IMG/VR virus record: IMGVR_UViG_3300044489_000211
Location: 1 to 33,710 of that record
Source: a virus
DNA: 33,710 bases
Strand: one strand, 5' to 3'
Each line of letters opens with the position of its first letter. Within the stretch, counting starts at the first letter, position 1. The notes under the pieces were generated by a model that did no database searches, was not told where the DNA came from, and saw nothing but the letters and a program-made list of their open reading frames with translations. Shown here piece by piece: positions 1-33,710 of this stretch. Both the position numbers and the translations under genes were made by a program.

Positions 1-556
1 TCGGAAGCAGTCGGTCCACCACCTCGAATGAGTACGCCTGGTGCCAGGACCCGTCGACCGGGCTCTGTTCGAAGAATGGATACATGGCATCCCAAAGCGG
101 GATGGCCGCCTCCCAGCCGTGGGTCACGTGGACGTTCCACCACCAGGCCGCCGTGTAGCATCCCACCTTTGCCCAGGGCCAGCGCCGAGGAGCCTCAGCG
201 AATACGTCCTTCAGGTAGCCGGTGATGTGGTCCCGGGTCTGGCCATCAGATCGCTCGCAGTCCATCCAGATCGCCTTCGGCCGAGGTACGAGGACCTGCG
301 AGTCCCAGACGGTGAAGGCGGCCTGCAGGGGCTTGGTCGTGTTGACCACCAGGTAGGGCTCGATGTGGGGCCCGGCCAGCTGGGCCAGGGCCTTGGAGTA
401 GGTCTGGTCGACCGTCACCTGGCCGCCGGCCGCCCGGGCGATCGCCACCGCCGGCTGCTTCGCCAGCAGCTCCGCCCCCCGGATGTTCCCGTTGGCGTCC
501 AGATTGCCGGCCCAGATGTCCACGCACCGGATGTTGTCGACTGCAGCCCAGCTCAT
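1..556 (-). CDS. GH25-like endolysin, C-terminus cut by window edge
   Basis: The 185 visible residues resemble a glycoside hydrolase family 25 (Cpl-1-like) lysozyme, a TIM-barrel muramidase that cleaves the glycan strands of peptidoglycan. An acidic residue sits on the first strand (CVDIWAG, D13). A second acidic pair follows in AIWMDCERSDGQ (D99, E101), and then VGCYTAAWWW near 131-140, a layout usual for GH25 (DxE on a mid strand, then a G-Y-T strand). The start ATG (556-554) overlaps the stop of the upstream gene as ATGA. Its place as the last gene after the tail genes fits a lysis enzyme or a tail-associated muralytic protein. The reading frame is open to base 1, so the end of the catalytic domain and any cell-wall-binding domain are not visible. 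A DUF1906-like glycosidase is an alternative. Confidence 0.6.
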   Translation of the reverse strand, partial: MSWAAVDNIRCVDIWAGNLDANGNIRGAELLAKQPAVAIARAAGGQVTVDQTYSKALAQLAGPHIEPYLVVNTTKPLQAAFTVWDSQVLVPRPKAIWMDCERSDGQTRDHITGYLKDVFAEAPRRWPWAKVGCYTAAWWWNVHVTHGWEAAIPLWDAMYPFFEQSPVDGSWHQAYSFEVVDRLLP

Positions 557-1293
557 ATGGTCACCGCCTCTCGATAACGTCGCATCAGCAGGTCGGGGGG
601 AATGAGCCCGGCCCTCAGGTCGCGCATGAACTTCTCCCACCGGCGGATCGCCAGCATGATAACCTGGGAGCCGGCACCAATTCCATATAGAGACAGGGCG
701 GTTCCGTACCACGTTCTAGAATCGGTACAGGTATAGCTCATCGCCACACTTGCGGCAGTAGGTTGCTCCTCAGATGCAAAGAGGCGCGCGTTGCTTCCAA
801 CTCCAGCAACCGTGATAAGGTTCGTCTGCCCTCCGCCCGCGGAGGGCGAGTTGGCGGCCTGGGGCCATGCTATGTTGTCAACTACCATGCCGCCGCCCAT
901 CGCATCCGTCACGGTGATGGAGGGGGTCGAACTGGTGGCAGTTCCTTGAACATAGGTGCCGTAGGGATTGCCCTGATTCACGTTGTAGTAGCTTCGGATA
1001 ATGACGTGCGCCCAGGTTAGAGACCCGCCCCAAGCAATCACAACGTTGTTGGCCCCAGTCGCGGGGGCCACAAGCACAAACAGGCAGCTATTAGCATCCG
1101 TGACCCCGTAGACATCGTGGAGACGAGTCATCGAGGTCCCGGCATAAGTTGCCGTCGGTGTAGTGGAGCGGATTAGCCCAAACCCAACCCCGACCACCAA
1201 TAGGCGGTCGCTGTAAGAGCCGACCGTATGAGATTGGGTAACGGACGTGGTATCTGCGGCGTATGTGGAAGACGCGTCAAATGCCACAGCCAT
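553..1293 (-). CDS. Beta-rich virion protein, possibly tail fibre or tip appendage
   Basis: A 246-residue protein rich in Thr, Ser, Gly and Val with alternating hydrophobic strands, which suggests a beta-sandwich. I do not recognise the family with certainty. It lacks a signal peptide and membrane segments. The C-terminal 35 residues change character to a charged helical tail (RRWEKFMRDLRAGLIPPDLLMRRYREA). The start is supported by a GAGGAG motif six bases upstream of the ATG. It lies between the tip-like genes and the endolysin, where tail fibres and receptor-binding proteins usually sit, so a role in host contact is plausible but inferred from position only. Confidence 0.5.
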   Translation of the reverse strand: MAVAFDASSTYAADTTSVTQSHTVGSYSDRLLVVGVGFGLIRSTTPTATYAGTSMTRLHDVYGVTDANSCLFVLVAPATGANNVVIAWGGSLTWAHVIIRSYYNVNQGNPYGTYVQGTATSSTPSITVTDAMGGGMVVDNIAWPQAANSPSAGGGQTNLITVAGVGSNARLFASEEQPTAASVAMSYTCTDSRTWYGTALSLYGIGAGSQVIMLAIRRWEKFMRDLRAGLIPPDLLMRRYREAVTI

Positions 1294-1327
1294 TATGAAC
1301 TCCTCGGCAGTTCGTGAATGGCCGCCA

Positions 1328-1813
1328 TTAGATTGCCCTCGTCCCGTAAAGGGTCACAGCCAGCTTCGCCCCAGACGACACGCCGAACACCCGCACGAAC
1401 ACGTAGTCGCCCTGGACGATGCAGGTCGTCGTCCATCCCACCGGAGAGGCGCCATTGCGGAAACAGGTCGTGATGACCAGCTTCGAGCCGGAGCCGATGA
1501 TGCTGTTTCCAGATGCCACCGTCCCGACTACGCTTGGCGCACAGGTCCAGATGTCAAAGATGGCGCAGGCCGCCGATGGGGTCGTGGAGATTTCGCCGAT
1601 GTCCCATTTGGTGATGGTCATGGTGGGCAGGTTGTAGTAGAACCCCAGCTTGGTGCTGGCCGCAACGGTCGCTCCGCCGCCGTCGAAGATCATGCTGAAC
1701 TGTACCGGCTGCAGGCCGGCATAGAGCGCATCGTCATTGCTGATGCCCTGATTGTAGTGGGCTGAGGGCAGGATCGCCGAGGCCGAAAGGGGGCTTTGTG
1801 AACTCCAAGCCAT
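1328..1813 (-). CDS. Small beta-rich virion protein, unknown
   Basis: A 161-residue protein with no family I can name. The composition (Thr, Ser, Gly, Val, Ile; few charges) resembles phage structural beta proteins. It holds four cysteines, each after small or polar residues (SAAC, IWTC, TTC, TTC), the pattern also seen in several other virion proteins here. The ATG is preceded by AGGAG at good spacing. It sits between the large tip-like protein and the 246-residue beta protein, so a tail-tip or fibre accessory role is inferred from position. Confidence 0.45.
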   Translation of the reverse strand: MAWSSQSPLSASAILPSAHYNQGISNDDALYAGLQPVQFSMIFDGGGATVAASTKLGFYYNLPTMTITKWDIGEISTTPSAACAIFDIWTCAPSVVGTVASGNSIIGSGSKLVITTCFRNGASPVGWTTTCIVQGDYVFVRVFGVSSGAKLAVTLYGTRAI

Positions 1814-1825
1814 AGGTCAGCTCCT

Positions 1826-3343
1826 TCAGGGCGCCAGGGCGGCGACGTCCAACTGGGAAACGTCCAGCCGGAAGTACTCCGTTGTGTCTGCGGCGACGAC
1901 CATCCAGGTCACATAGGTCTCGTTGCGCCCGGTGGTCTCGTAGGTCGCAGACTGGATGTCGAAGTATCCAGCCGTGGCCGTCATGGGCTCCTCGATATAG
2001 ACTCTGGATCCGGGCTCGCAGCGCATTGCCGCCAGGGCGTGGGCGTCATTCCGGTTCGCGAGGAACCTCACCGACTTCACCAGGCGACGTGGAGTATCCC
2101 AGAGGGACCTGACATACTGGGCCAACGGTTGGCCGGTCACCTCCGTGGTGTGATACTCAAGCTCCATGTCGAGCACCCGCTCGCCATAGAGCGAGGCCGA
2201 GCTGGCGTTCCGACTCTCATACTCGACCGGATCGAAGTAGTAGATGCCCGCCCCGTATAGGGTGAAGTCGTTCAGCCAGCCGGTAGTACCCGAGTTGTTC
2301 TGCGCGGCGATCCGGGCCGAATTGGCCCCGATCGAGGCCGAGAAGCAGGCCGAGCTGTTCTTGTCTCCAACCCCGGTCCCCGAGGCGGAACCGAAGTTGT
2401 AGTCCAATCCGGCCCGGAATGGGTAGACTACATTGGATGCCGAGATGGACTTGGCCGAATAGGGATCCCTGAAGTAGGCCGTGAAGGTCTGGGTCTCGCT
2501 GGCCGAAATCGAAATGGGAGATTGGAGCGTGAAGATCGCTGTGCAGGCGGAGGTCTCGATCTCCTTGGGATAGGTGCGGGCCTTTACCACGTTCCAGATG
2601 TTGTCCCGCGAGTATTCGGTTTCGAGCTCGAGCATCGTCGAGATGAGACTGGCCGTGACGGTCTGCCCTCCGGCCCGGCCATAGCGTCCCTTGAACTCCA
2701 GCGTCTCGCCGGCGGTCTGATCCCCGCGCAGGAATATCGCCCCAAGTTCGTTCCTGGCCAGCTTCCCCATCCCGGCAGCCAGAGTCATCTTGGCGTCGTT
2801 GTCGCTGTCGAACACGCGCACAAAGGTCTCGGTTGAGTAGCCGACGCAGGTGGCCCTGGGTTGAATGACCGCCTGACTCACAAGAGCCTGCAGGGCCGAG
2901 CCGGCCGTGATGTTGGCCTGGATGGACAATTGTTGCAGCTTCTGCGTCCCCGCAAAGTCCATCCAGTCAACTGCGCTCACCCTTGCCAGACGCTCCTGGT
3001 AGACCCCGGCCGTGGGATCCACCGCGGTCACATACCCGACCATCTTGTAGAACGTCGAGCCGGAGTAGGAGTAGGATAGTCGGAGCTTCTTCCCCAGCGC
3101 CCAGCCGGATCGACAATTGGCATGCCCCGGGGTGTAGTATCCGAGCAATCCTGCGCTGTTCGACTGGCCGTTGTCCAACGCCAAAGATAGGTTGCCGGTA
3201 GCGGCCGACAGGTCCAGCGGGCCAATGCCAGGTATTCCATAGCCCGCCCGGATTGGCTCCGATCGCCTGACGTCCGACGTGATGTCGGTCCAGGTTGAGC
3301 CGGAGAATATGCAATCCACGGTCGGGACGATTGCCACACTCAT
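1826..3343 (-). CDS. Tail tip / minor tail protein
   Basis: A 505-residue protein directly after the tape measure gene, the usual slot for the distal-tail, hub or tip protein of siphoviruses. The start ATG overlaps the tape-measure stop as ATGA. An in-frame extension to 3727 exists but would lie inside the tape-measure gene and is rejected. The N-terminus (MSVAIVPTVDCIFSGSTWTD) and the following DVRR and VTAVDWMDFAG segments are typical of phage tail proteins with a beta-rich N-terminal domain. Six cysteines are present, including TSAC and SSAC. No enzymatic motif is visible. The structural assignment rests mainly on position and length; the exact tip role is inferred. Confidence 0.6.
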   Translation of the reverse strand: MSVAIVPTVDCIFSGSTWTDITSDVRRSEPIRAGYGIPGIGPLDLSAATGNLSLALDNGQSNSAGLLGYYTPGHANCRSGWALGKKLRLSYSYSGSTFYKMVGYVTAVDPTAGVYQERLARVSAVDWMDFAGTQKLQQLSIQANITAGSALQALVSQAVIQPRATCVGYSTETFVRVFDSDNDAKMTLAAGMGKLARNELGAIFLRGDQTAGETLEFKGRYGRAGGQTVTASLISTMLELETEYSRDNIWNVVKARTYPKEIETSACTAIFTLQSPISISASETQTFTAYFRDPYSAKSISASNVVYPFRAGLDYNFGSASGTGVGDKNSSACFSASIGANSARIAAQNNSGTTGWLNDFTLYGAGIYYFDPVEYESRNASSASLYGERVLDMELEYHTTEVTGQPLAQYVRSLWDTPRRLVKSVRFLANRNDAHALAAMRCEPGSRVYIEEPMTATAGYFDIQSATYETTGRNETYVTWMVVAADTTEYFRLDVSQLDVAALAP

Positions 3344-5100
3344 AGAGAGGCCACCGCGTCGCGCACCGCTCGCACGATGGTGCCGTTGAGAGTCTGAATC
3401 TCGCGCCGGACCGCCCGAAGTTCTGAGGTCATGGCCTGGTTCCCGGCGATCTGAATCTGTACCTGCTGGGCAGTCTGCTGGCTGATGCCATGCGAGATAG
3501 CTCCTGGGATGACCGATGCCACGCTGACCGCGGCACCTTCCGCTGCCTGAGCCGCCGCAGAGGACACCGCCTCCGATATAGCCGAGGTACTGCCTCCTCC
3601 TCCGCCGCCTCCGCGCAAGATTGAATCCGGGTTGTAGATAGAGAACTGCTGACCGTTGATCGGCTCGTTCGTCTTGAAGCTCTGGCTTGTATCCGGGGTC
3701 CACTTGACGGTCGGCCGCCAGTTCCATCCGGGCCCAAGTCCGCCGCTCTCCACGTCTCCGCCCAGCCTACGGCCCCGAGACGGAACCACGCCCAGGCGCT
3801 TCATCGCCATCCATTGCTGGTGGGGAATGACCACGCCATTCACGATGCCCTCGGCCCCCTCCTCGCCGACCTCAACTACTGGACTCCGAATCGGGCCCCC
3901 GGCCGCCATCTGCTCTCCGCCGGTCGACGACCCGTGCCCGCCGCCGGTATTCGGGGTGTTCATGGCCTCGCGCCACTCCCAGGTCCGACGGGTCACCTCC
4001 TCGGTTATGGTCGTCACGGTGATTACGACATGCCTGTCCCGCAGGGCAGCGATGGCCGCGGAGATGTCGTCGACCGACGCCTTGTATTTCTGGTTCTCCA
4101 GCTCGGACGCGGCCAAGGCGGCGACCTGTTCCTTGAACGCCGCCTCGGAGTCGGACACGAACTCCTCCACCGCGTCCTTCGCCTCGCCAGCCGCATCCGC
4201 CACGGCGATAAAGTCGTCCTTGATGCGGCCCAGAGCCTCGATGCGCTCCGCGGCCTGCAACTTCCGGTACATTTCGTCTATCTCGTTCCTGGTAGGCTTG
4301 ATGCCCTGGACCAGAAGAGCCTGAACCGCCTGTTCCCATCGGACGGTATGCTCCTCTGCTTGGCCGGCCAGATCAACGTAGGCCGAGACCACCCCCATCC
4401 CTAGCTCGTTCTTGAATGACAGCCAGCTATCGGTTAGGGCCTCCAAGCCGAGCCGGAATTCCTCGGTCTTCCTGATTTCCTCCTCGGTCACGACCAGGCC
4501 GTCCTCAATGGCGCCGGCCAGCTCCTTCATCCGCTCGCCGCCCAGCTGGAGCAGGGGATCCAGGGATGCCCATTGCTTGCCCATTACCTTGGCGAGGTAC
4601 TGCGCCCGCTCGACGGGGCTGTTCATGGCATTGGCCCTGTCGGCCAGCTGGGCCAACGAGTCGATCGTAGGCGCCAGGCCCCGCTTGGTCATCATCCTCA
4701 GGGCCGCCTCGAACTTCTCAAGCCCGATGCCCATGTCGTCGGCGACCTCGGCCATGCGGGAGAATTCTTCCACCCCCATGCCGGTCGCCCGGGCTGAGTC
4801 CAGGATCGACTTGTTGAATGCGATAATGTGACGGGTCGAGTCGACGATGGTCTTGCCAGCCAATCCAACGGCCCCGGCCATCCCGATCGTCGCCAGGTTG
4901 ACACCGAGCACTTGCTGGCTCAGTCCTCCCAGGGTTCCCTTCATCCCCTGCACGGCCTGGCTCATCTTGGTCGTCTGTCCGGTGACGTTTCCGGCCTGCC
5001 CACTGGCCTGCTTCAGGGATGCCTCGAGAGCCCGCATGCCGGTCAGGGCATTCGAGACATCGGCCTGCACTCGGATCAGGGCATCACCCGTCAGCGTCAT
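3340..5100 (-). CDS. Tail tape measure protein
   Basis: A 586-residue, helix-rich protein. It sets tail length and is thought to pass into the host envelope on infection. Residues 1-110 are Ala/Gly/Gln-rich amphipathic helices with a hydrophobic stretch near 65-85. A charged helical region covers about 110-370, followed by Gly-rich linkers (including a run of eight glycines) and a final coiled-coil-like segment. It contains no cysteine, unlike most of its neighbours. The start chosen is the ATG at 5100 behind GGAGG; an upstream extension to 5208 overlaps the tail chaperone ORF. The position after a frameshifting chaperone pair and before the tip gene is diagnostic. At about 1.5 angstrom per residue it predicts a tail of roughly 88 nm, short for a siphovirus. 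Confidence 0.88.
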   Translation of the reverse strand: MTLTGDALIRVQADVSNALTGMRALEASLKQASGQAGNVTGQTTKMSQAVQGMKGTLGGLSQQVLGVNLATIGMAGAVGLAGKTIVDSTRHIIAFNKSILDSARATGMGVEEFSRMAEVADDMGIGLEKFEAALRMMTKRGLAPTIDSLAQLADRANAMNSPVERAQYLAKVMGKQWASLDPLLQLGGERMKELAGAIEDGLVVTEEEIRKTEEFRLGLEALTDSWLSFKNELGMGVVSAYVDLAGQAEEHTVRWEQAVQALLVQGIKPTRNEIDEMYRKLQAAERIEALGRIKDDFIAVADAAGEAKDAVEEFVSDSEAAFKEQVAALAASELENQKYKASVDDISAAIAALRDRHVVITVTTITEEVTRRTWEWREAMNTPNTGGGHGSSTGGEQMAAGGPIRSPVVEVGEEGAEGIVNGVVIPHQQWMAMKRLGVVPSRGRRLGGDVESGGLGPGWNWRPTVKWTPDTSQSFKTNEPINGQQFSIYNPDSILRGGGGGGGSTSAISEAVSSAAAQAAEGAAVSVASVIPGAISHGISQQTAQQVQIQIAGNQAMTSELRAVRREIQTLNGTIVRAVRDAVASL

Positions 5101-5401
5101 CGGAACCTCCAACGACAAGGCGATACATAGCCCAATCGTGACTACTCGGCGTATCCAGACGGTGAGCCTTCGTGGCCTCAATGACCCTCTGATACCCGTC
5201 CACCGCATTCATCACCGCCACCGCCCGAACCGTCCGGGCGTAGTCCTGCTGGTCCAGCTCATCCCAGGTCCAGCCAAACCTCTCTGCCGACCTGACCTCG
5301 ATCAACTCGGGCGGCGCCGGCCCGTCCCCGGCGACGTAGGCCCTTATCTGATCAAGGGTGCTTTTGGGAGCGCCGACCGCTCGGCACGAGCCTTGAACCA
5401 C
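5084..5401 (-). CDS. Tail assembly chaperone, frameshift extension (gpT-like)
   Basis: This frame probably has no initiation of its own. It overlaps the upstream chaperone ORF by 58 bases and has no clear ribosome binding site at its first ATG. It joins that ORF by a -1 slip at 5368-5362; after the slip translation resumes at 5362 (S-T-L-D-Q-I-R) and gives 92 further residues, making a fusion of about 187 residues. Such G/GT-type pairs bind the tape measure protein and chaperone tail assembly in lambda and most siphoviruses. The extension is acidic in its middle (ERFGWTWDELDQQDYARTVRA) and ends 17 bases into the tape-measure gene. The position immediately before the tape measure is exactly as expected. 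Confidence 0.75.
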   Translation of the reverse strand: MVQGSCRAVGAPKSTLDQIRAYVAGDGPAPPELIEVRSAERFGWTWDELDQQDYARTVRAVAVMNAVDGYQRVIEATKAHRLDTPSSHDWAMYRLVVGGSDDADG

Positions 5402-5646
5402 GCCTGCAGGAGCCAGGCCACCACGTCATCCTCCACCCGGTCCATCGCGCTCAGGGTGGGCTCGACCGGCGCGCCGTCCACGTCCTCGAGGTTCCAGGAT
5501 ACGACGTAGGGCAGGATAACCCCAACCCACTCCGCATCCGATGTCGCCTCCAGGACGGCGCGCCGATCGCCGAAGGTCCACTTGTCCTGCCGGAACTCCA
5601 CCCAGAACCCGGAATGACCGGGCAGATCGCATGCAATCTTGGGCAT
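5344..5646 (-). CDS. Tail assembly chaperone (gpG-like)
   Basis: A 100-residue protein, acidic, with W-rich segments (GFWVEFRQDKWTF, SWNLEDVDG). It is the zero-frame product of the tail chaperone pair. The sequence itself is not one I can match to a named family, but length, position between the major tail protein and the tape measure, and the overlapping -1 frame with a slippery heptamer identify it well. The start ATG has GAGGA upstream and lies seven bases after the stop of the major tail gene. The last 12 residues (from the slippery site to the stop at 5346-5344) differ between the short product and the frameshift fusion. Confidence 0.75.
   Translation of the reverse strand: MPKIACDLPGHSGFWVEFRQDKWTFGDRRAVLEATSDAEWVGVILPYVVSWNLEDVDGAPVEPTLSAMDRVEDDVVAWLLQAWFKARAERSALPKAPLIR
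5362..5368 (-). promoter_or_regulatory. -1 ribosomal frameshift slippery heptamer CCCAAAA
   Basis: On the minus strand the zero-frame codons CTC CCA AAA GCA contain the heptamer C CCA AAA, a canonical X XXY YYZ site. A slip of one base back reads AGC ACC CTT and enters the downstream chaperone frame exactly, which is open for 92 codons. The zero frame ends only 18 bases further on at TAA. I did not establish a downstream pseudoknot. Confidence 0.75.
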
Positions 5647-5653
5647 CGTGTCC

Positions 5654-6088
5654 TCACACGCAGCAGGCAGCCACCACCGAGCCGGAGGCCAGGACGGCCG
5701 AGAAGTTCACCGTTGCGATGCCGCCGACGGGCGTGCGGTGTGCCAGGTTCTGCACGCGCATCGAGGCGGTGTAGACTGGGCAGCCCGTCACCGAACCCGC
5801 GGGACAGTAGATGAACCGACTGTGCAGCGAGCCCGAGTAAGCCTCATCCAGGATCCCGACGATCCCTGACAGGTTGCTGGTCGTATTCCAGATCCCCGAG
5901 AACTCCAGCTGAGCGTCCCGGAGACCAGGAACCTCCCGCTGCATGGACCCGTCGGAAAGCGTGGTCGTCTCAGGATCCGACCGGCTACGGGTGAAGCCGA
6001 TCTCGGTGATGTCTGCCGTGATCTCCGTGCAGGCTCCGCTCTGGGTGTCCATCCAGATGCGGGCCTTCGAGCCATGAACCTGCGTCAT
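5654..6088 (-). CDS. Major tail (tube) protein
   Basis: A 144-residue protein placed just before the tail chaperone pair, where siphoviruses carry the tail tube subunit. Sequence features agree: beta-rich, with an N-terminal segment MTQVHGSKARIWMD and later DITEIGFTRSRSDPETTTL, then GLRDAQLEFSGIWN and a C-terminal VNFSAVLASGS. This order (decorated N-terminus, D-x-E-T-T, then a G-L-x-x-x-x-x-F-S-G strand) is common in tail tube proteins. It contains five cysteines including a C-terminal ACC, unusual for a tube protein. The ATG overlaps the preceding stop as ATGA. Confidence 0.7.
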   Translation of the reverse strand: MTQVHGSKARIWMDTQSGACTEITADITEIGFTRSRSDPETTTLSDGSMQREVPGLRDAQLEFSGIWNTTSNLSGIVGILDEAYSGSLHSRFIYCPAGSVTGCPVYTASMRVQNLAHRTPVGGIATVNFSAVLASGSVVAACCV

Positions 6089-6267
6089 TGGTCACTCTCC
6101 TTCTGGGGCTCCGCCTTGTCTGGACGGTCAGCCACCACGAACCTCGTATGCGAATCCTCCAGCGTCAACCCGCCCTGGTCGCAGTAGGCCCAGAGCTTGC
6201 CGGCCTTCTCCTTCAGCGCCAGGGACGTATTGCCGCATAAGGGACAGTGAGCAGTCAGTCGTTTCAT
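6085..6267 (-). CDS. Small zinc-ribbon-like protein
   Basis: A 60-residue protein with CPLC at residues 8-11 and a single further cysteine in WAYCDQGG, so three visible cysteines plus a nearby histidine (H7) could form a zinc-ribbon-like site. The start follows a very strong AGGAGGTG motif. It lies between the tail terminator-like gene and the major tail gene. I do not know its function; a regulatory or assembly-accessory role is possible. The C-terminal 20 residues are charged and probably disordered. Confidence 0.55.
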   Translation of the reverse strand: MKRLTAHCPLCGNTSLALKEKAGKLWAYCDQGGLTLEDSHTRFVVADRPDKAEPQKESDQ

Positions 6268-6275
6268 CCCACCTC

Positions 6276-6722
6276 CTAGACCAGGAACTCCTCGGCCCGA
6301 ACCGTGAAGGCGATATAACCCCAGTCGGTCGAGCCGTCGGTCACGAATGAGTCGAGGCTCGGCCGGCTGATAGCTGACACCATCGCCACCTGAGCCGTTC
6401 CGTTCAGGGTGTCATCCCGGTGAACCGCCCCGAGAATGTCATCGCAGGCCGTCCACAGGGAGCCTAGGAGGCAGGTCGGCGCCCCGGGGTCCTTCACGAA
6501 CACCATGCCGGACATTTCCCATGTTACCCTAAGACCCCTGACGTTGTCCCCGCCCATCAGTGACAGGGGCTCAATCTGGGTCCCGGGTCCCGGTTGAAGG
6601 ATGACGCAACTGGCCGATGTCGTCATCAGGCCGAAATCACAAGTTGAAATCTCGGCCGCCGACCACTTGCCGCTGTCCTTCAGCGTCTCGACCAGGCCGT
6701 TTCGGATCGTCGCCAGGCTCAT
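6276..6722 (-). CDS. Tail terminator / neck-like protein
   Basis: A 148-residue protein with an N-terminal helix (MSLATIRNGLVETLKDSG) followed by beta strands, the layout of tail terminator and tail-completion proteins, and position two genes upstream of the major tail protein. The segments VILQPGPG and VTWEMSGMVFVKD are typical strand-loop elements of that fold. It holds four cysteines (STC, ASC, PTC, TAC). The ATG overlaps the previous stop as ATGA. Assignment is by fold-like pattern and synteny; I cannot confirm it by homology. Confidence 0.5.
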   Translation of the reverse strand: MSLATIRNGLVETLKDSGKWSAAEISTCDFGLMTTSASCVILQPGPGTQIEPLSLMGGDNVRGLRVTWEMSGMVFVKDPGAPTCLLGSLWTACDDILGAVHRDDTLNGTAQVAMVSAISRPSLDSFVTDGSTDWGYIAFTVRAEEFLV

Positions 6723-7033
6723 GTGTACCCCTGATCCCAGACGTCAAGAAGCTGCTCCACCCACCGCTCCTCCCGACCTACGATGCAACCCACCAGGACT
6801 CGGAATTGCTTCCCCACGCATAGGGACTTGATCGCCCCCACCTCGACAAGACTCGCCGCCGTCAGGCAGGCCGAATAGGTCAGGTGGCAGGCCGAGACGT
6901 TGACCCCATCGCACACTACCACGGCCGAGGGTCCCGAGAATGAGGCTCCGGCGAACTGGACATGGTAGATGCGCCTTTCCCGACTCCCTTGGATGCCGGG
7001 GTATTCCGTGACCTTCGAGTAGTTAGTTGGCAC
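6719..7033 (-). CDS. Small Cys-rich virion-operon protein, unknown
   Basis: A 104-residue protein I do not recognise. It has five cysteines, two of them in back-to-back SAC motifs (VSACHLTYSACL). It overlaps the upstream repeat protein by 11 bases and the downstream tail terminator-like gene by ATGA, so it belongs to the tail operon. A role as a neck or tail-completion protein is possible by position only. Confidence 0.45.
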   Translation of the reverse strand: MPTNYSKVTEYPGIQGSRERRIYHVQFAGASFSGPSAVVVCDGVNVSACHLTYSACLTAASLVEVGAIKSLCVGKQFRVLVGCIVGREERWVEQLLDVWDQGYT

Positions 7034-7796
7034 TCGTCACCTCCCGCCAAACGGACACCGGCTCGGCCACCAACCAGGCATCCTCGGGATCCGGGGCGAG
7101 CCACCGACTGTCCGGCTCCGCCGCCAGCCAGGGAACCTGGGCCCCGATCGTCCAGGTCGTTGTTCCCGCCAGTCGGATCCACAAGGTTGTGACCGGGACG
7201 GGGACGACCACCCCGCTATCGTAGGCCCCAGAACCCAGAAGGTAGACCTGTGCGCCGCCAATCTCCGTCCAGATGACCTGGCGCCCACCGAGGCCTTCCA
7301 GGCTCCCGTAGACCCCTCCCAGCTCTCCGAAGATGACGGCATCCACGCCCTGGCCAGAAAGGCCGCCAAACGCGCCGCCCAGCTCGCCGTAGACCGCGAC
7401 ATCTATTCCCTGGCCGACCAGGCCGGCGAAACCCCCGCCCGATCGTGACAGGGTCGCCTCATCCGCCCCCCGACCAAAGAGGCTTCCAAACGCCCCGCCC
7501 GTCTCGGTGTAGACCGTTCCGCTGCCGGAGGTGTAGTCCAGGATCCCCGTACCTGCGAGGGAGCCCTCGACCGTCCCCGACCGCAGGACAATGATCACGC
7601 GCTCGCCCCGCCCCTCCAGGGACCCGTAGGCCCCGCCGGTCAGGACGGACTCCAGGCCTCCGAGGAACCACCGGCGCATGAGCTCGTATTCCATCGGCGG
7701 CTGGTTGGTCTCTTCTCGTATGAGACGCCCGTGCCCGTAGGCTTGCCCCCTCCTGAAGGCCCAGCCAGACGTCAGAGGATGCACCCCTATTGGCAT
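7023..7796 (-). CDS. Gly-rich 20-residue repeat protein
   Basis: A 257-residue protein dominated by tandem units of about 20 residues starting GGxFGxLxGxG followed by a hydrophobic strand and an acidic-Leu end (for example GGAFGGLSGQGVDAVIFGEL). At least four clear units and two degenerate ones cover about residues 50-190. The C-terminus holds three perfect-length nine-residue units starting WLA or WLV with EP or DP in the middle (residues about 222-249). The pattern suggests a stacked beta-solenoid or a glycine-rich fibre segment. It contains no cysteine. The start overlaps the previous stop (TGATG). It lies among neck and tail genes; a virion appendage is likely, but the family is unknown to me. 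Confidence 0.5.
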   Translation of the reverse strand: MPIGVHPLTSGWAFRRGQAYGHGRLIREETNQPPMEYELMRRWFLGGLESVLTGGAYGSLEGRGERVIIVLRSGTVEGSLAGTGILDYTSGSGTVYTETGGAFGSLFGRGADEATLSRSGGGFAGLVGQGIDVAVYGELGGAFGGLSGQGVDAVIFGELGGVYGSLEGLGGRQVIWTEIGGAQVYLLGSGAYDSGVVVPVPVTTLWIRLAGTTTWTIGAQVPWLAAEPDSRWLAPDPEDAWLVAEPVSVWREVTSAN

Positions 7797-8617
7797 CAGC
7801 CCTGCGTCCAGATAGCGTGCCCGGTGATGTTCCCCGTCGTCGTGGTCGAGGGGATGAACACCAAGAACGGACAGGCGTTGTCGGGAATCGGAACCCTGCC
7901 TCCGGTCAGGACATCGACCGCATTGGGAACGTTGCCTGCCGTCAGCTCGAGCCGCGACAGGATGCGAAACAGGACCGTCTGGATAGAACCGGAGGTCCAG
8001 GTGGCAGAGAGCTTCAGCCCATCCGCCCTTCGGATCCCTACATCGCCCTGCGCCAGCCCCATGATAAAGAACGTCCCCTGGATCGGGCTGGCCGCGGTCG
8101 CGAATATGTTGTTCGAGCTGGCCCCCGTATTCCCGTCCTGGTCGGTGTAGTAGAGCGTGAGCGTAGGGGTCCCGGCGGCCGTCGCCGATGAAATCTCCAC
8201 CGCCGCATAGACGCCAAAACCTGACGCGGAGGCGTAGTTGTCCCGCGCCGGGATTGGGCAGGACCCGGTGAACGTCTGGGACGCGCTGGAGGTCACGTCA
8301 TAGCCGTTGTTGTGCCACAGCCGATCGCAGAGCATGAGCGTCCCAGCAATCAGCGCCTGGCCCTGGAACCTCGCCAGATAGGTGCTTCCGCTTGTCGGGT
8401 TCGTGAAGTCCATTTGACCCGTCCGGCGGATCGCCCCACCCCCGAGGACCTGCTCTCCGACCAGCCCAACCGAGGCGGCCGCCCCCGCAGCGGGGATGCC
8501 AGCCAGGTACCAGAGGGAATGTGCCCTTCCCGCCACTAGTGTTCCCGTGACGGCCTTGGCAATCTCCGCCGGCTGCGTCATGCCGGCGATGGCTTGGTCG
8601 ACAGTCGTGATGGCCAT
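7796..8617 (-). CDS. Putative virion protein, unknown family
   Basis: A 273-residue protein rich in Ala, Gly, Thr and Ser. The N-terminal 20 residues are helical (MAITTVDQAIAGMTQPAEIA); the rest shows strand-loop alternation with a segment near 130-170 (FGVYAAVEISSATAAG, LTLYYTDQDGN) that looks like a jelly-roll or Ig-like sandwich. No enzyme motif is visible. It begins two bases after the stop of the preceding gene and ends in a TGATG overlap with the repeat protein, so it is cotranscribed with tail genes. A decoration or appendage protein is the best guess. Confidence 0.5.
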   Translation of the reverse strand: MAITTVDQAIAGMTQPAEIAKAVTGTLVAGRAHSLWYLAGIPAAGAAASVGLVGEQVLGGGAIRRTGQMDFTNPTSGSTYLARFQGQALIAGTLMLCDRLWHNNGYDVTSSASQTFTGSCPIPARDNYASASGFGVYAAVEISSATAAGTPTLTLYYTDQDGNTGASSNNIFATAASPIQGTFFIMGLAQGDVGIRRADGLKLSATWTSGSIQTVLFRILSRLELTAGNVPNAVDVLTGGRVPIPDNACPFLVFIPSTTTTGNITGHAIWTQG

Positions 8618-8618
8618 G

Positions 8619-9062
8619 CTACACCGATCCGCTCATCGTCACCGAGGGCGTCACCTTCACCACGTCGCCGTTGTTCACGGTGACCGCCGACTGGTCGTCG
8701 AAGTTGGACTGATAGACACACGAGCCTGACGTGCAGGCCGTCGCCACAAAGAACCCGTTGACGGTCCCCCAGCCGGCGGTCGCGGTCGGGAAGGTCACCT
8801 GGGAATGGCTGACCTTCCGGCCCGTCCCGGAGGTCGAAGGGGTCCCCCAATTGGAGGCGGACAACCTCTGGCGGTCGTAGGCCCCCGTCCCCGGGGTGGG
8901 CTCGGTGATGTCGGCCATCGTCTGCGTCCGAGAAATCACTGCCGAGGCGGTCTGGGACGTGAACAGCCCGATATAGAGCGAACATGCGCCGTAGGCCGAG
9001 GCCGAGCGCGGGAACACCCCGAGGAAGAAATCGACACCCTGGTCAGGGAAGATGGCCGCCAT
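8619..9062 (-). CDS. Putative tail-fibre-like or decoration protein
   Basis: A 147-residue protein with the segment SLYIGLFTSQ, then DITEPTPGTGAYDRQRL and SNWGTP, an arrangement I have seen in small phage virion proteins that form beta-sandwich appendages. Three cysteines are grouped as GAC, TAC and GSC; the pair ATACTSGSC could form a disulfide. It lies after the HK97 gp10-like neck gene. No motif tells its exact role. Confidence 0.5.
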   Translation of the reverse strand: MAAIFPDQGVDFFLGVFPRSASAYGACSLYIGLFTSQTASAVISRTQTMADITEPTPGTGAYDRQRLSASNWGTPSTSGTGRKVSHSQVTFPTATAGWGTVNGFFVATACTSGSCVYQSNFDDQSAVTVNNGDVVKVTPSVTMSGSV

Positions 9063-9071
9063 AGGTCCCTC

Positions 9072-9605
9072 CTAGCTACCGTACATGGTCGAGTTCAGAA
9101 TCTCCTGGGACCCAGGTACGCCCAGGATCCCGTAAGCGTACAACGTCATTCCGGTCTTCAGGGCCGCCTGGTCGAGGGCCCGGCCGAAGTCTGGACGATC
9201 GATGGTCCGCTCAAGCCAGGGGTGACCAGAGACACCGACCGTCTTGATCTTGTACCACACCGGCCCGGCCGGAAGTCCGCGGTGCTCCGCCCATGCCTTG
9301 ATGGGGGCGAAGGGAACCCGCTCGATAGGACCAGTCCCGGTTTGCAGGATCCAGCCCGCATCCCATCCGCCCTTGTACTTCTTCCGAGGCCCGACCGTCA
9401 GCCTCTCGGGTTCAAGTGTGGCCGAGACGCTGTCCTGCAGCTCGCCCCGGTAGCGGTGCTGCTCCAGCGACTCCCGAATGATCGCCACCAGCTTGGTCCC
9501 CAGATGAGCCAGGTTGGCCTGGACGAACTGCGCCTTCAGGCCCGAGGCCTCGGCGAAGTTCGTCGCCATCTTGGACAGGCCGGACGTATCTACTGCAACT
9601 GACAT
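9072..9605 (-). CDS. HK97 gp10-like head-tail (neck/tail completion) protein
   Basis: A 177-residue protein with the pattern of the HK97 gp10 family: an N-terminal helix pair, then a segment with YRGELQDSVSATLE, RLTVGPRKKYKGGWDAGWILQTGTG and AWAEHRGLP, matching the family's 'G x L x x S x x x x' and 'G x x Y A x x x E x G T' order. These proteins join the head to the tail. The chosen ATG (9605) sits 16 bases inside the end of the upstream glycosyltransferase gene; a longer reading to 9671 would overlap that gene without a ribosome binding site. It has no cysteine. Confidence 0.6.
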   Translation of the reverse strand: MSVAVDTSGLSKMATNFAEASGLKAQFVQANLAHLGTKLVAIIRESLEQHRYRGELQDSVSATLEPERLTVGPRKKYKGGWDAGWILQTGTGPIERVPFAPIKAWAEHRGLPAGPVWYKIKTVGVSGHPWLERTIDRPDFGRALDQAALKTGMTLYAYGILGVPGSQEILNSTMYGS

Positions 9606-10783
9606 AGACGCCTCACCCACTCCACCGCCCGGTCCTTCGCCCCCGGGCCGGCGTTCATCCGGGCCGCCCAATCAGGCAAGGGCTTGGCTCGATCGATGAG
9701 AGCCGGCAGATCCCCTCCCCAGGTTCCCTCCGGGCCATCATCAGGGAACCTTGCTCCTGGGGTCCAGAGCTCGACGACAGGCTTGCCAAGGATGGCCGCC
9801 TCAAGGCCGTAGTTCGAGGCCGAAGGAACTACCACAACGTCAGAGGCTTGTAGCGCCCAGAACAAGCCGTCGCCCTTGTGAACAGCCCCCTTCACCCCGG
9901 CGTCCTTCATCTGGTCGGCATAGTGCTGCTGCCGGCTGGGATGCTCGCCGTAGTGGACGTGAACCATCAGGAACGCGTCGCGAACCTGGCAGGCGGAAAG
10001 AACCTCTGCCCAGCACCGACCCAATTCCGCCGGCCCGTCGCCCCAGGCGGCCGTCATCTGGTGCCAGGACGTCCCGTAGCCGATCACCTCTTTGCCCTCT
10101 GGAACGTGGAAGGCCCTCTTGGCGGCCGCCCGATCAGGAATGGCGTTGTCATAGAGGTAGTCGTACTGCGGCGTCCCAAGGATGGTGATACGCCCGGGGT
10201 CGGCGCCGCACTCGATATACCAGTCCCGCATATACTCCCCGGCCACACCCAGATAGTCGGCGCCTACCTGGCAATGAATGTCCCAGGGAGAGACCCGGAT
10301 GTAGTGGTTGGCGTGGGGGATATGCAGCACAGGGACTCCGATCGACCGGCCGAACTCGGAGAGCAGCCTGCCCTCGGTAGTCTGCTCCTCGTGCAACAGG
10401 ACCCCGGAAATCTTCCTGGCAGACGCAAGGGCCTCGATGGCATGCAGCCGGGCCAATGCACTCGTGACATGGTCATTGAACAGGACCGGCAGCCACCCCA
10501 GGAGCCCCTCGGACGTCAGAGACGGGACGCTGGGGTCGAGCTGGGCGGTTCCCGCTTTGCAAGCCCCCACGATGTCGGAAGTCGCCACCAGGGAGCCCAG
10601 CTTCGCCTCGGACACCATCGGCTCGGTCAACAGTTTCTCCAGGGCGATGACCTGCAGGCCCATGCTCTCGGCCATCTCGGCCGCGCCCGTCTGGAGAAAG
10701 GCAAGGTCGAAGTCCTTCGACAGGGGCTCCCACAGTTCGCGCAGGGTGTGCCCCCCAATGGTCAGCAGAACGGGCTTATCCAT
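9590..10783 (-). CDS. GT-B-fold glycosyltransferase or glycerophosphotransferase-like
   Basis: A 397-residue protein with the layout of GT-B enzymes related to UDP-GlcNAc 2-epimerase and CDP-glycerol glycerophosphotransferases. The first half carries GVPVLHIPHANHY and YLGVAGEYMRDWY, the second half VIGYGTSWHQMTAAW, then ALQASDVVVVPSASNYGLEA and GKPVVEL, the usual donor-binding end of the family. It would transfer an activated sugar or polyol phosphate. The start taken is the ATG at 10783, eight bases inside the previous gene; an ATG 15 bases earlier is also open. It is embedded in the head-tail operon together with another glycosyltransferase, which is unusual. The donor is not visible; a CMP-sugar from the 21-31 kb module is a hypothesis. 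Confidence 0.65.
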   Translation of the reverse strand: MDKPVLLTIGGHTLRELWEPLSKDFDLAFLQTGAAEMAESMGLQVIALEKLLTEPMVSEAKLGSLVATSDIVGACKAGTAQLDPSVPSLTSEGLLGWLPVLFNDHVTSALARLHAIEALASARKISGVLLHEEQTTEGRLLSEFGRSIGVPVLHIPHANHYIRVSPWDIHCQVGADYLGVAGEYMRDWYIECGADPGRITILGTPQYDYLYDNAIPDRAAAKRAFHVPEGKEVIGYGTSWHQMTAAWGDGPAELGRCWAEVLSACQVRDAFLMVHVHYGEHPSRQQHYADQMKDAGVKGAVHKGDGLFWALQASDVVVVPSASNYGLEAAILGKPVVELWTPGARFPDDGPEGTWGGDLPALIDRAKPLPDWAARMNAGPGAKDRAVEWVRRLCQLQ

Positions 10784-10964
10784 TCTGGGCCTCGGCATAG
10801 CGCCGGTTGATGGCGTCGAGCATGACGTACTCGATAACCCTCACGATGCTCACTCCTCGCCGTTCAAGCCGTCCGGCCGCCCATTCCCTGGCGATCCGGG
10901 TTGCCTTCTCGGTCCACGGCGCCGCCCCCTCTTCGAAGGGGTCATGCCTCTGCGTCTCTTCCAT
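10776..10964 (-). CDS. Small hypothetical protein between two glycosyltransferases
   Basis: A 62-residue, charged, mostly helical protein (EKATRIAREWAAGRLERRGVSIVRVIEYVMLDAINRRYAEA). I do not recognise it. It is flanked tightly by the two glycosyltransferase genes, overlapping the downstream one by eight bases. A small adaptor for one of them is possible but not supported by any motif. Confidence 0.45.
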   Translation of the reverse strand: MEETQRHDPFEEGAAPWTEKATRIAREWAAGRLERRGVSIVRVIEYVMLDAINRRYAEAQNG

Positions 10965-10985
10965 CGTCGCCTCCGCTCGACCTTC

Positions 10986-12251
10986 TCATTCCACATAGAT
11001 GGTTTCTGGCAGCCTCGCATTGGCCCTGCGGGACTGCTGCTCGGATGCAATACGGGCGTACAGGGCGATCAGCCGCTCGGCGTTGGCCTCCATCGTGAAC
11101 CGCTTCAGGGCCCATGCCTTCCGCCCCTGAGCCTCGGCCTTGTAGTGCTCCAGGCCCCGGATCCGCTCCGCCAAAGCGTCGTACCAGGCGTCCTCGCTCG
11201 ATGGGACGAGCTTCCCATACCGGCCCAACTCACGATAGGGCGCCCCGTCCGAGGCCACGAACGGAACTCCGCAGCAGACGTACTCGACGAGTTTCAGCCA
11301 GGACCTGCGCTCGTCGTAGGACACCTCCCGGTCAGGCGCCGACGTGAAGGTCGACGTCGGACGGAGATCAAGCGGGGCGATCCCGATGTCGAAGGTCGAC
11401 ACCACCAGGGGCCAATGGTCGGCCGCCACACCCCCATGACGCAGGAGCTGCTTCTCGGGCAGCTGGTTCAACAGGTAGTCCAGTCTCGTCTCGCTGCCGC
11501 AGAACTTGAAGAACACCTGGGGGAAGTCCGCCAGGATACGCTTCAGCGCCGGCAGGACCTGGGAGTAGACAAAGCCATCGATGTGCGAGATGGACCCGCC
11601 CCAGCCGATGCAGATTTGCCCCTCGGTCCCCAATCGCTTCCGGGTCCGCATGACAGGAGGGCTGGCGTCCGGCTCGTAGTCCACCAGGACGTCCGCCTCG
11701 CCCAGGGGCTTGGGCACGATCCCCTCATACAGCTTCAGGGCGGGGTAGTTCGGCCAGTAGTACCCAGGGACGACATCCGCCCAATCGGCCAGAATCTCAT
11801 GCGACGGCGAAATCAGGCCGTCGGCATGCCTCAAGCCCTCGGTCATCCGCTCGATCGGGGGAGGGTCAAACTGGAACTGATTGTCGATCCAGAACGGGTG
11901 GGCCGGGTTGGATGGCGGGATCCCAGGGTAGTGGTCGTCCAGGTCGACCAGGACGGTCTTCCCAACCGCCCGCCAGTATTCCATCGCGTCGTAGACTTCG
12001 GGGAAGATGACGTCCCGCTGAAACAGGACGATGTCACCCGCCCCTATCTTCCGCTGGACAAGGGGGTGGTGCAGGGACAGGGAAGTTCGCAGGTTGTAGA
12101 GGTTGGCGGTGTGGGGGAACCCCTTGGGGTTCGCCTCATGGACCGCATTGATGGCATTGGCCAGCAGGTGGCAACGCCACTCAGAGCAGTTCCATTCCTG
12201 CGGCGAGTCGGCGTACAGGTAGACAACGTGCATACCTCCAAATGCGTTCAT
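10986..12251 (-). CDS. Glycosyltransferase family 4-like (GT-B)
   Basis: A 421-residue GT-B enzyme. The N-terminal half contains GDIVLFQRDVIFPEVYDAMEYW and VLVDLDDHYPGIPPSN, then a strand-rich stretch; the C-terminal half has ICIGWGGSISHIDGF, STFDIGIAPL, and RRSWLKLVEYVCCGVPFVASDGAPY, the typical donor-site end of GT4 enzymes (E in LKxxEY, G-x-P-x-x-x-S). It would transfer a nucleotide-activated sugar. The ATG at 12251 follows GGAGAGG; MHVV at 12233 is an alternative start. It lies inside the virion operon, between the connector-like gene and neck genes, so its acceptor may be a virion protein. Acceptor and donor are not readable from sequence. Confidence 0.75.
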   Translation of the reverse strand: MNAFGGMHVVYLYADSPQEWNCSEWRCHLLANAINAVHEANPKGFPHTANLYNLRTSLSLHHPLVQRKIGAGDIVLFQRDVIFPEVYDAMEYWRAVGKTVLVDLDDHYPGIPPSNPAHPFWIDNQFQFDPPPIERMTEGLRHADGLISPSHEILADWADVVPGYYWPNYPALKLYEGIVPKPLGEADVLVDYEPDASPPVMRTRKRLGTEGQICIGWGGSISHIDGFVYSQVLPALKRILADFPQVFFKFCGSETRLDYLLNQLPEKQLLRHGGVAADHWPLVVSTFDIGIAPLDLRPTSTFTSAPDREVSYDERRSWLKLVEYVCCGVPFVASDGAPYRELGRYGKLVPSSEDAWYDALAERIRGLEHYKAEAQGRKAWALKRFTMEANAERLIALYARIASEQQSRRANARLPETIYVE

Positions 12252-12263
12252 GGCCTCTCCAGG

Positions 12264-12779
12264 TCATTGCGATTGGTCATCGGCCGGGTTCGAACCGAAG
12301 TCCCCGTCGAACACGCCCCCAAAGAACCTGGGAGCGACTCGGTCGGTGTCGTCCTCGACCGTCTCCTTGTCGGATTCGCTGATGCCGCCACCGTAGAACT
12401 TGCTCTCGGCCACACCAATTCCGGCCCGGGACAGGTCCATCAGGGCCAGCTCCTTCAGCCCGTCGTCGAATGCCTTCTTGAACGCCTCAGCCCTGGTGCG
12501 CTCACCGCTCGACGTCCGGGGGGATCCCCGGGCCAGCTCCGCCCTGTACGCGGCGTAGGTCGACTCAAGGTCGGCCACGAACCCAGCCACCCCTCCCGTA
12601 ACCGGCGTGGAGTAGCCCAGGGCGCCAAGGCGGGCTTCGATGAGCGCGCAACCCGACGACATGAAGCCGACGAGTTGCGCGCTCGAAGGGCGAATGGCAG
12701 TATCCAGCCCATCGAAGGACGATGCGCCGTTGAGCAGGTTCGGGATGAGGGCCGCCACCTGCGCGCAGGTCGAGTACAT
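12264..12779 (-). CDS. Head-tail connector-like protein
   Basis: A 171-residue protein whose first 75 residues form short helices ending in ALIEARLGALGYSTPVTG, the pattern of gp6-like and DUF1320-like head-tail adaptors (helix, then G-Y-x-x-P). The rest is an acidic, flexible tail. Cysteines occur in STC and SGC. The start overlaps the previous stop as TGATG. Position after the small head proteins fits an adaptor on the portal, but this is by pattern, not by a confirmed family match. Confidence 0.5.
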   Translation of the reverse strand: MYSTCAQVAALIPNLLNGASSFDGLDTAIRPSSAQLVGFMSSGCALIEARLGALGYSTPVTGGVAGFVADLESTYAAYRAELARGSPRTSSGERTRAEAFKKAFDDGLKELALMDLSRAGIGVAESKFYGGGISESDKETVEDDTDRVAPRFFGGVFDGDFGSNPADDQSQ

Positions 12780-13054
12780 CAGCGCATCCAGACGAACGCG
12801 CTGCCGGTGGTGATGTTCCCGACGTAGACCCCGCAGGCCGACACGAAGGGCCCAATCATCGGCACGGTCGTCCCCGCCAGGGCGTTCAGCGTGATGATCG
12901 AGGACGCCCCGCCAGTCGATCCGCTCGAACCCCAGAACGTGGCCGATGCGGCAGCCGCGCCGGCCACCAGGCCGAACCAGACTGGTCGCCGCTCGCTTCC
13001 CACCACGCAGCCCGCAGCCGTATAGGTGGATGCTCCGCCAGGAAGTTGGCTCAT
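12779..13054 (-). CDS. Small head-operon protein, unknown
   Basis: A 91-residue Gly/Ala/Ser-rich protein with a hydrophobic patch (VWFGLVAGAAAASATFW, about residues 25-41) that might be a buried helix or a weak membrane segment. It ends in a beta-like region with VSACGVYVGN. I do not recognise it. It lies ten bases after the preceding gene and overlaps the connector-like gene by one base. A head decoration or minor capsid role is a guess from position. Confidence 0.45.
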   Translation of the reverse strand: MSQLPGGASTYTAAGCVVGSERRPVWFGLVAGAAAASATFWGSSGSTGGASSIITLNALAGTTVPMIGPFVSACGVYVGNITTGSAFVWMR

Positions 13055-13064
13055 GCCAGCCTCC

Positions 13065-13424
13065 CTACGTCTTGACGGCCAGATACTGGATGACCGTCGT
13101 GGCCCCGGCTGCAGCCGCGCCGCCCGAGCCAGCGATGTATGCGAAGATCATCGACGCCACGCCCGCGCCAGGGCAGGTTGACACCAGGGCGATGCAGGGC
13201 GAGAATGTTCCTCGCGGGAACGCCTGCAGCACGTGGCTGGCCGTCAGGCCGGTGATGGAAACCTCCACCGTGGCCTGCGAGCCGGCGGTGTTGCCGGTGA
13301 AGGCCGGGCTGGTGAGCGACACCGAGCCGGCCAGGATGTTCTTCATGAACGTATCGGTCGAGGCCGAGCCGACGGACAAGCCGCCGGTCGCCAGGACCTT
13401 CAAACGAATCTTTCCACCAGGCAT
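13065..13424 (-). CDS. Small head-operon protein, probably structural
   Basis: A 119-residue protein with repeated Thr/Ser/Gly/Val strands (LTSPAFTGNTAGSQATVEVSI) and two cysteines (SPC, STC). No family is evident to me. It follows the major capsid gene after a 107-base spacer holding inverted repeats, and has an AGGAGGG motif before its ATG. A minor capsid or decoration protein is plausible. Confidence 0.45.
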   Translation of the reverse strand: MPGGKIRLKVLATGGLSVGSASTDTFMKNILAGSVSLTSPAFTGNTAGSQATVEVSITGLTASHVLQAFPRGTFSPCIALVSTCPGAGVASMIFAYIAGSGGAAAAGATTVIQYLAVKT

Positions 13425-13531
13425 GATGCCCTCCTAGTTCGAGTCCCCCCAGACGGCCCAGCACCCGCTGGGGGGAGATAGGGCCGGGGTGCATTGCTGG
13501 GTGCTTTGGCCCCCGGCCCTCGGCATTCAGA
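13425..13531 (-). terminator. Hairpin-bearing spacer after the major capsid gene
   Basis: The 107-base spacer holds two inverted repeats. Ten-base perfect arms lie at 13480-13489 (AGGGCCGGGG) and 13511-13520 around a 21-base loop, and six-base arms lie at 13457-13462 and 13467-13472 around a four-base loop. No T run follows on the minus strand, so this may be a weak terminator, an attenuator, or an RNA element that keeps capsid mRNA more abundant than the distal genes. Confidence 0.4.
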
Positions 13532-14455
13532 CTACGCAGCCGACTTGACGAGGTAGCCCGCGTCCGCGGCCGTGATGACGGCGTCCCAGCTCATGCGAGC
13601 CTCGACCACGTCCTGGTGCTCCTGGTCCTCACGGTAGCGGTTGACTTCCCGGCTCATGTACTGGAACACGTAGCCGGCCGCCGGCACGTCGACGGCGGGG
13701 GTCGCCGGGACGTAGCCGAGGAACAGGTGGTTGCCACCGATCATCGAGAGCGATGACGTCCCGCCCTCCTGGATGGTGTCGTAGATGGCGCTGGCGATCA
13801 GGAACTTCTCGACCCCGATCAGCTGGGCAACCGCCTGCGACGTCGCCACCGCAGGATTGCCCGGAGCGCCGCCGAACTTGATGCGGTCGACGATGTCCGG
13901 GTGGTTGCGCATGTAGCGCCAGAGACCGCGCCCGATCACCGCCACGTTGGGCTCGCGCCCGATCGCTGCGGCGACGGTGTAGACGCCCGTCTCGATGTCA
14001 CCCAGGGGATCGGACGCGTCCGAGCTCCACAGGGTGCCAGGGGTGGCCGAGCTCGACCAGCCCGTCCCGAACACCGCGCCAAGCACGTCAATCTCGACCG
14101 CCTTCAGGAGCTGGTCGGTGACGTATTCGGTGGCCGTGATCATCGGGCGCAGGGGCTCGTCGGCCATCTTCTGGACCTCGTCCGGGACACCCTTGGACAG
14201 CGCCTGCTCCACGCAGACGTAGGGCGTCTTGGACAGGGTGTACTCCGCCCGGCGGGCGCGCGTGCCGGGGGCCCGGATCCCCACCTCGTTCCGCATCCAG
14301 TCGGCCTTGGTGTAGATCCAGTAGTAGTTCGTCGCCTTCGGGACGCCCACGATCGGGAAGATCTGGTCCGCGATGTAGCCGCCGTTCCGGTAGGCGATGG
14401 AGACGTTGGTCAGGCCAACGTCGATGTGGACCTGTCGTTCAGTAGGGCTAGGCAT
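13532..14455 (-). CDS. Major capsid protein
   Basis: A 307-residue protein with the order expected of HK97-fold capsid subunits that lack a large N-terminal scaffold: SIAYRNGGYIADQIFPIVGVPKATNYYWIY near the start, an acidic helical middle (TEYVTDQLLKAVEIDVLGAVF), RGLWRYMRNHPDIVDRIKFG and LIASAIYDTI, then the C-terminal LGYVPA...DVPAAGYVFQYMSREVNRYRE. The ATG follows a near-perfect GAGGAGGTGA ribosome binding site, the strongest class in the window, as expected for the most abundant virion protein. The neighbours (protease-scaffold and decoration protein upstream) agree. Confidence 0.85.
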   Translation of the reverse strand: MPSPTERQVHIDVGLTNVSIAYRNGGYIADQIFPIVGVPKATNYYWIYTKADWMRNEVGIRAPGTRARRAEYTLSKTPYVCVEQALSKGVPDEVQKMADEPLRPMITATEYVTDQLLKAVEIDVLGAVFGTGWSSSATPGTLWSSDASDPLGDIETGVYTVAAAIGREPNVAVIGRGLWRYMRNHPDIVDRIKFGGAPGNPAVATSQAVAQLIGVEKFLIASAIYDTIQEGGTSSLSMIGGNHLFLGYVPATPAVDVPAAGYVFQYMSREVNRYREDQEHQDVVEARMSWDAVITAADAGYLVKSAA

Positions 14456-14466
14456 CAGTCACCTCC

Positions 14467-14895
14467 TCAGCTCGTTCCGAGGGTCGCGCCGCAGGCCGAC
14501 ACGATGCCCAGGATCACCACGTTGCCGAGGAAGGAACCATCAGCCGTGGTCTGCCGCGCGTCGAAATAGCGGGCGAACGGGTTGTCGACACCGATCGTCT
14601 CGATCGGCTCCAGAGCACCATCCGAGGCCGCCTTCAGGAACTTGCCGTTCTTGAGGTAGCAGCTGTTCACACGAACCTTGGCCTTGGTCGGTCCGAAGAT
14701 CACAACCTCCGCAGCCTGGCCCGCGCTCGGATCGTTCACCAGGACCCCGGCCGGGATCGGGTTGCAGGCCGAAGTCACAGCGCCGACATACCCACCGGTC
14801 GAGGCCGGGGCGACCAGCTGCCACTGCTTCGTGGTGAGGTCAGTGTCGGCGGTGAACGGAACGGGCTTGACTCCAAAATCCCATGCGCTTGCCAT
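14467..14895 (-). CDS. Head decoration protein (DUF2190-like)
   Basis: A 142-residue protein between protease-scaffold and major capsid genes, the standard place for a capsid cement or decoration protein. The sequence shows the short beta-barrel pattern of that group: VAPASTGGYVGAVTSAC, then PAGVLVNDPSAGQAAEVVIFGPTKAKV (the GVL-x-N-D-P-x-x-G element). The C-terminal third has a strand pair ending VVILGIVSACG. Three cysteines lie in SAC, NSC and SAC. The ATG has AGGAGGTGA upstream. It probably stabilises the capsid after expansion. Confidence 0.7.
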   Translation of the reverse strand: MASAWDFGVKPVPFTADTDLTTKQWQLVAPASTGGYVGAVTSACNPIPAGVLVNDPSAGQAAEVVIFGPTKAKVRVNSCYLKNGKFLKAASDGALEPIETIGVDNPFARYFDARQTTADGSFLGNVVILGIVSACGATLGTS

Positions 14896-14906
14896 CCGTC
14901 ACCTCC

Positions 14907-15449
14907 TCACGCCAACTCGGGATGCAGCTTGCTGGCCTTCGCCAGAGCATCCGAGTAGGACAGTTTCTCGCTGGCGACCAGGCCATCGGCCAGTTCGTGC
15001 AAAGGGGCGCCATCGTTGGATTGCGACGTCCCCGCCTCGGCCATGACGGCCTTGGCTGCGGCGTCGGCGCCGGCGAGCACCTTGCGGAGCCACTCGGCGA
15101 CTTCGGGCTTCAGGCCCTCCAGCTCGGCCATGCCCTCAGCGAACTCCTCAGGCTGGATCGCCAGGGCCTTGAATGCCTCGGCCTCCACCTTCAGCGCCGC
15201 CTTGCGGGCAGCCAGCTTCTCGGCCTTCATGTCGGCCTCGAGCTTGTCAGCCCGAGCCTTCTCGGCCGCCAGGGCGTCGGTCGACGCCTTCAACTTGGCC
15301 TCGAACTCCTCTTTCTCCATGTCCACCTCCGCCTTTTCGGCCGGGATAGGTTCGGGTGCCGGTTCCGGCTCAGGCACCGGCTCGTCACCCTTCAAGCCGA
15401 GCAGCTGACGCAGCCCGGTCCGTAGCGACTCAATCAAGATCGTATCCAT
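14907..15449 (-). CDS. Nested in-frame scaffold protein (internal start)
   Basis: Inside the protease-scaffold gene an ATG at 15449 (residue 210, MDTILIES) has AGGAG six bases upstream, and another at 15320 (residue 253, MEKEEF) has GGAGG five bases upstream. Both are in frame and would give the helical scaffold region without the protease (180 or 137 residues). Mu gene Z and lambda Nu3 are known nested scaffolds of this kind. That these starts are used here is inference; the entry uses the longer version. Confidence 0.5.
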   Translation of the reverse strand: MDTILIESLRTGLRQLLGLKGDEPVPEPEPAPEPIPAEKAEVDMEKEEFEAKLKASTDALAAEKARADKLEADMKAEKLAARKAALKVEAEAFKALAIQPEEFAEGMAELEGLKPEVAEWLRKVLAGADAAAKAVMAEAGTSQSNDGAPLHELADGLVASEKLSYSDALAKASKLHPELA

Positions 15450-16076
15450 GCTCTGCTCCTTCGCCGAGAATAGAGCCACGTGCTGGTGCCCAAAGAACGG
15501 GGTCGGGGTGAGCGCCAGTCCGACAAGGACATTGTCGTGCTCCGACCCGGTCTCCGGGTCTTGGTAACGGGCCCCGTCGTTGAGAGTCCACACCACCTCA
15601 GCACTCACCCCGTCGTACCCGTCCTCGCCGATCGCCTTCTCGCCCTTCGGCGTCAGCTCCAGCTCGGTTGCGTAGAGCCCCGGACCGCTAGAGCCATCGG
15701 GCAGGTAGGCCACCTGCCGGATGTTGCCGACCTTGCCGGCGTCTTCCTTGTGGTCCAGGTTGATGCCAACGCGAAAGCGTGGCAGGCCGGCCCGGAAGTT
15801 CCGCTCCATCTCCTCGAGCCGCTCCCGCGTGATGATCAGCTTCCGACCGCCCCGGTGCCACGTCCCTTCGGGCAGCAGGCGCACAGGGCCCTTGATACAA
15901 GGGGCTGCGAAGTCGTCGAAGGCGATGCGCTCGGAATGCATCGCAGGCTCGCTGGCATAGAGAGCTGCGAGCTGCTTCTTCGCCTCGGCCTCGGTGTCGT
16001 GGGTCCCGGCCACCGAGCCGTCAGCGTCCTTGACCACCTTGAACTTGGAGCCAGCCTTCACGATGTGCCAGGGCAT
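14907..16076 (-). CDS. Prohead protease with C-terminal scaffold domain (Mu gpI-like)
   Basis: A 389-residue protein. Residues about 1-205 resemble Mu gpI-type capsid maturation proteases: AFDDFAAPCIKGPVRLLPEGTW, then RFRVGINLDHKEDAGKVGNI with a conserved-looking histidine (H in LDHK) and later GVSAEVVWTLND and VGLALTPTPFF, typical of the protease core. Residues about 253-389 are a charged, Ala/Glu/Lys-rich coiled coil that fits a scaffold. Between them is a Pro/Glu linker (PVPEPEPAPEPIPAEK). The protease cleaves the scaffold and capsid during maturation. The start chosen is the ATG at 16076; an in-frame extension to 16157 crosses the terminator hairpin. Two internal start sites could make scaffold alone. 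Confidence 0.78.
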   Translation of the reverse strand: MPWHIVKAGSKFKVVKDADGSVAGTHDTEAEAKKQLAALYASEPAMHSERIAFDDFAAPCIKGPVRLLPEGTWHRGGRKLIITRERLEEMERNFRAGLPRFRVGINLDHKEDAGKVGNIRQVAYLPDGSSGPGLYATELELTPKGEKAIGEDGYDGVSAEVVWTLNDGARYQDPETGSEHDNVLVGLALTPTPFFGHQHVALFSAKEQSMDTILIESLRTGLRQLLGLKGDEPVPEPEPAPEPIPAEKAEVDMEKEEFEAKLKASTDALAAEKARADKLEADMKAEKLAARKAALKVEAEAFKALAIQPEEFAEGMAELEGLKPEVAEWLRKVLAGADAAAKAVMAEAGTSQSNDGAPLHELADGLVASEKLSYSDALAKASKLHPELA

Positions 16077-16091
16077 GGGACCTCGAAAGAG

Positions 16092-16122
16092 AAGGCCGCA
16101 GGCGAGATTCGCCTGCGGCCTT
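16092..16122 (-). terminator. Strong hairpin, likely intrinsic terminator
   Basis: Perfect 14-base arms AAGGCCGCAGGCGA and TCGCCTGCGGCCTT flank a three-base loop (GAT on the plus strand). On the minus strand it is followed by CTCTTTC, a short pyrimidine tract. It lies between the portal stop and the protease start and may end part of the packaging transcript or shape translation of the protease gene. Confidence 0.65.
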
Positions 16123-16149
16123 GAACGAAGTCGTGGGACGTGCCCACCC

Positions 16150-16177
16150 GCACACATATCTTACCACATGTTGTCAA
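16150..16177 (-). promoter_or_regulatory. Possible promoter-like element in portal-protease spacer
   Basis: On the minus strand TTGACA (16177-16172) is followed by a locally AT-rich stretch ACATGTGGTAAGATATGTG. The only Pribnow-like hexamers lie 8-13 bases from TTGACA, too close for a standard sigma-70 promoter, so this is weak. The hairpin 50 bases downstream would make any transcript from here a short RNA unless it reads through. Confidence 0.2.
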
Positions 16178-16189
16178 GGGCCCCCAGCC

Positions 16190-18454
16190 CTACGGCCTGG
16201 CAAGGGAGCCGGATCCATCGTCAATCTCCAGCCAGCACCGGCAGTTCCCCTCGCACTCCATGTCCCCTGGAAGTCGACCGCCGGTCGCCTCGAGCAGTTC
16301 GTCCATGCTGGCATACTCGCCTTCCGCATCGGGGCACTCGCTGCAATGGTTCGCCGAGTCGTCCAGCACCCAGGCCACCGCGCCGCCACCCTCCCGCTCG
16401 GCGTCCCGGGCAGCCCAGCCGGCGCCGTCCTGGATCGCCGTCCACATCTGCCCAGCGTAGGACTCCACCCGGGCCTGCAGGGCGGCCATGTAGCCGACAA
16501 TCCCTATAGCCCCAGCCGCCTTGACATCAGGATCCGACAGGGCTATCAGCAGGCGCCGCCGGGTGTCCGGGATGAGGGACGTGTCCAGGTACTCCTCGTT
16601 CTCGGCCAGGCGCCGGGCCAGGGCCATCAGGGAATCGGCCGATGGGGTTCGCCCGCCGAGCCCCAACTGCGAACCCTTGATGATGTTCTCCCGGCCGGCC
16701 GCAGCCAGGGCGGTCGCCAGGACAGACAGGGCTTCGTCGATCGTGTCCTCGGAACTCTCCGGGTCCTCCTCGATGTCGTCGGCGAGCTGGTTCAGCCACT
16801 CGCCGTAGATGAGCCCGAGCTGGGCCTGGTAGTTATTGGTCTCCCTTTCCCACGTGCGACGGCGCGCCGCGCCGCTGCCACGAAACCGGGACGCCGCGAA
16901 GGCTTCGTCTTCGGGCGTCTCACCTCCTTCGGCGACGTCAAGGGCGGGGTCGTTGTGACCCCCGTCCTTCGCCGGCTGTTCCTTGGGCCTCTGCAGGATC
17001 CCACCGGGGCCGAAGGGCACAGGCGGGGCAGGCTTCTTTCGGATGGTGCCCTTCTCCAGCTCGGGCAACTCCAGGAGCTGGCGCACTGTCCGCTCCAGGC
17101 CGGCGTCAATCTGAACGACATCAGCCTTCACGGCCTCGGCCACAGCACCGACCAGGGCAGCCACGTCCTGCTGGCCCAGCGGGGCGAACACAATCCTGGG
17201 ATAGTCGGTCAGGGCGCCGAAGGCCCCAGCGTTCAGCTTGAACAGCCGCTCGACCCCGAACCGGTTCAGGGTGTCAGCGATGAGGTCCAGCCAGCCGCTG
17301 ACCGCCTGGGCAAAGAAGTCCGTGGCGCGAACAGCCAGGGCCTGCGTCCCCCGCTCGGACAGCCCGAAGAAGATAAACTGCGCCAGAAGGACCTGGGCAA
17401 TCTGCTGGTTGTAGCGGGTGATGGCCTCGCCGAAGTCGATCATCCCCCGAGAGCCCGGCGACACCAGCTCGAACAGGGCGCCCTGCCCATCGGACGTCAT
17501 CTTGGGATAGGGGATGACGATGCCCATCTGCTCGTCAGTCCTGGTGTTCCGCACGATGTCCTGGGCCTTCGAGAAATCGCTGTTTTCCCCCTGGAGCTTG
17601 GTCCCCCGGCCGAGATACATGACAGGCATGCCCGTCCCCATGCGCTCGGCGGCGATCCCCTCAATTTCGCTGAAGTTCTTCGAGAAGTACCAGGGCAGGT
17701 AGGCCCCCCGGAGCGCCGACTTGCCCTGCGGGTTGTTCTTCAGGGCCGACGTCCGGTAGAGCAGCATCTTCTCGATCGGGATGAACACCGACTTTCCACC
17801 GGCCGGAGGGGTCTGGTTCATGCCCTGGACCCCGCCGTTCTCGTCGATCACCCACTCGGATCCCGGGGTCAGTGTGTCGGGCGATCGGTAGCCGAACTTC
17901 CGCCAGCCGATCCGCCCGTCGTCATACTTGCTCGCTGCATCCCGGTCGGGCCCGAGCCGCCGCTTGTAGACAATCTCAAACGGGGCGAACCCATACCAGG
18001 CCATCGTGATCGCCTGGCCCATGTGCTCGGTCCAGGAATGGCTCATGTCGTCAAGGCAGGACTCCAGGAACTCGGACGCCTCGACATCCTGGGGCTCCTC
18101 GCTGGCTGGCTCGACGTCGACCTTCGCCGACTTCGCCAGCATCTCGACCGCGAAGGTGGCCGCAGAAACCACCGGATGGTCCATCATCCGCCGGACAAGC
18201 TTGACCATCCTTGGAAGACTGTTCCAGTCGGCCAGGTAGTCCTCGGCGATCGCACCGCCGAACCGGTTGAGCCCGGTCACGCCCAGCTCGGTGTAGACCA
18301 CCCCCTTCGGGGCAGCCATGTTCTCAGCCTTCAGGGCCCGGGACACCGTGGCAGTCGACACCCCCAGGGACCGGGCCACCTCCGCCGGCGCAGCGCCCTC
18401 CGACACCAGGCGCCGGACAGTCTCGTAGTCAGTCGTTCGCTTTCGACCCGCCAT
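16190..18454 (-). CDS. Portal protein fused to N-terminal HTH and C-terminal MuF-like domain
   Basis: A 754-residue protein in three parts. Residues 8-45 form a helix-turn-helix of the resolvase/Hin type (DYETVRRLVSEGAAPAEVARSLGVSTATVSRAL). Residues about 47-470 match the Mu gp29-like (DUF935) portal: DWNSLPRMVKLVRRMMDHPVVSAA, FGFAPFEIVYK-like segment at 'YGFAPFEIVYKRR', and NNPQGKSALRGAYLPWYFSKNF. The last 200 residues end in HCSECPD (C704, C707) and NCRCWLE (C738, C740), the usual end of MuF-type minor head proteins. The portal is the dodecameric DNA gate; MuF proteins sit inside the head. The ATG at 18454 has AGGAGG with good spacing, so the HTH is probably translated. MAAPKGVV at 18319 would be the start of a normal portal. 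Confidence 0.85.
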   Translation of the reverse strand: MAGRKRTTDYETVRRLVSEGAAPAEVARSLGVSTATVSRALKAENMAAPKGVVYTELGVTGLNRFGGAIAEDYLADWNSLPRMVKLVRRMMDHPVVSAATFAVEMLAKSAKVDVEPASEEPQDVEASEFLESCLDDMSHSWTEHMGQAITMAWYGFAPFEIVYKRRLGPDRDAASKYDDGRIGWRKFGYRSPDTLTPGSEWVIDENGGVQGMNQTPPAGGKSVFIPIEKMLLYRTSALKNNPQGKSALRGAYLPWYFSKNFSEIEGIAAERMGTGMPVMYLGRGTKLQGENSDFSKAQDIVRNTRTDEQMGIVIPYPKMTSDGQGALFELVSPGSRGMIDFGEAITRYNQQIAQVLLAQFIFFGLSERGTQALAVRATDFFAQAVSGWLDLIADTLNRFGVERLFKLNAGAFGALTDYPRIVFAPLGQQDVAALVGAVAEAVKADVVQIDAGLERTVRQLLELPELEKGTIRKKPAPPVPFGPGGILQRPKEQPAKDGGHNDPALDVAEGGETPEDEAFAASRFRGSGAARRRTWERETNNYQAQLGLIYGEWLNQLADDIEEDPESSEDTIDEALSVLATALAAAGRENIIKGSQLGLGGRTPSADSLMALARRLAENEEYLDTSLIPDTRRRLLIALSDPDVKAAGAIGIVGYMAALQARVESYAGQMWTAIQDGAGWAARDAEREGGGAVAWVLDDSANHCSECPDAEGEYASMDELLEATGGRLPGDMECEGNCRCWLEIDDGSGSLARP

Positions 18455-18779
18455 AGAACGCCTCCTTCAGCTCACGCATCAGCTGCGCCTGATCACCGAC
18501 CAGGTCAGCCGCAAAGTACTGCAAGTCCTCAACCGACTTCATCAGGGCGGCCAGGGACGACTGCTGGAACGCCCCCACCTTCATCTGGGCATTCAGGACG
18601 GTGAGAGCCTCCCGGGCCCGCCCGACCACCAGCTCCCCGGCCCGCATGCGGGTCTGCACCCGCTCACAGGCGGTCTCAAGGTCCAGGCCGGCCGGAGGCC
18701 CGACCGTCTTGGAACGTCTTCCGCCGCTAGCCGCCAGGCCGCAGAGGAACCCTACCAGGAGCCCCCACAGTAGGTCCAC
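18429..18779 (-). CDS. Small single-pass membrane protein, unknown
   Basis: A 116-residue protein starting at GTG (18779), two bases beyond the terminase stop. Residues 2-18 (DLLWGLLVGFLCGLAAS) form one hydrophobic segment followed by basic residues, then a helical, charged cytoplasmic-like part (residues about 30-116). A longer reading to 19085 would lie inside the terminase gene and is rejected. It overlaps the portal gene by 26 bases. Small membrane proteins between terminase and portal are uncommon; a holin or spanin-like role is possible but neither the size of the tail nor the position is typical. Confidence 0.55.
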   Translation of the reverse strand: MDLLWGLLVGFLCGLAASGGRRSKTVGPPAGLDLETACERVQTRMRAGELVVGRAREALTVLNAQMKVGAFQQSSLAALMKSVEDLQYFAADLVGDQAQLMRELKEAFYGGSKAND

Positions 18780-18780
18780 G

Positions 18781-20400
18781 TCAGCCCCTCCTGAACCGGC
18801 TCTCGCCGCCCGGGCCCCAGGTGGCAGGGCCAGAGTCACCAGGCTTGCCGGGCTCCTTGGGCTCGAGCCAACGACTCGCCTGGGCCAGGACGGCCGGCGG
18901 AACGTTGGCGCCGCCTCCGATGAGAGCCATGACAAAGGCATCCCCGCAGTCGGTCGACCGCCCGATCCGTTCCTGGATGTCGTCCTTGGACTCGATCTGG
19001 ATGCCTTGCGGGGTCGCCTTCCAGCGGGGCGCCACCAGGTCAGCCCGCAGCTCGGGGTCCGGCGGCAGGGCCAGCCGGAGCCCAAACGCTGGGTCCAGGG
19101 CCTCCCGGGCTCGCCACCACAGCTCCGCCCGTAGGTTCCTGAACCGCAGGTTCCCCGATCGGTCAGCAGCCCCGGACGACTCAGCGAAGTTCACAGGCTT
19201 GGCGTCCACCCCGGCCGCCCGCAGGTGGTCATACACCGAACCCCCAACACCGATCACGTCGACGTGAACGGGAATCTGGTAGCCCATCTCCCGAGCGATC
19301 CTGGCCAGGACCGAGGGACCGTCGGGCGTCTCCTTGCCGGGAGTCTTGTTAGGCATCGAGAACCACGGACCTACCCGGGTCATCGCCACCGTCATGTCGT
19401 CACCGCCCCGGGCCACGTCCAGGCCAACGCACAGCAGGGGAGCGCCCGTCGGAGGATCGGACGTCCACCGAGCCATCGCAGCCTCCACCCACTCGGCAGG
19501 GATGACCTGCCAGGGGTCGGCCACCAGCCCGATCGTGAAGTCTCCGTAGAGCAGCTGCGATCGCAGGGGCTCGGGCAGGCCCTGCAGCTGCTGGGGATAG
19601 CCGGTCGTGGCGTAGTAGGGGTTGTCCCAGACGCTGGCCGGAATGAAGGTCCGCGACTTGGGCTCGATGAGCTCGTCCTTCCAGACGAACGCACCGGGCC
19701 CGACCTCCCGCTCGTCCCCGTCGATCCGGGCATACCACCGGAGCTCGCCAGGCTCGGCAGGGTTGGTATGCTGCGGGTCGAGCCAGGCGCCCCACCTCTT
19801 GACCACCCATTGCCCCTCGGCCGTGGTAGGGGGGTTGCCAGTCGCCACCACCCGCGTCCGCTGCCCAGGGATCGGGGTCCGCAGCCAGGCGTTCAGGAAC
19901 ACATACTGCGACTCCAGGAAGTCGCCCACCTCATCGTAGCCCTTCAGGTCATGGGCCCGCCCCTTGTACTTCTGGACGTCCTGGGCATTGTGGACCGCCC
20001 CGAATTCCAGCATGCGGTCGCCTGGAAGGTCGCGCCAGATGTGAAGGTTCTCGTTGAACCGCCCCCGCTCGCCGATGAGCTCGGCCGCCGACGAAATCAG
20101 GTCGCGCAGCTGGGGGAACTCCCGCCGATAGATGATGCTCCGCATGTGGGCCGTGAGAGCCAGGCCCAGCAGGAGCCACGACTTGCCACCGCCGGCCTGA
20201 CCGCCAAAGAACAGCTCGTCAGCCTCGCAATGGAAAGCCCGCTCCTGGGGGGATCCCGGCATCGGTGTCCACATCAGCGTAGCGTCAGCCCTCGCCCGAG
20301 CCAGGCGCCTCAACTTCTCCGCCTTCGCTGACAGATATGCCTGCTCCGGCAAATAGCTCTGTAGCAAGGTCCCTCCCGAGCTCGTCCTTGACGACGTCAT
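18781..20400 (-). CDS. terL: Terminase large subunit
   Basis: A 539-residue DNA-packaging motor with both expected domains. The ATPase part has Walker A GGQAGGGKS (66-74), Walker B LKGYDEVGDF (DE at 156-157) and the coupling motif ATGNPP (186-191). The nuclease part has CVGLDVARGGDD (D328), HVDVIGVG (D381) and STDCGDAFVMAL (D484, D487), the RNase H-like metal site. It translocates DNA into the prohead and cuts the concatemer. The start at 20400 overlaps the small subunit by 116 bases and has only a weak ribosome binding site; a TTG at codon 17 or the ATG at 20274 are alternatives. The downstream small membrane protein follows immediately. Confidence 0.93.
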   Translation of the reverse strand: MTSSRTSSGGTLLQSYLPEQAYLSAKAEKLRRLARARADATLMWTPMPGSPQERAFHCEADELFFGGQAGGGKSWLLLGLALTAHMRSIIYRREFPQLRDLISSAAELIGERGRFNENLHIWRDLPGDRMLEFGAVHNAQDVQKYKGRAHDLKGYDEVGDFLESQYVFLNAWLRTPIPGQRTRVVATGNPPTTAEGQWVVKRWGAWLDPQHTNPAEPGELRWYARIDGDEREVGPGAFVWKDELIEPKSRTFIPASVWDNPYYATTGYPQQLQGLPEPLRSQLLYGDFTIGLVADPWQVIPAEWVEAAMARWTSDPPTGAPLLCVGLDVARGGDDMTVAMTRVGPWFSMPNKTPGKETPDGPSVLARIAREMGYQIPVHVDVIGVGGSVYDHLRAAGVDAKPVNFAESSGAADRSGNLRFRNLRAELWWRAREALDPAFGLRLALPPDPELRADLVAPRWKATPQGIQIESKDDIQERIGRSTDCGDAFVMALIGGGANVPPAVLAQASRWLEPKEPGKPGDSGPATWGPGGESRFRRG

Positions 20401-20749
20401 ACGTCAGGGTCCCCTCTCGAATGAGCGCAATAAGGTCGTCGCGCCACGACTTGAGCACCGTCGGCAGCTTGCCCTCTGTCCTGTCCAGGACCTCCTTCAG
20501 GATCGCCCCGGTTGGCTCGGACATCAGCGACATCCAGAGCCTCAATGCCACCATGCCTTCGATGCAGAGATCGTTCCCGCCGGCCGCCAACTCAGTCGAC
20601 CATGCCTTGCACATCTTGGCCGCCTCGACCGGCGTCATCGCACCGAACTTCCGCAACCAACCCGTGACACGGTTGACGCGCTTGCCAGTCCTGTTCCTTC
20701 GTGGGTCGAAACCGGGCTTGAATGGAACCAGACCAGAACCCCTCGGCAT
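20285..20749 (-). CDS. Terminase small subunit-like protein
   Basis: A 154-residue, helix-rich protein. It begins with a basic, disordered SGLVPFKPGFDPRRNRTGKR segment of the type seen at the start of many phage small terminase proteins (DUF5681-like), followed by helices (MTPVEAAKMCKAWSTELAAGGN, LKEVLDRTEGKLP) and an acidic tail. The small subunit recognises the packaging site and regulates the large subunit. The ATG follows GAGGAG. It opens the packaging-virion operon just downstream of the terminator at 20779. The assignment rests on this N-terminal signature and its place directly upstream of the large subunit. Confidence 0.65.
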   Translation of the reverse strand: MPRGSGLVPFKPGFDPRRNRTGKRVNRVTGWLRKFGAMTPVEAAKMCKAWSTELAAGGNDLCIEGMVALRLWMSLMSEPTGAILKEVLDRTEGKLPTVLKSWRDDLIALIREGTLTYDVVKDELGRDLATELFAGAGISVSEGGEVEAPGSGEG

Positions 20750-20778
20750 GTCGCTCCTCGCAGAGAGAATACAGCAAA

Positions 20779-20801
20779 GCCGGCCCGCAGGACGGGCCGG
20801 C
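20779..20801 (-). terminator. Terminator-like hairpin ending the sugar module
   Basis: Perfect nine-base arms GCCGGCCCG and CGGGCCGGC flank a five-base loop. On the minus strand the stem is followed by TTTGCTGTATT, a weak T-rich tail. It lies in the 105-base spacer between the cytidylyltransferase stop and the small terminase. A TATGAT hexamer at 20842-20847 could be a -10 element for the late operon, but no convincing -35 accompanies it. Confidence 0.55.
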
Positions 20802-20854
20802 CATCACGTCGTCGGCGCAGCTAGCGCGCCCCGGCAGCTACATCATACACCGTA

Positions 20855-21835
20855 TTACGCAATGGGGCGACGAGACTCGAAGGTCTCCTTATGCCCACAC
20901 TTGGGGCAGCGCAGGATGAGCCGGCCCCGGACCAGGTCCATCGACACCAGGGGCGTGGCGCACCTCGAGCACTTGACCTTCTTGTGGGACGTCTGAATCT
21001 CCCCGGAGATCGCCGCCAGGTCAGAGTAGACCACCGGACGGCCGGAGTAGTCCCGCTCCCATTGCTCAATCTCGGCCCGGGTGTAGGACGTGTAGGTCCC
21101 GGTCCGCTCCCGCACCGAGCCATTGACGGCCGCCACGTCCTGGTGCCGGTCCAGGAAGTTCACCACCCATTGCAGCGGGGGCTCGTGGGGCTTGGCCCAG
21201 GCATCCCAGACCAGGCGCACCAGCTCCAGGTCCTTCTCGGTGTCCACCTCGAGCCGGTAGGGACGGTAGGACCAATGGGGCAGGTCGACCAGGCCGTAGG
21301 TGAACCGGTCGAGGTGCCGGCGGATCCACATGCCGGGATGCTGCCGCTCCTCGCCAGAGGACAGGCTCGAGGTCCAGCACCATGTCCGGTAGGACCAGGG
21401 GGAAAGCCCGGCGCCGTAGACAGGGTCCGAACCGAACTGCAGGGGCAGCAGGAAGTCCCAGCCGTTGGTCTCGATCGCAGCCGCCGCCTGGTCGATGTGG
21501 TGCCAGTCCACGAAGGGCTGATCACCCAGGGCCCGAAGGACAGGCATCTGACCGTAGCGCCCCACCAGCTTGTCCACCGCCCGGGCCAGCTCCGCCGTGG
21601 TGTCGTCCCCCTGCATCCCACGGGTCGACCATATGCCGAACTCGCTGCAGGCCCGGTCAATCTCCGCGTTCGCAGGATCCCAGGGGGAGGTCACCAGGAC
21701 GTCAGCCACGCACTTGGACTGCTTCAGGCGCCGCACGATGTGGACGAACATGGGTACCCCGGCGATCGGCGCCAGGACCTTGCCGGGCAACCGTTCGGAC
21801 GTCGCCCGGACCCCGAGAACACACAGGACAGGCAT
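20855..21835 (-). CDS. SpsF-like cytidylyltransferase with C-terminal zinc ribbon
   Basis: A 326-residue protein. Residues about 1-240 are a nucleotidyltransferase of the CMP-sugar synthetase/SpsF group: VLGVRATSERLPGKVL (the R-x-x-S-x-R-L-P-G-K nucleotide loop at 10-20), then VLRALGDQPFVDWHHID with the metal-binding acidic residues (GDQP), and a C-terminal VDTEKDLELV. It should activate an acidic sugar with CTP. The last 40 residues hold CSRC (289-292) and CPKC (310-313), a zinc ribbon not usual in this family and of the type found on DNA- or RNA-related proteins. The start overlaps the previous stop as TGATG. It is the last gene of the sugar operon. The sugar substrate cannot be read from sequence. 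Confidence 0.78.
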   Translation of the reverse strand: MPVLCVLGVRATSERLPGKVLAPIAGVPMFVHIVRRLKQSKCVADVLVTSPWDPANAEIDRACSEFGIWSTRGMQGDDTTAELARAVDKLVGRYGQMPVLRALGDQPFVDWHHIDQAAAAIETNGWDFLLPLQFGSDPVYGAGLSPWSYRTWCWTSSLSSGEERQHPGMWIRRHLDRFTYGLVDLPHWSYRPYRLEVDTEKDLELVRLVWDAWAKPHEPPLQWVVNFLDRHQDVAAVNGSVRERTGTYTSYTRAEIEQWERDYSGRPVVYSDLAAISGEIQTSHKKVKCSRCATPLVSMDLVRGRLILRCPKCGHKETFESRRPIA

Positions 21836-22698
21836 CAGGGCCTCCGCACGAACAGGACCAGGTCCCGGGCGCCGTGATTGGCGTACCACAGCATCCGCCG
21901 AGCCAGATCCAGCCTGGACAGGGAACTCTCGGTAGCACGGATGAGCGAATGCAGGTGTCCACCCAGGCCGGGGTGCTTCAGGTAGTCCACCGTGGGCAGG
22001 AACCGGTGCATGGGCGCCGTCCCCAGCACCAGCCCGGGAGCCTCAAAGGCGCAGCGCCGCAGCAGGGCTGTGATGGACTGCAGCGTCCAGTAGTTGACGT
22101 GGGTCGGGTGGACGAAAGGCGGCCCCCCCCTCAGGGGCTCGTTGGGGATCGCCAGCAGCAGGATCCCACCCGGCCGCAGAGCTCCCCAGGCCCGGCGCAG
22201 CAGCGTGACCGGGTCGGGCATGTGCTCCAGGAGCCAGAGCATGGAGATGACATCGAACTCCCGATGGCCCAGGATGAAGTCGTCGATCCCCCGGTGGGCC
22301 AGGATGAGCTGTCCCACCCTCTGCCGGCTCCATTCGAACGTATGGCGACTGGCCTCTACGGAAGGTTCCACCGCCCACGCCTCCCAGCCGGCGCCAGCCA
22401 GGACCGCCGCGAACAGGCCGTGCCCAGAGCCGACGTCTACCACCCGTCGGCGATCGGCGGGGAGGTTGGTCCGCAGGATGGCCTCATAGAGCCCGTAGAC
22501 GTGCCGGCGCCACCCCTCCTCGGCCAGGATGAGCTCGTAGGCCCCGACCTTCTCGTCCTGCCAGAACTTCTTGGCGTAGTAGTCGGCCAGGAGCCCGGGG
22601 TCAGGAACGGGGTCGAGATGGACGAACCGACAATCCCGACAGTAGCGGGCAGTCGCCCCCAACCCCTCCCAGGACAGGCCCTCGATGAATCTATGCAT
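21835..22698 (-). CDS. SAM-dependent methyltransferase (Methyltransf_23-like)
   Basis: A 287-residue class I methyltransferase. VVDVGSGHGLFAAVLAG (86-102) is the SAM-binding motif I; VEPSVEA follows as motif II and the later LWLLEHMPDP and LRPGGILLLAIPN give motifs IV-V. The N-terminus has ARYCRDCRFVHLDPVPDP, a CxxC element common in the Methyltransf_23 subgroup found in capsule and O-antigen clusters. It probably methylates a sugar or sugar nucleotide. It overlaps the gene upstream by eight bases and the cytidylyltransferase by one base. Confidence 0.78.
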   Translation of the reverse strand: MHRFIEGLSWEGLGATARYCRDCRFVHLDPVPDPGLLADYYAKKFWQDEKVGAYELILAEEGWRRHVYGLYEAILRTNLPADRRRVVDVGSGHGLFAAVLAGAGWEAWAVEPSVEASRHTFEWSRQRVGQLILAHRGIDDFILGHREFDVISMLWLLEHMPDPVTLLRRAWGALRPGGILLLAIPNEPLRGGPPFVHPTHVNYWTLQSITALLRRCAFEAPGLVLGTAPMHRFLPTVDYLKHPGLGGHLHSLIRATESSLSRLDLARRMLWYANHGARDLVLFVRRP

Positions 22699-23422
22699 TC
22701 TCCACCGCCTCCCCGTAGATGAGCAGCCGCTGCCTCGGAATACCGGTGTCTGGATGCGGATAGTGGTCCTCGGAGAAGCATGCCCACTTCGATCGGACGA
22801 ACTCCGTCAGGCCATCGAAGTCGACAGGGGCGTGGATCCCCGGGTGGTCGTCGTCCCGGATGAGATTCACGAACACCGCCTCTCCTATCTCCCCAAGTCT
22901 TGTCAGGAGCTCCTCCTGCTCCGGCCTCGAAAGATGCTCGATCACATCAAGACACAGGACGATGTTGTGCCTCGGGATTTGGACCCCCTGACCAAGGATG
23001 TAGACCGGAAGGGGAAGCCTGAGTTGCCGAAGGCGGTAGATGAGCCACATCAGACTTCGTCCAGGGATGTCCGCAAAGGACACCCGATAGCCCAGGAAGT
23101 GAAGCCCAAGCCCGACCTGCCCACCTCCAGCCCCGTAGTCAAGAACCGACGGCCCATAGCGGTCGGCCGTGGAGGCCAGGAGCTTGGACAGATAGGGCCG
23201 ATGAATCCCCTGGATCGCCAGGGCGACGTTCTGGTAGCAGAAGATGTCCGTCGAGGCAGTCCACTCCTCGTCGCTGCCGGAGAAGGAGGCTCGATCTTCA
23301 ATCGCCTTTTGCTCGTCGGACAGGCAGTAGCTTGGCTTGAAGGTTGGGCCAAAGAACGCCTGCAACTCCAGGAACGACTCGTGCATCCAGAACTGGTTCG
23401 ATAGAGCGTCCAGCGTGCTCAT
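22691..23422 (-). CDS. SAM-dependent methyltransferase (UbiG-like)
   Basis: A 243-residue class I methyltransferase with SVLDYGAGGGQVGLGL (92-107) as the SAM site and IVLCLDVIEHLSRPEQEELL as motif IV-V. Its N-terminal 85 residues are helical and aromatic-rich (FWMHESFLELQAFFG). It overlaps the ATP-grasp gene as ATGA. It may modify a hydroxyl or amino group of the sugar made by this module; a peptide or lipid acceptor is an alternative. Confidence 0.7.
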   Translation of the reverse strand: MSTLDALSNQFWMHESFLELQAFFGPTFKPSYCLSDEQKAIEDRASFSGSDEEWTASTDIFCYQNVALAIQGIHRPYLSKLLASTADRYGPSVLDYGAGGGQVGLGLHFLGYRVSFADIPGRSLMWLIYRLRQLRLPLPVYILGQGVQIPRHNIVLCLDVIEHLSRPEQEELLTRLGEIGEAVFVNLIRDDDHPGIHAPVDFDGLTEFVRSKWACFSEDHYPHPDTGIPRQRLLIYGEAVENA

Positions 23423-24486
23423 GCCAGTCTCCTCTCCGCGTCCAGACGGGCAACCGACCGGGACGTCCCGAACCCCAGCACGAAATCTCCGCGTTCAGGA
23501 TGCGACCACGGCCGGTGGGGGAACCGAAACCGCTGGCAGACATGCATCCGCAGGTAGGGCCTTGGCACGACAGGCTTCCTGCCAAGGCATTGGTCGATCG
23601 CAGCCCCGACCAAGTCCACCCCCCAGACGGCCGGCGTCATCAGCGAGCAGAACCCGCCACCAGATAGTCTGGCGGCCACCTCGACAACGTAGGGCCTGCT
23701 GTTGTGCCAGACCAGGTCCCCCTTCAGGATCCCGGTTCTCAGCCCGATCGCTTGGGCAGCCAGGCGCATCGCCTGAATAACCTGCCATTCGAACCCCCCG
23801 TTGTCCGGGTCGCCCAGCTCAGGGCAGGGCATGTCTGACCCGTCCTCGATCACCGCCGGGGCGAACTCCTCCAGCCTCGAGTAGTTGCGCTCGGCGATCG
23901 CCGTGAACAGAACCTCTCCGTTCTGGATGATGCTCTCGGTCGATAGCTGGGTCCCGTCCAGCCACTCTTGCACCATCGCCCGGCCGGTGGGGGAATGCCG
24001 GACGGCCGTCGCCCAAGCCTCCGCGAGCCTGTGGGGCATAACACGCGAAACCCCCCGACCACCCCGCGAGTCCACAGGCTTGACCACCACCCAGCCGGGG
24101 TGAGCCACAGGCCCAGGGAACGTCAGGGGAACGCTGACAAGCTCGCCCAGCACCTCGTTCTGCAGGAGCTTGTCCTGGGACAGCGTCGCCGCGATGGGAT
24201 CCGGGCCGGGAAGGTCGTAGCGCTCGGCCACAGCCGCAGCGACGTGAGGCGCATCCACCCCAGCACATAGGACCCCGTCCGGTTGAGCGCCAATCTCCTG
24301 CAGGGCGTTCAAGGTGGAGGTCACGTCGTAGCAGGAGGCCAGGACGAACTCGCCCAGGGAGGCAGCAGGACAGGACGGATTGAAGTCGACCACGACAGGT
24401 CTCACACCCATCGCCAGGCCCCGAGCCACGATCGGGACGGCGTCTGAACCTCCTCCCAGGAACACAACCTTCGGCCCTCCGATCAT
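23419..24486 (-). CDS. ATP-grasp ligase
   Basis: A 355-residue protein of the ATP-grasp fold. KPVDSRGGRGVS (136-147) is the glycine-rich nucleotide loop of the A domain, with WVVV before it; LKGDLVWHNSRPYVVEVAARLSGGG carries the acidic and Asn/Arg elements of the metal site. These enzymes use ATP to join a carboxylate to an amine or thiol. In a sugar cluster such an enzyme may attach an amino-acid-like or acyl group to an aminosugar, or make a carboxylated precursor. The ATG overlaps the preceding ThDP gene as ATGA, with GGGAGGGAG before it. Confidence 0.7.
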   Translation of the reverse strand: MIGGPKVVFLGGGSDAVPIVARGLAMGVRPVVVDFNPSCPAASLGEFVLASCYDVTSTLNALQEIGAQPDGVLCAGVDAPHVAAAVAERYDLPGPDPIAATLSQDKLLQNEVLGELVSVPLTFPGPVAHPGWVVVKPVDSRGGRGVSRVMPHRLAEAWATAVRHSPTGRAMVQEWLDGTQLSTESIIQNGEVLFTAIAERNYSRLEEFAPAVIEDGSDMPCPELGDPDNGGFEWQVIQAMRLAAQAIGLRTGILKGDLVWHNSRPYVVEVAARLSGGGFCSLMTPAVWGVDLVGAAIDQCLGRKPVVPRPYLRMHVCQRFRFPHRPWSHPERGDFVLGFGTSRSVARLDAERRLA

Positions 24487-25067
24487 GGCAACTCCCTCCC
24501 CATGCATCCGATCCCCCGGGGCTCGGAGGTCATCTTGTCCGGCTGGTGGCCGGACTGCAGGATGGGCCAGACCCCTATGTCAGAACAGACATACCGCCGG
24601 ACCTGAACTCCAGGATCCCAAAGCCAGCCCATGTCCAGATGGGACTCGGGCTTGGAACCCGGTCGACCGCGGGCCCACTCGGTCGCCACGTGGGGGATCC
24701 CGTTGAGCTCCTCGAACTGATGCACGATCCCCGCCACCCCGTTGTCCAGGATGGCAACCTTCACCGGCAGGGAGTAGGCCCGGCAGGTCGTCAGGTGAAT
24801 GCGCTCCATTTCCCAGCAGCCATCCCCGGTGACGACCAGGACGAGCCTCTCAGGGTTCGCCAGCTGGGCCCCGATCGCATAGGGTAGCGCCGAGCCCATC
24901 GTTCCATGCCCGCAGGAGGTCAGGAGCTGGCGCCTGGGATAGTCGAGCGTGAACCCCCGGGCCGCCACGGACTGGTGGGTCCCGACCCCGACACAGACCG
25001 TGACGTGAAAGTCCCGCGTCGCCTCGTTCAGCGCCGCCACCACCTCAGACATCGTGAAGGTGTGCAT
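24483..25067 (-). CDS. ThDP-binding C-terminal domain of split acetolactate-synthase-like enzyme
   Basis: A 194-residue protein equal to the C-terminal domain of the acetolactate synthase family. It carries the thiamin diphosphate motif: VTGDGCWEME (GDG 81-83) and, about 26 residues on, VAILDNG (N109), with TCRAYSLPVKV between, as in acetolactate synthase. CGHGTMGSALPYAIGA precedes it as usual. It is the pyrophosphate-binding half of a ThDP enzyme and is inactive without the N-terminal domain, encoded two genes upstream. The start chosen is ATG at 25067 (GGAG upstream); ATG 25052 overlaps the previous stop by eight bases and is also possible. The terminal residues after MGWLWDP are shorter than in full-length enzymes. 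Confidence 0.75.
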   Translation of the reverse strand: MHTFTMSEVVAALNEATRDFHVTVCVGVGTHQSVAARGFTLDYPRRQLLTSCGHGTMGSALPYAIGAQLANPERLVLVVTGDGCWEMERIHLTTCRAYSLPVKVAILDNGVAGIVHQFEELNGIPHVATEWARGRPGSKPESHLDMGWLWDPGVQVRRYVCSDIGVWPILQSGHQPDKMTSEPRGIGCMGRELP

Positions 25068-25428
25068 GCAGCCACTCCGCAACCGTTTCGCAATGAGCCT
25101 CGACCGCAACGCGGGCAGCCCGGAGCTCGGACAGGTCCGTGTTGACCATGACCACCCACTTGCCGGCCCACAGGTCCGGCGCCGTCCCGGTCTGGCGCAT
25201 GTCCAGCCGGGTCCCCAGGGCGATGATTTCCTCGGCCTCCGCCACCGCCAGGTTCGCTGCACGGTCCCCGGTATGGCCAATCATCCCACGAAACAGGACG
25301 TGGTCGGTGGGCATTATCCCCAGGCCGCCCATGCTGCAGACAACAGGAGTCAGCGTTCGCTCGGCGTAGTCCCGGACCTCTTTCCAGGCCGACAGGGCCC
25401 CCCGGCCGACAATGATGAGCCTCTTCAT
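25045..25428 (-). CDS. Central domain of split acetolactate-synthase-like enzyme
   Basis: A 127-residue protein matching only the middle (TPP_enzyme_M) domain of the acetolactate synthase family: GRGALSAWKEVRDYAERTLTPVV, then GLGIMPTDHVLF, GMIGHTGDRAANLAVAEAE and IIALGTRLDMRQTG, the family's 'GxRLDxRxTG' element. This domain supports the ThDP domains and in some enzymes binds FAD or an ADP-like ligand. As a stand-alone polypeptide it is unusual. The ATG overlaps the stop of the N-terminal domain gene as ATGA. It probably assembles with the proteins encoded before and after it. Confidence 0.7.
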   Translation of the reverse strand: MKRLIIVGRGALSAWKEVRDYAERTLTPVVCSMGGLGIMPTDHVLFRGMIGHTGDRAANLAVAEAEEIIALGTRLDMRQTGTAPDLWAGKWVVMVNTDLSELRAARVAVEAHCETVAEWLHAHLHDV

Positions 25429-25913
25429 AGCAGCAGGTCCGCCGGGATCGAGATGACCCCCGGCCCGCCGGCCAGCAGGGGGATCGCATCCAGGACGGCC
25501 CGCCAGGGGGCGTCGTTGGGCTCCACAGCCACCAGGGATATGGACTGGCACAGCCGGACGGTGGGGGTCCATTGAAAGCCGTCCTGACGCGTTCCACGGC
25601 CCATCTGATCGGTAGCCACCTGCCCACACAGGAACAGGACCTGGTCCCCGTCGTAGTAGGCGTCGGCCAGGGGCGTCAGGGCGTTCGTCACCCCGGGTCC
25701 AGACGTGACCACCACCACCCCCAGCTGACCGGACGCCCGGAAGTAGCCCTGGGCAGCGTGACCCGCAGCCGCCTCGTTCACGCACACGATGAGACGGATC
25801 CCGACATCCCGCATGGCAGCCAGGAGCCTGGACACCGTCCCGCCAGGGAACACGAAGGCCAGCCGGACCCCGGACTCCCACAGCACTTTGGCGATCCGTT
25901 CGGCGCCGCTCAC
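25425..25913 (-). CDS. N-terminal (PYR) domain of split acetolactate-synthase-like enzyme
   Basis: A 162-residue protein equal to the pyrimidine-binding domain of the ThDP family: GVRLAFVFPGG, then the catalytic-glutamate region LIVCVNEAAAGHAAQGYFRASG (E47) and VVVTSGPGVTN (70-77) with LADAYYDGDQVLFLCG, exactly the order in acetolactate synthase. The start is GTG (25913) in a GTGA overlap with the previous stop. In known family members this domain is part of a single chain or is separate in two-subunit enzymes such as sulfopyruvate decarboxylase. Here the enzyme is in three pieces. Confidence 0.72.
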   Translation of the reverse strand: MSGAERIAKVLWESGVRLAFVFPGGTVSRLLAAMRDVGIRLIVCVNEAAAGHAAQGYFRASGQLGVVVVTSGPGVTNALTPLADAYYDGDQVLFLCGQVATDQMGRGTRQDGFQWTPTVRLCQSISLVAVEPNDAPWRAVLDAIPLLAGGPGVISIPADLLL

Positions 25914-26470
25914 AGCTCTGCCTCCCGGATGATTTGGTCGGCAGCCTCGGCCGGCGAAAGGGCCAGTCGTCCGTCCATCGTGTCGCCGGGCAGGAGCCGG
26001 ATCATGTCGGTGTCGACCAAGTCGAACCGGATGAGGTAGACCCTCCAAGATGAATGCTCGGCCAGGGCCCGGGCCGCCTTCTCCAAGGCCGCCTTCGCCA
26101 TCCCGTAGCCCAGGTCGACCGCCCCGGAATTAACCGCCCCGACCGTGGAAATGAACACAACCTTCGACCACCAGCCGAGAAGTTTGCTACCGTGGGCCGC
26201 CAGGAGGGCCACAGGAGCCGCCGCGTGCAGGGAGTAGGATGCCAGCAGGTCCGAGAGCCGCTTGACGCCCCAGGGGGCCACGTCGAGCCGCCCGGCCGAG
26301 AATACCACCAGGTCGTAGGGCTGCTCCTCCAGGAACTCCGGCCAGGCCATCGGGTCGGTGATGTCCACCGCCGAGCCAGTAGAACGGACGTTCCACCCCA
26401 GCGTCCGCAGCCGATCGGACAGGGCCAGGCCGATCCCACGCGTCCCCCCGATCACCAAGGCCCTAGACAT
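25910..26470 (-). CDS. Short-chain dehydrogenase/reductase
   Basis: A 186-residue SDR. MSRALVIGGTRGIG gives the dinucleotide loop GGTRGIG (8-14); VVFSAGRLD stands for the NAG motif; STVGAVN contains the catalytic Ser (S108) and YGMAK the Tyr/Lys pair (Y122, K126). It is shorter than the usual 240-260 residues, having lost most of the C-terminal substrate loop. It would reduce or oxidise a sugar hydroxyl. The ATG overlaps the PseG-like stop by eight bases. PtmA in Campylobacter legionaminic acid clusters is a known SDR in such a setting; orthology is not claimed. Confidence 0.75.
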   Translation of the reverse strand: MSRALVIGGTRGIGLALSDRLRTLGWNVRSTGSAVDITDPMAWPEFLEEQPYDLVVFSAGRLDVAPWGVKRLSDLLASYSLHAAAPVALLAAHGSKLLGWWSKVVFISTVGAVNSGAVDLGYGMAKAALEKAARALAEHSSWRVYLIRFDLVDTDMIRLLPGDTMDGRLALSPAEAADQIIREAEL

Positions 26471-27365
26471 TGAGCACCGCCTTGGCAACCCTTGCAAGCC
26501 CCTTGCCATCGACCAGGTCCTGGCCGGCCTCAGCCAGGACGGCCCGCCGGCGGTCGTCGAGCAGGACGTCCCGCACCACCGGAACCATATCCCTGGAAGG
26601 GCAGTCGGCCAGGATCCCGCAGTCGACCACCACCCCCATCGCGTCCAGCTTGGCAGCCGTCTCCTGGTGGTCGGTCGACCGCGACACCACCACCGGAACG
26701 CAGCCCAGCGACATGGACTCGTAGGTCGACATCCCGAGACTGCCGGCGTGGACCGGCGCCGCCCGCTGCAGCCCGTAGAGCATTTCCCCGGGCTCTGGGA
26801 CGAGGGCGTCAGGGAAAGCCCGCAGCAGGGCAACCTGGTAGGACTCCGGGATCCCGGCGCCGAAGGACACCAGGGGCTCCCGCTCCTTCGCCCCGCCCCG
26901 CCGGCCGTAGGCCGGGCCGAGCATGAGATAGTCAGGCCCCGACAGCGATGGCACCAGGTAGTGGTGCTTCACGTGAAACCCTGTCTGGTAGATGAGCAGA
27001 GAGGCCGCCGCCGCAATCTCCTCGGTGATGCTCCAGCCGGCCCCGACGATCACCACCGATCGCGGGCAGGACCGGAGCCAATCGTCCCTCGGAAACATAA
27101 CGTCCAGCACGAACACGTCCGCTTGGAACCCCGAGGCCTCCACAGGGCTGACGTCCCGCAGGTCGGTCTGCTTCAGGGGGAGCCGGCGCGCCAGGAGCCA
27201 GTCAGGAATGAGCTCCAGCCGCCGAGCATCGAAAGCCACCCCGACCTCGCAGGACTTGGACAGGCAGTTCGCCAGGTGAGAGGACCGGACGATGTGACCC
27301 ATCCCCTCGTTCCCGCCGCCCGAAACGTAGATTAGAACAGATGGTCGACGACGTCCAGAACCCAT
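26463..27365 (-). CDS. PseG-like UDP-sugar hydrolase / GT-B protein
   Basis: A 300-residue protein with GGGNEGMGHIVRSSHLA at residues 16-32, the Gly-x-Gly-His-x-x-Arg signature of PseG/SpsG-type UDP-2,4-diacetamido-trideoxy-sugar hydrolases. The C-terminal half has APVHAGSLGMSTYESMSLGCVPVVV, the GT-B-like donor site with E in YESMSLG. PseG releases the free sugar from UDP in pseudaminic acid synthesis, giving the substrate for a NeuB-like synthase. The ATG at 27365 has GAGGAGG upstream and overlaps the previous gene by 34 bases. Its company (synthase, cytidylyltransferase) supports a nonulosonic acid role. Confidence 0.75.
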   Translation of the reverse strand: MGSGRRRPSVLIYVSGGGNEGMGHIVRSSHLANCLSKSCEVGVAFDARRLELIPDWLLARRLPLKQTDLRDVSPVEASGFQADVFVLDVMFPRDDWLRSCPRSVVIVGAGWSITEEIAAAASLLIYQTGFHVKHHYLVPSLSGPDYLMLGPAYGRRGGAKEREPLVSFGAGIPESYQVALLRAFPDALVPEPGEMLYGLQRAAPVHAGSLGMSTYESMSLGCVPVVVSRSTDHQETAAKLDAMGVVVDCGILADCPSRDMVPVVRDVLLDDRRRAVLAEAGQDLVDGKGLARVAKAVLNV

Positions 27366-28129
27366 TGGGCCTCCTCGGGCATGCACAGCAGACCAGGCAG
27401 CCCGGTGTCAGCGAAGGTCACGAACTGCTCCATCATGCGCTTGTGCATCGGGCTGGGAACGGTCAGGGGGGCAGCGTAGGACGTCGGGCGATCGTAGGGC
27501 TTCCGCCCGGGCCACGACCCCTCGATGACGCTGAAGGGCTTCCCGGCGTTCGTCCACTCCAGGGAAATCCTCGACCGGCCAGCCGGGTGGGCCAGCTCCA
27601 GGTGCAAGCTGTGGTCGGTCGAGGATCCTGCCAGGACCTGCGGGGGCCCGCCCATGATATGACAGGCCAGGTCGATGCTGTGGACACCGGAGGTCAGGAC
27701 GATGCCACCGCCCTTCGACCGATCGAACAGGTGGTCCCCGCCCCGGAACGTCCACAGCGCGTCGACCGCTGTCAGGTGCAGCCTGGCAGGGGCCGGCCGC
27801 AGGAACGGCCCGATCGCCTGGTGGAACCGCCAATTGAAGCCCACCGCCAGCCGGGCGATGTCAGGCCGCCGGCGCCAGGCCGCCCCCGAAAGGGCCGGGG
27901 GCTTCTCCACAAGGACCGCATGGACATCAGACAGCTCCTCGAGCTGCTCGGAATGCATCCAGGCTGGTGTTGCGATCACCACGCGGTCGTCAGGCCGGGG
28001 GTCAAAGCCGGCCTGTCCCCCAACAGGGTCGACCACCAGGGGCTCGATCCCAAGGGCCCGCAGGTTGGCAACGTGAACGTTGCCGATCGCTCCGCAGCCC
28101 CCTAGAACAACCCATCTCGGCGCAGCGAT
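27332..28129 (-). CDS. Gfo/Idh/MocA-type oxidoreductase, possible AUC start
   Basis: A 265-residue oxidoreductase. GGCGAIG (10-16) is the NAD(P)-binding loop, VEKPP (EKP at 75-77) the family's signature and GVHSIDLACHIMGG (H150, D153) the catalytic His/Asp. It would oxidise or reduce a sugar or sugar nucleotide. No ATG, GTG or TTG lies near the expected N-terminus. The best candidate is ATC at 28129, with GGAGGTG ending five bases upstream; a reading to 28486 would lie within the aminotransferase gene and give a Gly/Arg-rich false leader. The start is therefore uncertain. The gene overlaps the aminotransferase by 28 bases. Confidence 0.72.
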   Translation of the reverse strand: MAAPRWVVLGGCGAIGNVHVANLRALGIEPLVVDPVGGQAGFDPRPDDRVVIATPAWMHSEQLEELSDVHAVLVEKPPALSGAAWRRRPDIARLAVGFNWRFHQAIGPFLRPAPARLHLTAVDALWTFRGGDHLFDRSKGGGIVLTSGVHSIDLACHIMGGPPQVLAGSSTDHSLHLELAHPAGRSRISLEWTNAGKPFSVIEGSWPGRKPYDRPTSYAAPLTVPSPMHKRMMEQFVTFADTGLPGLLCMPEEAQWVLDVVDHLF

Positions 28130-29265
28130 TGCACCACCTCCCCGGCGGCCTCCACCGTCAGCTGCAGGTGGGGCTCGTGATGGGCCATGCTCATGTAGTT
28201 CGGGCGGTCCAGGACCACCCCCTTGAGAATCATCCGGCGCGAGAACTCGGCCTTGACCTTCTCGTCCTCGAACACGATCGCCGACCGTGGAGCGTGTCCA
28301 ACGACAGGAACGCCGACCGCCGAGAGCTCCTGCTTGAACCGCTCGCCCAGATCCCACAGGTGGGAGTAGACGTCCCCGTGGTGCCGCTCGAGGTAGGTCA
28401 GAGTCGAGATGACCTCGGCGCAATTGAACGGGTCGCCGTTGTAGGTGTTGGAGTAGAACACCCGATCGGATGCAAGGTCCATCCACTCCGAAGGGCCGAC
28501 CAGGGCGGAGATCCCCCGGCCATTCGACAGGGCCTTGCCGTAGCAGACCATGTCCGGCTTGACACCATAGTGCTCGGGCGCTCCTCCAAGAGCCAGGCGG
28601 AACCCCGTCACGATGTCGTCCAGGATAAACGCAGCCCCCACCTCATCGCAGTAGGCTCGGACGGCCGACAGGTAGTAGACCGCCTTCTCGTCCGTGGATG
28701 GCACCTCCACGATCACGGCCGCCGGCGAATCGTCTGCGCGCAGGACGTCCGCATCGCCGAAAGCCAGGTGGCGGGTATTGGCCTTCGCCGACCACATAAC
28801 CCCGGCATCCTGGGGAGGGGTCGAGAACACAACCGAGGAGCCGTGGTAGCCCACCGACAGGACGTCCGGACGACCGGTCACCGCCCGGGCAACACGTACC
28901 GCCATGTCGCAGGCATCCGAACCGTTGGCAAGCCACCTCACCAGCAGGTCCTGGGTCTTCAGGAACGGGGCCACAATCTCCAGCAGACGGATGGCGGCCT
29001 CGACCTCCAGGGCGGATACTACCGAGCCGGGCCCGAACATCTTGTCCGCCAGCCCGCAGGGGCGGTTGAGGTAACCCAGCACCGGACCGCCCTGGTCAAA
29101 CGTCCAGGTCACCATGTGCTTCAAGCCGTCGGGCGTATCCCAGAGCTCGGTGCAGCCCTGCCGCTCCAGGCACATCGCCCACTCCCAGGGAATGGGGCGC
29201 CGGGCGCGGCTCTGGGTTGAGGCGCCGGCCGCCAACAGCTCACGTGGAAGGTTTCTCGATCGCAT
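28102..29265 (-). CDS. Class III PLP-dependent aminotransferase (glutamate-1-semialdehyde aminomutase-like)
   Basis: A 387-residue PLP enzyme. WLANGSDACDMAVRVARAVTGR (111-132) is the family's N-G-S-[ED]-A...A-R-x-x-T-G-R element, FILDDIVTGFR (213-223) the PLP-binding acidic region (the family norm is DEV; here D-D-I), and MVCYGKALSNGR (K244) holds the Schiff-base lysine. It would transfer an amino group to a keto-sugar or semialdehyde. The start ATG lies 26 bases inside the end of the NeuB-like gene, with AGGAG eight bases upstream. Such aminotransferases occur with SpsF/NeuB-like genes in bacterial surface sugar clusters. The exact substrate is unknown. Confidence 0.8.
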   Translation of the reverse strand: MRSRNLPRELLAAGASTQSRARRPIPWEWAMCLERQGCTELWDTPDGLKHMVTWTFDQGGPVLGYLNRPCGLADKMFGPGSVVSALEVEAAIRLLEIVAPFLKTQDLLVRWLANGSDACDMAVRVARAVTGRPDVLSVGYHGSSVVFSTPPQDAGVMWSAKANTRHLAFGDADVLRADDSPAAVIVEVPSTDEKAVYYLSAVRAYCDEVGAAFILDDIVTGFRLALGGAPEHYGVKPDMVCYGKALSNGRGISALVGPSEWMDLASDRVFYSNTYNGDPFNCAEVISTLTYLERHHGDVYSHLWDLGERFKQELSAVGVPVVGHAPRSAIVFEDEKVKAEFSRRMILKGVVLDRPNYMSMAHHEPHLQLTVEAAGEVVQSLRRDGLF

Positions 29266-29920
29266 CGACCATTCTCCTAAAATCTTCGCATGACAGGGAC
29301 CAGGCGGCCTCCGGGTCCGTGGGGGTGAACATGAGATGTTTCTCGATCACCGTCGCTCCCGCGGCGACGGCCATTAGGACGTCCTGGTAGTGCGGGGTGT
29401 GGGAACTCCAGCCCCAGGACGGCTGGGGCCGGAAGTGTGCGAAGGGGTCGTAGGCCGGCCAGTCCACAACGGGATACTGCGGGATGCAACCCAGGAATGT
29501 CTCGTTCGGTCTGCGATCCCGCCAGGGCTGCACCTTGAGCCCCAGGGGGATGGACGTGAACGTCGGCAGCCCGGTGTCGGCGCAGAGGTCGACCAGGGTG
29601 GTGTTGAACGCCTCGCGTGTGGCAAGCTTCAGGAAATCGACCCCGGCGTCGAGACAGGCGTCAACCGCATGCTCGTCGAACACCGAGGCGCCCACCCATC
29701 CGCCGGCGTTCTCCACCACGTCCACCAGCATGCCCAGCAGGTGTCTCGGAAACGTCACGGCCCGCTTGGCGTCCCGTTCCTGCCTCGGAAAGTGCGAAGG
29801 GGTGAACACCTGAACCTTGACATGGGTCGCGCCAGACGCGACGGCCCGCTCGGCGGCCCAGGCCACCACCTTTCGGTCGAAGGGGGCGATATTCGAACAC
29901 AGGTCAGCGATGAGAATCAT
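29240..29920 (-). CDS. NeuB-like nonulosonate synthase, short form lacking SAF domain
   Basis: A 226-residue TIM-barrel protein of the NeuB/SpsE family, which condenses phosphoenolpyruvate with an aminosugar to make a nine-carbon acid. Visible elements: MILIADLCSN, HVKVQVFT (K35 and Q37 of the KxQ motif), FLKLATREAFNTTLVDL, GWSSHT (170-175) and GATVIEKHLMF (188-198), then SLSCEDFRRMVDAI, the C-terminal end of the barrel. The family is normally about 330-350 residues with a C-terminal antifreeze-like SAF domain, which is missing. The short form may act as a different PEP-condensing or aldolase-like enzyme. The ATG at 29920 has GGAGG upstream. Confidence 0.75.
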   Translation of the reverse strand: MILIADLCSNIAPFDRKVVAWAAERAVASGATHVKVQVFTPSHFPRQERDAKRAVTFPRHLLGMLVDVVENAGGWVGASVFDEHAVDACLDAGVDFLKLATREAFNTTLVDLCADTGLPTFTSIPLGLKVQPWRDRRPNETFLGCIPQYPVVDWPAYDPFAHFRPQPSWGWSSHTPHYQDVLMAVAAGATVIEKHLMFTPTDPEAAWSLSCEDFRRMVDAIEKPST

Positions 29921-29948
29921 CGGTGCCTCCTGTCTTGCAATATAGCTA

Positions 29949-30006
29949 GCCTTGCCTCGCCTTGCCCAGCCCCGCCCAGCCTTGCCGCGCCGCGCCAAGC
30001 CTGGCC
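29949..30006. repeat. GCCNN pentamer tandem repeat
   Basis: Eleven consecutive pentamers of the form GCCNN, mainly GCCTT, GCCCA, GCCGC, GCCTC (plus strand), between the dehydratase stop and the NeuB-like start. Copies of ATGAGAATCAT (plus strand) occur exactly on either side, at 29910-29920 and 30007-30017. The tract is outside any supported CDS but the NeuB-like frame is open through it to 29998. Confidence 0.7.
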
Positions 30007-30013
30007 ATGAGAA

Positions 30014-30997
30014 TCATAGCCCAAGCCAGTCCGGCCGATCCAGCATCCACCGCACGGTCTTCTCCAGGGACTGCTCGAAGGTCCTCGGATGCTCCCAGCC
30101 TAGCTCACGCAACTTGGAACCGTCCAAAGCGTAGCGCAGGTCGTGCCCGGGACGACTCGAATGGAAGTCGACCATTTCGTAGGCCAGGGGCTTGCCGACA
30201 ATCGCCGCAATCATCTGGGCCAGGGAAAGGTTGTCCACCTCGCGCTCGCCCACGATGTTCACCTTGTCCCGCGGCCACTCCATCCGCAGCAGAAACAGCA
30301 GGGCCGCCGCCATGTTTCGACAATGGATATACGACCGCCGCCCGGCCTTAGTCCGGGTCGCATCCGAATGGATCGGGACGGTCTCTCCCAGCAGGACCGA
30401 CCTCACCACCTTGGGGATGAACTTCTCGGGATGCTGCCGCTCCCCGAACAGGTTCATGGTGTGAGTCACCAAGACAGGGACCCGGTAGGTGTTGGCGTAG
30501 GCCAAAGCAAGTTCCTCCCCGCCGGCCTTGGTGGCAGCGTAGGGGTTGGCCGAGGCGTAGCGATCCCACTCCCGGTATGAGGTCCCGACAGGGGCGGGCC
30601 CGAACACCTCGTCCGTTGAGAAGTAGACGAACTGCCGCAGGCATTCCAGACCCCGGGCGAACTCGAGCATGTTGAGGGTCCCCTGGACATTCGCCCGCAG
30701 GAAGGGATAGGGATCCTCAATGGACCGATCGACGTGGGTCTCGGCGCCCATGTGGATGATGACCTCGACCTCGCCAATCTCCTGCGCCAGCCCCGGGGAA
30801 ATCGGCAGCGCGAAGTCCGCAGCGTAGACCTCGACCCGCCCATCGTCGAAGGCATCAATGTCCCGCAGCCGGTCCAGGCCATTCGAGGCGTAGGTCAGCT
30901 TGTCCAGGACGGCCACCCGCCAGTCGGTGTTCTTCAGGATGTGCTCGACCAGGTGATGTCCCGCAAAGCCGGCCCCTCCAGTCACCAGGACCTTCAT
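30014..30997 (-). CDS. NDP-hexose 4,6-dehydratase / SDR epimerase (RmlB-like)
   Basis: A 327-residue extended SDR resembling dTDP-glucose 4,6-dehydratase. It has VTGGAGFAG (G7-x-x-G10-x-x-G13), HMGAETHVDRSI, YFSTDEVFG (S127-T-D-E130) and NPYAATK (Y153, K157), the order and spacing of RmlB. It would dehydrate an NDP-hexose to the 4-keto-6-deoxy form, which is the first step towards 6-deoxy and diacetamido sugars. The ATG follows GGAGGCGACG and overlaps the previous stop as ATGA. It heads the sugar module. The nucleotide (UDP, dTDP, GDP) cannot be told from sequence. Confidence 0.82.
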   Translation of the reverse strand: MKVLVTGGAGFAGHHLVEHILKNTDWRVAVLDKLTYASNGLDRLRDIDAFDDGRVEVYAADFALPISPGLAQEIGEVEVIIHMGAETHVDRSIEDPYPFLRANVQGTLNMLEFARGLECLRQFVYFSTDEVFGPAPVGTSYREWDRYASANPYAATKAGGEELALAYANTYRVPVLVTHTMNLFGERQHPEKFIPKVVRSVLLGETVPIHSDATRTKAGRRSYIHCRNMAAALLFLLRMEWPRDKVNIVGEREVDNLSLAQMIAAIVGKPLAYEMVDFHSSRPGHDLRYALDGSKLRELGWEHPRTFEQSLEKTVRWMLDRPDWLGL

Positions 30998-31197
30998 TCG
31001 TCGCCTCCGATCAGGAGATGGTTGGGCAGGACCCGCTTGTCCTCAACGCAGGTCAGCCCGCTCGTCCCAAGGATCGGGACGGGCGAAAGGACCCGGGTGG
31101 CCTTCCTCCCGGTCCGCTCCTCGAACCGGCGCCGGGCGATCATCAGCTGCTGGTCGAGGTTGGCATCCCCCACAAACCAGAACAGGTAGTCGTGCAT
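30994..31197 (-). CDS. Small hypothetical protein
   Basis: A 67-residue protein (start ATG 31197, behind GGAGGA; the previous codon GTG is also possible). It begins MHDYLFWFVGDANLDQQL and ends VLPNHLLIGGDE, overlapping the dehydratase gene as ATGA. I do not recognise it. It lies in the region where a second ORF (31043-31285) overlaps heavily; ribosome binding and stop-start overlap favour this one as real, perhaps both. Confidence 0.5.
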   Translation of the reverse strand: MHDYLFWFVGDANLDQQLMIARRRFEERTGRKATRVLSPVPILGTSGLTCVEDKRVLPNHLLIGGDE

Positions 31198-31285
31198 CAC
31201 TCTCCTCCAGGATAAGGCAGCCGCAATGGCTGCAGGCGCCCCCGGCGAAATGGCACCGGGACGGATGGCCGCACAGGCACTTCAC
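31043..31285 (-). CDS. Cys-rich small ORF with GTGA-coupled start
   Basis: Starts with GTG (31285) in a GTGA overlap with the HNH stop and reads 80 residues, with CLCGHPSRCHFAGGACSHCGC at the start, a CxCGHP...C.C knuckle seen in small phage proteins of unknown role. The last 50 residues overlap the 67-residue ORF and look like a shadow frame. It may be a real short gene whose true function lies in the first 30 residues. Low certainty. Confidence 0.35.
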   Translation of the reverse strand: MKCLCGHPSRCHFAGGACSHCGCLILEESDARLPVLVCGGCQPRPAADDRPAPVRGADREEGHPGPFARPDPWDERADLR

Positions 31286-31575
31286 AGCCGCTTCGCCCTC
31301 CGCATCAATGCCCCGTACTTCCGCTTGCCCAGCCAACCCTTTACCCATTCATGGAACTCCAATGGGTGTCTGTGAAAGAACGAGTGGCAGCCGTAGCACA
31401 GCGCAACCGCATTCTCCGGGTCGTGCCGAGTCTTCTTGATCGACCGGCTGAAGATGTGCGCCGCATGGAGCGCTTGAGACTTCTCGGGATACTGTTTACC
31501 GCACCGCCGGCACGTCCAGCTGTCCCGCGCCCGGATCAGGCTCGAGAACTCGGCGTCAGCCTTATCGCGCCTCAT
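31282..31575 (-). CDS. HNH endonuclease-like protein
   Basis: A 97-residue protein with the zinc-anchored HNH order: CRRC (22-25), LHAAHIFSRS (H37, H40), HDPENAVALCYGCH (N55, C60, C63, H64) and FHRH. It resembles short HNH proteins of the NinG/Rap or restriction type that cut or process DNA. Before terminase in some phages, HNH proteins assist DNA packaging; here it is in the replication block beside the initiator. The ATG overlaps the initiator stop as ATGA; a longer reading to 31635 is inside the initiator gene. Whether it nicks origins, recombination intermediates or foreign DNA cannot be told. Confidence 0.78.
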   Translation of the reverse strand: MRRDKADAEFSSLIRARDSWTCRRCGKQYPEKSQALHAAHIFSRSIKKTRHDPENAVALCYGCHSFFHRHPLEFHEWVKGWLGKRKYGALMRRAKRL

Positions 31576-32237
31576 TGCAGGCTCCCGACACCAACCTTGC
31601 CGCCGGAGGTCCTGACGAAATGCGCGCCCTCGCACCTCATTCCAAGAGCAGCCCGGGAGATCCAGAACCCGCAGATTTCGCAGAGGACCGTGTCGGTCTG
31701 TTTGGGCGGCGAGGAGGCCGCCTTTTGGTTCTCTCCGTCTTGCTTCTCTGAGTCTTGGGTAACTGAGTCTTGGATTCTGTCCGCCTGTCGGACTACTGAC
31801 AGTCCGGACGTCCGGACTACTGGAGTCCGCACGTGCGGACTGCTGGAGTCCACCTGTCGGACTACTGCAGCAACCGGCCCATTCTCCAGTAGTCCGCCTG
31901 TCGGACTACTGGAGGGTGCCTCGTCTTGGGGCGCCACATCTGGCGGTCTTATCAGTCTGTATTGGGTGCTCTGCCCGAACCGCTTGATCCGGACGAGGAA
32001 TCCGCCAACCTCTAGAGCCCGAAGGGCGGCGGCAATCCTCTCACGCCTGAGGCCGGTTCTCTTCTCCATGTCCTCGTAGCCCGGCCAGGCGATGTGTCGG
32101 TCCTTGTTCGTGCGATAGCGCAGGTAGCAGAAGACCGCGAATGCATCCACGCCGAGCTCGGCCATGCGCTCGATCACCAACTCCGGGATCGGAGTGAGAA
32201 ACCCCCATTCGTCCACTAGCCTCTCGAACTCGCTCAT
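31572..32237 (-). CDS. Winged-helix replication initiator-like protein
   Basis: A 221-residue protein. Residues about 30-97 form a winged helix of the HTH_36 type (AVFCYLRYRTNKDRHIAWPGYEDMEKRTGLRRERIAAALRALE...FLVRIKR), common in phage initiators of replication related to lambda O and to DnaD-like proteins. A Ser/Pro/Arg-rich linker (about 100-183) follows, and a C-terminal CEIC...C motif (C186, C189, C202) that may bind zinc. The linker DNA carries palindromic repeats suggestive of an origin. The start ATG (32237) with GGAGG upstream overlaps the previous stop as TGATG. Alternative: a transcription regulator. Confidence 0.68.
   Translation of the reverse strand: MSEFERLVDEWGFLTPIPELVIERMAELGVDAFAVFCYLRYRTNKDRHIAWPGYEDMEKRTGLRRERIAAALRALEVGGFLVRIKRFGQSTQYRLIRPPDVAPQDEAPSSSPTGGLLENGPVAAVVRQVDSSSPHVRTPVVRTSGLSVVRQADRIQDSVTQDSEKQDGENQKAASSPPKQTDTVLCEICGFWISRAALGMRCEGAHFVRTSGGKVGVGSLQ
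31779..31912. repeat. Palindromic iteron-like repeats (putative replication origin)
   Basis: Five units with GTCC...GGAC cores begin (g of GTCC) at 31779, 31802, 31825, 31848 and 31892, so steps are 23, 23, 23 and 44. Units 2 (AGTCCGGACGTCCGGACT, 31801-31818) and 3 (AGTCCGCACGTGCGGACT, 31824-31841) are perfect 18-base palindromes; unit 5 has 11-base perfect arms CCAGTAGTCCG and CGGACTACTGG around CCTGT. Most are followed by ACTG. Since 23 and 44 are not multiples of three, the repeats fall in different frames of the coding sequence, so they are not a protein repeat. AT-richer sequence (31722-31780) adjoins the left side. Confidence 0.72.
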
Positions 32238-32560
32238 CACGCCTCCAGGGGCTCGTCAATCACTTCGGCTACGTCATCTAGTTCATGGTGCGGCCCCTCA
32301 TACTCAAGGCCGTGATTTGCCCCCTCGCATATGCAGTGGCAGAACGTCATTGGGTCCGCCTTCTTGCATCCGACGCTGCACTGCCCACTCTCGCTTTTGG
32401 TATGCTCCTGCTTGGTCAGTTCACAAAGCCATCCATCGAGCAGGATGTAAGCCCTGGTGTGCTGCTTGTTGGCCCACCCGCGGAAGCCATCGTGTGCGCC
32501 GATGAACCCCTCAAGCCGGCGAACCTTGCCGCCGTGGTCCTGCCCAATCCACCTTTCCAT
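32237..32560 (-). CDS. Cys-rich small protein, unknown
   Basis: A 107-residue protein starting at ATG 32560, which overlaps the ParB stop as TGATG; the reading to 32740 is within the ParB gene and is dropped. The C-terminal half has GQCSVGCKK and FCHCICEGANHG, a CxCxC...NHG cluster seen in small phage proteins of unknown function, likely zinc-binding. The first half is basic and aromatic (MERWIGQDHGGKVRRLEGFIGAHDGFRGW). It lies between ParB and the initiator, so it may be part of the replication or maintenance block. Confidence 0.6.
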   Translation of the reverse strand: MERWIGQDHGGKVRRLEGFIGAHDGFRGWANKQHTRAYILLDGWLCELTKQEHTKSESGQCSVGCKKADPMTFCHCICEGANHGLEYEGPHHELDDVAEVIDEPLEA

Positions 32561-33474
32561 CACAACCTGTCGATAACGTTGTCTAGCTGCCTGAGGATGT
32601 TGGCTGTCAACTTGCGAAGGCTCTTGAGCACGATCTTTCCGCCAGCGCGGTCGTCCTGGCTCCGGGCAATGATCGACACCAGCGCGCTGACCGACTTCAG
32701 CCCCTCCTCGGCCAGCACGACGCGCGGGTCCTTGATCCACTGGAACAGGGCGCGGCCCGTGACCTCCCGGGCTGCCGCCTTCGGCTTGGGCTTGTGGGCG
32801 GGCAGGCTGTCGGCCGTGCGCAGGATGGCGTCGGCCCTCTGAGAGAGAACACGCTGGACGGCCTTGTCGCCGCCGTAGTCGTGGGCGCGCTTGACGACCT
32901 CGGCCACTTTGCGGGTCTGACGCGTGGAGAGTTCTTCTTCGGCGGCCTTCTTCAGAACCCTAGCCGCTAGTGCGGCGTCGCCCGCGGTGGCGGCCCTGGC
33001 CTGCCTAACGTGGTCCACGCCGAGTTCTCGCGCGAGAACTTCGGTTGCCTTCTTGATGGGGGCATCGAGCATCGATAAGTAGTCAGAGACTGGCCCCTCG
33101 CCCCAGCCAAGCCGCTTCGCCAGCGCCGCCTGTGTGCAGCCCGTCTCGTCCAAGATGGCCCGCAGCGCCTTGGCGATGTCGATGGCCGCCATGTTCTCGC
33201 GGATGACGTTCTCGATGAGCGCCTGGGTCAGCAATTTGTCGTCCGCCACGTCGGCGACGATGGCCTCGACTTCCTTGAGGCCCGCCGCCTTGGCCGCCAT
33301 CACGCGGCGGTGGCCGTAGACCAGGGTGTAGCCGTGGCCGTTCTTGCGAACCTTGACCGGGCAGACCTGGCCGACTTCCTTCAGGCTCTCAGTCAACTCC
33401 TCCAACTTCTCCGGCGACATCTGTTGCCGGACGCGACGATCCATTCCTCGGATTTCTGTCAGCGCGATCTTCAT
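32560..33474 (-). CDS. ParB-like CTPase / DNA-binding protein
   Basis: A 304-residue protein with the N-terminal ParB/sulfiredoxin-like domain. YGHRRVMAAKAAG (GHRR at 54-57) matches the nucleotide-contacting GERR motif and LIENVIRENM (88-94) the ENLQRE motif that couple CTP binding to DNA-site loading. A helix-turn-helix (CTQAALAKRLGWGEGPVSDYLSML, about 113-136) follows, then a helical, Ala-rich tail. Chromosomal and plasmid ParB proteins spread from parS; phages use relatives for plasmid-like partition or as regulators. No ParA is in the window. The ATG follows GGAGGCGGG. No parS site was recognised. Confidence 0.85.
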   Translation of the reverse strand: MKIALTEIRGMDRRVRQQMSPEKLEELTESLKEVGQVCPVKVRKNGHGYTLVYGHRRVMAAKAAGLKEVEAIVADVADDKLLTQALIENVIRENMAAIDIAKALRAILDETGCTQAALAKRLGWGEGPVSDYLSMLDAPIKKATEVLARELGVDHVRQARAATAGDAALAARVLKKAAEEELSTRQTRKVAEVVKRAHDYGGDKAVQRVLSQRADAILRTADSLPAHKPKPKAAAREVTGRALFQWIKDPRVVLAEEGLKSVSALVSIIARSQDDRAGGKIVLKSLRKLTANILRQLDNVIDRL

Positions 33475-33598
33475 GGCATCCCGCCTCCAAACGACAAATC
33501 CGCCCAGGACGGAGGGCCGCAGTCTTGGCAGAGAGCGACTTGTCCTGGACGGACTTCTCGGCTGGAAGTAGATCCCTCATCTCGTCACTCTCTGCCAT
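33389..33598 (-). CDS. Doubtful short ORF overlapping ParB
   Basis: A 69-residue reading MAESDEMRDLLPAEKSVQDK... starting at 33598 and ending 86 bases inside the ParB gene. It has no clear ribosome binding site and its last third is a shadow of ParB. The 10-base inverted repeat of its first codons (see the separate entry) suggests that the stretch may instead be a leader for ParB. I keep it only as a possibility. Confidence 0.2.
   Translation of the reverse strand: MAESDEMRDLLPAEKSVQDKSLSAKTAALRPGRICRLEAGCHEDRADRNPRNGSSRPATDVAGEVGGVD
33526..33597. repeat. Ten-base inverted repeat upstream of the ParB gene
   Basis: TGGCAGAGAG (33526-33535) and CTCTCTGCCA (33588-33597) are perfect inverted copies 52 bases apart, in the leader of the ParB-like gene. 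This could be an operator pair or long hairpin. The spacing makes a hairpin weak, and no -10/-35 pair was found in the 187 bases between 33475 and 33661. Confidence 0.4.
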
Positions 33599-33661
33599 AC
33601 CGCCATTCTACACCCTTCCGCCTCGGGCATCAATGTACGCCCTCACGAACTCCGCCGCGAC

Positions 33662-33709
33662 TCATCCCCACTGCTCCGCCATCGCCCTGGCAATGCCCTC
33701 GTAGGTGCG
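33662..33709 (-). CDS. C-terminal end of a gene entering from the right edge
   Basis: Fifteen codons (RTYEGIARAMAEQWG) then TGA at 33664-33662. The frame has the look of a real coding end (no rare codons), but the gene starts beyond the window. After the TGA the same frame stays open for 17 further codons (VAAEFVRAYIDARGGRV) to TAG. Confidence 0.4.
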   Translation of the reverse strand, partial: RTYEGIARAMAEQWG

Positions 33710-33710
33710 G

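Follow-up and report, generated by a model that had tools for sequence, protein, structure and literature searches.

Passages of three articles (PMC12363180, PMC11256854, PMC12619734) describe virion glycosylation in the mycobacteriophages Che8, Corndog and Myrna. In the first two, glycosylation of capsid and tail-tube proteins is attributed to phage-encoded transferases, namely gp108-110 of Che8, gp38 of Corndog and those of Corndog-type phages. The original prediction had called phage virion glycosylation rarely reported; this is outdated, given that the relevant part of PMC12363180 places it on record for all three phages. In the Corndogvirus Familton, the head operon itself holds the glycosyltransferase (GT) genes, flanked by portal and protease. 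In cells, nonulosonic acids are transferred in the cytoplasm by Maf or FlmG onto flagellin, a self-assembling surface protein, before its assembly (sections of PMC4065374 and PMC7591256). The sps genes of Bacillus subtilis comprise a compact legionaminic acid pathway required for the spore crust, an outer protein layer, and in the part of PMC7439481 concerned neither SpsA nor SpsB is identified as the CMP-Leg transferase. Giant viruses produce both the sugars and the transferases for their virion glycans (excerpt of PMC9614988). No report of nonulosonate-decorated tailed phages was found in the open-access literature searched.

The locus described here belongs to an uncultured tailed phage (IMG/VR record IMGVR_UViG_3300044489_000211); the whole stretch analysed, 33,710 nt, is called the window. 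Its clade resembles Corndog-type phages in keeping transferases within the head operon, but the enzyme families are unrelated. Likewise, the Che8 transferases are of GT2 and GT25 types, while the clade carries a GT4-like enzyme and a second enzyme, here called GTB; four comparisons (the GT4-like family against gp108, gp109 and gp110, and GTB against gp108) gave no significant match. The stretch of Che8 viewed has no annotated nonulosonate genes, whereas the clade has a nonulosonate module. Flagellin glycosylation shares the pre-assembly transfer proposed below and sps the compact pathway, but both are cellular, and the former is flagellar. Giant viruses combine self-made sugar with their own transferases, as proposed here, but infect eukaryotes and represent an unrelated lineage.

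Gene order and inheritance of the enzyme block

Three ORFs were found in line on the minus strand, running from 12251 to 9590 with a connector-like gene before them and a neck-like gene after, and so the two enzymes and the 62-residue protein lie where they had been predicted:

9072..9671, minus strand: neck-like gene, directly downstream of the pair (PHROG 5, 'tail completion or Neck1', only E 0.014)
9590..10798, minus strand: second GT-B-fold transferase (GTB), 402 aa, TagF/KpsC/2-epimerase superfamily (PF04464, TagF profile, fold)
10776..10964, minus strand: small conserved ORF, 62 aa, possible enzyme partner (conservation and dN/dS)
10986..12251, minus strand: GT4-like glycosyltransferase, 421 aa, conserved family A6 (GT-B fold, Z 27.5; PF13692 in 13/27 relatives)
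12264..12779, minus strand: connector-like gene, directly upstream of the pair (kept in 32 distinct viral sequences at 140 bits or more)
13532..14455, minus strand: major capsid protein, the clade marker (PHROG 1005, E 8e-73)

Portal (E 1e-65) and terminase (E 5e-30) were, like the capsid protein, clear PHROG matches, and the block is therefore a head-tail operon. Close spacing and overlaps were also borne out: gaps of 12 nt (connector-like gene to first enzyme) and 21 nt (first enzyme to small ORF) are followed by overlaps of 23 nt (small ORF with GTB) and 82 nt (GTB with the neck-like gene as listed; 16 nt if the internal ATG at 9605 is the start). The order of the flanking genes stood, while their identities proved weaker than claimed, since neither PHROG nor Pfam gave 12264-12779 a significant match (best PHROG E 0.057), and the neck match is that given above. 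Between 8900 and 21900, promoter- and terminator-like sites were no more frequent than in shuffled sequence.

Linkage was counted after loci with identical 100-mers in common had been merged, 229 giving 129 distinct sequences, with the window itself (L010) excluded. Among the 32 distinct relatives with a cognate connector (at least 140 bits; all other counted connector matches scored below 60), the GT4-like gene was present in 32 and GTB in 29, the other three contigs ending before GTB, while neither enzyme occurred in any of 43 relatives with a distant connector (0/43); the connector and capsid classes are not wholly independent of GT4, because GT4 had led to most of the loci on which the HMMs were built. 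The divergence of both enzymes tracks that of the capsid protein (Mantel r 0.86 and 0.88), and both are under purifying selection (dN/dS 0.15). In this uncultivated phage clade the enzyme block is a core trait and part of the morphogenesis block; fixed position and co-inheritance with the capsid are not what is expected of swapped-in accessory genes. One relative, L081, has the block inverted, with no notable inverted repeats around it.

An ORF of the same sequence pattern as the small ORF, judged by eye, occupied 21 of 27 gaps between the enzyme genes, and that of L023 was added by HMM; it was absent from the gap in L025, L030, L032, L035 and L040. Relative to L001, its dN/dS was 0.21.

The sugar module and the proposed pathway

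Upstream of the head genes, the window carries a set of sugar genes:

20855..21889, minus strand: cytidylyltransferase, CMP-sugar activation (PF02348, 51.2 bits, cut-off 22.6)
21835..23422, minus strand: two methyltransferase-like genes (PF13489 for 21835-22698; 22691-23422 has a weak methyltransferase match only, and no Pfam match at 0.01)
23419..24507, minus strand: ATP-grasp ligase (PF02655, above cut-off)
24483..26048, minus strand: thiamine-diphosphate enzyme, split over three ORFs for the C, M and N domains (PF02775, PF02776, PF00205)
25910..28486, minus strand: SDR, PseG-like and Gfo/Idh-like genes (PF00106/PF01370, PF22725; PseG TIGR03590 only E 0.005)
28102..29265, minus strand: class-III aminotransferase (PF00202, above cut-off)
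29240..29998, minus strand: NeuB-type nonulosonate synthase, short form (PF03102, 62 bits, cut-off 22.1)
30014..30997, minus strand: nucleotide-sugar 4,6-dehydratase-like gene (PF01370, PF16363; TIGR01181, 260 bits against a cut-off of 365)

The two marks of a nonulosonic acid cluster, NeuB synthase (PF03102) and cytidylyltransferase (PF02348), both scored over their cut-offs; equivalog models for the particular nonulosonic sugar fell far below theirs. The module recurs in the clade, again ahead of the head genes, with its gene set repeated in several relatives. NeuB was surveyed in 40 records, derived from 50 loci by dropping those that have no structural block (L044, L046-L052, L054-L056) and L012 (same contig as L007), and by adding L006 and L007 from the capsid scan. 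Of the 13 clade records with 37 kb or more, 10 had it; two separate controls gave 3 of 14 for the sister clade and 1 of 21 for arbitrary phages. The 37 kb cut-off was chosen once the survey results were known, and clade records that looked like near-duplicates (identical HMM scores) were left uncollapsed. This frequency upholds the predicted pairing of the enzymes with a module at 21-31 kb. Against it, two clade records of that length, G019 and G026, had neither NeuB nor cytidylyltransferase and are perhaps fragments; NeuB also occurred in 5 of 40 sister-clade records that have no enzyme pair.

Together, the pair and a pathway for a sialic-acid-like sugar suggest that these phages may decorate their own particles with sugar of their own making. 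The pair probably represents core genes of the morphogenesis block that act in the cytoplasm, ahead of assembly or alongside it, and glycosylate at least one virion protein with phage-made nonulosonic acid. With acceptor, donor and order of steps as we infer them, the phage would make a CMP-activated nonulosonic (sialic-acid-like) sugar through the 4,6-dehydratase, the aminotransferase and modifying enzymes, followed by NeuB-type condensation with phosphoenolpyruvate and activation with CTP. The soluble GT4-like enzyme would attach a first sugar to the protein, and GTB, as a TagF/KpsC-like enzyme, would add the nonulosonic acid and release CMP; the 62-aa protein might be a partner or targeting subunit. 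The original proposal of virion glycosylation, on a predicted acceptor, is thus partly supported by clade-wide block membership, capsid co-divergence and a recurrent donor module, and it has a positional precedent in a Corndog-type phage.

Enzyme identities and competing explanations

The GT-B fold spans the whole first enzyme (320 residues aligned to a GT-B mannosyltransferase by fold comparison). Against PF13692 (Glyco_trans_1_4) the window protein scored 18.5 bits, under the curated cut-off of 27, and the 13 family members noted above matched at E<=0.01. GT4 enzymes carry an EX7E motif. In the family alignment E323 was invariant and the residue eight earlier was a nearly invariant arginine (R315); the motif is not kept, hence the label 'GT4-like'. 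A larger GT4 profile had no match in the PDB at E<=1. Neither window enzyme matched any of 50,697 phage records by tblastn at 1e-5, and a divergent GT4-like query (L004) brought up five GT matches and no more, all of them weak, in phages of Streptomyces and Arthrobacter.

The GT4-like family also has cellular relatives, and for 19 of 21 such loci the record title names Chloroflexi, Anaerolineae or an Anaerolinea-type taxon; a second GT4-type gene stands in tandem with the relative, apart from phage genes. Such loci would suit enzymes that act late in infection on a surface polymer of the host, drawing on the same nonulosonate donor, either for superinfection exclusion or so that progeny do not stick to debris, with an operon position that reflects late timing only; among the fold neighbours, PimA and TagF do act on lipids and wall polymers. 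This explanation is nevertheless unlikely, as the fixed position and co-inheritance with the capsid would be unexpected of exchangeable accessory genes. In addition, no window protein had a strong membrane segment, and so there was no sign of a lipid-linked surface system; the window also held no flippase-like or polyprenyl-phosphate transferase candidate. Against virion glycosylation, Ser/Thr content, taken as a possible mark of the acceptor, did not differ between capsid proteins of clades with and without the pair, and differed only slightly across all head-tail proteins. Cysteine was higher in some virion proteins of the clade (portal, 0.012 against 0.004). With regard to the host, the capsid profile had no match in 20 genomes carrying GT4 relatives, nearly all Chloroflexi, in a search run without a positive control; among 400 Chloroflexi genomes it gave six matches (66-189 bits), which scored like the distant clade.

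In the proposed virion glycosylation GTB acts as a transferase. Its fold gave Z of about 20 to GT-B-fold proteins, the best being 2-epimerases (Z 20.8) and NeuC, and hhalign with E. coli WecB gave E 4.6e-8. GTB could accordingly be a NeuC-like UDP-GlcNAc 2-epimerase feeding the sugar module, leaving the GT4-like enzyme as sole transferase, and PF02350 was indeed matched by 8 of 27 members. This is rather improbable: PF04464 was matched by more (19/27 at E<=0.01), although the window GTB scored 18.4 bits, under the cut-off of 22.1, and the best sequence-profile matches were the TagF/TarL/Cps3D group (E 8.6e-5 for TagF, and 2e-4). Moreover, WecB E117 and H213, the catalytic Glu and His of the epimerase, fell on P161 and S244 of the GTB family, and so the catalytic pair is not kept.

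GT-B-fold CMP-nonulosonate and CMP-Kdo transferases have an HP motif and a later Ser motif. In the 27-member GTB alignment H282 was invariant, followed by Pro in 25 members (His-Tyr in the window protein), and S328 was invariant. GTB aligned weakly with the matching regions of KpsS and KpsC; from E. coli UTI89, NeuS (GT38, only E 0.03) and NeuE gave no convincing match, and the NeuC sequence none, though NeuC structures share the fold. TagF, TarL and Cps3D have the same fold (TagF-type Z 18) but polymerise CDP-polyols on wall or capsule chains, whereas GTB is single-domain and lies in a virion operon. By sequence, GTB appears to resemble CMP-releasing transferases (TagF, TarL). The predicted GT-B fold was therefore retained, while the glycerophosphotransferase label gave way to a putative TagF/KpsC-like transferase with a CMP leaving group.

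Some YuA-type phages have modified thymines, and YuA-type phages were among the distant capsid relatives. Glycosylation of modified bases in phage DNA, for which phage GTs are known (a passage of PMC12619734, citing Pyle 2024), is very improbable here, given that the enzyme genes sit in the head-tail block and that 24 records contained no thymidylate-synthase-type base-modification gene in a search whose control worked. A Tet/JBP search of the records was empty, but its positive control was silent too.

Significance for the phage clade

Glycosylation of virion proteins by the pair remains the preferred explanation, although the His-Tyr of the window GTB and the lost EX7E motif weigh against it. 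More tentatively, the whole clade might make a nonulosonic sugar and attach it to virion proteins through a dedicated GT4-like/CMP-nonulosonate transferase pair and its small partner. Since both enzymes are inherited together with the capsid gene as core members of the block that assembles the particle, assembly may depend on glycosylation, which would then not be an optional coat. Recombinant glycosylation tests could draw on the block's transferase pair and putative small partner. If the proposal is true, the sugar class used would be nonulosonic acid, which flagellin needs for filament assembly, and the sharp question becomes whether the sugar is needed for assembly, stability or attachment. 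Some bacterial viruses would then be self-sufficient from nucleotide sugar to glycosylated particle, like giant viruses, and virion glycosylation would be a structural trait that a phage lineage inherits.

Arrangement and identity of the enzyme pair

The window is an IMG/VR virus record of 33,710 bases, and every gene examined in it lies on the minus strand. Transcription would run from ParB-like, HTH and HNH genes through the sugar module (from 30997 to 20855) to the terminase, portal, protease and capsid; the capsid is followed by small genes, then by the connector-like gene, the GT4-like gene, a small ORF, GTB, the neck-like gene and the tail genes with the tape measure. The two enzymes and the intervening ORF were found where originally predicted, with tight or overlapping spacing. 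Of the head-tail setting that had been claimed for them, the capsid, portal and terminase labels were strong, while those of the connector and neck are mainly positional.

16190-18454, minus strand: Mu-like portal protein, with a helix-turn-helix-like stretch at the N terminus
13532-14455, minus strand: capsid
12264-12779, minus strand: connector-like gene
10986-12251, minus strand: GT4-like enzyme (GT4), 421 residues
10776-10964, minus strand: small ORF, 62 residues
9590-10798, minus strand: GTB, 402 residues
9072-9671, minus strand: neck-like gene
2-712: weak GH25 (lysozyme-like) match, under the cut-off; possible endolysin

The AlphaFold model of the first enzyme (mean pLDDT 79.9) showed a GT-B fold, and its nearest folds were GT4-type enzymes (Z = 27.5). 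Pfam scores for the window's own protein were sub-threshold; PF13692 matched 13 of 27 relatives. The canonical GT4 motif, EX7E, is not kept in this family, which is therefore named 'GT4-like'.

GTB was also modelled with a GT-B fold (mean pLDDT 82.3); its nearest folds were UDP-GlcNAc 2-epimerases and NeuC (Z = 20.8), with TarL (Z = 18.7) and TagF (Z = 18.3) just behind. The top sequence-profile match was TagF (E = 8.6e-5), and PF04464 was found in 19 of 27 family members, against 8 of 27 for the epimerase model. The family aligns to E. coli WecB (E = 4.6e-8), with two residues replaced that we take to be essential for epimerisation. An invariant His is followed by Pro in 25/27 members, and a later invariant Ser by Asn in 26/27 (the window's own GTB deviates from the HP motif); these positions aligned weakly with parts of KpsS and KpsC. 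The donors are CDP-polyols for TagF and TarL and CMP-Kdo for KpsC/S, and all of these enzymes release CMP; since this is common to them, a CMP-nonulosonate would fit GTB, and is the donor that we infer.

Linkage and co-divergence across the clade

Loci (L-numbers) were gathered through three seeds (enzyme, capsid and connector) and all were scanned with HMMs; 229 viral loci were merged into 129 distinct sequences. Connectors were considered cognate at 140 bits or above and distant below 60 bits. Among relatives that are non-independent samples, and with a connector HMM built partly on GT4-found loci, GT4 was present in all 32 cognate-connector sequences and GTB in 29; the three others have contig ends at most 2.4 kb from the connector. 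Neither enzyme was found in 43 distant-connector sequences, 29 of which continue for 4 kb or more downstream of the connector, nor in 55 arbitrary viral loci. Twenty-five of 35 close-capsid sequences extend to the connector, and GT4 occurred in all 25. Four sequences absent from the GT4-seeded matches (L081, L099/L155, L104/L168 and L166) were found by capsid or connector scans, and each carried GT4. A GTB-seeded scan produced 31 loci, all on GT4-bearing contigs except a 4-kb fragment (L268). The enzyme pair is a clade trait, rather than a one-off.

Exceptions to the gene order were L033/L034 and L053, with one tail gene ahead of GT4. At L081 (5736-10612, on a contig shared with L253), the GT4-GTB-neck-tail block is inverted relative to the connector and tail genes; no long inverted repeats were found flanking it, and the inversion may be either real or an assembly artefact. 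Relatives of GT4 were also present in eleven sequences lacking the connector: nine from large phages, which had no GTB, and L049 and L052, which had both enzymes. Cellular relatives of GT4 (L057-L076), nearly all from Chloroflexi/Anaerolineae records and mostly beside a larger GT4-type gene, are a possible source of the phage gene.

Comparison of the window with a relative (L001) gave dN/dS values of 0.15 for both GT4 and GTB, 0.21 for the small ORF and 0.24 for the capsid. Over 19 phages, distances for GT4 (Mantel r = 0.86) and GTB (r = 0.88) tracked those for the capsid; 0/5000 permutations reached these values. By their evolution, both are core genes. In the cultured phages RDJL Phi 1 and Ottawa, distant capsid relatives (32-33% identity), no glycosyltransferase was annotated in the stretches examined.

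Recurrence of the donor sugar module

NeuB (PF03102) was identified in 11/40 clade records. Many of these records are short fragments; of those with at least 37 kb, 10/13 contained it. The distant clade had 5/40 (3/14 of at least 36.9 kb), and arbitrary viral records of 37-120 kb had 1/21. A cytidylyltransferase model, applied to clade records, matched 13/40, 12 above the cut-off. When relatives' upstream stretches were compared using the window's proteins, L228 (record G001) contained nearly the entire module with its gene order unchanged. Genes for NeuB, the aminotransferase, a methyltransferase, the ATP-grasp ligase and the cytidylyltransferase recurred in L229, L230/L231 and L232, with Gfo/Idh and PseG-like genes additionally in L229 and L230. 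The module was partly present in L235, L236, L237, L239, L240 (from a record that stops before the connector and any GT pair) and L241. By this comparison L233, L234, L238 and L242 (three records) had little or no module, yet PF03102 matched all three records. The module travels with the enzyme pair; given this uneven recurrence, the link is strong among the window's closer relatives in the clade and looser among the more distant ones.

In the window, an acetolactate-synthase-type thiamine-diphosphate enzyme is split over three ORFs (24483-26048; N, M and C domains), and its N and C domains likewise occupy separate ORFs in L228. In L235 (8013-11004), the module includes genes for a sulfotransferase (PF13469) and for a KduI-like protein, a hint of sulfated or otherwise varied sugars. 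In the sister clade, L171, L198 and L222 have NeuB near head genes without the GT pair, whose role is possibly taken there by another transferase family. Ahead of the virion genes of L003 (177-3335), radical SAM-like and family-2 glycosyltransferase-like proteins were recognized by eye from the translation.

Proposed virion glycosylation and known systems

The best-supported reading is that virion proteins would be glycosylated in the cytoplasm: the GT4-like enzyme would prime a virion protein, GTB would attach nonulosonic acid and the small protein between them may assist. No strong membrane segment was found in any window protein (Kyte-Doolittle). Virion glycosylation as originally predicted was supported in part, being strengthened by the clade-wide evidence; composition tests for an acceptor signal were negative or slight. 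Between capsid and connector, L007 (10830-13439) encodes a repetitive protein of 869 residues with a high content of Ser, Thr and Ala, which is a candidate acceptor. The main alternative to virion glycosylation is that the enzymes modify the host surface; that they glycosylate DNA is unlikely.

Familton (Corndogvirus), with an O-methyltransferase and two glycosyltransferases between portal and capsid protease, provides a positional precedent. The Che8 enzymes are of GT2 and GT25 types, and four comparisons with the pair described here showed no similarity. According to PMC12363180, proteins of Che8, Corndog and Myrna are glycosylated, and Che8 gp110 and Corndog gp38 are essential capsid transferases. 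Functional analogues include the Maf and FlmG systems that glycosylate flagellin (PMC4065374, PMC7591256) and Bacillus spore-crust legionaminic acid (PMC7439481). Phage virion glycosylation is already known; the evidence here partly supports its occurrence with other enzymes and the phage's own donor pathway.

Follow-up and report, generated by a model that had tools for sequence, protein, structure and literature searches.

A phage-resident operon for a putative CMP-activated nonulosonic-acid-type sugar

The window analysed here, a 33,710-nucleotide stretch of IMG/VR virus record IMGVR_UViG_3300044489_000211, carries on its minus strand (positions 20855-30997) an operon of 13 genes, all intact. 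We consider it probable that this operon is a phage-resident pathway to a CMP-nonulosonic-acid-type sugar, and that two putative glycosyltransferases of the structural module (p421 and p402) use its product, most likely on virion proteins. Phages are usually viewed as borrowing sugars from their hosts; the operon points to phages that produce a sugar of their own, with which the particle or the host surface would be coated. A more specific reading, which we put forward only tentatively, is that of a phage lineage that has long possessed its own route to a nonulosonic acid of new structure. In this reading a GSAM enzyme, an aminoacyl ligase and a domain-split acetolactate-synthase (ALS)-type carboligase would modify the acid, and two dedicated transferases would coat the particles with it in a form of autonomous glycosylation.

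Organization and conservation of the operon

The initial annotation had described a block of twelve overlapping genes in this region. The block itself was confirmed by intact reading frames, family matches and a gene order kept in a second phage, and the twelve genes from NeuB to SpsF are indeed stop-start coupled or overlapping, with junctions ATGA, GTGA, ATGTCTGA and TGATG. The total is nonetheless 13, with the RmlB-like gene lying 93 bases upstream of the coupled genes. The genes are listed below in order of transcription, followed by the flanking terminase genes; G001 denotes the second phage contig.

30014..30997, minus strand: RmlB-like NAD-dependent sugar-nucleotide 4,6-dehydratase (Pfam Epimerase, 7.9e-42)
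29240..29920, minus strand: NeuB-like PEP-condensing synthase, barrel only (Pfam NeuB, 7.4e-17, 62 bits against a cut-off of 22)
28102..29265, minus strand: GSAM-type class III aminotransferase/aminomutase (Aminotran_3, 7.6e-23; PRK06209, 7.4e-40)
about 27332..28111, minus strand: Gfo/Idh/MocA oxidoreductase (GFO_IDH_MocA_C3, 2.4e-6 to 5e-6)
about 26463..27365, minus strand: predicted PseG/SpsG-like nucleotide-sugar hydrolase with a GMGHxxR motif (bacterial sugar-locus profile, 8.6e-23)
about 25910..26470, minus strand: short-chain dehydrogenase/reductase, SDR (adh_short match; phrog_3142, 2.2e-10)
25425..25913, minus strand: ThDP part 1 (N), PYR domain with the catalytic Glu (TPP_enzyme_N, 3.7e-33; alignment to intact ALS; 69% identity in G001)
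25045..25428, minus strand: ThDP part 2 (M), central domain (TPP_enzyme_M, 1.7e-21; ATGA junction with part 1)
24483..25052, minus strand: ThDP part 3 (C), PP domain with the GDG...DN motif (TPP_enzyme_C, 9.2e-25; acolac_lg, 8e-27)
23419..24486, minus strand: ATP-grasp ligase, amino-acid-ligase-like (ATP-grasp_3, 4e-9)
22691..23422, minus strand: possible methyltransferase 1, MT1 (weak; Methyltransf_23, 0.06 in the window and 0.008 in G001)
21835..22698, minus strand: methyltransferase 2, MT2 (Methyltransf_23, 6.2e-19)
20855..21838, minus strand: SpsF/KdsB-like CTP:sugar-acid cytidylyltransferase (CTP_transf_3, 1.8e-13, 51 bits against a cut-off of 22.6)
18781..20749, minus strand: p154, in the small-terminase position, and large terminase (phrog_979, 4.9e-30; 74-77% identity in G001)

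The phage setting proposed for the block was borne out by G001, which comes from another metagenome and carries the 12 genes from NeuB to SpsF, all intact, in identical order and at 49-79% identity, the three-gene ThDP enzyme included. They are flanked, as in the window, by HNH/HTH and terminase genes. The gene-neighbourhood search that the annotation had proposed recovered the order in G001 and, in kind, in a distant phage (G1000), with partial sets in bacterial loci. Because gene order is kept in a second phage from a different metagenome, chance and misassembly are excluded, and the G+C profile shows no break at 20.85 or 31.0 kb. The enzyme types are all bacterial and the contig is metagenomic, as a bacterial cargo block or chimeric assembly without phage function would predict; against this stand an order and position kept in the second phage and in kind in the third, purifying selection on all operon genes (dN < dS, window against G001) and the same codon use as in the structural genes (r 0.96), leaving that explanation close to refuted.

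The terminase genes follow the operon directly and share its strand, and no convincing terminator separates the two, so that the operon is probably co-expressed with the structural genes. At about 10 kb, it accounts for roughly one quarter of a phage genome some 45 kb long. Since it is kept intact across phages whose structural proteins share only about 30-75% identity, its product appears to be worth a large cost.

Predicted enzymes of the pathway

Profile searches placed the NeuB-, PseG- and SpsF-like proteins in the families named in the annotation, none of the phage proteins reaching the PseI, NeuB or PseG equivalog cut-offs. The NeuB-like gene starts at an ATG behind AGGAGG, and its product (226 aa in the window, 224 aa in G001, 52% identical) ends after the barrel, lacking the SAF (antifreeze-like) domain; the catalytic lysines, SxH and EKH are kept (alignment A13), and the closest structures are NeuB/PseI. 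The PseG-like protein, 60% identical in G001, had no family match of its own in profile searches. It was detected with a profile of five bacterial sugar-locus proteins alone, three of which were scanned and match TIGR03590 (PseG). Its AlphaFold model was of low confidence (pLDDT 47), and a fold search with it gave nothing usable. We hence classify the protein as a PseG-type nucleotide-sugar hydrolase, with hydrolase rather than transferase activity as the prediction. The SpsF-like protein, the best conserved at 79% identity in G001, bears a C-terminal CxxC...CxxC zinc-ribbon-like tail and is a predicted CMP-sugar synthetase, the nearest PDB structures being KDO cytidylyltransferases (5e-7).

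This last match, together with the SAF-less synthase and the ALS-type carboligase, would also fit a different 3-deoxy-2-ketoacid, octulosonate-like or branched, in place of a nine-carbon nonulosonate. We deem such a product unlikely, though worth entertaining, given that the structures nearest to the synthase are those of NeuB/PseI, that a PseG-like hydrolase is present and that one bacterial sister locus encodes PseB and PseC above NCBI cut-offs.

The dehydratase, counted among the core enzymes in the annotation, does match Epimerase and RmlB-like proteins in the window, but is no fixed part of the pathway. It scores 260 bits against TIGR01181 (cut-off 365) and only 30 bits against PseB, and is thus RmlB-like rather than a PseB/LegB-type 4,6-dehydratase; its closest relatives are cyanophage homologues (52-55% identity). 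G001 has no such dehydratase, and in G1000 and a further phage (G995) the RmlB place is taken by a PseB-type enzyme, though below cut-off.

Among the accessory enzymes, the GSAM-type protein conserves the PLP lysine in YGKAL, is 70% identical in G001 and has bacterial NulO-locus relatives matching at up to 7e-55; the bacterial counterpart of the Gfo/Idh oxidoreductase adjoins GSAM. The SDR shares 64-65% identity with its G001 counterpart, and MT1 55-57%, its assignment as a methyltransferase being tentative. The ATP-grasp ligase matches the PDB L-amino acid ligase 3vot (3.3e-8) and shows 38% identity to a bacterial sugar-locus ATP-grasp protein, a scan of genome contigs with it returning three sugar loci. 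Relatives of MT2 in bacterial loci are 29-33% identical. A profile scan of the reading frames of the block yielded no match to a DegT-type PseC/LegC aminotransferase, a class III enzyme being found instead, and none to an acetyltransferase that could act as PseH/LegH.

The ThDP enzyme, reported in the annotation as being in three parts, does occupy three genes. Judged by alignment to intact ALS, however, these parts are a single ALS-like chain cut at the domain linkers, and not a new enzyme type. Like the ALS large subunit (IlvB), they comprise three domains and retain the catalytic Glu, the GDG...DN motif and a C-terminal VWPL-like motif; unlike IlvB, the phage enzyme is encoded by three coupled genes and lacks the linkers, along with a stretch of its C terminus. 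Frameshifts due to sequencing errors were rejected as the cause of the split, both phages having three separate genes with stop-start junctions (of the ATGA type in the window). Nature has here taken a ThDP enzyme apart in an unusual way. Single-chain relatives on two other contigs (G678 and G722) look like ordinary IlvB, without this sugar locus around them. One plasmid locus holds a related ATP-grasp gene as well, but was discarded as a counterpart, for it carries a split transketolase and no ALS-type enzyme.

Bacterial counterparts and proposed route

At least five Desulfobacterota loci cluster NeuB, SpsF, GSAM, Gfo/Idh and PseG as in the phage operon. In the nonulosonate-like loci with GSAM that occur in Desulfobacterota and in Alphaproteobacteria (L084-L088, L092, L046, L047), NeuB-SpsF-GSAM-Gfo-PseG stand in a row with an MT2 relative close by; several also hold an SDR and an ATP-grasp gene nearby, and SpsF-GSAM fusions are present. 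At least two (L085 and L046) encode DegT-type aminotransferases. The phage operon differs by its ALS-type ThDP enzyme in three genes. Since these loci share their genes with the phage, most of the enzymes that the annotation had set apart as not all part of known routes belong to a recognisable pathway: GSAM, Gfo/Idh and MT2 accompany NeuB, SpsF and PseG in bacteria, with the SDR and ATP-grasp genes in the vicinity, and the original view stands for the ALS-type enzyme and MT1, for which no bacterial-locus counterpart was detected. The bacterial relatives of the operon proteins are about 40% identical or less, which argues against a recent pick-up of the operon.

No experimental description of the bacterial GSAM nonulosonate-like loci was found. 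Within the literature covered, mainly titles and abstracts of open-licence papers, none linked GSAM with NeuB loci and no description of a phage nonulosonate pathway was evident; one candidate paper (PMC6292376) proved to be a false match to its reference list.

With the pseudaminic and legionaminic pathways (PseB-C-H-G-I-F and LegB-C-H-G-I-F) the phage shares a NeuB/PseI-type synthase, a PseG-type hydrolase and a cytidylyltransferase, and a further link is provided by the PseB-type dehydratase of two related phages and by the bona fide PseB and PseC of the bacterial sister locus. The phage departs from them in its dehydratase, RmlB-type or absent, and in its additional GSAM, Gfo/Idh, SDR, ThDP, ATP-grasp and two methyltransferase genes. 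Because NeuB lacks SAF and because PseC and the acetyltransferase are missing, it is not a complete pathway of either kind. The CMP-sugar proposed in the annotation thus does not come from a complete known pathway; with the NeuB, PseG and SpsF families upheld, the product most economically assumed is an acidic sugar activated by CMP.

In the route we propose, a nucleotide-hexose would be dehydrated by the RmlB-like enzyme in the window, by the PseB-type enzyme in two relatives or by a host enzyme in G001. The two oxidoreductases (Gfo/Idh and SDR) and the GSAM-type PLP enzyme may then modify the keto sugar, which would be freed from its nucleotide by the PseG-like hydrolase, condensed with phosphoenolpyruvate by the SAF-less NeuB and activated with CTP by the SpsF-like enzyme. 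Methyl groups could come from the methyltransferases and an aminoacyl or acyl group from the ATP-grasp ligase, the three-part ALS-like enzyme might add or supply a pyruvate-derived two-carbon unit, and p421 and p402 would use the CMP-sugar, most likely on virion proteins. For those who seek new CMP-sugar enzymes, the operon also holds a set of them in a small space.

Related phages and use of the sugar

At the corresponding site G1000 carries PseB-NeuB-GSAM-GSAM-PseG-MT-ATPgrasp-SpsF, and the G995 contig is cut off inside the operon, ending in PseB-NeuB. A DNA search of sequenced phages returned no close relatives, and viral scans with GSAM and with SpsF retrieved G001 only. NeuB searches of 50,697 records gave no matches for the window protein and three for that of G1000, so that genes of this type seem to be rare among the phages sequenced.

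Two genes of the structural module encode probable glycosyltransferases:

10986..12251, minus strand: p421, probable GT-B glycosyltransferase (Glyco_trans_1_4, 0.0025 and 0.0024 in two phages, under the Pfam cut-off)
9590..10798, minus strand: p402, probable GT-B glycosyltransferase of the TagF/UDP-GlcNAc-epimerase superfamily (Glyphos_transf, 0.0011)

The pair (9590-12251) does not figure in the initial annotation. The p421 protein is conserved in eight phages; in four contigs (the window, G001, G1000 and G995) both it and p402 are encoded amid the genes for capsid and tail. A seven-phage profile of p402 matched GT-B structures (4neq, 2.3e-4; YjiC, 1e-3; TagF, 0.04), and its AlphaFold model was of low confidence (pLDDT 38). 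The matches of both proteins to glycosyltransferase models are weak, making their family membership provisional, and their gene positions in the structural module are clear.

The same CMP-sugar could instead serve to change the O-antigen, capsule or flagellin on the surface of an infected or lysogenic host, for instance to block superinfection or mimic a host nonulosonate. The nearest bacterial relatives do lie in pseudaminic-type loci, and cyanophages (S-SM2, ACG-2014f, AG-345-L05) carry surface-sugar clusters of nucleotide-sugar genes whose RmlB is the closest to that of the window, AG-345-L05 having NeuB-like and SpsF-like genes as well. Those phages, however, are large and T4-like, and the stretches scanned showed no GSAM, PseG or ThDP match. 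The probable co-expression with structural genes and the location of p421 and p402 also speak against a host-surface role, and a non-exhaustive search of incomplete contigs revealed neither a flippase or polymerase nor an acetyltransferase or integrase. We hence regard it as rather unlikely.

Modification of phage DNA as an anti-restriction mark appears improbable. No DNA sugar activated by CMP is known to us. Neither the window nor those G001 proteins that were tested showed a recognisable gene for base hypermodification, and the DNA methyltransferase of G001 is an ordinary one. On the other side, phage glycosyltransferases that hypermodify DNA have been reported (cited in PMC12619734).

The favoured use, on virion proteins, has a parallel in mycobacteriophages, for which glycans on capsid and tail-tube subunits are described (Freeman et al. 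2023, as cited in PMC12619734). Giant viruses (Megavirinae) encode pathways to rare bacterial-like nucleotide sugars for their capsid fibrils (PMC10117803, PMC9614988), but infect eukaryotes and, as far as the abstracts tell, have an unrelated gene set. A sugar on the particle would bear on immune recognition, adsorption and host defence, and one on the host surface on superinfection.

No prophage with p421 was found in 398 genomes searched. Some contigs that have no operon genes likewise encode p421 and p402; among these, G997 alone reaches the terminase region, starting just upstream of it.

Operon architecture and residence in the phage genome

The 33.7-kb virus record encodes terminase, portal, capsid and tail-tape-measure proteins, and it is the completeness of the operon within so small a phage genome that makes it of clear interest. 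The main features are as follows.

30997 to 20855, minus strand: operon of 13 intact genes
Operon genes 1-5, minus strand: RmlB-like dehydratase, NeuB-like synthase, GSAM-type class III aminotransferase, Gfo/Idh, PseG-like
Operon genes 6-13, minus strand: SDR, ThDP enzyme (three genes), ATP-grasp ligase, two methyltransferases (MT1, MT2), SpsF-like cytidylyltransferase
9590-12251, between capsid and tail genes: p421 and p402, conserved GT-B-like proteins also present in further phage contigs

Overlapping stop and start codons couple the twelve genes from NeuB to SpsF, and 105 bases beyond the end of the operon, still on the minus strand, come p154 (the small-terminase position) and the large terminase. 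The operon matches the structural genes of the window in G+C content, GC3 and codon use.

The related 44.8-kb contig G001 (IMGVR_UViG_3300009285_001776) carries twelve operon genes in the same order, at 49-79% identity and with the ThDP enzyme likewise split into three genes; RmlB is the only operon gene absent from this contig. Structural genes are syntenic between the two phages (mostly 60-80% identity), and both share the flanking HTH/HNH genes before the operon and p154/TerL after it. The matching gene order, syntenic structural genes and common flanks rule out an assembly artefact. No stops were detected in any operon gene compared between window and G001, and over all genes dN (0.17-0.52) was well below dS (1.1-1.8), a difference that is safe in direction alone given that dS is near saturation; operon values were close to those of structural genes. 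The proposal in the initial annotation that the operon lies within a phage genome is borne out by gene order, flanks and dN<dS, and the operon is a genuine, conserved part of that genome.

Two small overlapping ORFs (68 and 101 aa) lie upstream of RmlB (30994-31348), without any Pfam match; their G001 counterparts (42-44% identical) sit directly before NeuB. Upstream of its operon, G001 also encodes a DNA methyltransferase (phrog_363, 4e-59) and a NinG-like HNH endonuclease (L004 3561-4550 and 6670-7326).

Distribution among related phages

Scans with the structural-module proteins p421 and p402 identified further relatives. In the 76-kb contig G1000 (portal 39% and capsid 29% identical to the window), the stretch directly upstream of the terminase encodes a PseB-type dehydratase and NeuB, then a pair of GSAM paralogues and a PseG-like protein, and last a methyltransferase, an ATP-grasp and SpsF. 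The 45-kb contig G995 breaks off after the genes for a PseB-type dehydratase and, next to it, NeuB; this operon would also precede the terminase if the genome were circularly permuted. The contigs of the remaining relatives stop short of the terminase-upstream region, with G997 alone beginning just before the terminase, and the absence of the operon from them is therefore uninformative. The operon is older and more widespread than two phages.

Of the operon proteins, SpsF shows the highest conservation. Its C terminus (20855-21100) bears a zinc-ribbon-like CxxC...CxxC tail, kept in G001; the tail of the G1000 protein is a different, HTH-like one. The tandem GSAM paralogues of G1000 enclose a 110-aa protein (L107 10890-14103), and a 213-aa protein in this stretch is without any match.

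Bacterial counterparts and enzyme content

In a sample of 247 genomes, drawn from the phylum to which a Desulfovibrio MAG belongs, the best matches to GSAM (down to 7e-55) occur in loci where NeuB, SpsF, GSAM, Gfo and PseG directly follow one another. An MT2 relative lies close to this row, and several of the loci also have SDR and ATP-grasp genes in the vicinity. One GSAM locus adjoins a dehydratase and an aminotransferase above NCBI cut-offs for PseB and PseC, and Alphaproteobacteria present SpsF-GSAM fusions alongside NeuB, PseG and an ATP-grasp. Identity between phage and bacterial proteins is about 40% or less. The initial annotation held that the extra enzymes are not all part of the known routes; given these loci, most of them (GSAM, Gfo, MT2, SDR and ATP-grasp) can be assigned to a nonulosonate-type locus that recurs in bacteria. 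The operon shares most of its logic with that locus. No experimental description of a GSAM-type locus was found in the openly accessible literature.

RmlB departs from this pattern, being 52-55% identical to cyanophage homologues. The unannotated cyanophage-family record Marine virus AG-345-L05 (L113) represents another type of nonulosonate-like phage cluster, with genes resembling RmlB, SpsF and NeuB inside 13 kb.

The NeuB-like synthase of the window is barrel-only. It conserves the substrate- and metal-binding residues of the NeuB family: two lysines, SxH and EKH. In the aligned sequences, the antifreeze-like SAF domain is absent from it, from G1000 and from one alphaproteobacterial homologue; since this domain is a defining feature, the synthase is not designated here as an orthologue of PseI or NeuB.

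An IlvB-type acetolactate synthase can be aligned with the three ThDP products placed one after another. The breaks fall in both interdomain linkers, and the phage proteins retain the catalytic glutamate, the GDG...DN motif and, at the C terminus, a VWPL-like stretch. Their matches are acetolactate synthases, not transketolases, whereas some bacterial sugar loci have a two-gene transketolase in place of this three-gene enzyme. In yersiniose synthesis, the acetolactate synthase-like YerE extends a keto sugar by two carbons; an analogous addition would be the most likely role of the phage enzyme, an assignment made with low confidence.

Candidate glycosyltransferases in the structural module

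In the window, G001, G1000 and G995, both p421 and p402 are encoded together with the capsid and tail proteins, and neither had a match among 50,697 phage records. Pfam links them weakly to GT-B transferases (about 0.001-0.1). A p402 profile from seven phages matched GT-B structures (4neq, 2.3e-4; YjiC, 1e-3; TagF, 0.04); p421 did not. Their gene position, together with precedents in mycobacteriophages (cited in PMC12619734) and giant viruses (PMC10117803, PMC9614988), suggests that these proteins may transfer the operon's putative sugar product to virion proteins.

Between the capsid gene and p171, separated by about 0.75 kb in the window, another relative has an insertion of about 7.5 kb encoding repetitive surface-like proteins (L101 1834-9356), and G995 one of about 25 kb by contig coordinates.

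Follow-up and report, generated by a model that had tools for sequence, protein, structure and literature searches.

The window, by which we mean the whole 33,710-base stretch of DNA from an IMG/VR virus record, encodes an acetolactate-synthase/YerE-type ThDP enzyme as three separate minus-strand genes, one each for the PYR, central, and PP domains, in the natural N-to-C order. The PYR gene (TPP_enzyme_N; positions 25425-25913, GTG start, 162 aa) matches PF02776 with E 5.8e-34, the central gene (TPP_enzyme_M; 25045-25428, ATG start, 127 aa) matches PF00205 with E 5e-22, and the PP gene (TPP_enzyme_C; 24483-25067, ATG start, 194 aa) matches PF02775 with E 3.3e-25. All three matches exceed the curated cut-offs and fall in consecutive genes, as a sequence-only reading had proposed for an acetolactate-synthase-like enzyme split three ways. 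Enzymes of the AHAS/YerE type are usually single polypeptides of ∼550 to 600 aa; here there are three ORFs instead. Acetolactate synthases in the PDB match the PYR piece with E values down to 1.5e-21, and the best NCBIfam match of both PYR and PP is TIGR00118, the biosynthetic acetolactate synthase equivalog. The pieces reach 102, 57, and 95 bits against its cut-off of 538, the fused relative P0001 scores 419 bits and is thus also below it, and no ThDP piece passes any NCBIfam cut-off shown in the match tables.

The junctions are tight. The GTG of PYR overlaps the stop codon of the preceding SDR gene (GTGA), the PYR/central and PP/ATP-grasp overlaps are both ATGA, and central and PP overlap by 23 nt, or by 8 nt if the second ATG of PP (25052) is used, which would shorten its product to 189 aa. 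Successive ThDP pieces lie in different reading frames, and an SD-like string (GGAG-TGGCTGC-ATG, with GGAG 7 nt from the first ATG) stands ahead of the PP start in the window and in its relative L002. The catalytic Glu47 of the PYR gene and the GDG...N motif of the PP gene are present in the window and invariant in L002. The overlaps, the separate starts, and the retained motifs had all been described from the sequence and were confirmed.

Genes flanking the split enzyme

The minus strand of the window holds large terminase, portal, major head protein, and tail genes, and a run of sugar-pathway genes lies on the same strand upstream of the terminase. On one side of the ThDP genes are the SDR gene (25910-26470; PF00106/PF01370), a weak SpsG/PseG-like gene (26463-27386; TIGR03590 E 0.005, far under cut-off; 61% identity to L002), a GFO/IDH/MocA-type oxidoreductase (27332-28096; PF22725 E 2.4e-6), a class III aminotransferase of the glutamate-1-semialdehyde aminomutase type (28102-29265; NF004856 E 7.4e-40, under cut-off), and a short NeuB-family synthase (29240-29920, start set at the first ATG; PF03102 E 7.4e-17). 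NeuB proteins usually end in a C-terminal SAF domain, which was not matched in the window synthase. On the other side are an ATP-grasp gene (23419-24486; PF02655 E 3.8e-9), with homologues in L002 and in the bacterial loci L114 and L115 described below; a putative second methyltransferase (22691-23422) with no Pfam match and a homologue in the L002 contig; a methyltransferase (21835-22698; PF13489 E 6.2e-19) with homologues in L114 and L115; and an SpsF-like cytidylyltransferase with a Zn-ribbon-like tail (20855-21835; PF02348 E 1.6e-13, sub-threshold). The large terminase and an ORF at the small-terminase position follow (18781-20749; phrog_979/phrog_2), the latter ORF (20285-20749) giving no PHROG match.

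With its NeuB, aminotransferase, SpsG-like, SDR, ATP-grasp, methyltransferase, and SpsF-like members, the operon resembles a sugar pathway, judging from these profile matches. The names SpsE/F/G come from the Bacillus spore-coat operon. Both a NeuB-family synthase (PF03102) and a cytidylyltransferase (PF02348) of the nonulosonate (NeuB) pathway are in the operon, and against the named NeuB/PseI/PseG equivalogs the window genes all score far under cut-off. The phages thus carry a NeuB-type sugar pathway beside their packaging genes.

A related phage and fused bacterial counterparts

The search of related contigs that the sequence-only reading had suggested yielded one close relative among 2.9 million viral contigs, L002 (IMGVR_UViG_3300009285_001776), which is 75% identical to the window in TerL, 74% in TerS, 73% in MCP, 65% in portal, and 52% in NeuB. 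It carries the same three genes: PYR (7149-7637, 162 aa, 69% identity to the window piece), central (7634-8017, 127 aa, GTGA overlap, 64% identity), and PP (7995-8537, 180 aa, 73% identity). Nei-Gojobori dN/dS values between the two phages are 0.267/1.12 for PYR, 0.309/1.41 for central, and 0.238/1.32 for PP, and dN and dS of four neighbor genes are similar; these values indicate that all three pieces are under purifying selection, as are their neighbors. Viral scans with pairs of PP, PYR, ATP-grasp, and aminotransferase sequences returned no contig beyond L002, and the three-piece form is represented by two related phages, that is, by one lineage.

In one phylum surveyed, the central piece has its best relatives at two bacterial loci, L114 and L115, each with a single ThDP gene of 570 aa. 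Over the aligned parts, tblastn identity between these proteins and the phage pieces is 41 to 45% for PYR, 39 to 42% for central, and 34 to 41% for PP. The end of PYR aligns at 'IPADLLL'/'MPMDVQR' of the fused proteins, the start of central at 'RLIIVGRGAL'/'RPAVLLGKGAL', and the start of PP directly before 'EVVAAL'/'EALRAV', and both interdomain linkers (∼40 aa each) are missing from the phage genes. The fused gene of L115 is accompanied by SpsF, a class III aminotransferase, a homologue of the window methyltransferase, SDR, ATP-grasp, and NeuB, and by a further gene that we read as occupying the SpsG position and that has no NCBIfam match. At L114 the neighbors are methyltransferase, SDR, ATP-grasp, and NeuB, with no match to a class III aminotransferase and a weak one to a cytidylyltransferase. 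By these alignments, the gene breaks coincide with domain borders, and the unsplit version of the enzyme serves a similar bacterial operon.

Genes in pieces are recognized by comparing split with unsplit homologues and by conservation of the pieces; here L114 and L115 are fused, whereas the window and L002 are split. The sequence-only reading had also named the possibility that homologous operons always have the domains fused. This holds for the two bacterial loci but not for L002, nor for six viral loci in which the enzyme is split two ways.

Further relatives were looked for in surveys of sampled genomes, whose outcome depends on the thresholds chosen. A scan of genome contigs for a close bacterial source, made with the two PP sequences, produced 28 pattern matches, none of them a relative. 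Matches in GenBank phages were all below 60% identity, the central piece had no match among these phages, and the two records that we inspected, A11a (E. coli ilvB) and phage Y3 (chromosomal genes), were host DNA. The frames listed for PF00205 in 10 bacterial genomes were of at least 547 aa, except one of 318 aa at a contig start, and the open frames of the fused relatives are of at least 543 aa. Because such frames run from stop to stop, they can overstate the length of a split piece in GC-rich DNA; the central piece of the window has a stop-to-stop frame of 318 aa versus a gene of 127 aa.

With a two-row central profile, 257 of 296 genomes of one phylum had a match, and among the 150 matches listed we counted by eye eight frames shorter than 500 aa. 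None was retained as a stand-alone central domain: five run into contig ends, one is frameshifted, and the remaining two begin at most 12 bases from a contig end. At E 1e-15 the central profile matched in 2 of 398, 2 of 296, and 1 of 246 genomes, always in frames of 556 to 589 aa. A four-row profile at 1e-24 matched in 2 of 98 genomes, both loci already found, and in 0 of 198 at this strict threshold, which distant split forms could escape. In the searches made, a stand-alone central domain was not met outside these phages.

Two-piece viral loci and the origin of the split

A four-row PYR alignment, scanned against viral contigs, picked up 15 loci. One is the L002 contig, 12 have PYR as a separate ORF, L131 is fused, and L130 is cut by a contig end. 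The 12 represent six distinct sequences (L119-L123 with identical PYR, L126-L128 with identical PYR, L124, L125, L129, and L132), and at all six the enzyme has a two-piece form, PYR and central+PP. Where complete, PYR is 169 to 171 aa and central+PP 373 to 378 aa (∼365 in L124); contig ends cut the central+PP gene of L129 and the PYR gene of L132, and L127 stops before PP. PYR and central+PP share an overlap of ATGTATAA in L126, L120, and L129, and eight pairwise comparisons of PYR and central+PP genes gave pN/pS values of 0.16 to 0.38. Head genes lie near L120, L124, and L129. At L126, the locus tested, the neighbor is RfbH (437 bits against a cut-off of 423), which fits a YerE-type branched-sugar step (PMC12247030). 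Other viral ThDP matches are fused (L096/L098, on one contig, and L102), or consist of a partial ThDP gene joined in frame to NeuB-like sequence (L099) or of remnants (L100 and L101).

In two of the six distinct two-piece loci, L125 and L132, a homing endonuclease gene with GIY-YIG and NUMOD3 domains, of 328 or 223 aa, lies exactly between PYR and central+PP, and that of L125 has ATGTAT near both edges. No homing endonuclease was found at the junctions of the window or L002.

Trees were built from 23 and 15 proteins. In them the two three-piece phages cluster with the fused L114/L115 (100/99), apart from a clade made up of the two-piece loci. Because the tree joins the three-piece form to the fused form and not to the two-piece form, it suggests separate fissions at the PYR/central border, and so more than one fission, a view that we hold loosely. 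A single origin, in which the three-piece form is a two-piece form that suffered a second cut, would explain why the PYR/central cut has an equal position in both and would be compatible with the reassembled enzyme favored below. However, besides the grouping of the three-piece form with the fused bacterial proteins, forcing the two split forms together is 14.7 log-likelihood units worse (AU p 0.037, marginal, with long branches and a topology test conceived after the first tree), and we regard a single origin as rather unlikely.

It is possible, if short of probable, that AHAS/YerE-type ThDP enzymes have been cut by phages more than once at common borders, on one occasion giving two chains and on an independent one three. 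Homing endonucleases would be one agent, and the three-chain form would be a minimal linkerless heteromer having the central domain as a separate subunit. As to how the split arose we are less sure: it may have come about by fission at tolerant domain linkers, plausibly helped by homing endonucleases such as those in two of the six distinct two-piece loci. Because none lies at the window junctions and the tree separates the split forms, an endonuclease origin of this particular split is offered as a proposal.

Predicted reassembly and its precedents

We consider it probable that the three genes encode a ThDP-dependent carboligase/decarboxylase of the AHAS/YerE type in pieces, whose chains reassemble and help make a phage-borne sugar. 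Members of this superfamily bind ThDP at the interface of one PYR and one PP domain, which allows chains encoded apart to build the site through subunit contact. Translational coupling would yield equal amounts of each product; ThDP-Mg would be bound at an interface where the PYR and PP chains meet, and the central chain would dock on both, giving a heteromeric enzyme with, for example, two copies of each. Starting from a 2-keto acid, the probable donor, this enzyme would pass on an activated acyl or aldehyde unit, in a step that may contribute to making a CMP-activated sugar, acidic or branched, for use by the phage.

Some observations count against this reading. The residue following the catalytic Glu is Ala in the window and Gln in fused relatives. 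The PP piece had been put at about 190 aa, to be corrected to 194 aa if the first ATG is used, and it is ∼25 residues shorter than its fused relatives within its last third: the match covers profile positions 1 to 97 of the 151 in PF02775, with the final strand predicted and the missing residues absent internally. Lastly, in AlphaFold2 runs on the central and PP pieces with 10-row alignments, PP reached a mean pLDDT of 73.1 with residues 165 to 194 under 50. The central piece reached 85.8. Foldseek matched the PP model to AHAS (best E 6e-10), and the central model to E. coli glyoxylate carboligase (best E 6.4e-8) and AHAS, with TMq of 0.83 to 0.87 in the six best rows.

The shortened PP and the good predicted fold of a stand-alone central domain would also suit pieces that act apart in new roles, the central one for example in nucleotide binding or regulation, without ThDP catalysis. 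We judge this unlikely: neither three-piece phage has separated or reordered the pieces, both the catalytic Glu and GDG...N are retained, and bacterial loci with matching genes hold the full fused enzyme. Programmed frameshifting into one polypeptide, geometrically possible across overlaps of 4 to 23 nt, is very unlikely, since we saw by eye no slippery heptamer at the PYR/central ATGA, the SD-like string precedes the PP start, and frameshifting could not bridge the endonuclease genes of L125 and L132. Although broken acetolactate-synthase genes do exist (L108, which is frameshifted, and the viral remnants L100 and L101), sequencing or assembly error and decay of a single gene can be dismissed, because L002 has three ORFs at equal borders with proper starts and overlaps at 64 to 73% identity, dN/dS is ∼0.18 to 0.24 per piece, well under 1, and both linkers are cleanly gone, which upholds the earlier view that this is not one decaying gene.

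Domain shuffling is classically illustrated by ThDP enzymes, some of which are known to consist of two chains. Sulfopyruvate decarboxylase ComDE is a two-subunit ThDP decarboxylase with PYR and PP on separate chains, and enzymes of this kind have no central domain; as generally described, ComDE has the PYR/PP split in common with the window, where the central chain is extra. In split transketolases the gene order is PP before PYR. The IlvB acetohydroxyacid synthase and YerE-like lyases have the domain order and motifs of the window but are fused, whereas the window has three genes without linkers. YerE-like enzymes act in sugar clusters (PMC12247030).

The split-gene transketolase of Carboxydothermus was reconstituted as an active tetramer from ChTK-N and ChTK-C without a linker (PMC7661550). 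Like the window enzyme, it is a ThDP enzyme on separate chains that has lost its interdomain linker, but it has two chains and is of the transketolase family, whereas the window enzyme has three and is of the AHAS type. Phages offer further genes in pieces (PMC2988022): nrdA of Aeh1 is split by mobE with function retained, the DNA polymerase of phage 25 is split as 43A/43B and its pieces reassemble, and T4 topoisomerase gene 60/mobA is another case. These enzyme genes, too, are cut into adjacent ORFs; they differ in encoding nucleotide or DNA enzymes in two parts rather than a carbohydrate-pathway enzyme in three, and two of the two-piece relatives have a homing endonuclease where the gene is cut, with none at the window junctions. 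By analogy with the transketolase (PMC7661550) and the nrdA and polymerase pieces (PMC2988022), reassembly of the coupled products into one enzyme is likely.

There are thus precedents for ThDP enzymes in two pieces and for split enzymes of phages, and a three-piece case was not found in our searches; the literature searched, phage NulO pathways included and most subscription journals outside coverage, held no three-piece or phage split ThDP enzyme. Having the fused enzyme alongside its two- and three-piece forms makes the need for linkers and the cutting of genes by phages directly testable.

TKN/TKC transketolase pairs also occur in bacterial NeuB cassettes. A survey of aminotransferase neighbors covered 85 loci, namely 80 among the matches listed and 5 plasmid or phage loci. 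The phage ThDP pieces matched at two of these 85 (L003 and L080), and a split transketolase, TKN+TKC, was present at 45, with NeuB as well at 43 of the 45. That a two-gene transketolase often occupies the equivalent slot lends support, by analogy, to the view that in such NeuB cassettes the ThDP enzyme serves in carbon transfer.

Arrangements of the ThDP enzyme at other viral loci

Two of the viral loci that carry the ThDP enzyme in two pieces have a GIY-YIG/NUMOD3 homing endonuclease gene located exactly between the PYR gene and the central+PP gene (L125, 6503-7489; L132, 335-1006). Two further and different two-piece clusters, L120 and L128, reside on the single 80-kb viral contig IMGVR_UViG_3300025030_000076. 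Because each of these clusters matches other IMG/VR records identically across ~12 kb, this contig may represent two phages that have been joined. At another viral locus, L099, the ORF at 3659-4951, as read by eye, holds the final part of a central domain and a PP domain, followed in the same frame by NeuB-like sequence. This arrangement may be a true fusion, or it may be chimeric or stem from a deletion.

Short genes and replication-like genes in the window

The NeuB-family gene of the window operon (29240-29920) is short, and the SDR and GFO genes also look short relative to their families. Near the end of the record lie a ParB-like gene (32560-33474) and a replication-initiation-like gene (31572-32240), perhaps indicative of a plasmid-like prophage stage.

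Bacterial cassettes and host DNA

The gene order SpsF, transketolase N, transketolase C, class III aminotransferase, SDR and NeuB constitutes a widespread bacterial cassette, exemplified by L007 (10029-13251). Both transketolase genes were found in 45 of the 85 loci searched, and 43 of these 45 also have NeuB; the 85 comprise 80 loci among the matches listed plus five plasmid or phage loci. L003 and L010 are GenBank records with phage names that contain host sequence, E. coli ilvB in one and chromosomal housekeeping genes in the other, and metabolic-gene counts derived from the GenBank phage collection therefore need care.

Follow-up and report, generated by a model that had tools for sequence, protein, structure and literature searches.

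A probable lambda-type replication origin of phased palindromes within the initiator gene of a metagenomic phage

Bacteriophage lambda has its replication origin midway along gene O, where O binds four iterons that are imperfect inverted repeats of 19 bp, and where an AT-rich tract is crucial for unwinding (PMC7466680). In lambda and in the Stx phages P27 and 933W, the initiator gene holds its own origin, with 19-bp iterons in four or six copies and an AT-rich tract on one side of them (PMC7466680). Both traits recur in the stretch of DNA analysed here, a virus record of 33,710 nucleotides that belongs to a metagenome collection (hereafter the window). A related proposal has been made for the RepA-type prophage replicons of the mycobacteriophages Miko and Rachaly: their origin would reside inside repA or immediately before it, following the model of lambda O (PMC7157519). 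The authors of that study identified no repeats, unlike the array of the window, and the likeness lies in the proposed position of the origin, in or near the initiator gene.

The window departs from lambda in the sequence of its iterons and in its protein, which carries an HTH_36 domain rather than Phage_rep_O. The C-terminal part differs as well, consisting of a DnaA_N domain in two relatives (L027 and L031) and of a CxxC peptide in the window, and no P-type partner was identified. The initiators of the Streptomyces phages SV1 (gp38) and SoJo (gp39), both of the HTH_36/PHROG 270 kind, share with the window protein a winged helix followed by a linker that contains a palindromic array, with arms of the GGCCG/GACCG type in these two phages and GTCCG in the window. 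In SoJo, a helicase loader gene follows the initiator gene. Origin annotation is absent from the SV1 and SoJo records, and several other named-phage initiators that were examined have no recognisable copies of the palindrome. As judged from its sequence, the window locus is a well-supported further case of the known lambda-type in-gene origin.

A preliminary description of the window had reported five GTCC...GGAC units at steps of 23, 23, 23 and 44 bp, and we recovered the same positions and spacing, with GTCC-N7/8-GGAC matches starting at 31779, 31802, 31825, 31848 and 31892 (Table 1). Its placement of the array in the linker-coding region of the gene also held, the units lying directly 3′ of the HTH_36 domain, as did its reading of two units (iterons 3 and 4) as perfect 18-bp palindromes. 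The centres of these two units are 6 bp long, and those of the other three 5 bp. The longest inverted repeat of the array, iteron 1 (13 + 13 bp around 5 bp), received no special mention in that description, which had postulated a missing sixth unit near 31871; what is found there is a 44-bp gap, identical in L027 and L031. Elsewhere in the 33.7 kb, the GTCC-N7/8-GGAC pattern has two loose matches only, at 16565 and 17346. Synonymous-codon shuffles of the initiator gene (n = 5000) produced a maximum of three sites, compared with the five observed, and Markov-simulated windows (n = 60) contained no more than two sites per 150 bp.

Table 1. Features of the putative origin and its initiator gene, in window coordinates
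Feature	Position	Strand	Description
Initiator-like gene	31572-32240	minus	222 aa; HTH_36 winged helix at the N terminus, then a low-complexity linker and a short CxxC peptide at the C terminus
Winged-helix DNA-binding domain (modelled stretch, residues 1-106)	31923-32240	minus	HTH_36 and AlphaFold2 model
Iteron 1 (outermost, in gene sense)	31884-31914		13-bp arms, 5-bp centre, core GTCCGACAGGCGGAC; 44 bp to next
Iteron 2	31848-31862		gene-sense sequence GTCCGACAGGTGGAC; a single arm mismatch, shared by L027 and L031
Iteron 3	31824-31841		perfect 18-bp palindrome, 6-bp centre
Iteron 4	31801-31818		perfect 18-bp palindrome, 6-bp centre
Iteron 5	31779-31793		adjoins AT-rich tract
Putative DNA unwinding element	31734-31778		53% AT; 15-nt direct repeats CCAAGACTCAGTTAC / CAAGACTCAGAGAAG on coding strand

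The AT-richer flank that had been noted beside the array is located towards the 3′ end of the gene, where the putative unwinding element contains 53% AT compared with 35% window-wide; 45-mers as AT-rich as this make up only 0.18% of the total. A similar tract of 15-nt repeats is present in L027 and L031. Because a 15-nt period amounts to whole codons, selection on the peptide is possible for the AT tract, though for this element alone. Just past the tract lies a GC-rich hairpin (31704-31723), and C-tract hairpins resembling it occur in L032, L038, L048, L089 and L106. As a candidate third origin module this hairpin was rejected, given that family-wide enrichment was absent (p ~0.1).

The protein encoded at the array contains a winged helix, as had been proposed. 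An HTH_36 domain is recognised at residues 28-77 with 28.8 bits, above the Pfam cut-off, and residues 1-106 are folded by AlphaFold2 as a winged helix with a pLDDT of 83. Over the winged helix the protein matches PHROG 270, annotated as 'replication initiation protein', with an E value of 8e-9, and the O-like families PHROG 345 and 391 are also matched; replication protein O appears among the viral fold matches of the model. HTH_36 is the sole Pfam model above its cut-off, with no match to Phage_rep_O (PF04492), and a Foldseek search of the PDB returned generic winged helices only, none with E <0.001. By these matches, the window protein is a phage initiator of the HTH_36 type (PHROG 270). The whole protein, used as query, gave no matches in named phages or in a first viral scan, and its relatives surfaced only through pattern searches and domain-only searches.

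The two relatives, L027 and L031, have 55-60% protein identity and carry the array at the matching place, with a first gap of exactly 44 bp in all three loci. At codons for conserved amino acids, synonymous change among the window, L027 and L031 amounts to 10-14% in the array and linker versus 49-61% in the winged helix, whereas amino-acid replacement is commoner in the linker than in the winged helix. The DNA repeat is therefore kept while the peptide varies, which is the outcome that the preliminary description had proposed to look for in related phages. Moreover, the 6-bp rather than 5-bp centre in two window units puts part of the linker in a different reading frame from that of L027 (SSSPHVRTPVVRTSGLSVVRQ versus SSSPASGPQLSAPRTPVVRQ), with the palindromes intact. 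Function at the DNA level thus overrides peptide constraint at this position, in that the frame of the linker changes and the palindromes stay.

These relatives also bear on the possibility that the palindromes are parS centromere sites for a ParB protein. Such sites are frequently palindromic, and a ParB gene (32560-33474) is adjacent to the array in the window, just upstream of the initiator gene. However, L027 and L031 (20- and 45-kb records) keep the array in the absence of ParB, which is encoded in 3 of the 20 records with an array. It is the winged-helix gene, and not ParB, that the array accompanies, and we rejected the parS explanation as extremely improbable. The presence of ParB in the window possibly reflects a phage-plasmid lifestyle.

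The distribution of the array was surveyed with a gene-independent pattern, consisting of two GTCCG-N5-CGGAC palindromes 3-33 bp apart, which returned at least 120 viral and at least 119 genome-contig stretches. Among the matches listed, to which earlier matches were added to give 124 viral array loci, the array resides inside a winged-helix ORF in at least 83 of the 124 viral loci and in 1 of 119 genome-contig loci, the winged helix being recognised by a profile built from, and iterated on, the same candidate sequences. Some of the remaining viral loci are O-like by PHROG (L034, E 1e-34; L087), and 83 is for this reason a lower bound. Because the profile was iterated on its own candidates, matches to independent libraries constitute firmer evidence: 43 of 67 array-bearing proteins match Pfam HTH_36, and 53 of the 67 fall in a PHROG family annotated 'replication initiation O-like'. 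One of the array-bearing proteins, L053, is by its Phage_rep_O match (E 3e-26) a genuine member of the lambda-O family, and its GTCCG array is followed by a very AT-rich stretch.

At six viral GTCCG loci (L096, L040, L068, L083, L109 and L143), the ORFs that overlap the array have no match to the winged-helix profile or, in those scanned, to PHROG families; these loci are possibly diverged initiators or other elements. In many Planctomycetes, Myxococcales and Lamprocystis contigs (L151-L269), the palindrome pair lies outside ORFs with a winged helix and recurs several times in a single MAG, as a different, dispersed repeat.

Across 66 non-redundant loci, 261 palindromes occupy all three reading frames (122/73/66), and their spacings are distributed as 74/60/59 modulo 3, independent of codons. 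This extends to the family the earlier argument that the repeats change reading frame and do not form a protein repeat. Centre-to-centre spacings peak at 21-23 bp (96 cases), 32-35 bp (25) and 43-46 bp (19), with 4 and 5 cases between the peaks, which have their maxima at 22, 33-35 and 44-45 bp and correspond to two, three and four helical turns. The phase concentration is 0.756, a value that 5000 uniform draws never approached (highest 0.344).

Given that each unit is able to fold in RNA, and that slippage can expand tandem arrays, the palindromes could be viewed as mRNA hairpins or as a slippage-made protein repeat with no function in DNA. Codon-independent spacing argues against both, RNA offers no reason for helical phasing, and synonymous sites are frozen while the linker peptide changes. 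Furthermore, the arms are invariant rather than covarying, with 247 GTCCG-armed palindromes and 43 others, for the most part readings of the same array between units, although the pattern with which the loci were fetched dictated the arms of two units in each. We consider this explanation very unlikely, and it was rejected on the strength of the invariant arms and codon-independent spacings.

The AT-rich tract is likewise a property of the family. The 30 bp after the last palindrome exceed the gene in AT content by 19.2 +/- 1.1 points, as against 2.4 points for the 30 bp upstream, and the most AT-rich stretch is downstream of the array in 60 of 63 loci. On the coding strand this tract is A-rich (37% versus 20%) and G-poor, and short direct repeats such as TAACCGTCAAGAACCGTCA are frequent in it; significant tandem repeats were detected in the tracts of 19 of 66 loci, including the window (period 15).

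These features help to weigh an explanation in which the palindromes are operators for autoregulation, the winged-helix protein governing transcription of the operon that encodes it, with no origin involved. Palindromic operators are, as is generally known, frequent targets of winged-helix proteins, and a protein bound within the gene could stop elongation. In nearly all loci, however, the array starts behind the DNA-binding winged helix, inside the gene and not at a promoter, and a weak search found no promoter-like site near the array. A one-sided AT-rich tract and phasing by two, three and four turns are features of origins, and the array-bearing proteins belong to replication-initiator families. 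Operators alone are thus an unlikely account of the array, and autoregulation could operate alongside an origin role.

The lambda ori-in-O arrangement suggested in the preliminary description agrees with the array, its conservation at the DNA level, its phasing, the AT tract and the initiator families, from which we infer initiator binding, melting, helicase loading and origin use. The window combines a winged-helix initiator encoded by the same gene, at least four inverted-repeat iterons about two turns apart and an adjoining AT-rich tract. It is highly probable that 31734-31914 is a phage replication origin inside its own initiator gene, at which initiator dimers would bind the palindromes, the AT tract would open and helicase would be loaded. 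Pointing the other way, AT content in the tract reaches only 53%, and the palindrome is absent from some initiators of the wider family. GC skew, put forward earlier as a check, has no sign switch at the locus, on a contig that may be a fragment.

In the mechanism that we propose for this origin, winged-helix dimers would bind each GTCCG-N5/6-CGGAC palindrome. Sites spaced by 22-23 bp (two turns) and 44 bp (four turns) would align the dimers along a single helix face, which would make stacking into an O-some-like complex possible. This complex would then strain and open the AT-rich tract immediately downstream, which carries the 15-nt repeats and would be the site for loading the replicative helicase. 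In L027 and L031, a C-terminal DnaA_N domain (E 4e-8 and 9e-9, respectively) may recruit host DnaB. The equivalent domain of DnaA has a role in DnaB recruitment, and none of the three records (window, L027 and L031) yielded a DnaB gene, suggesting that host DnaB is used.

The window protein lacks DnaA_N, and a hidden, frameshifted copy was discarded as an explanation when tblastn found no trace of one. With neither this domain nor a DnaB gene in the record, the helicase-loading step is without a candidate in the window, where recruitment might proceed through another partner or the gene might be degraded. The place of DnaA_N is taken by a short peptide (31575-31700, minus strand) containing CEIC, followed later by C and H; the replacement looks as if it arose by deletion or recombination beside an HNH gene.

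To our knowledge, the replication origins of most phages are not known. The array offers origin tests a precise target that can be mutated by synonymous changes. Judging by the family-wide pattern, origin, initiator and their pairing may be predictable from sequence for many metagenomic phages. We think it rather likely that phased GTCCG-N5-CGGAC palindromes with a one-sided AT-rich or A-rich repeat tract represent an origin code common to initiator genes with a winged helix in many phage lineages, at least one true lambda-O relative among them, in which case origins could be deduced straight from the sequences of phages and prophages. No description of a GTCCG iteron shared by diverse initiators, with its phasing and one-sided AT tract, was found in the literature covered, which excluded most subscription journals, and an iteron of this kind common to diverse phages seems to be undescribed.

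The genes surrounding the initiator show a further resemblance in content. NeuB- and aminotransferase-like genes lie downstream of the initiator in L031, and a large share of the window phage (20855-30997) is occupied by a run of genes of sugar-nucleotide and amino-sugar type, among which an epimerase was recognised by Pfam, and aminotransferase-, NeuB- and cytidylyltransferase-like genes by eye.
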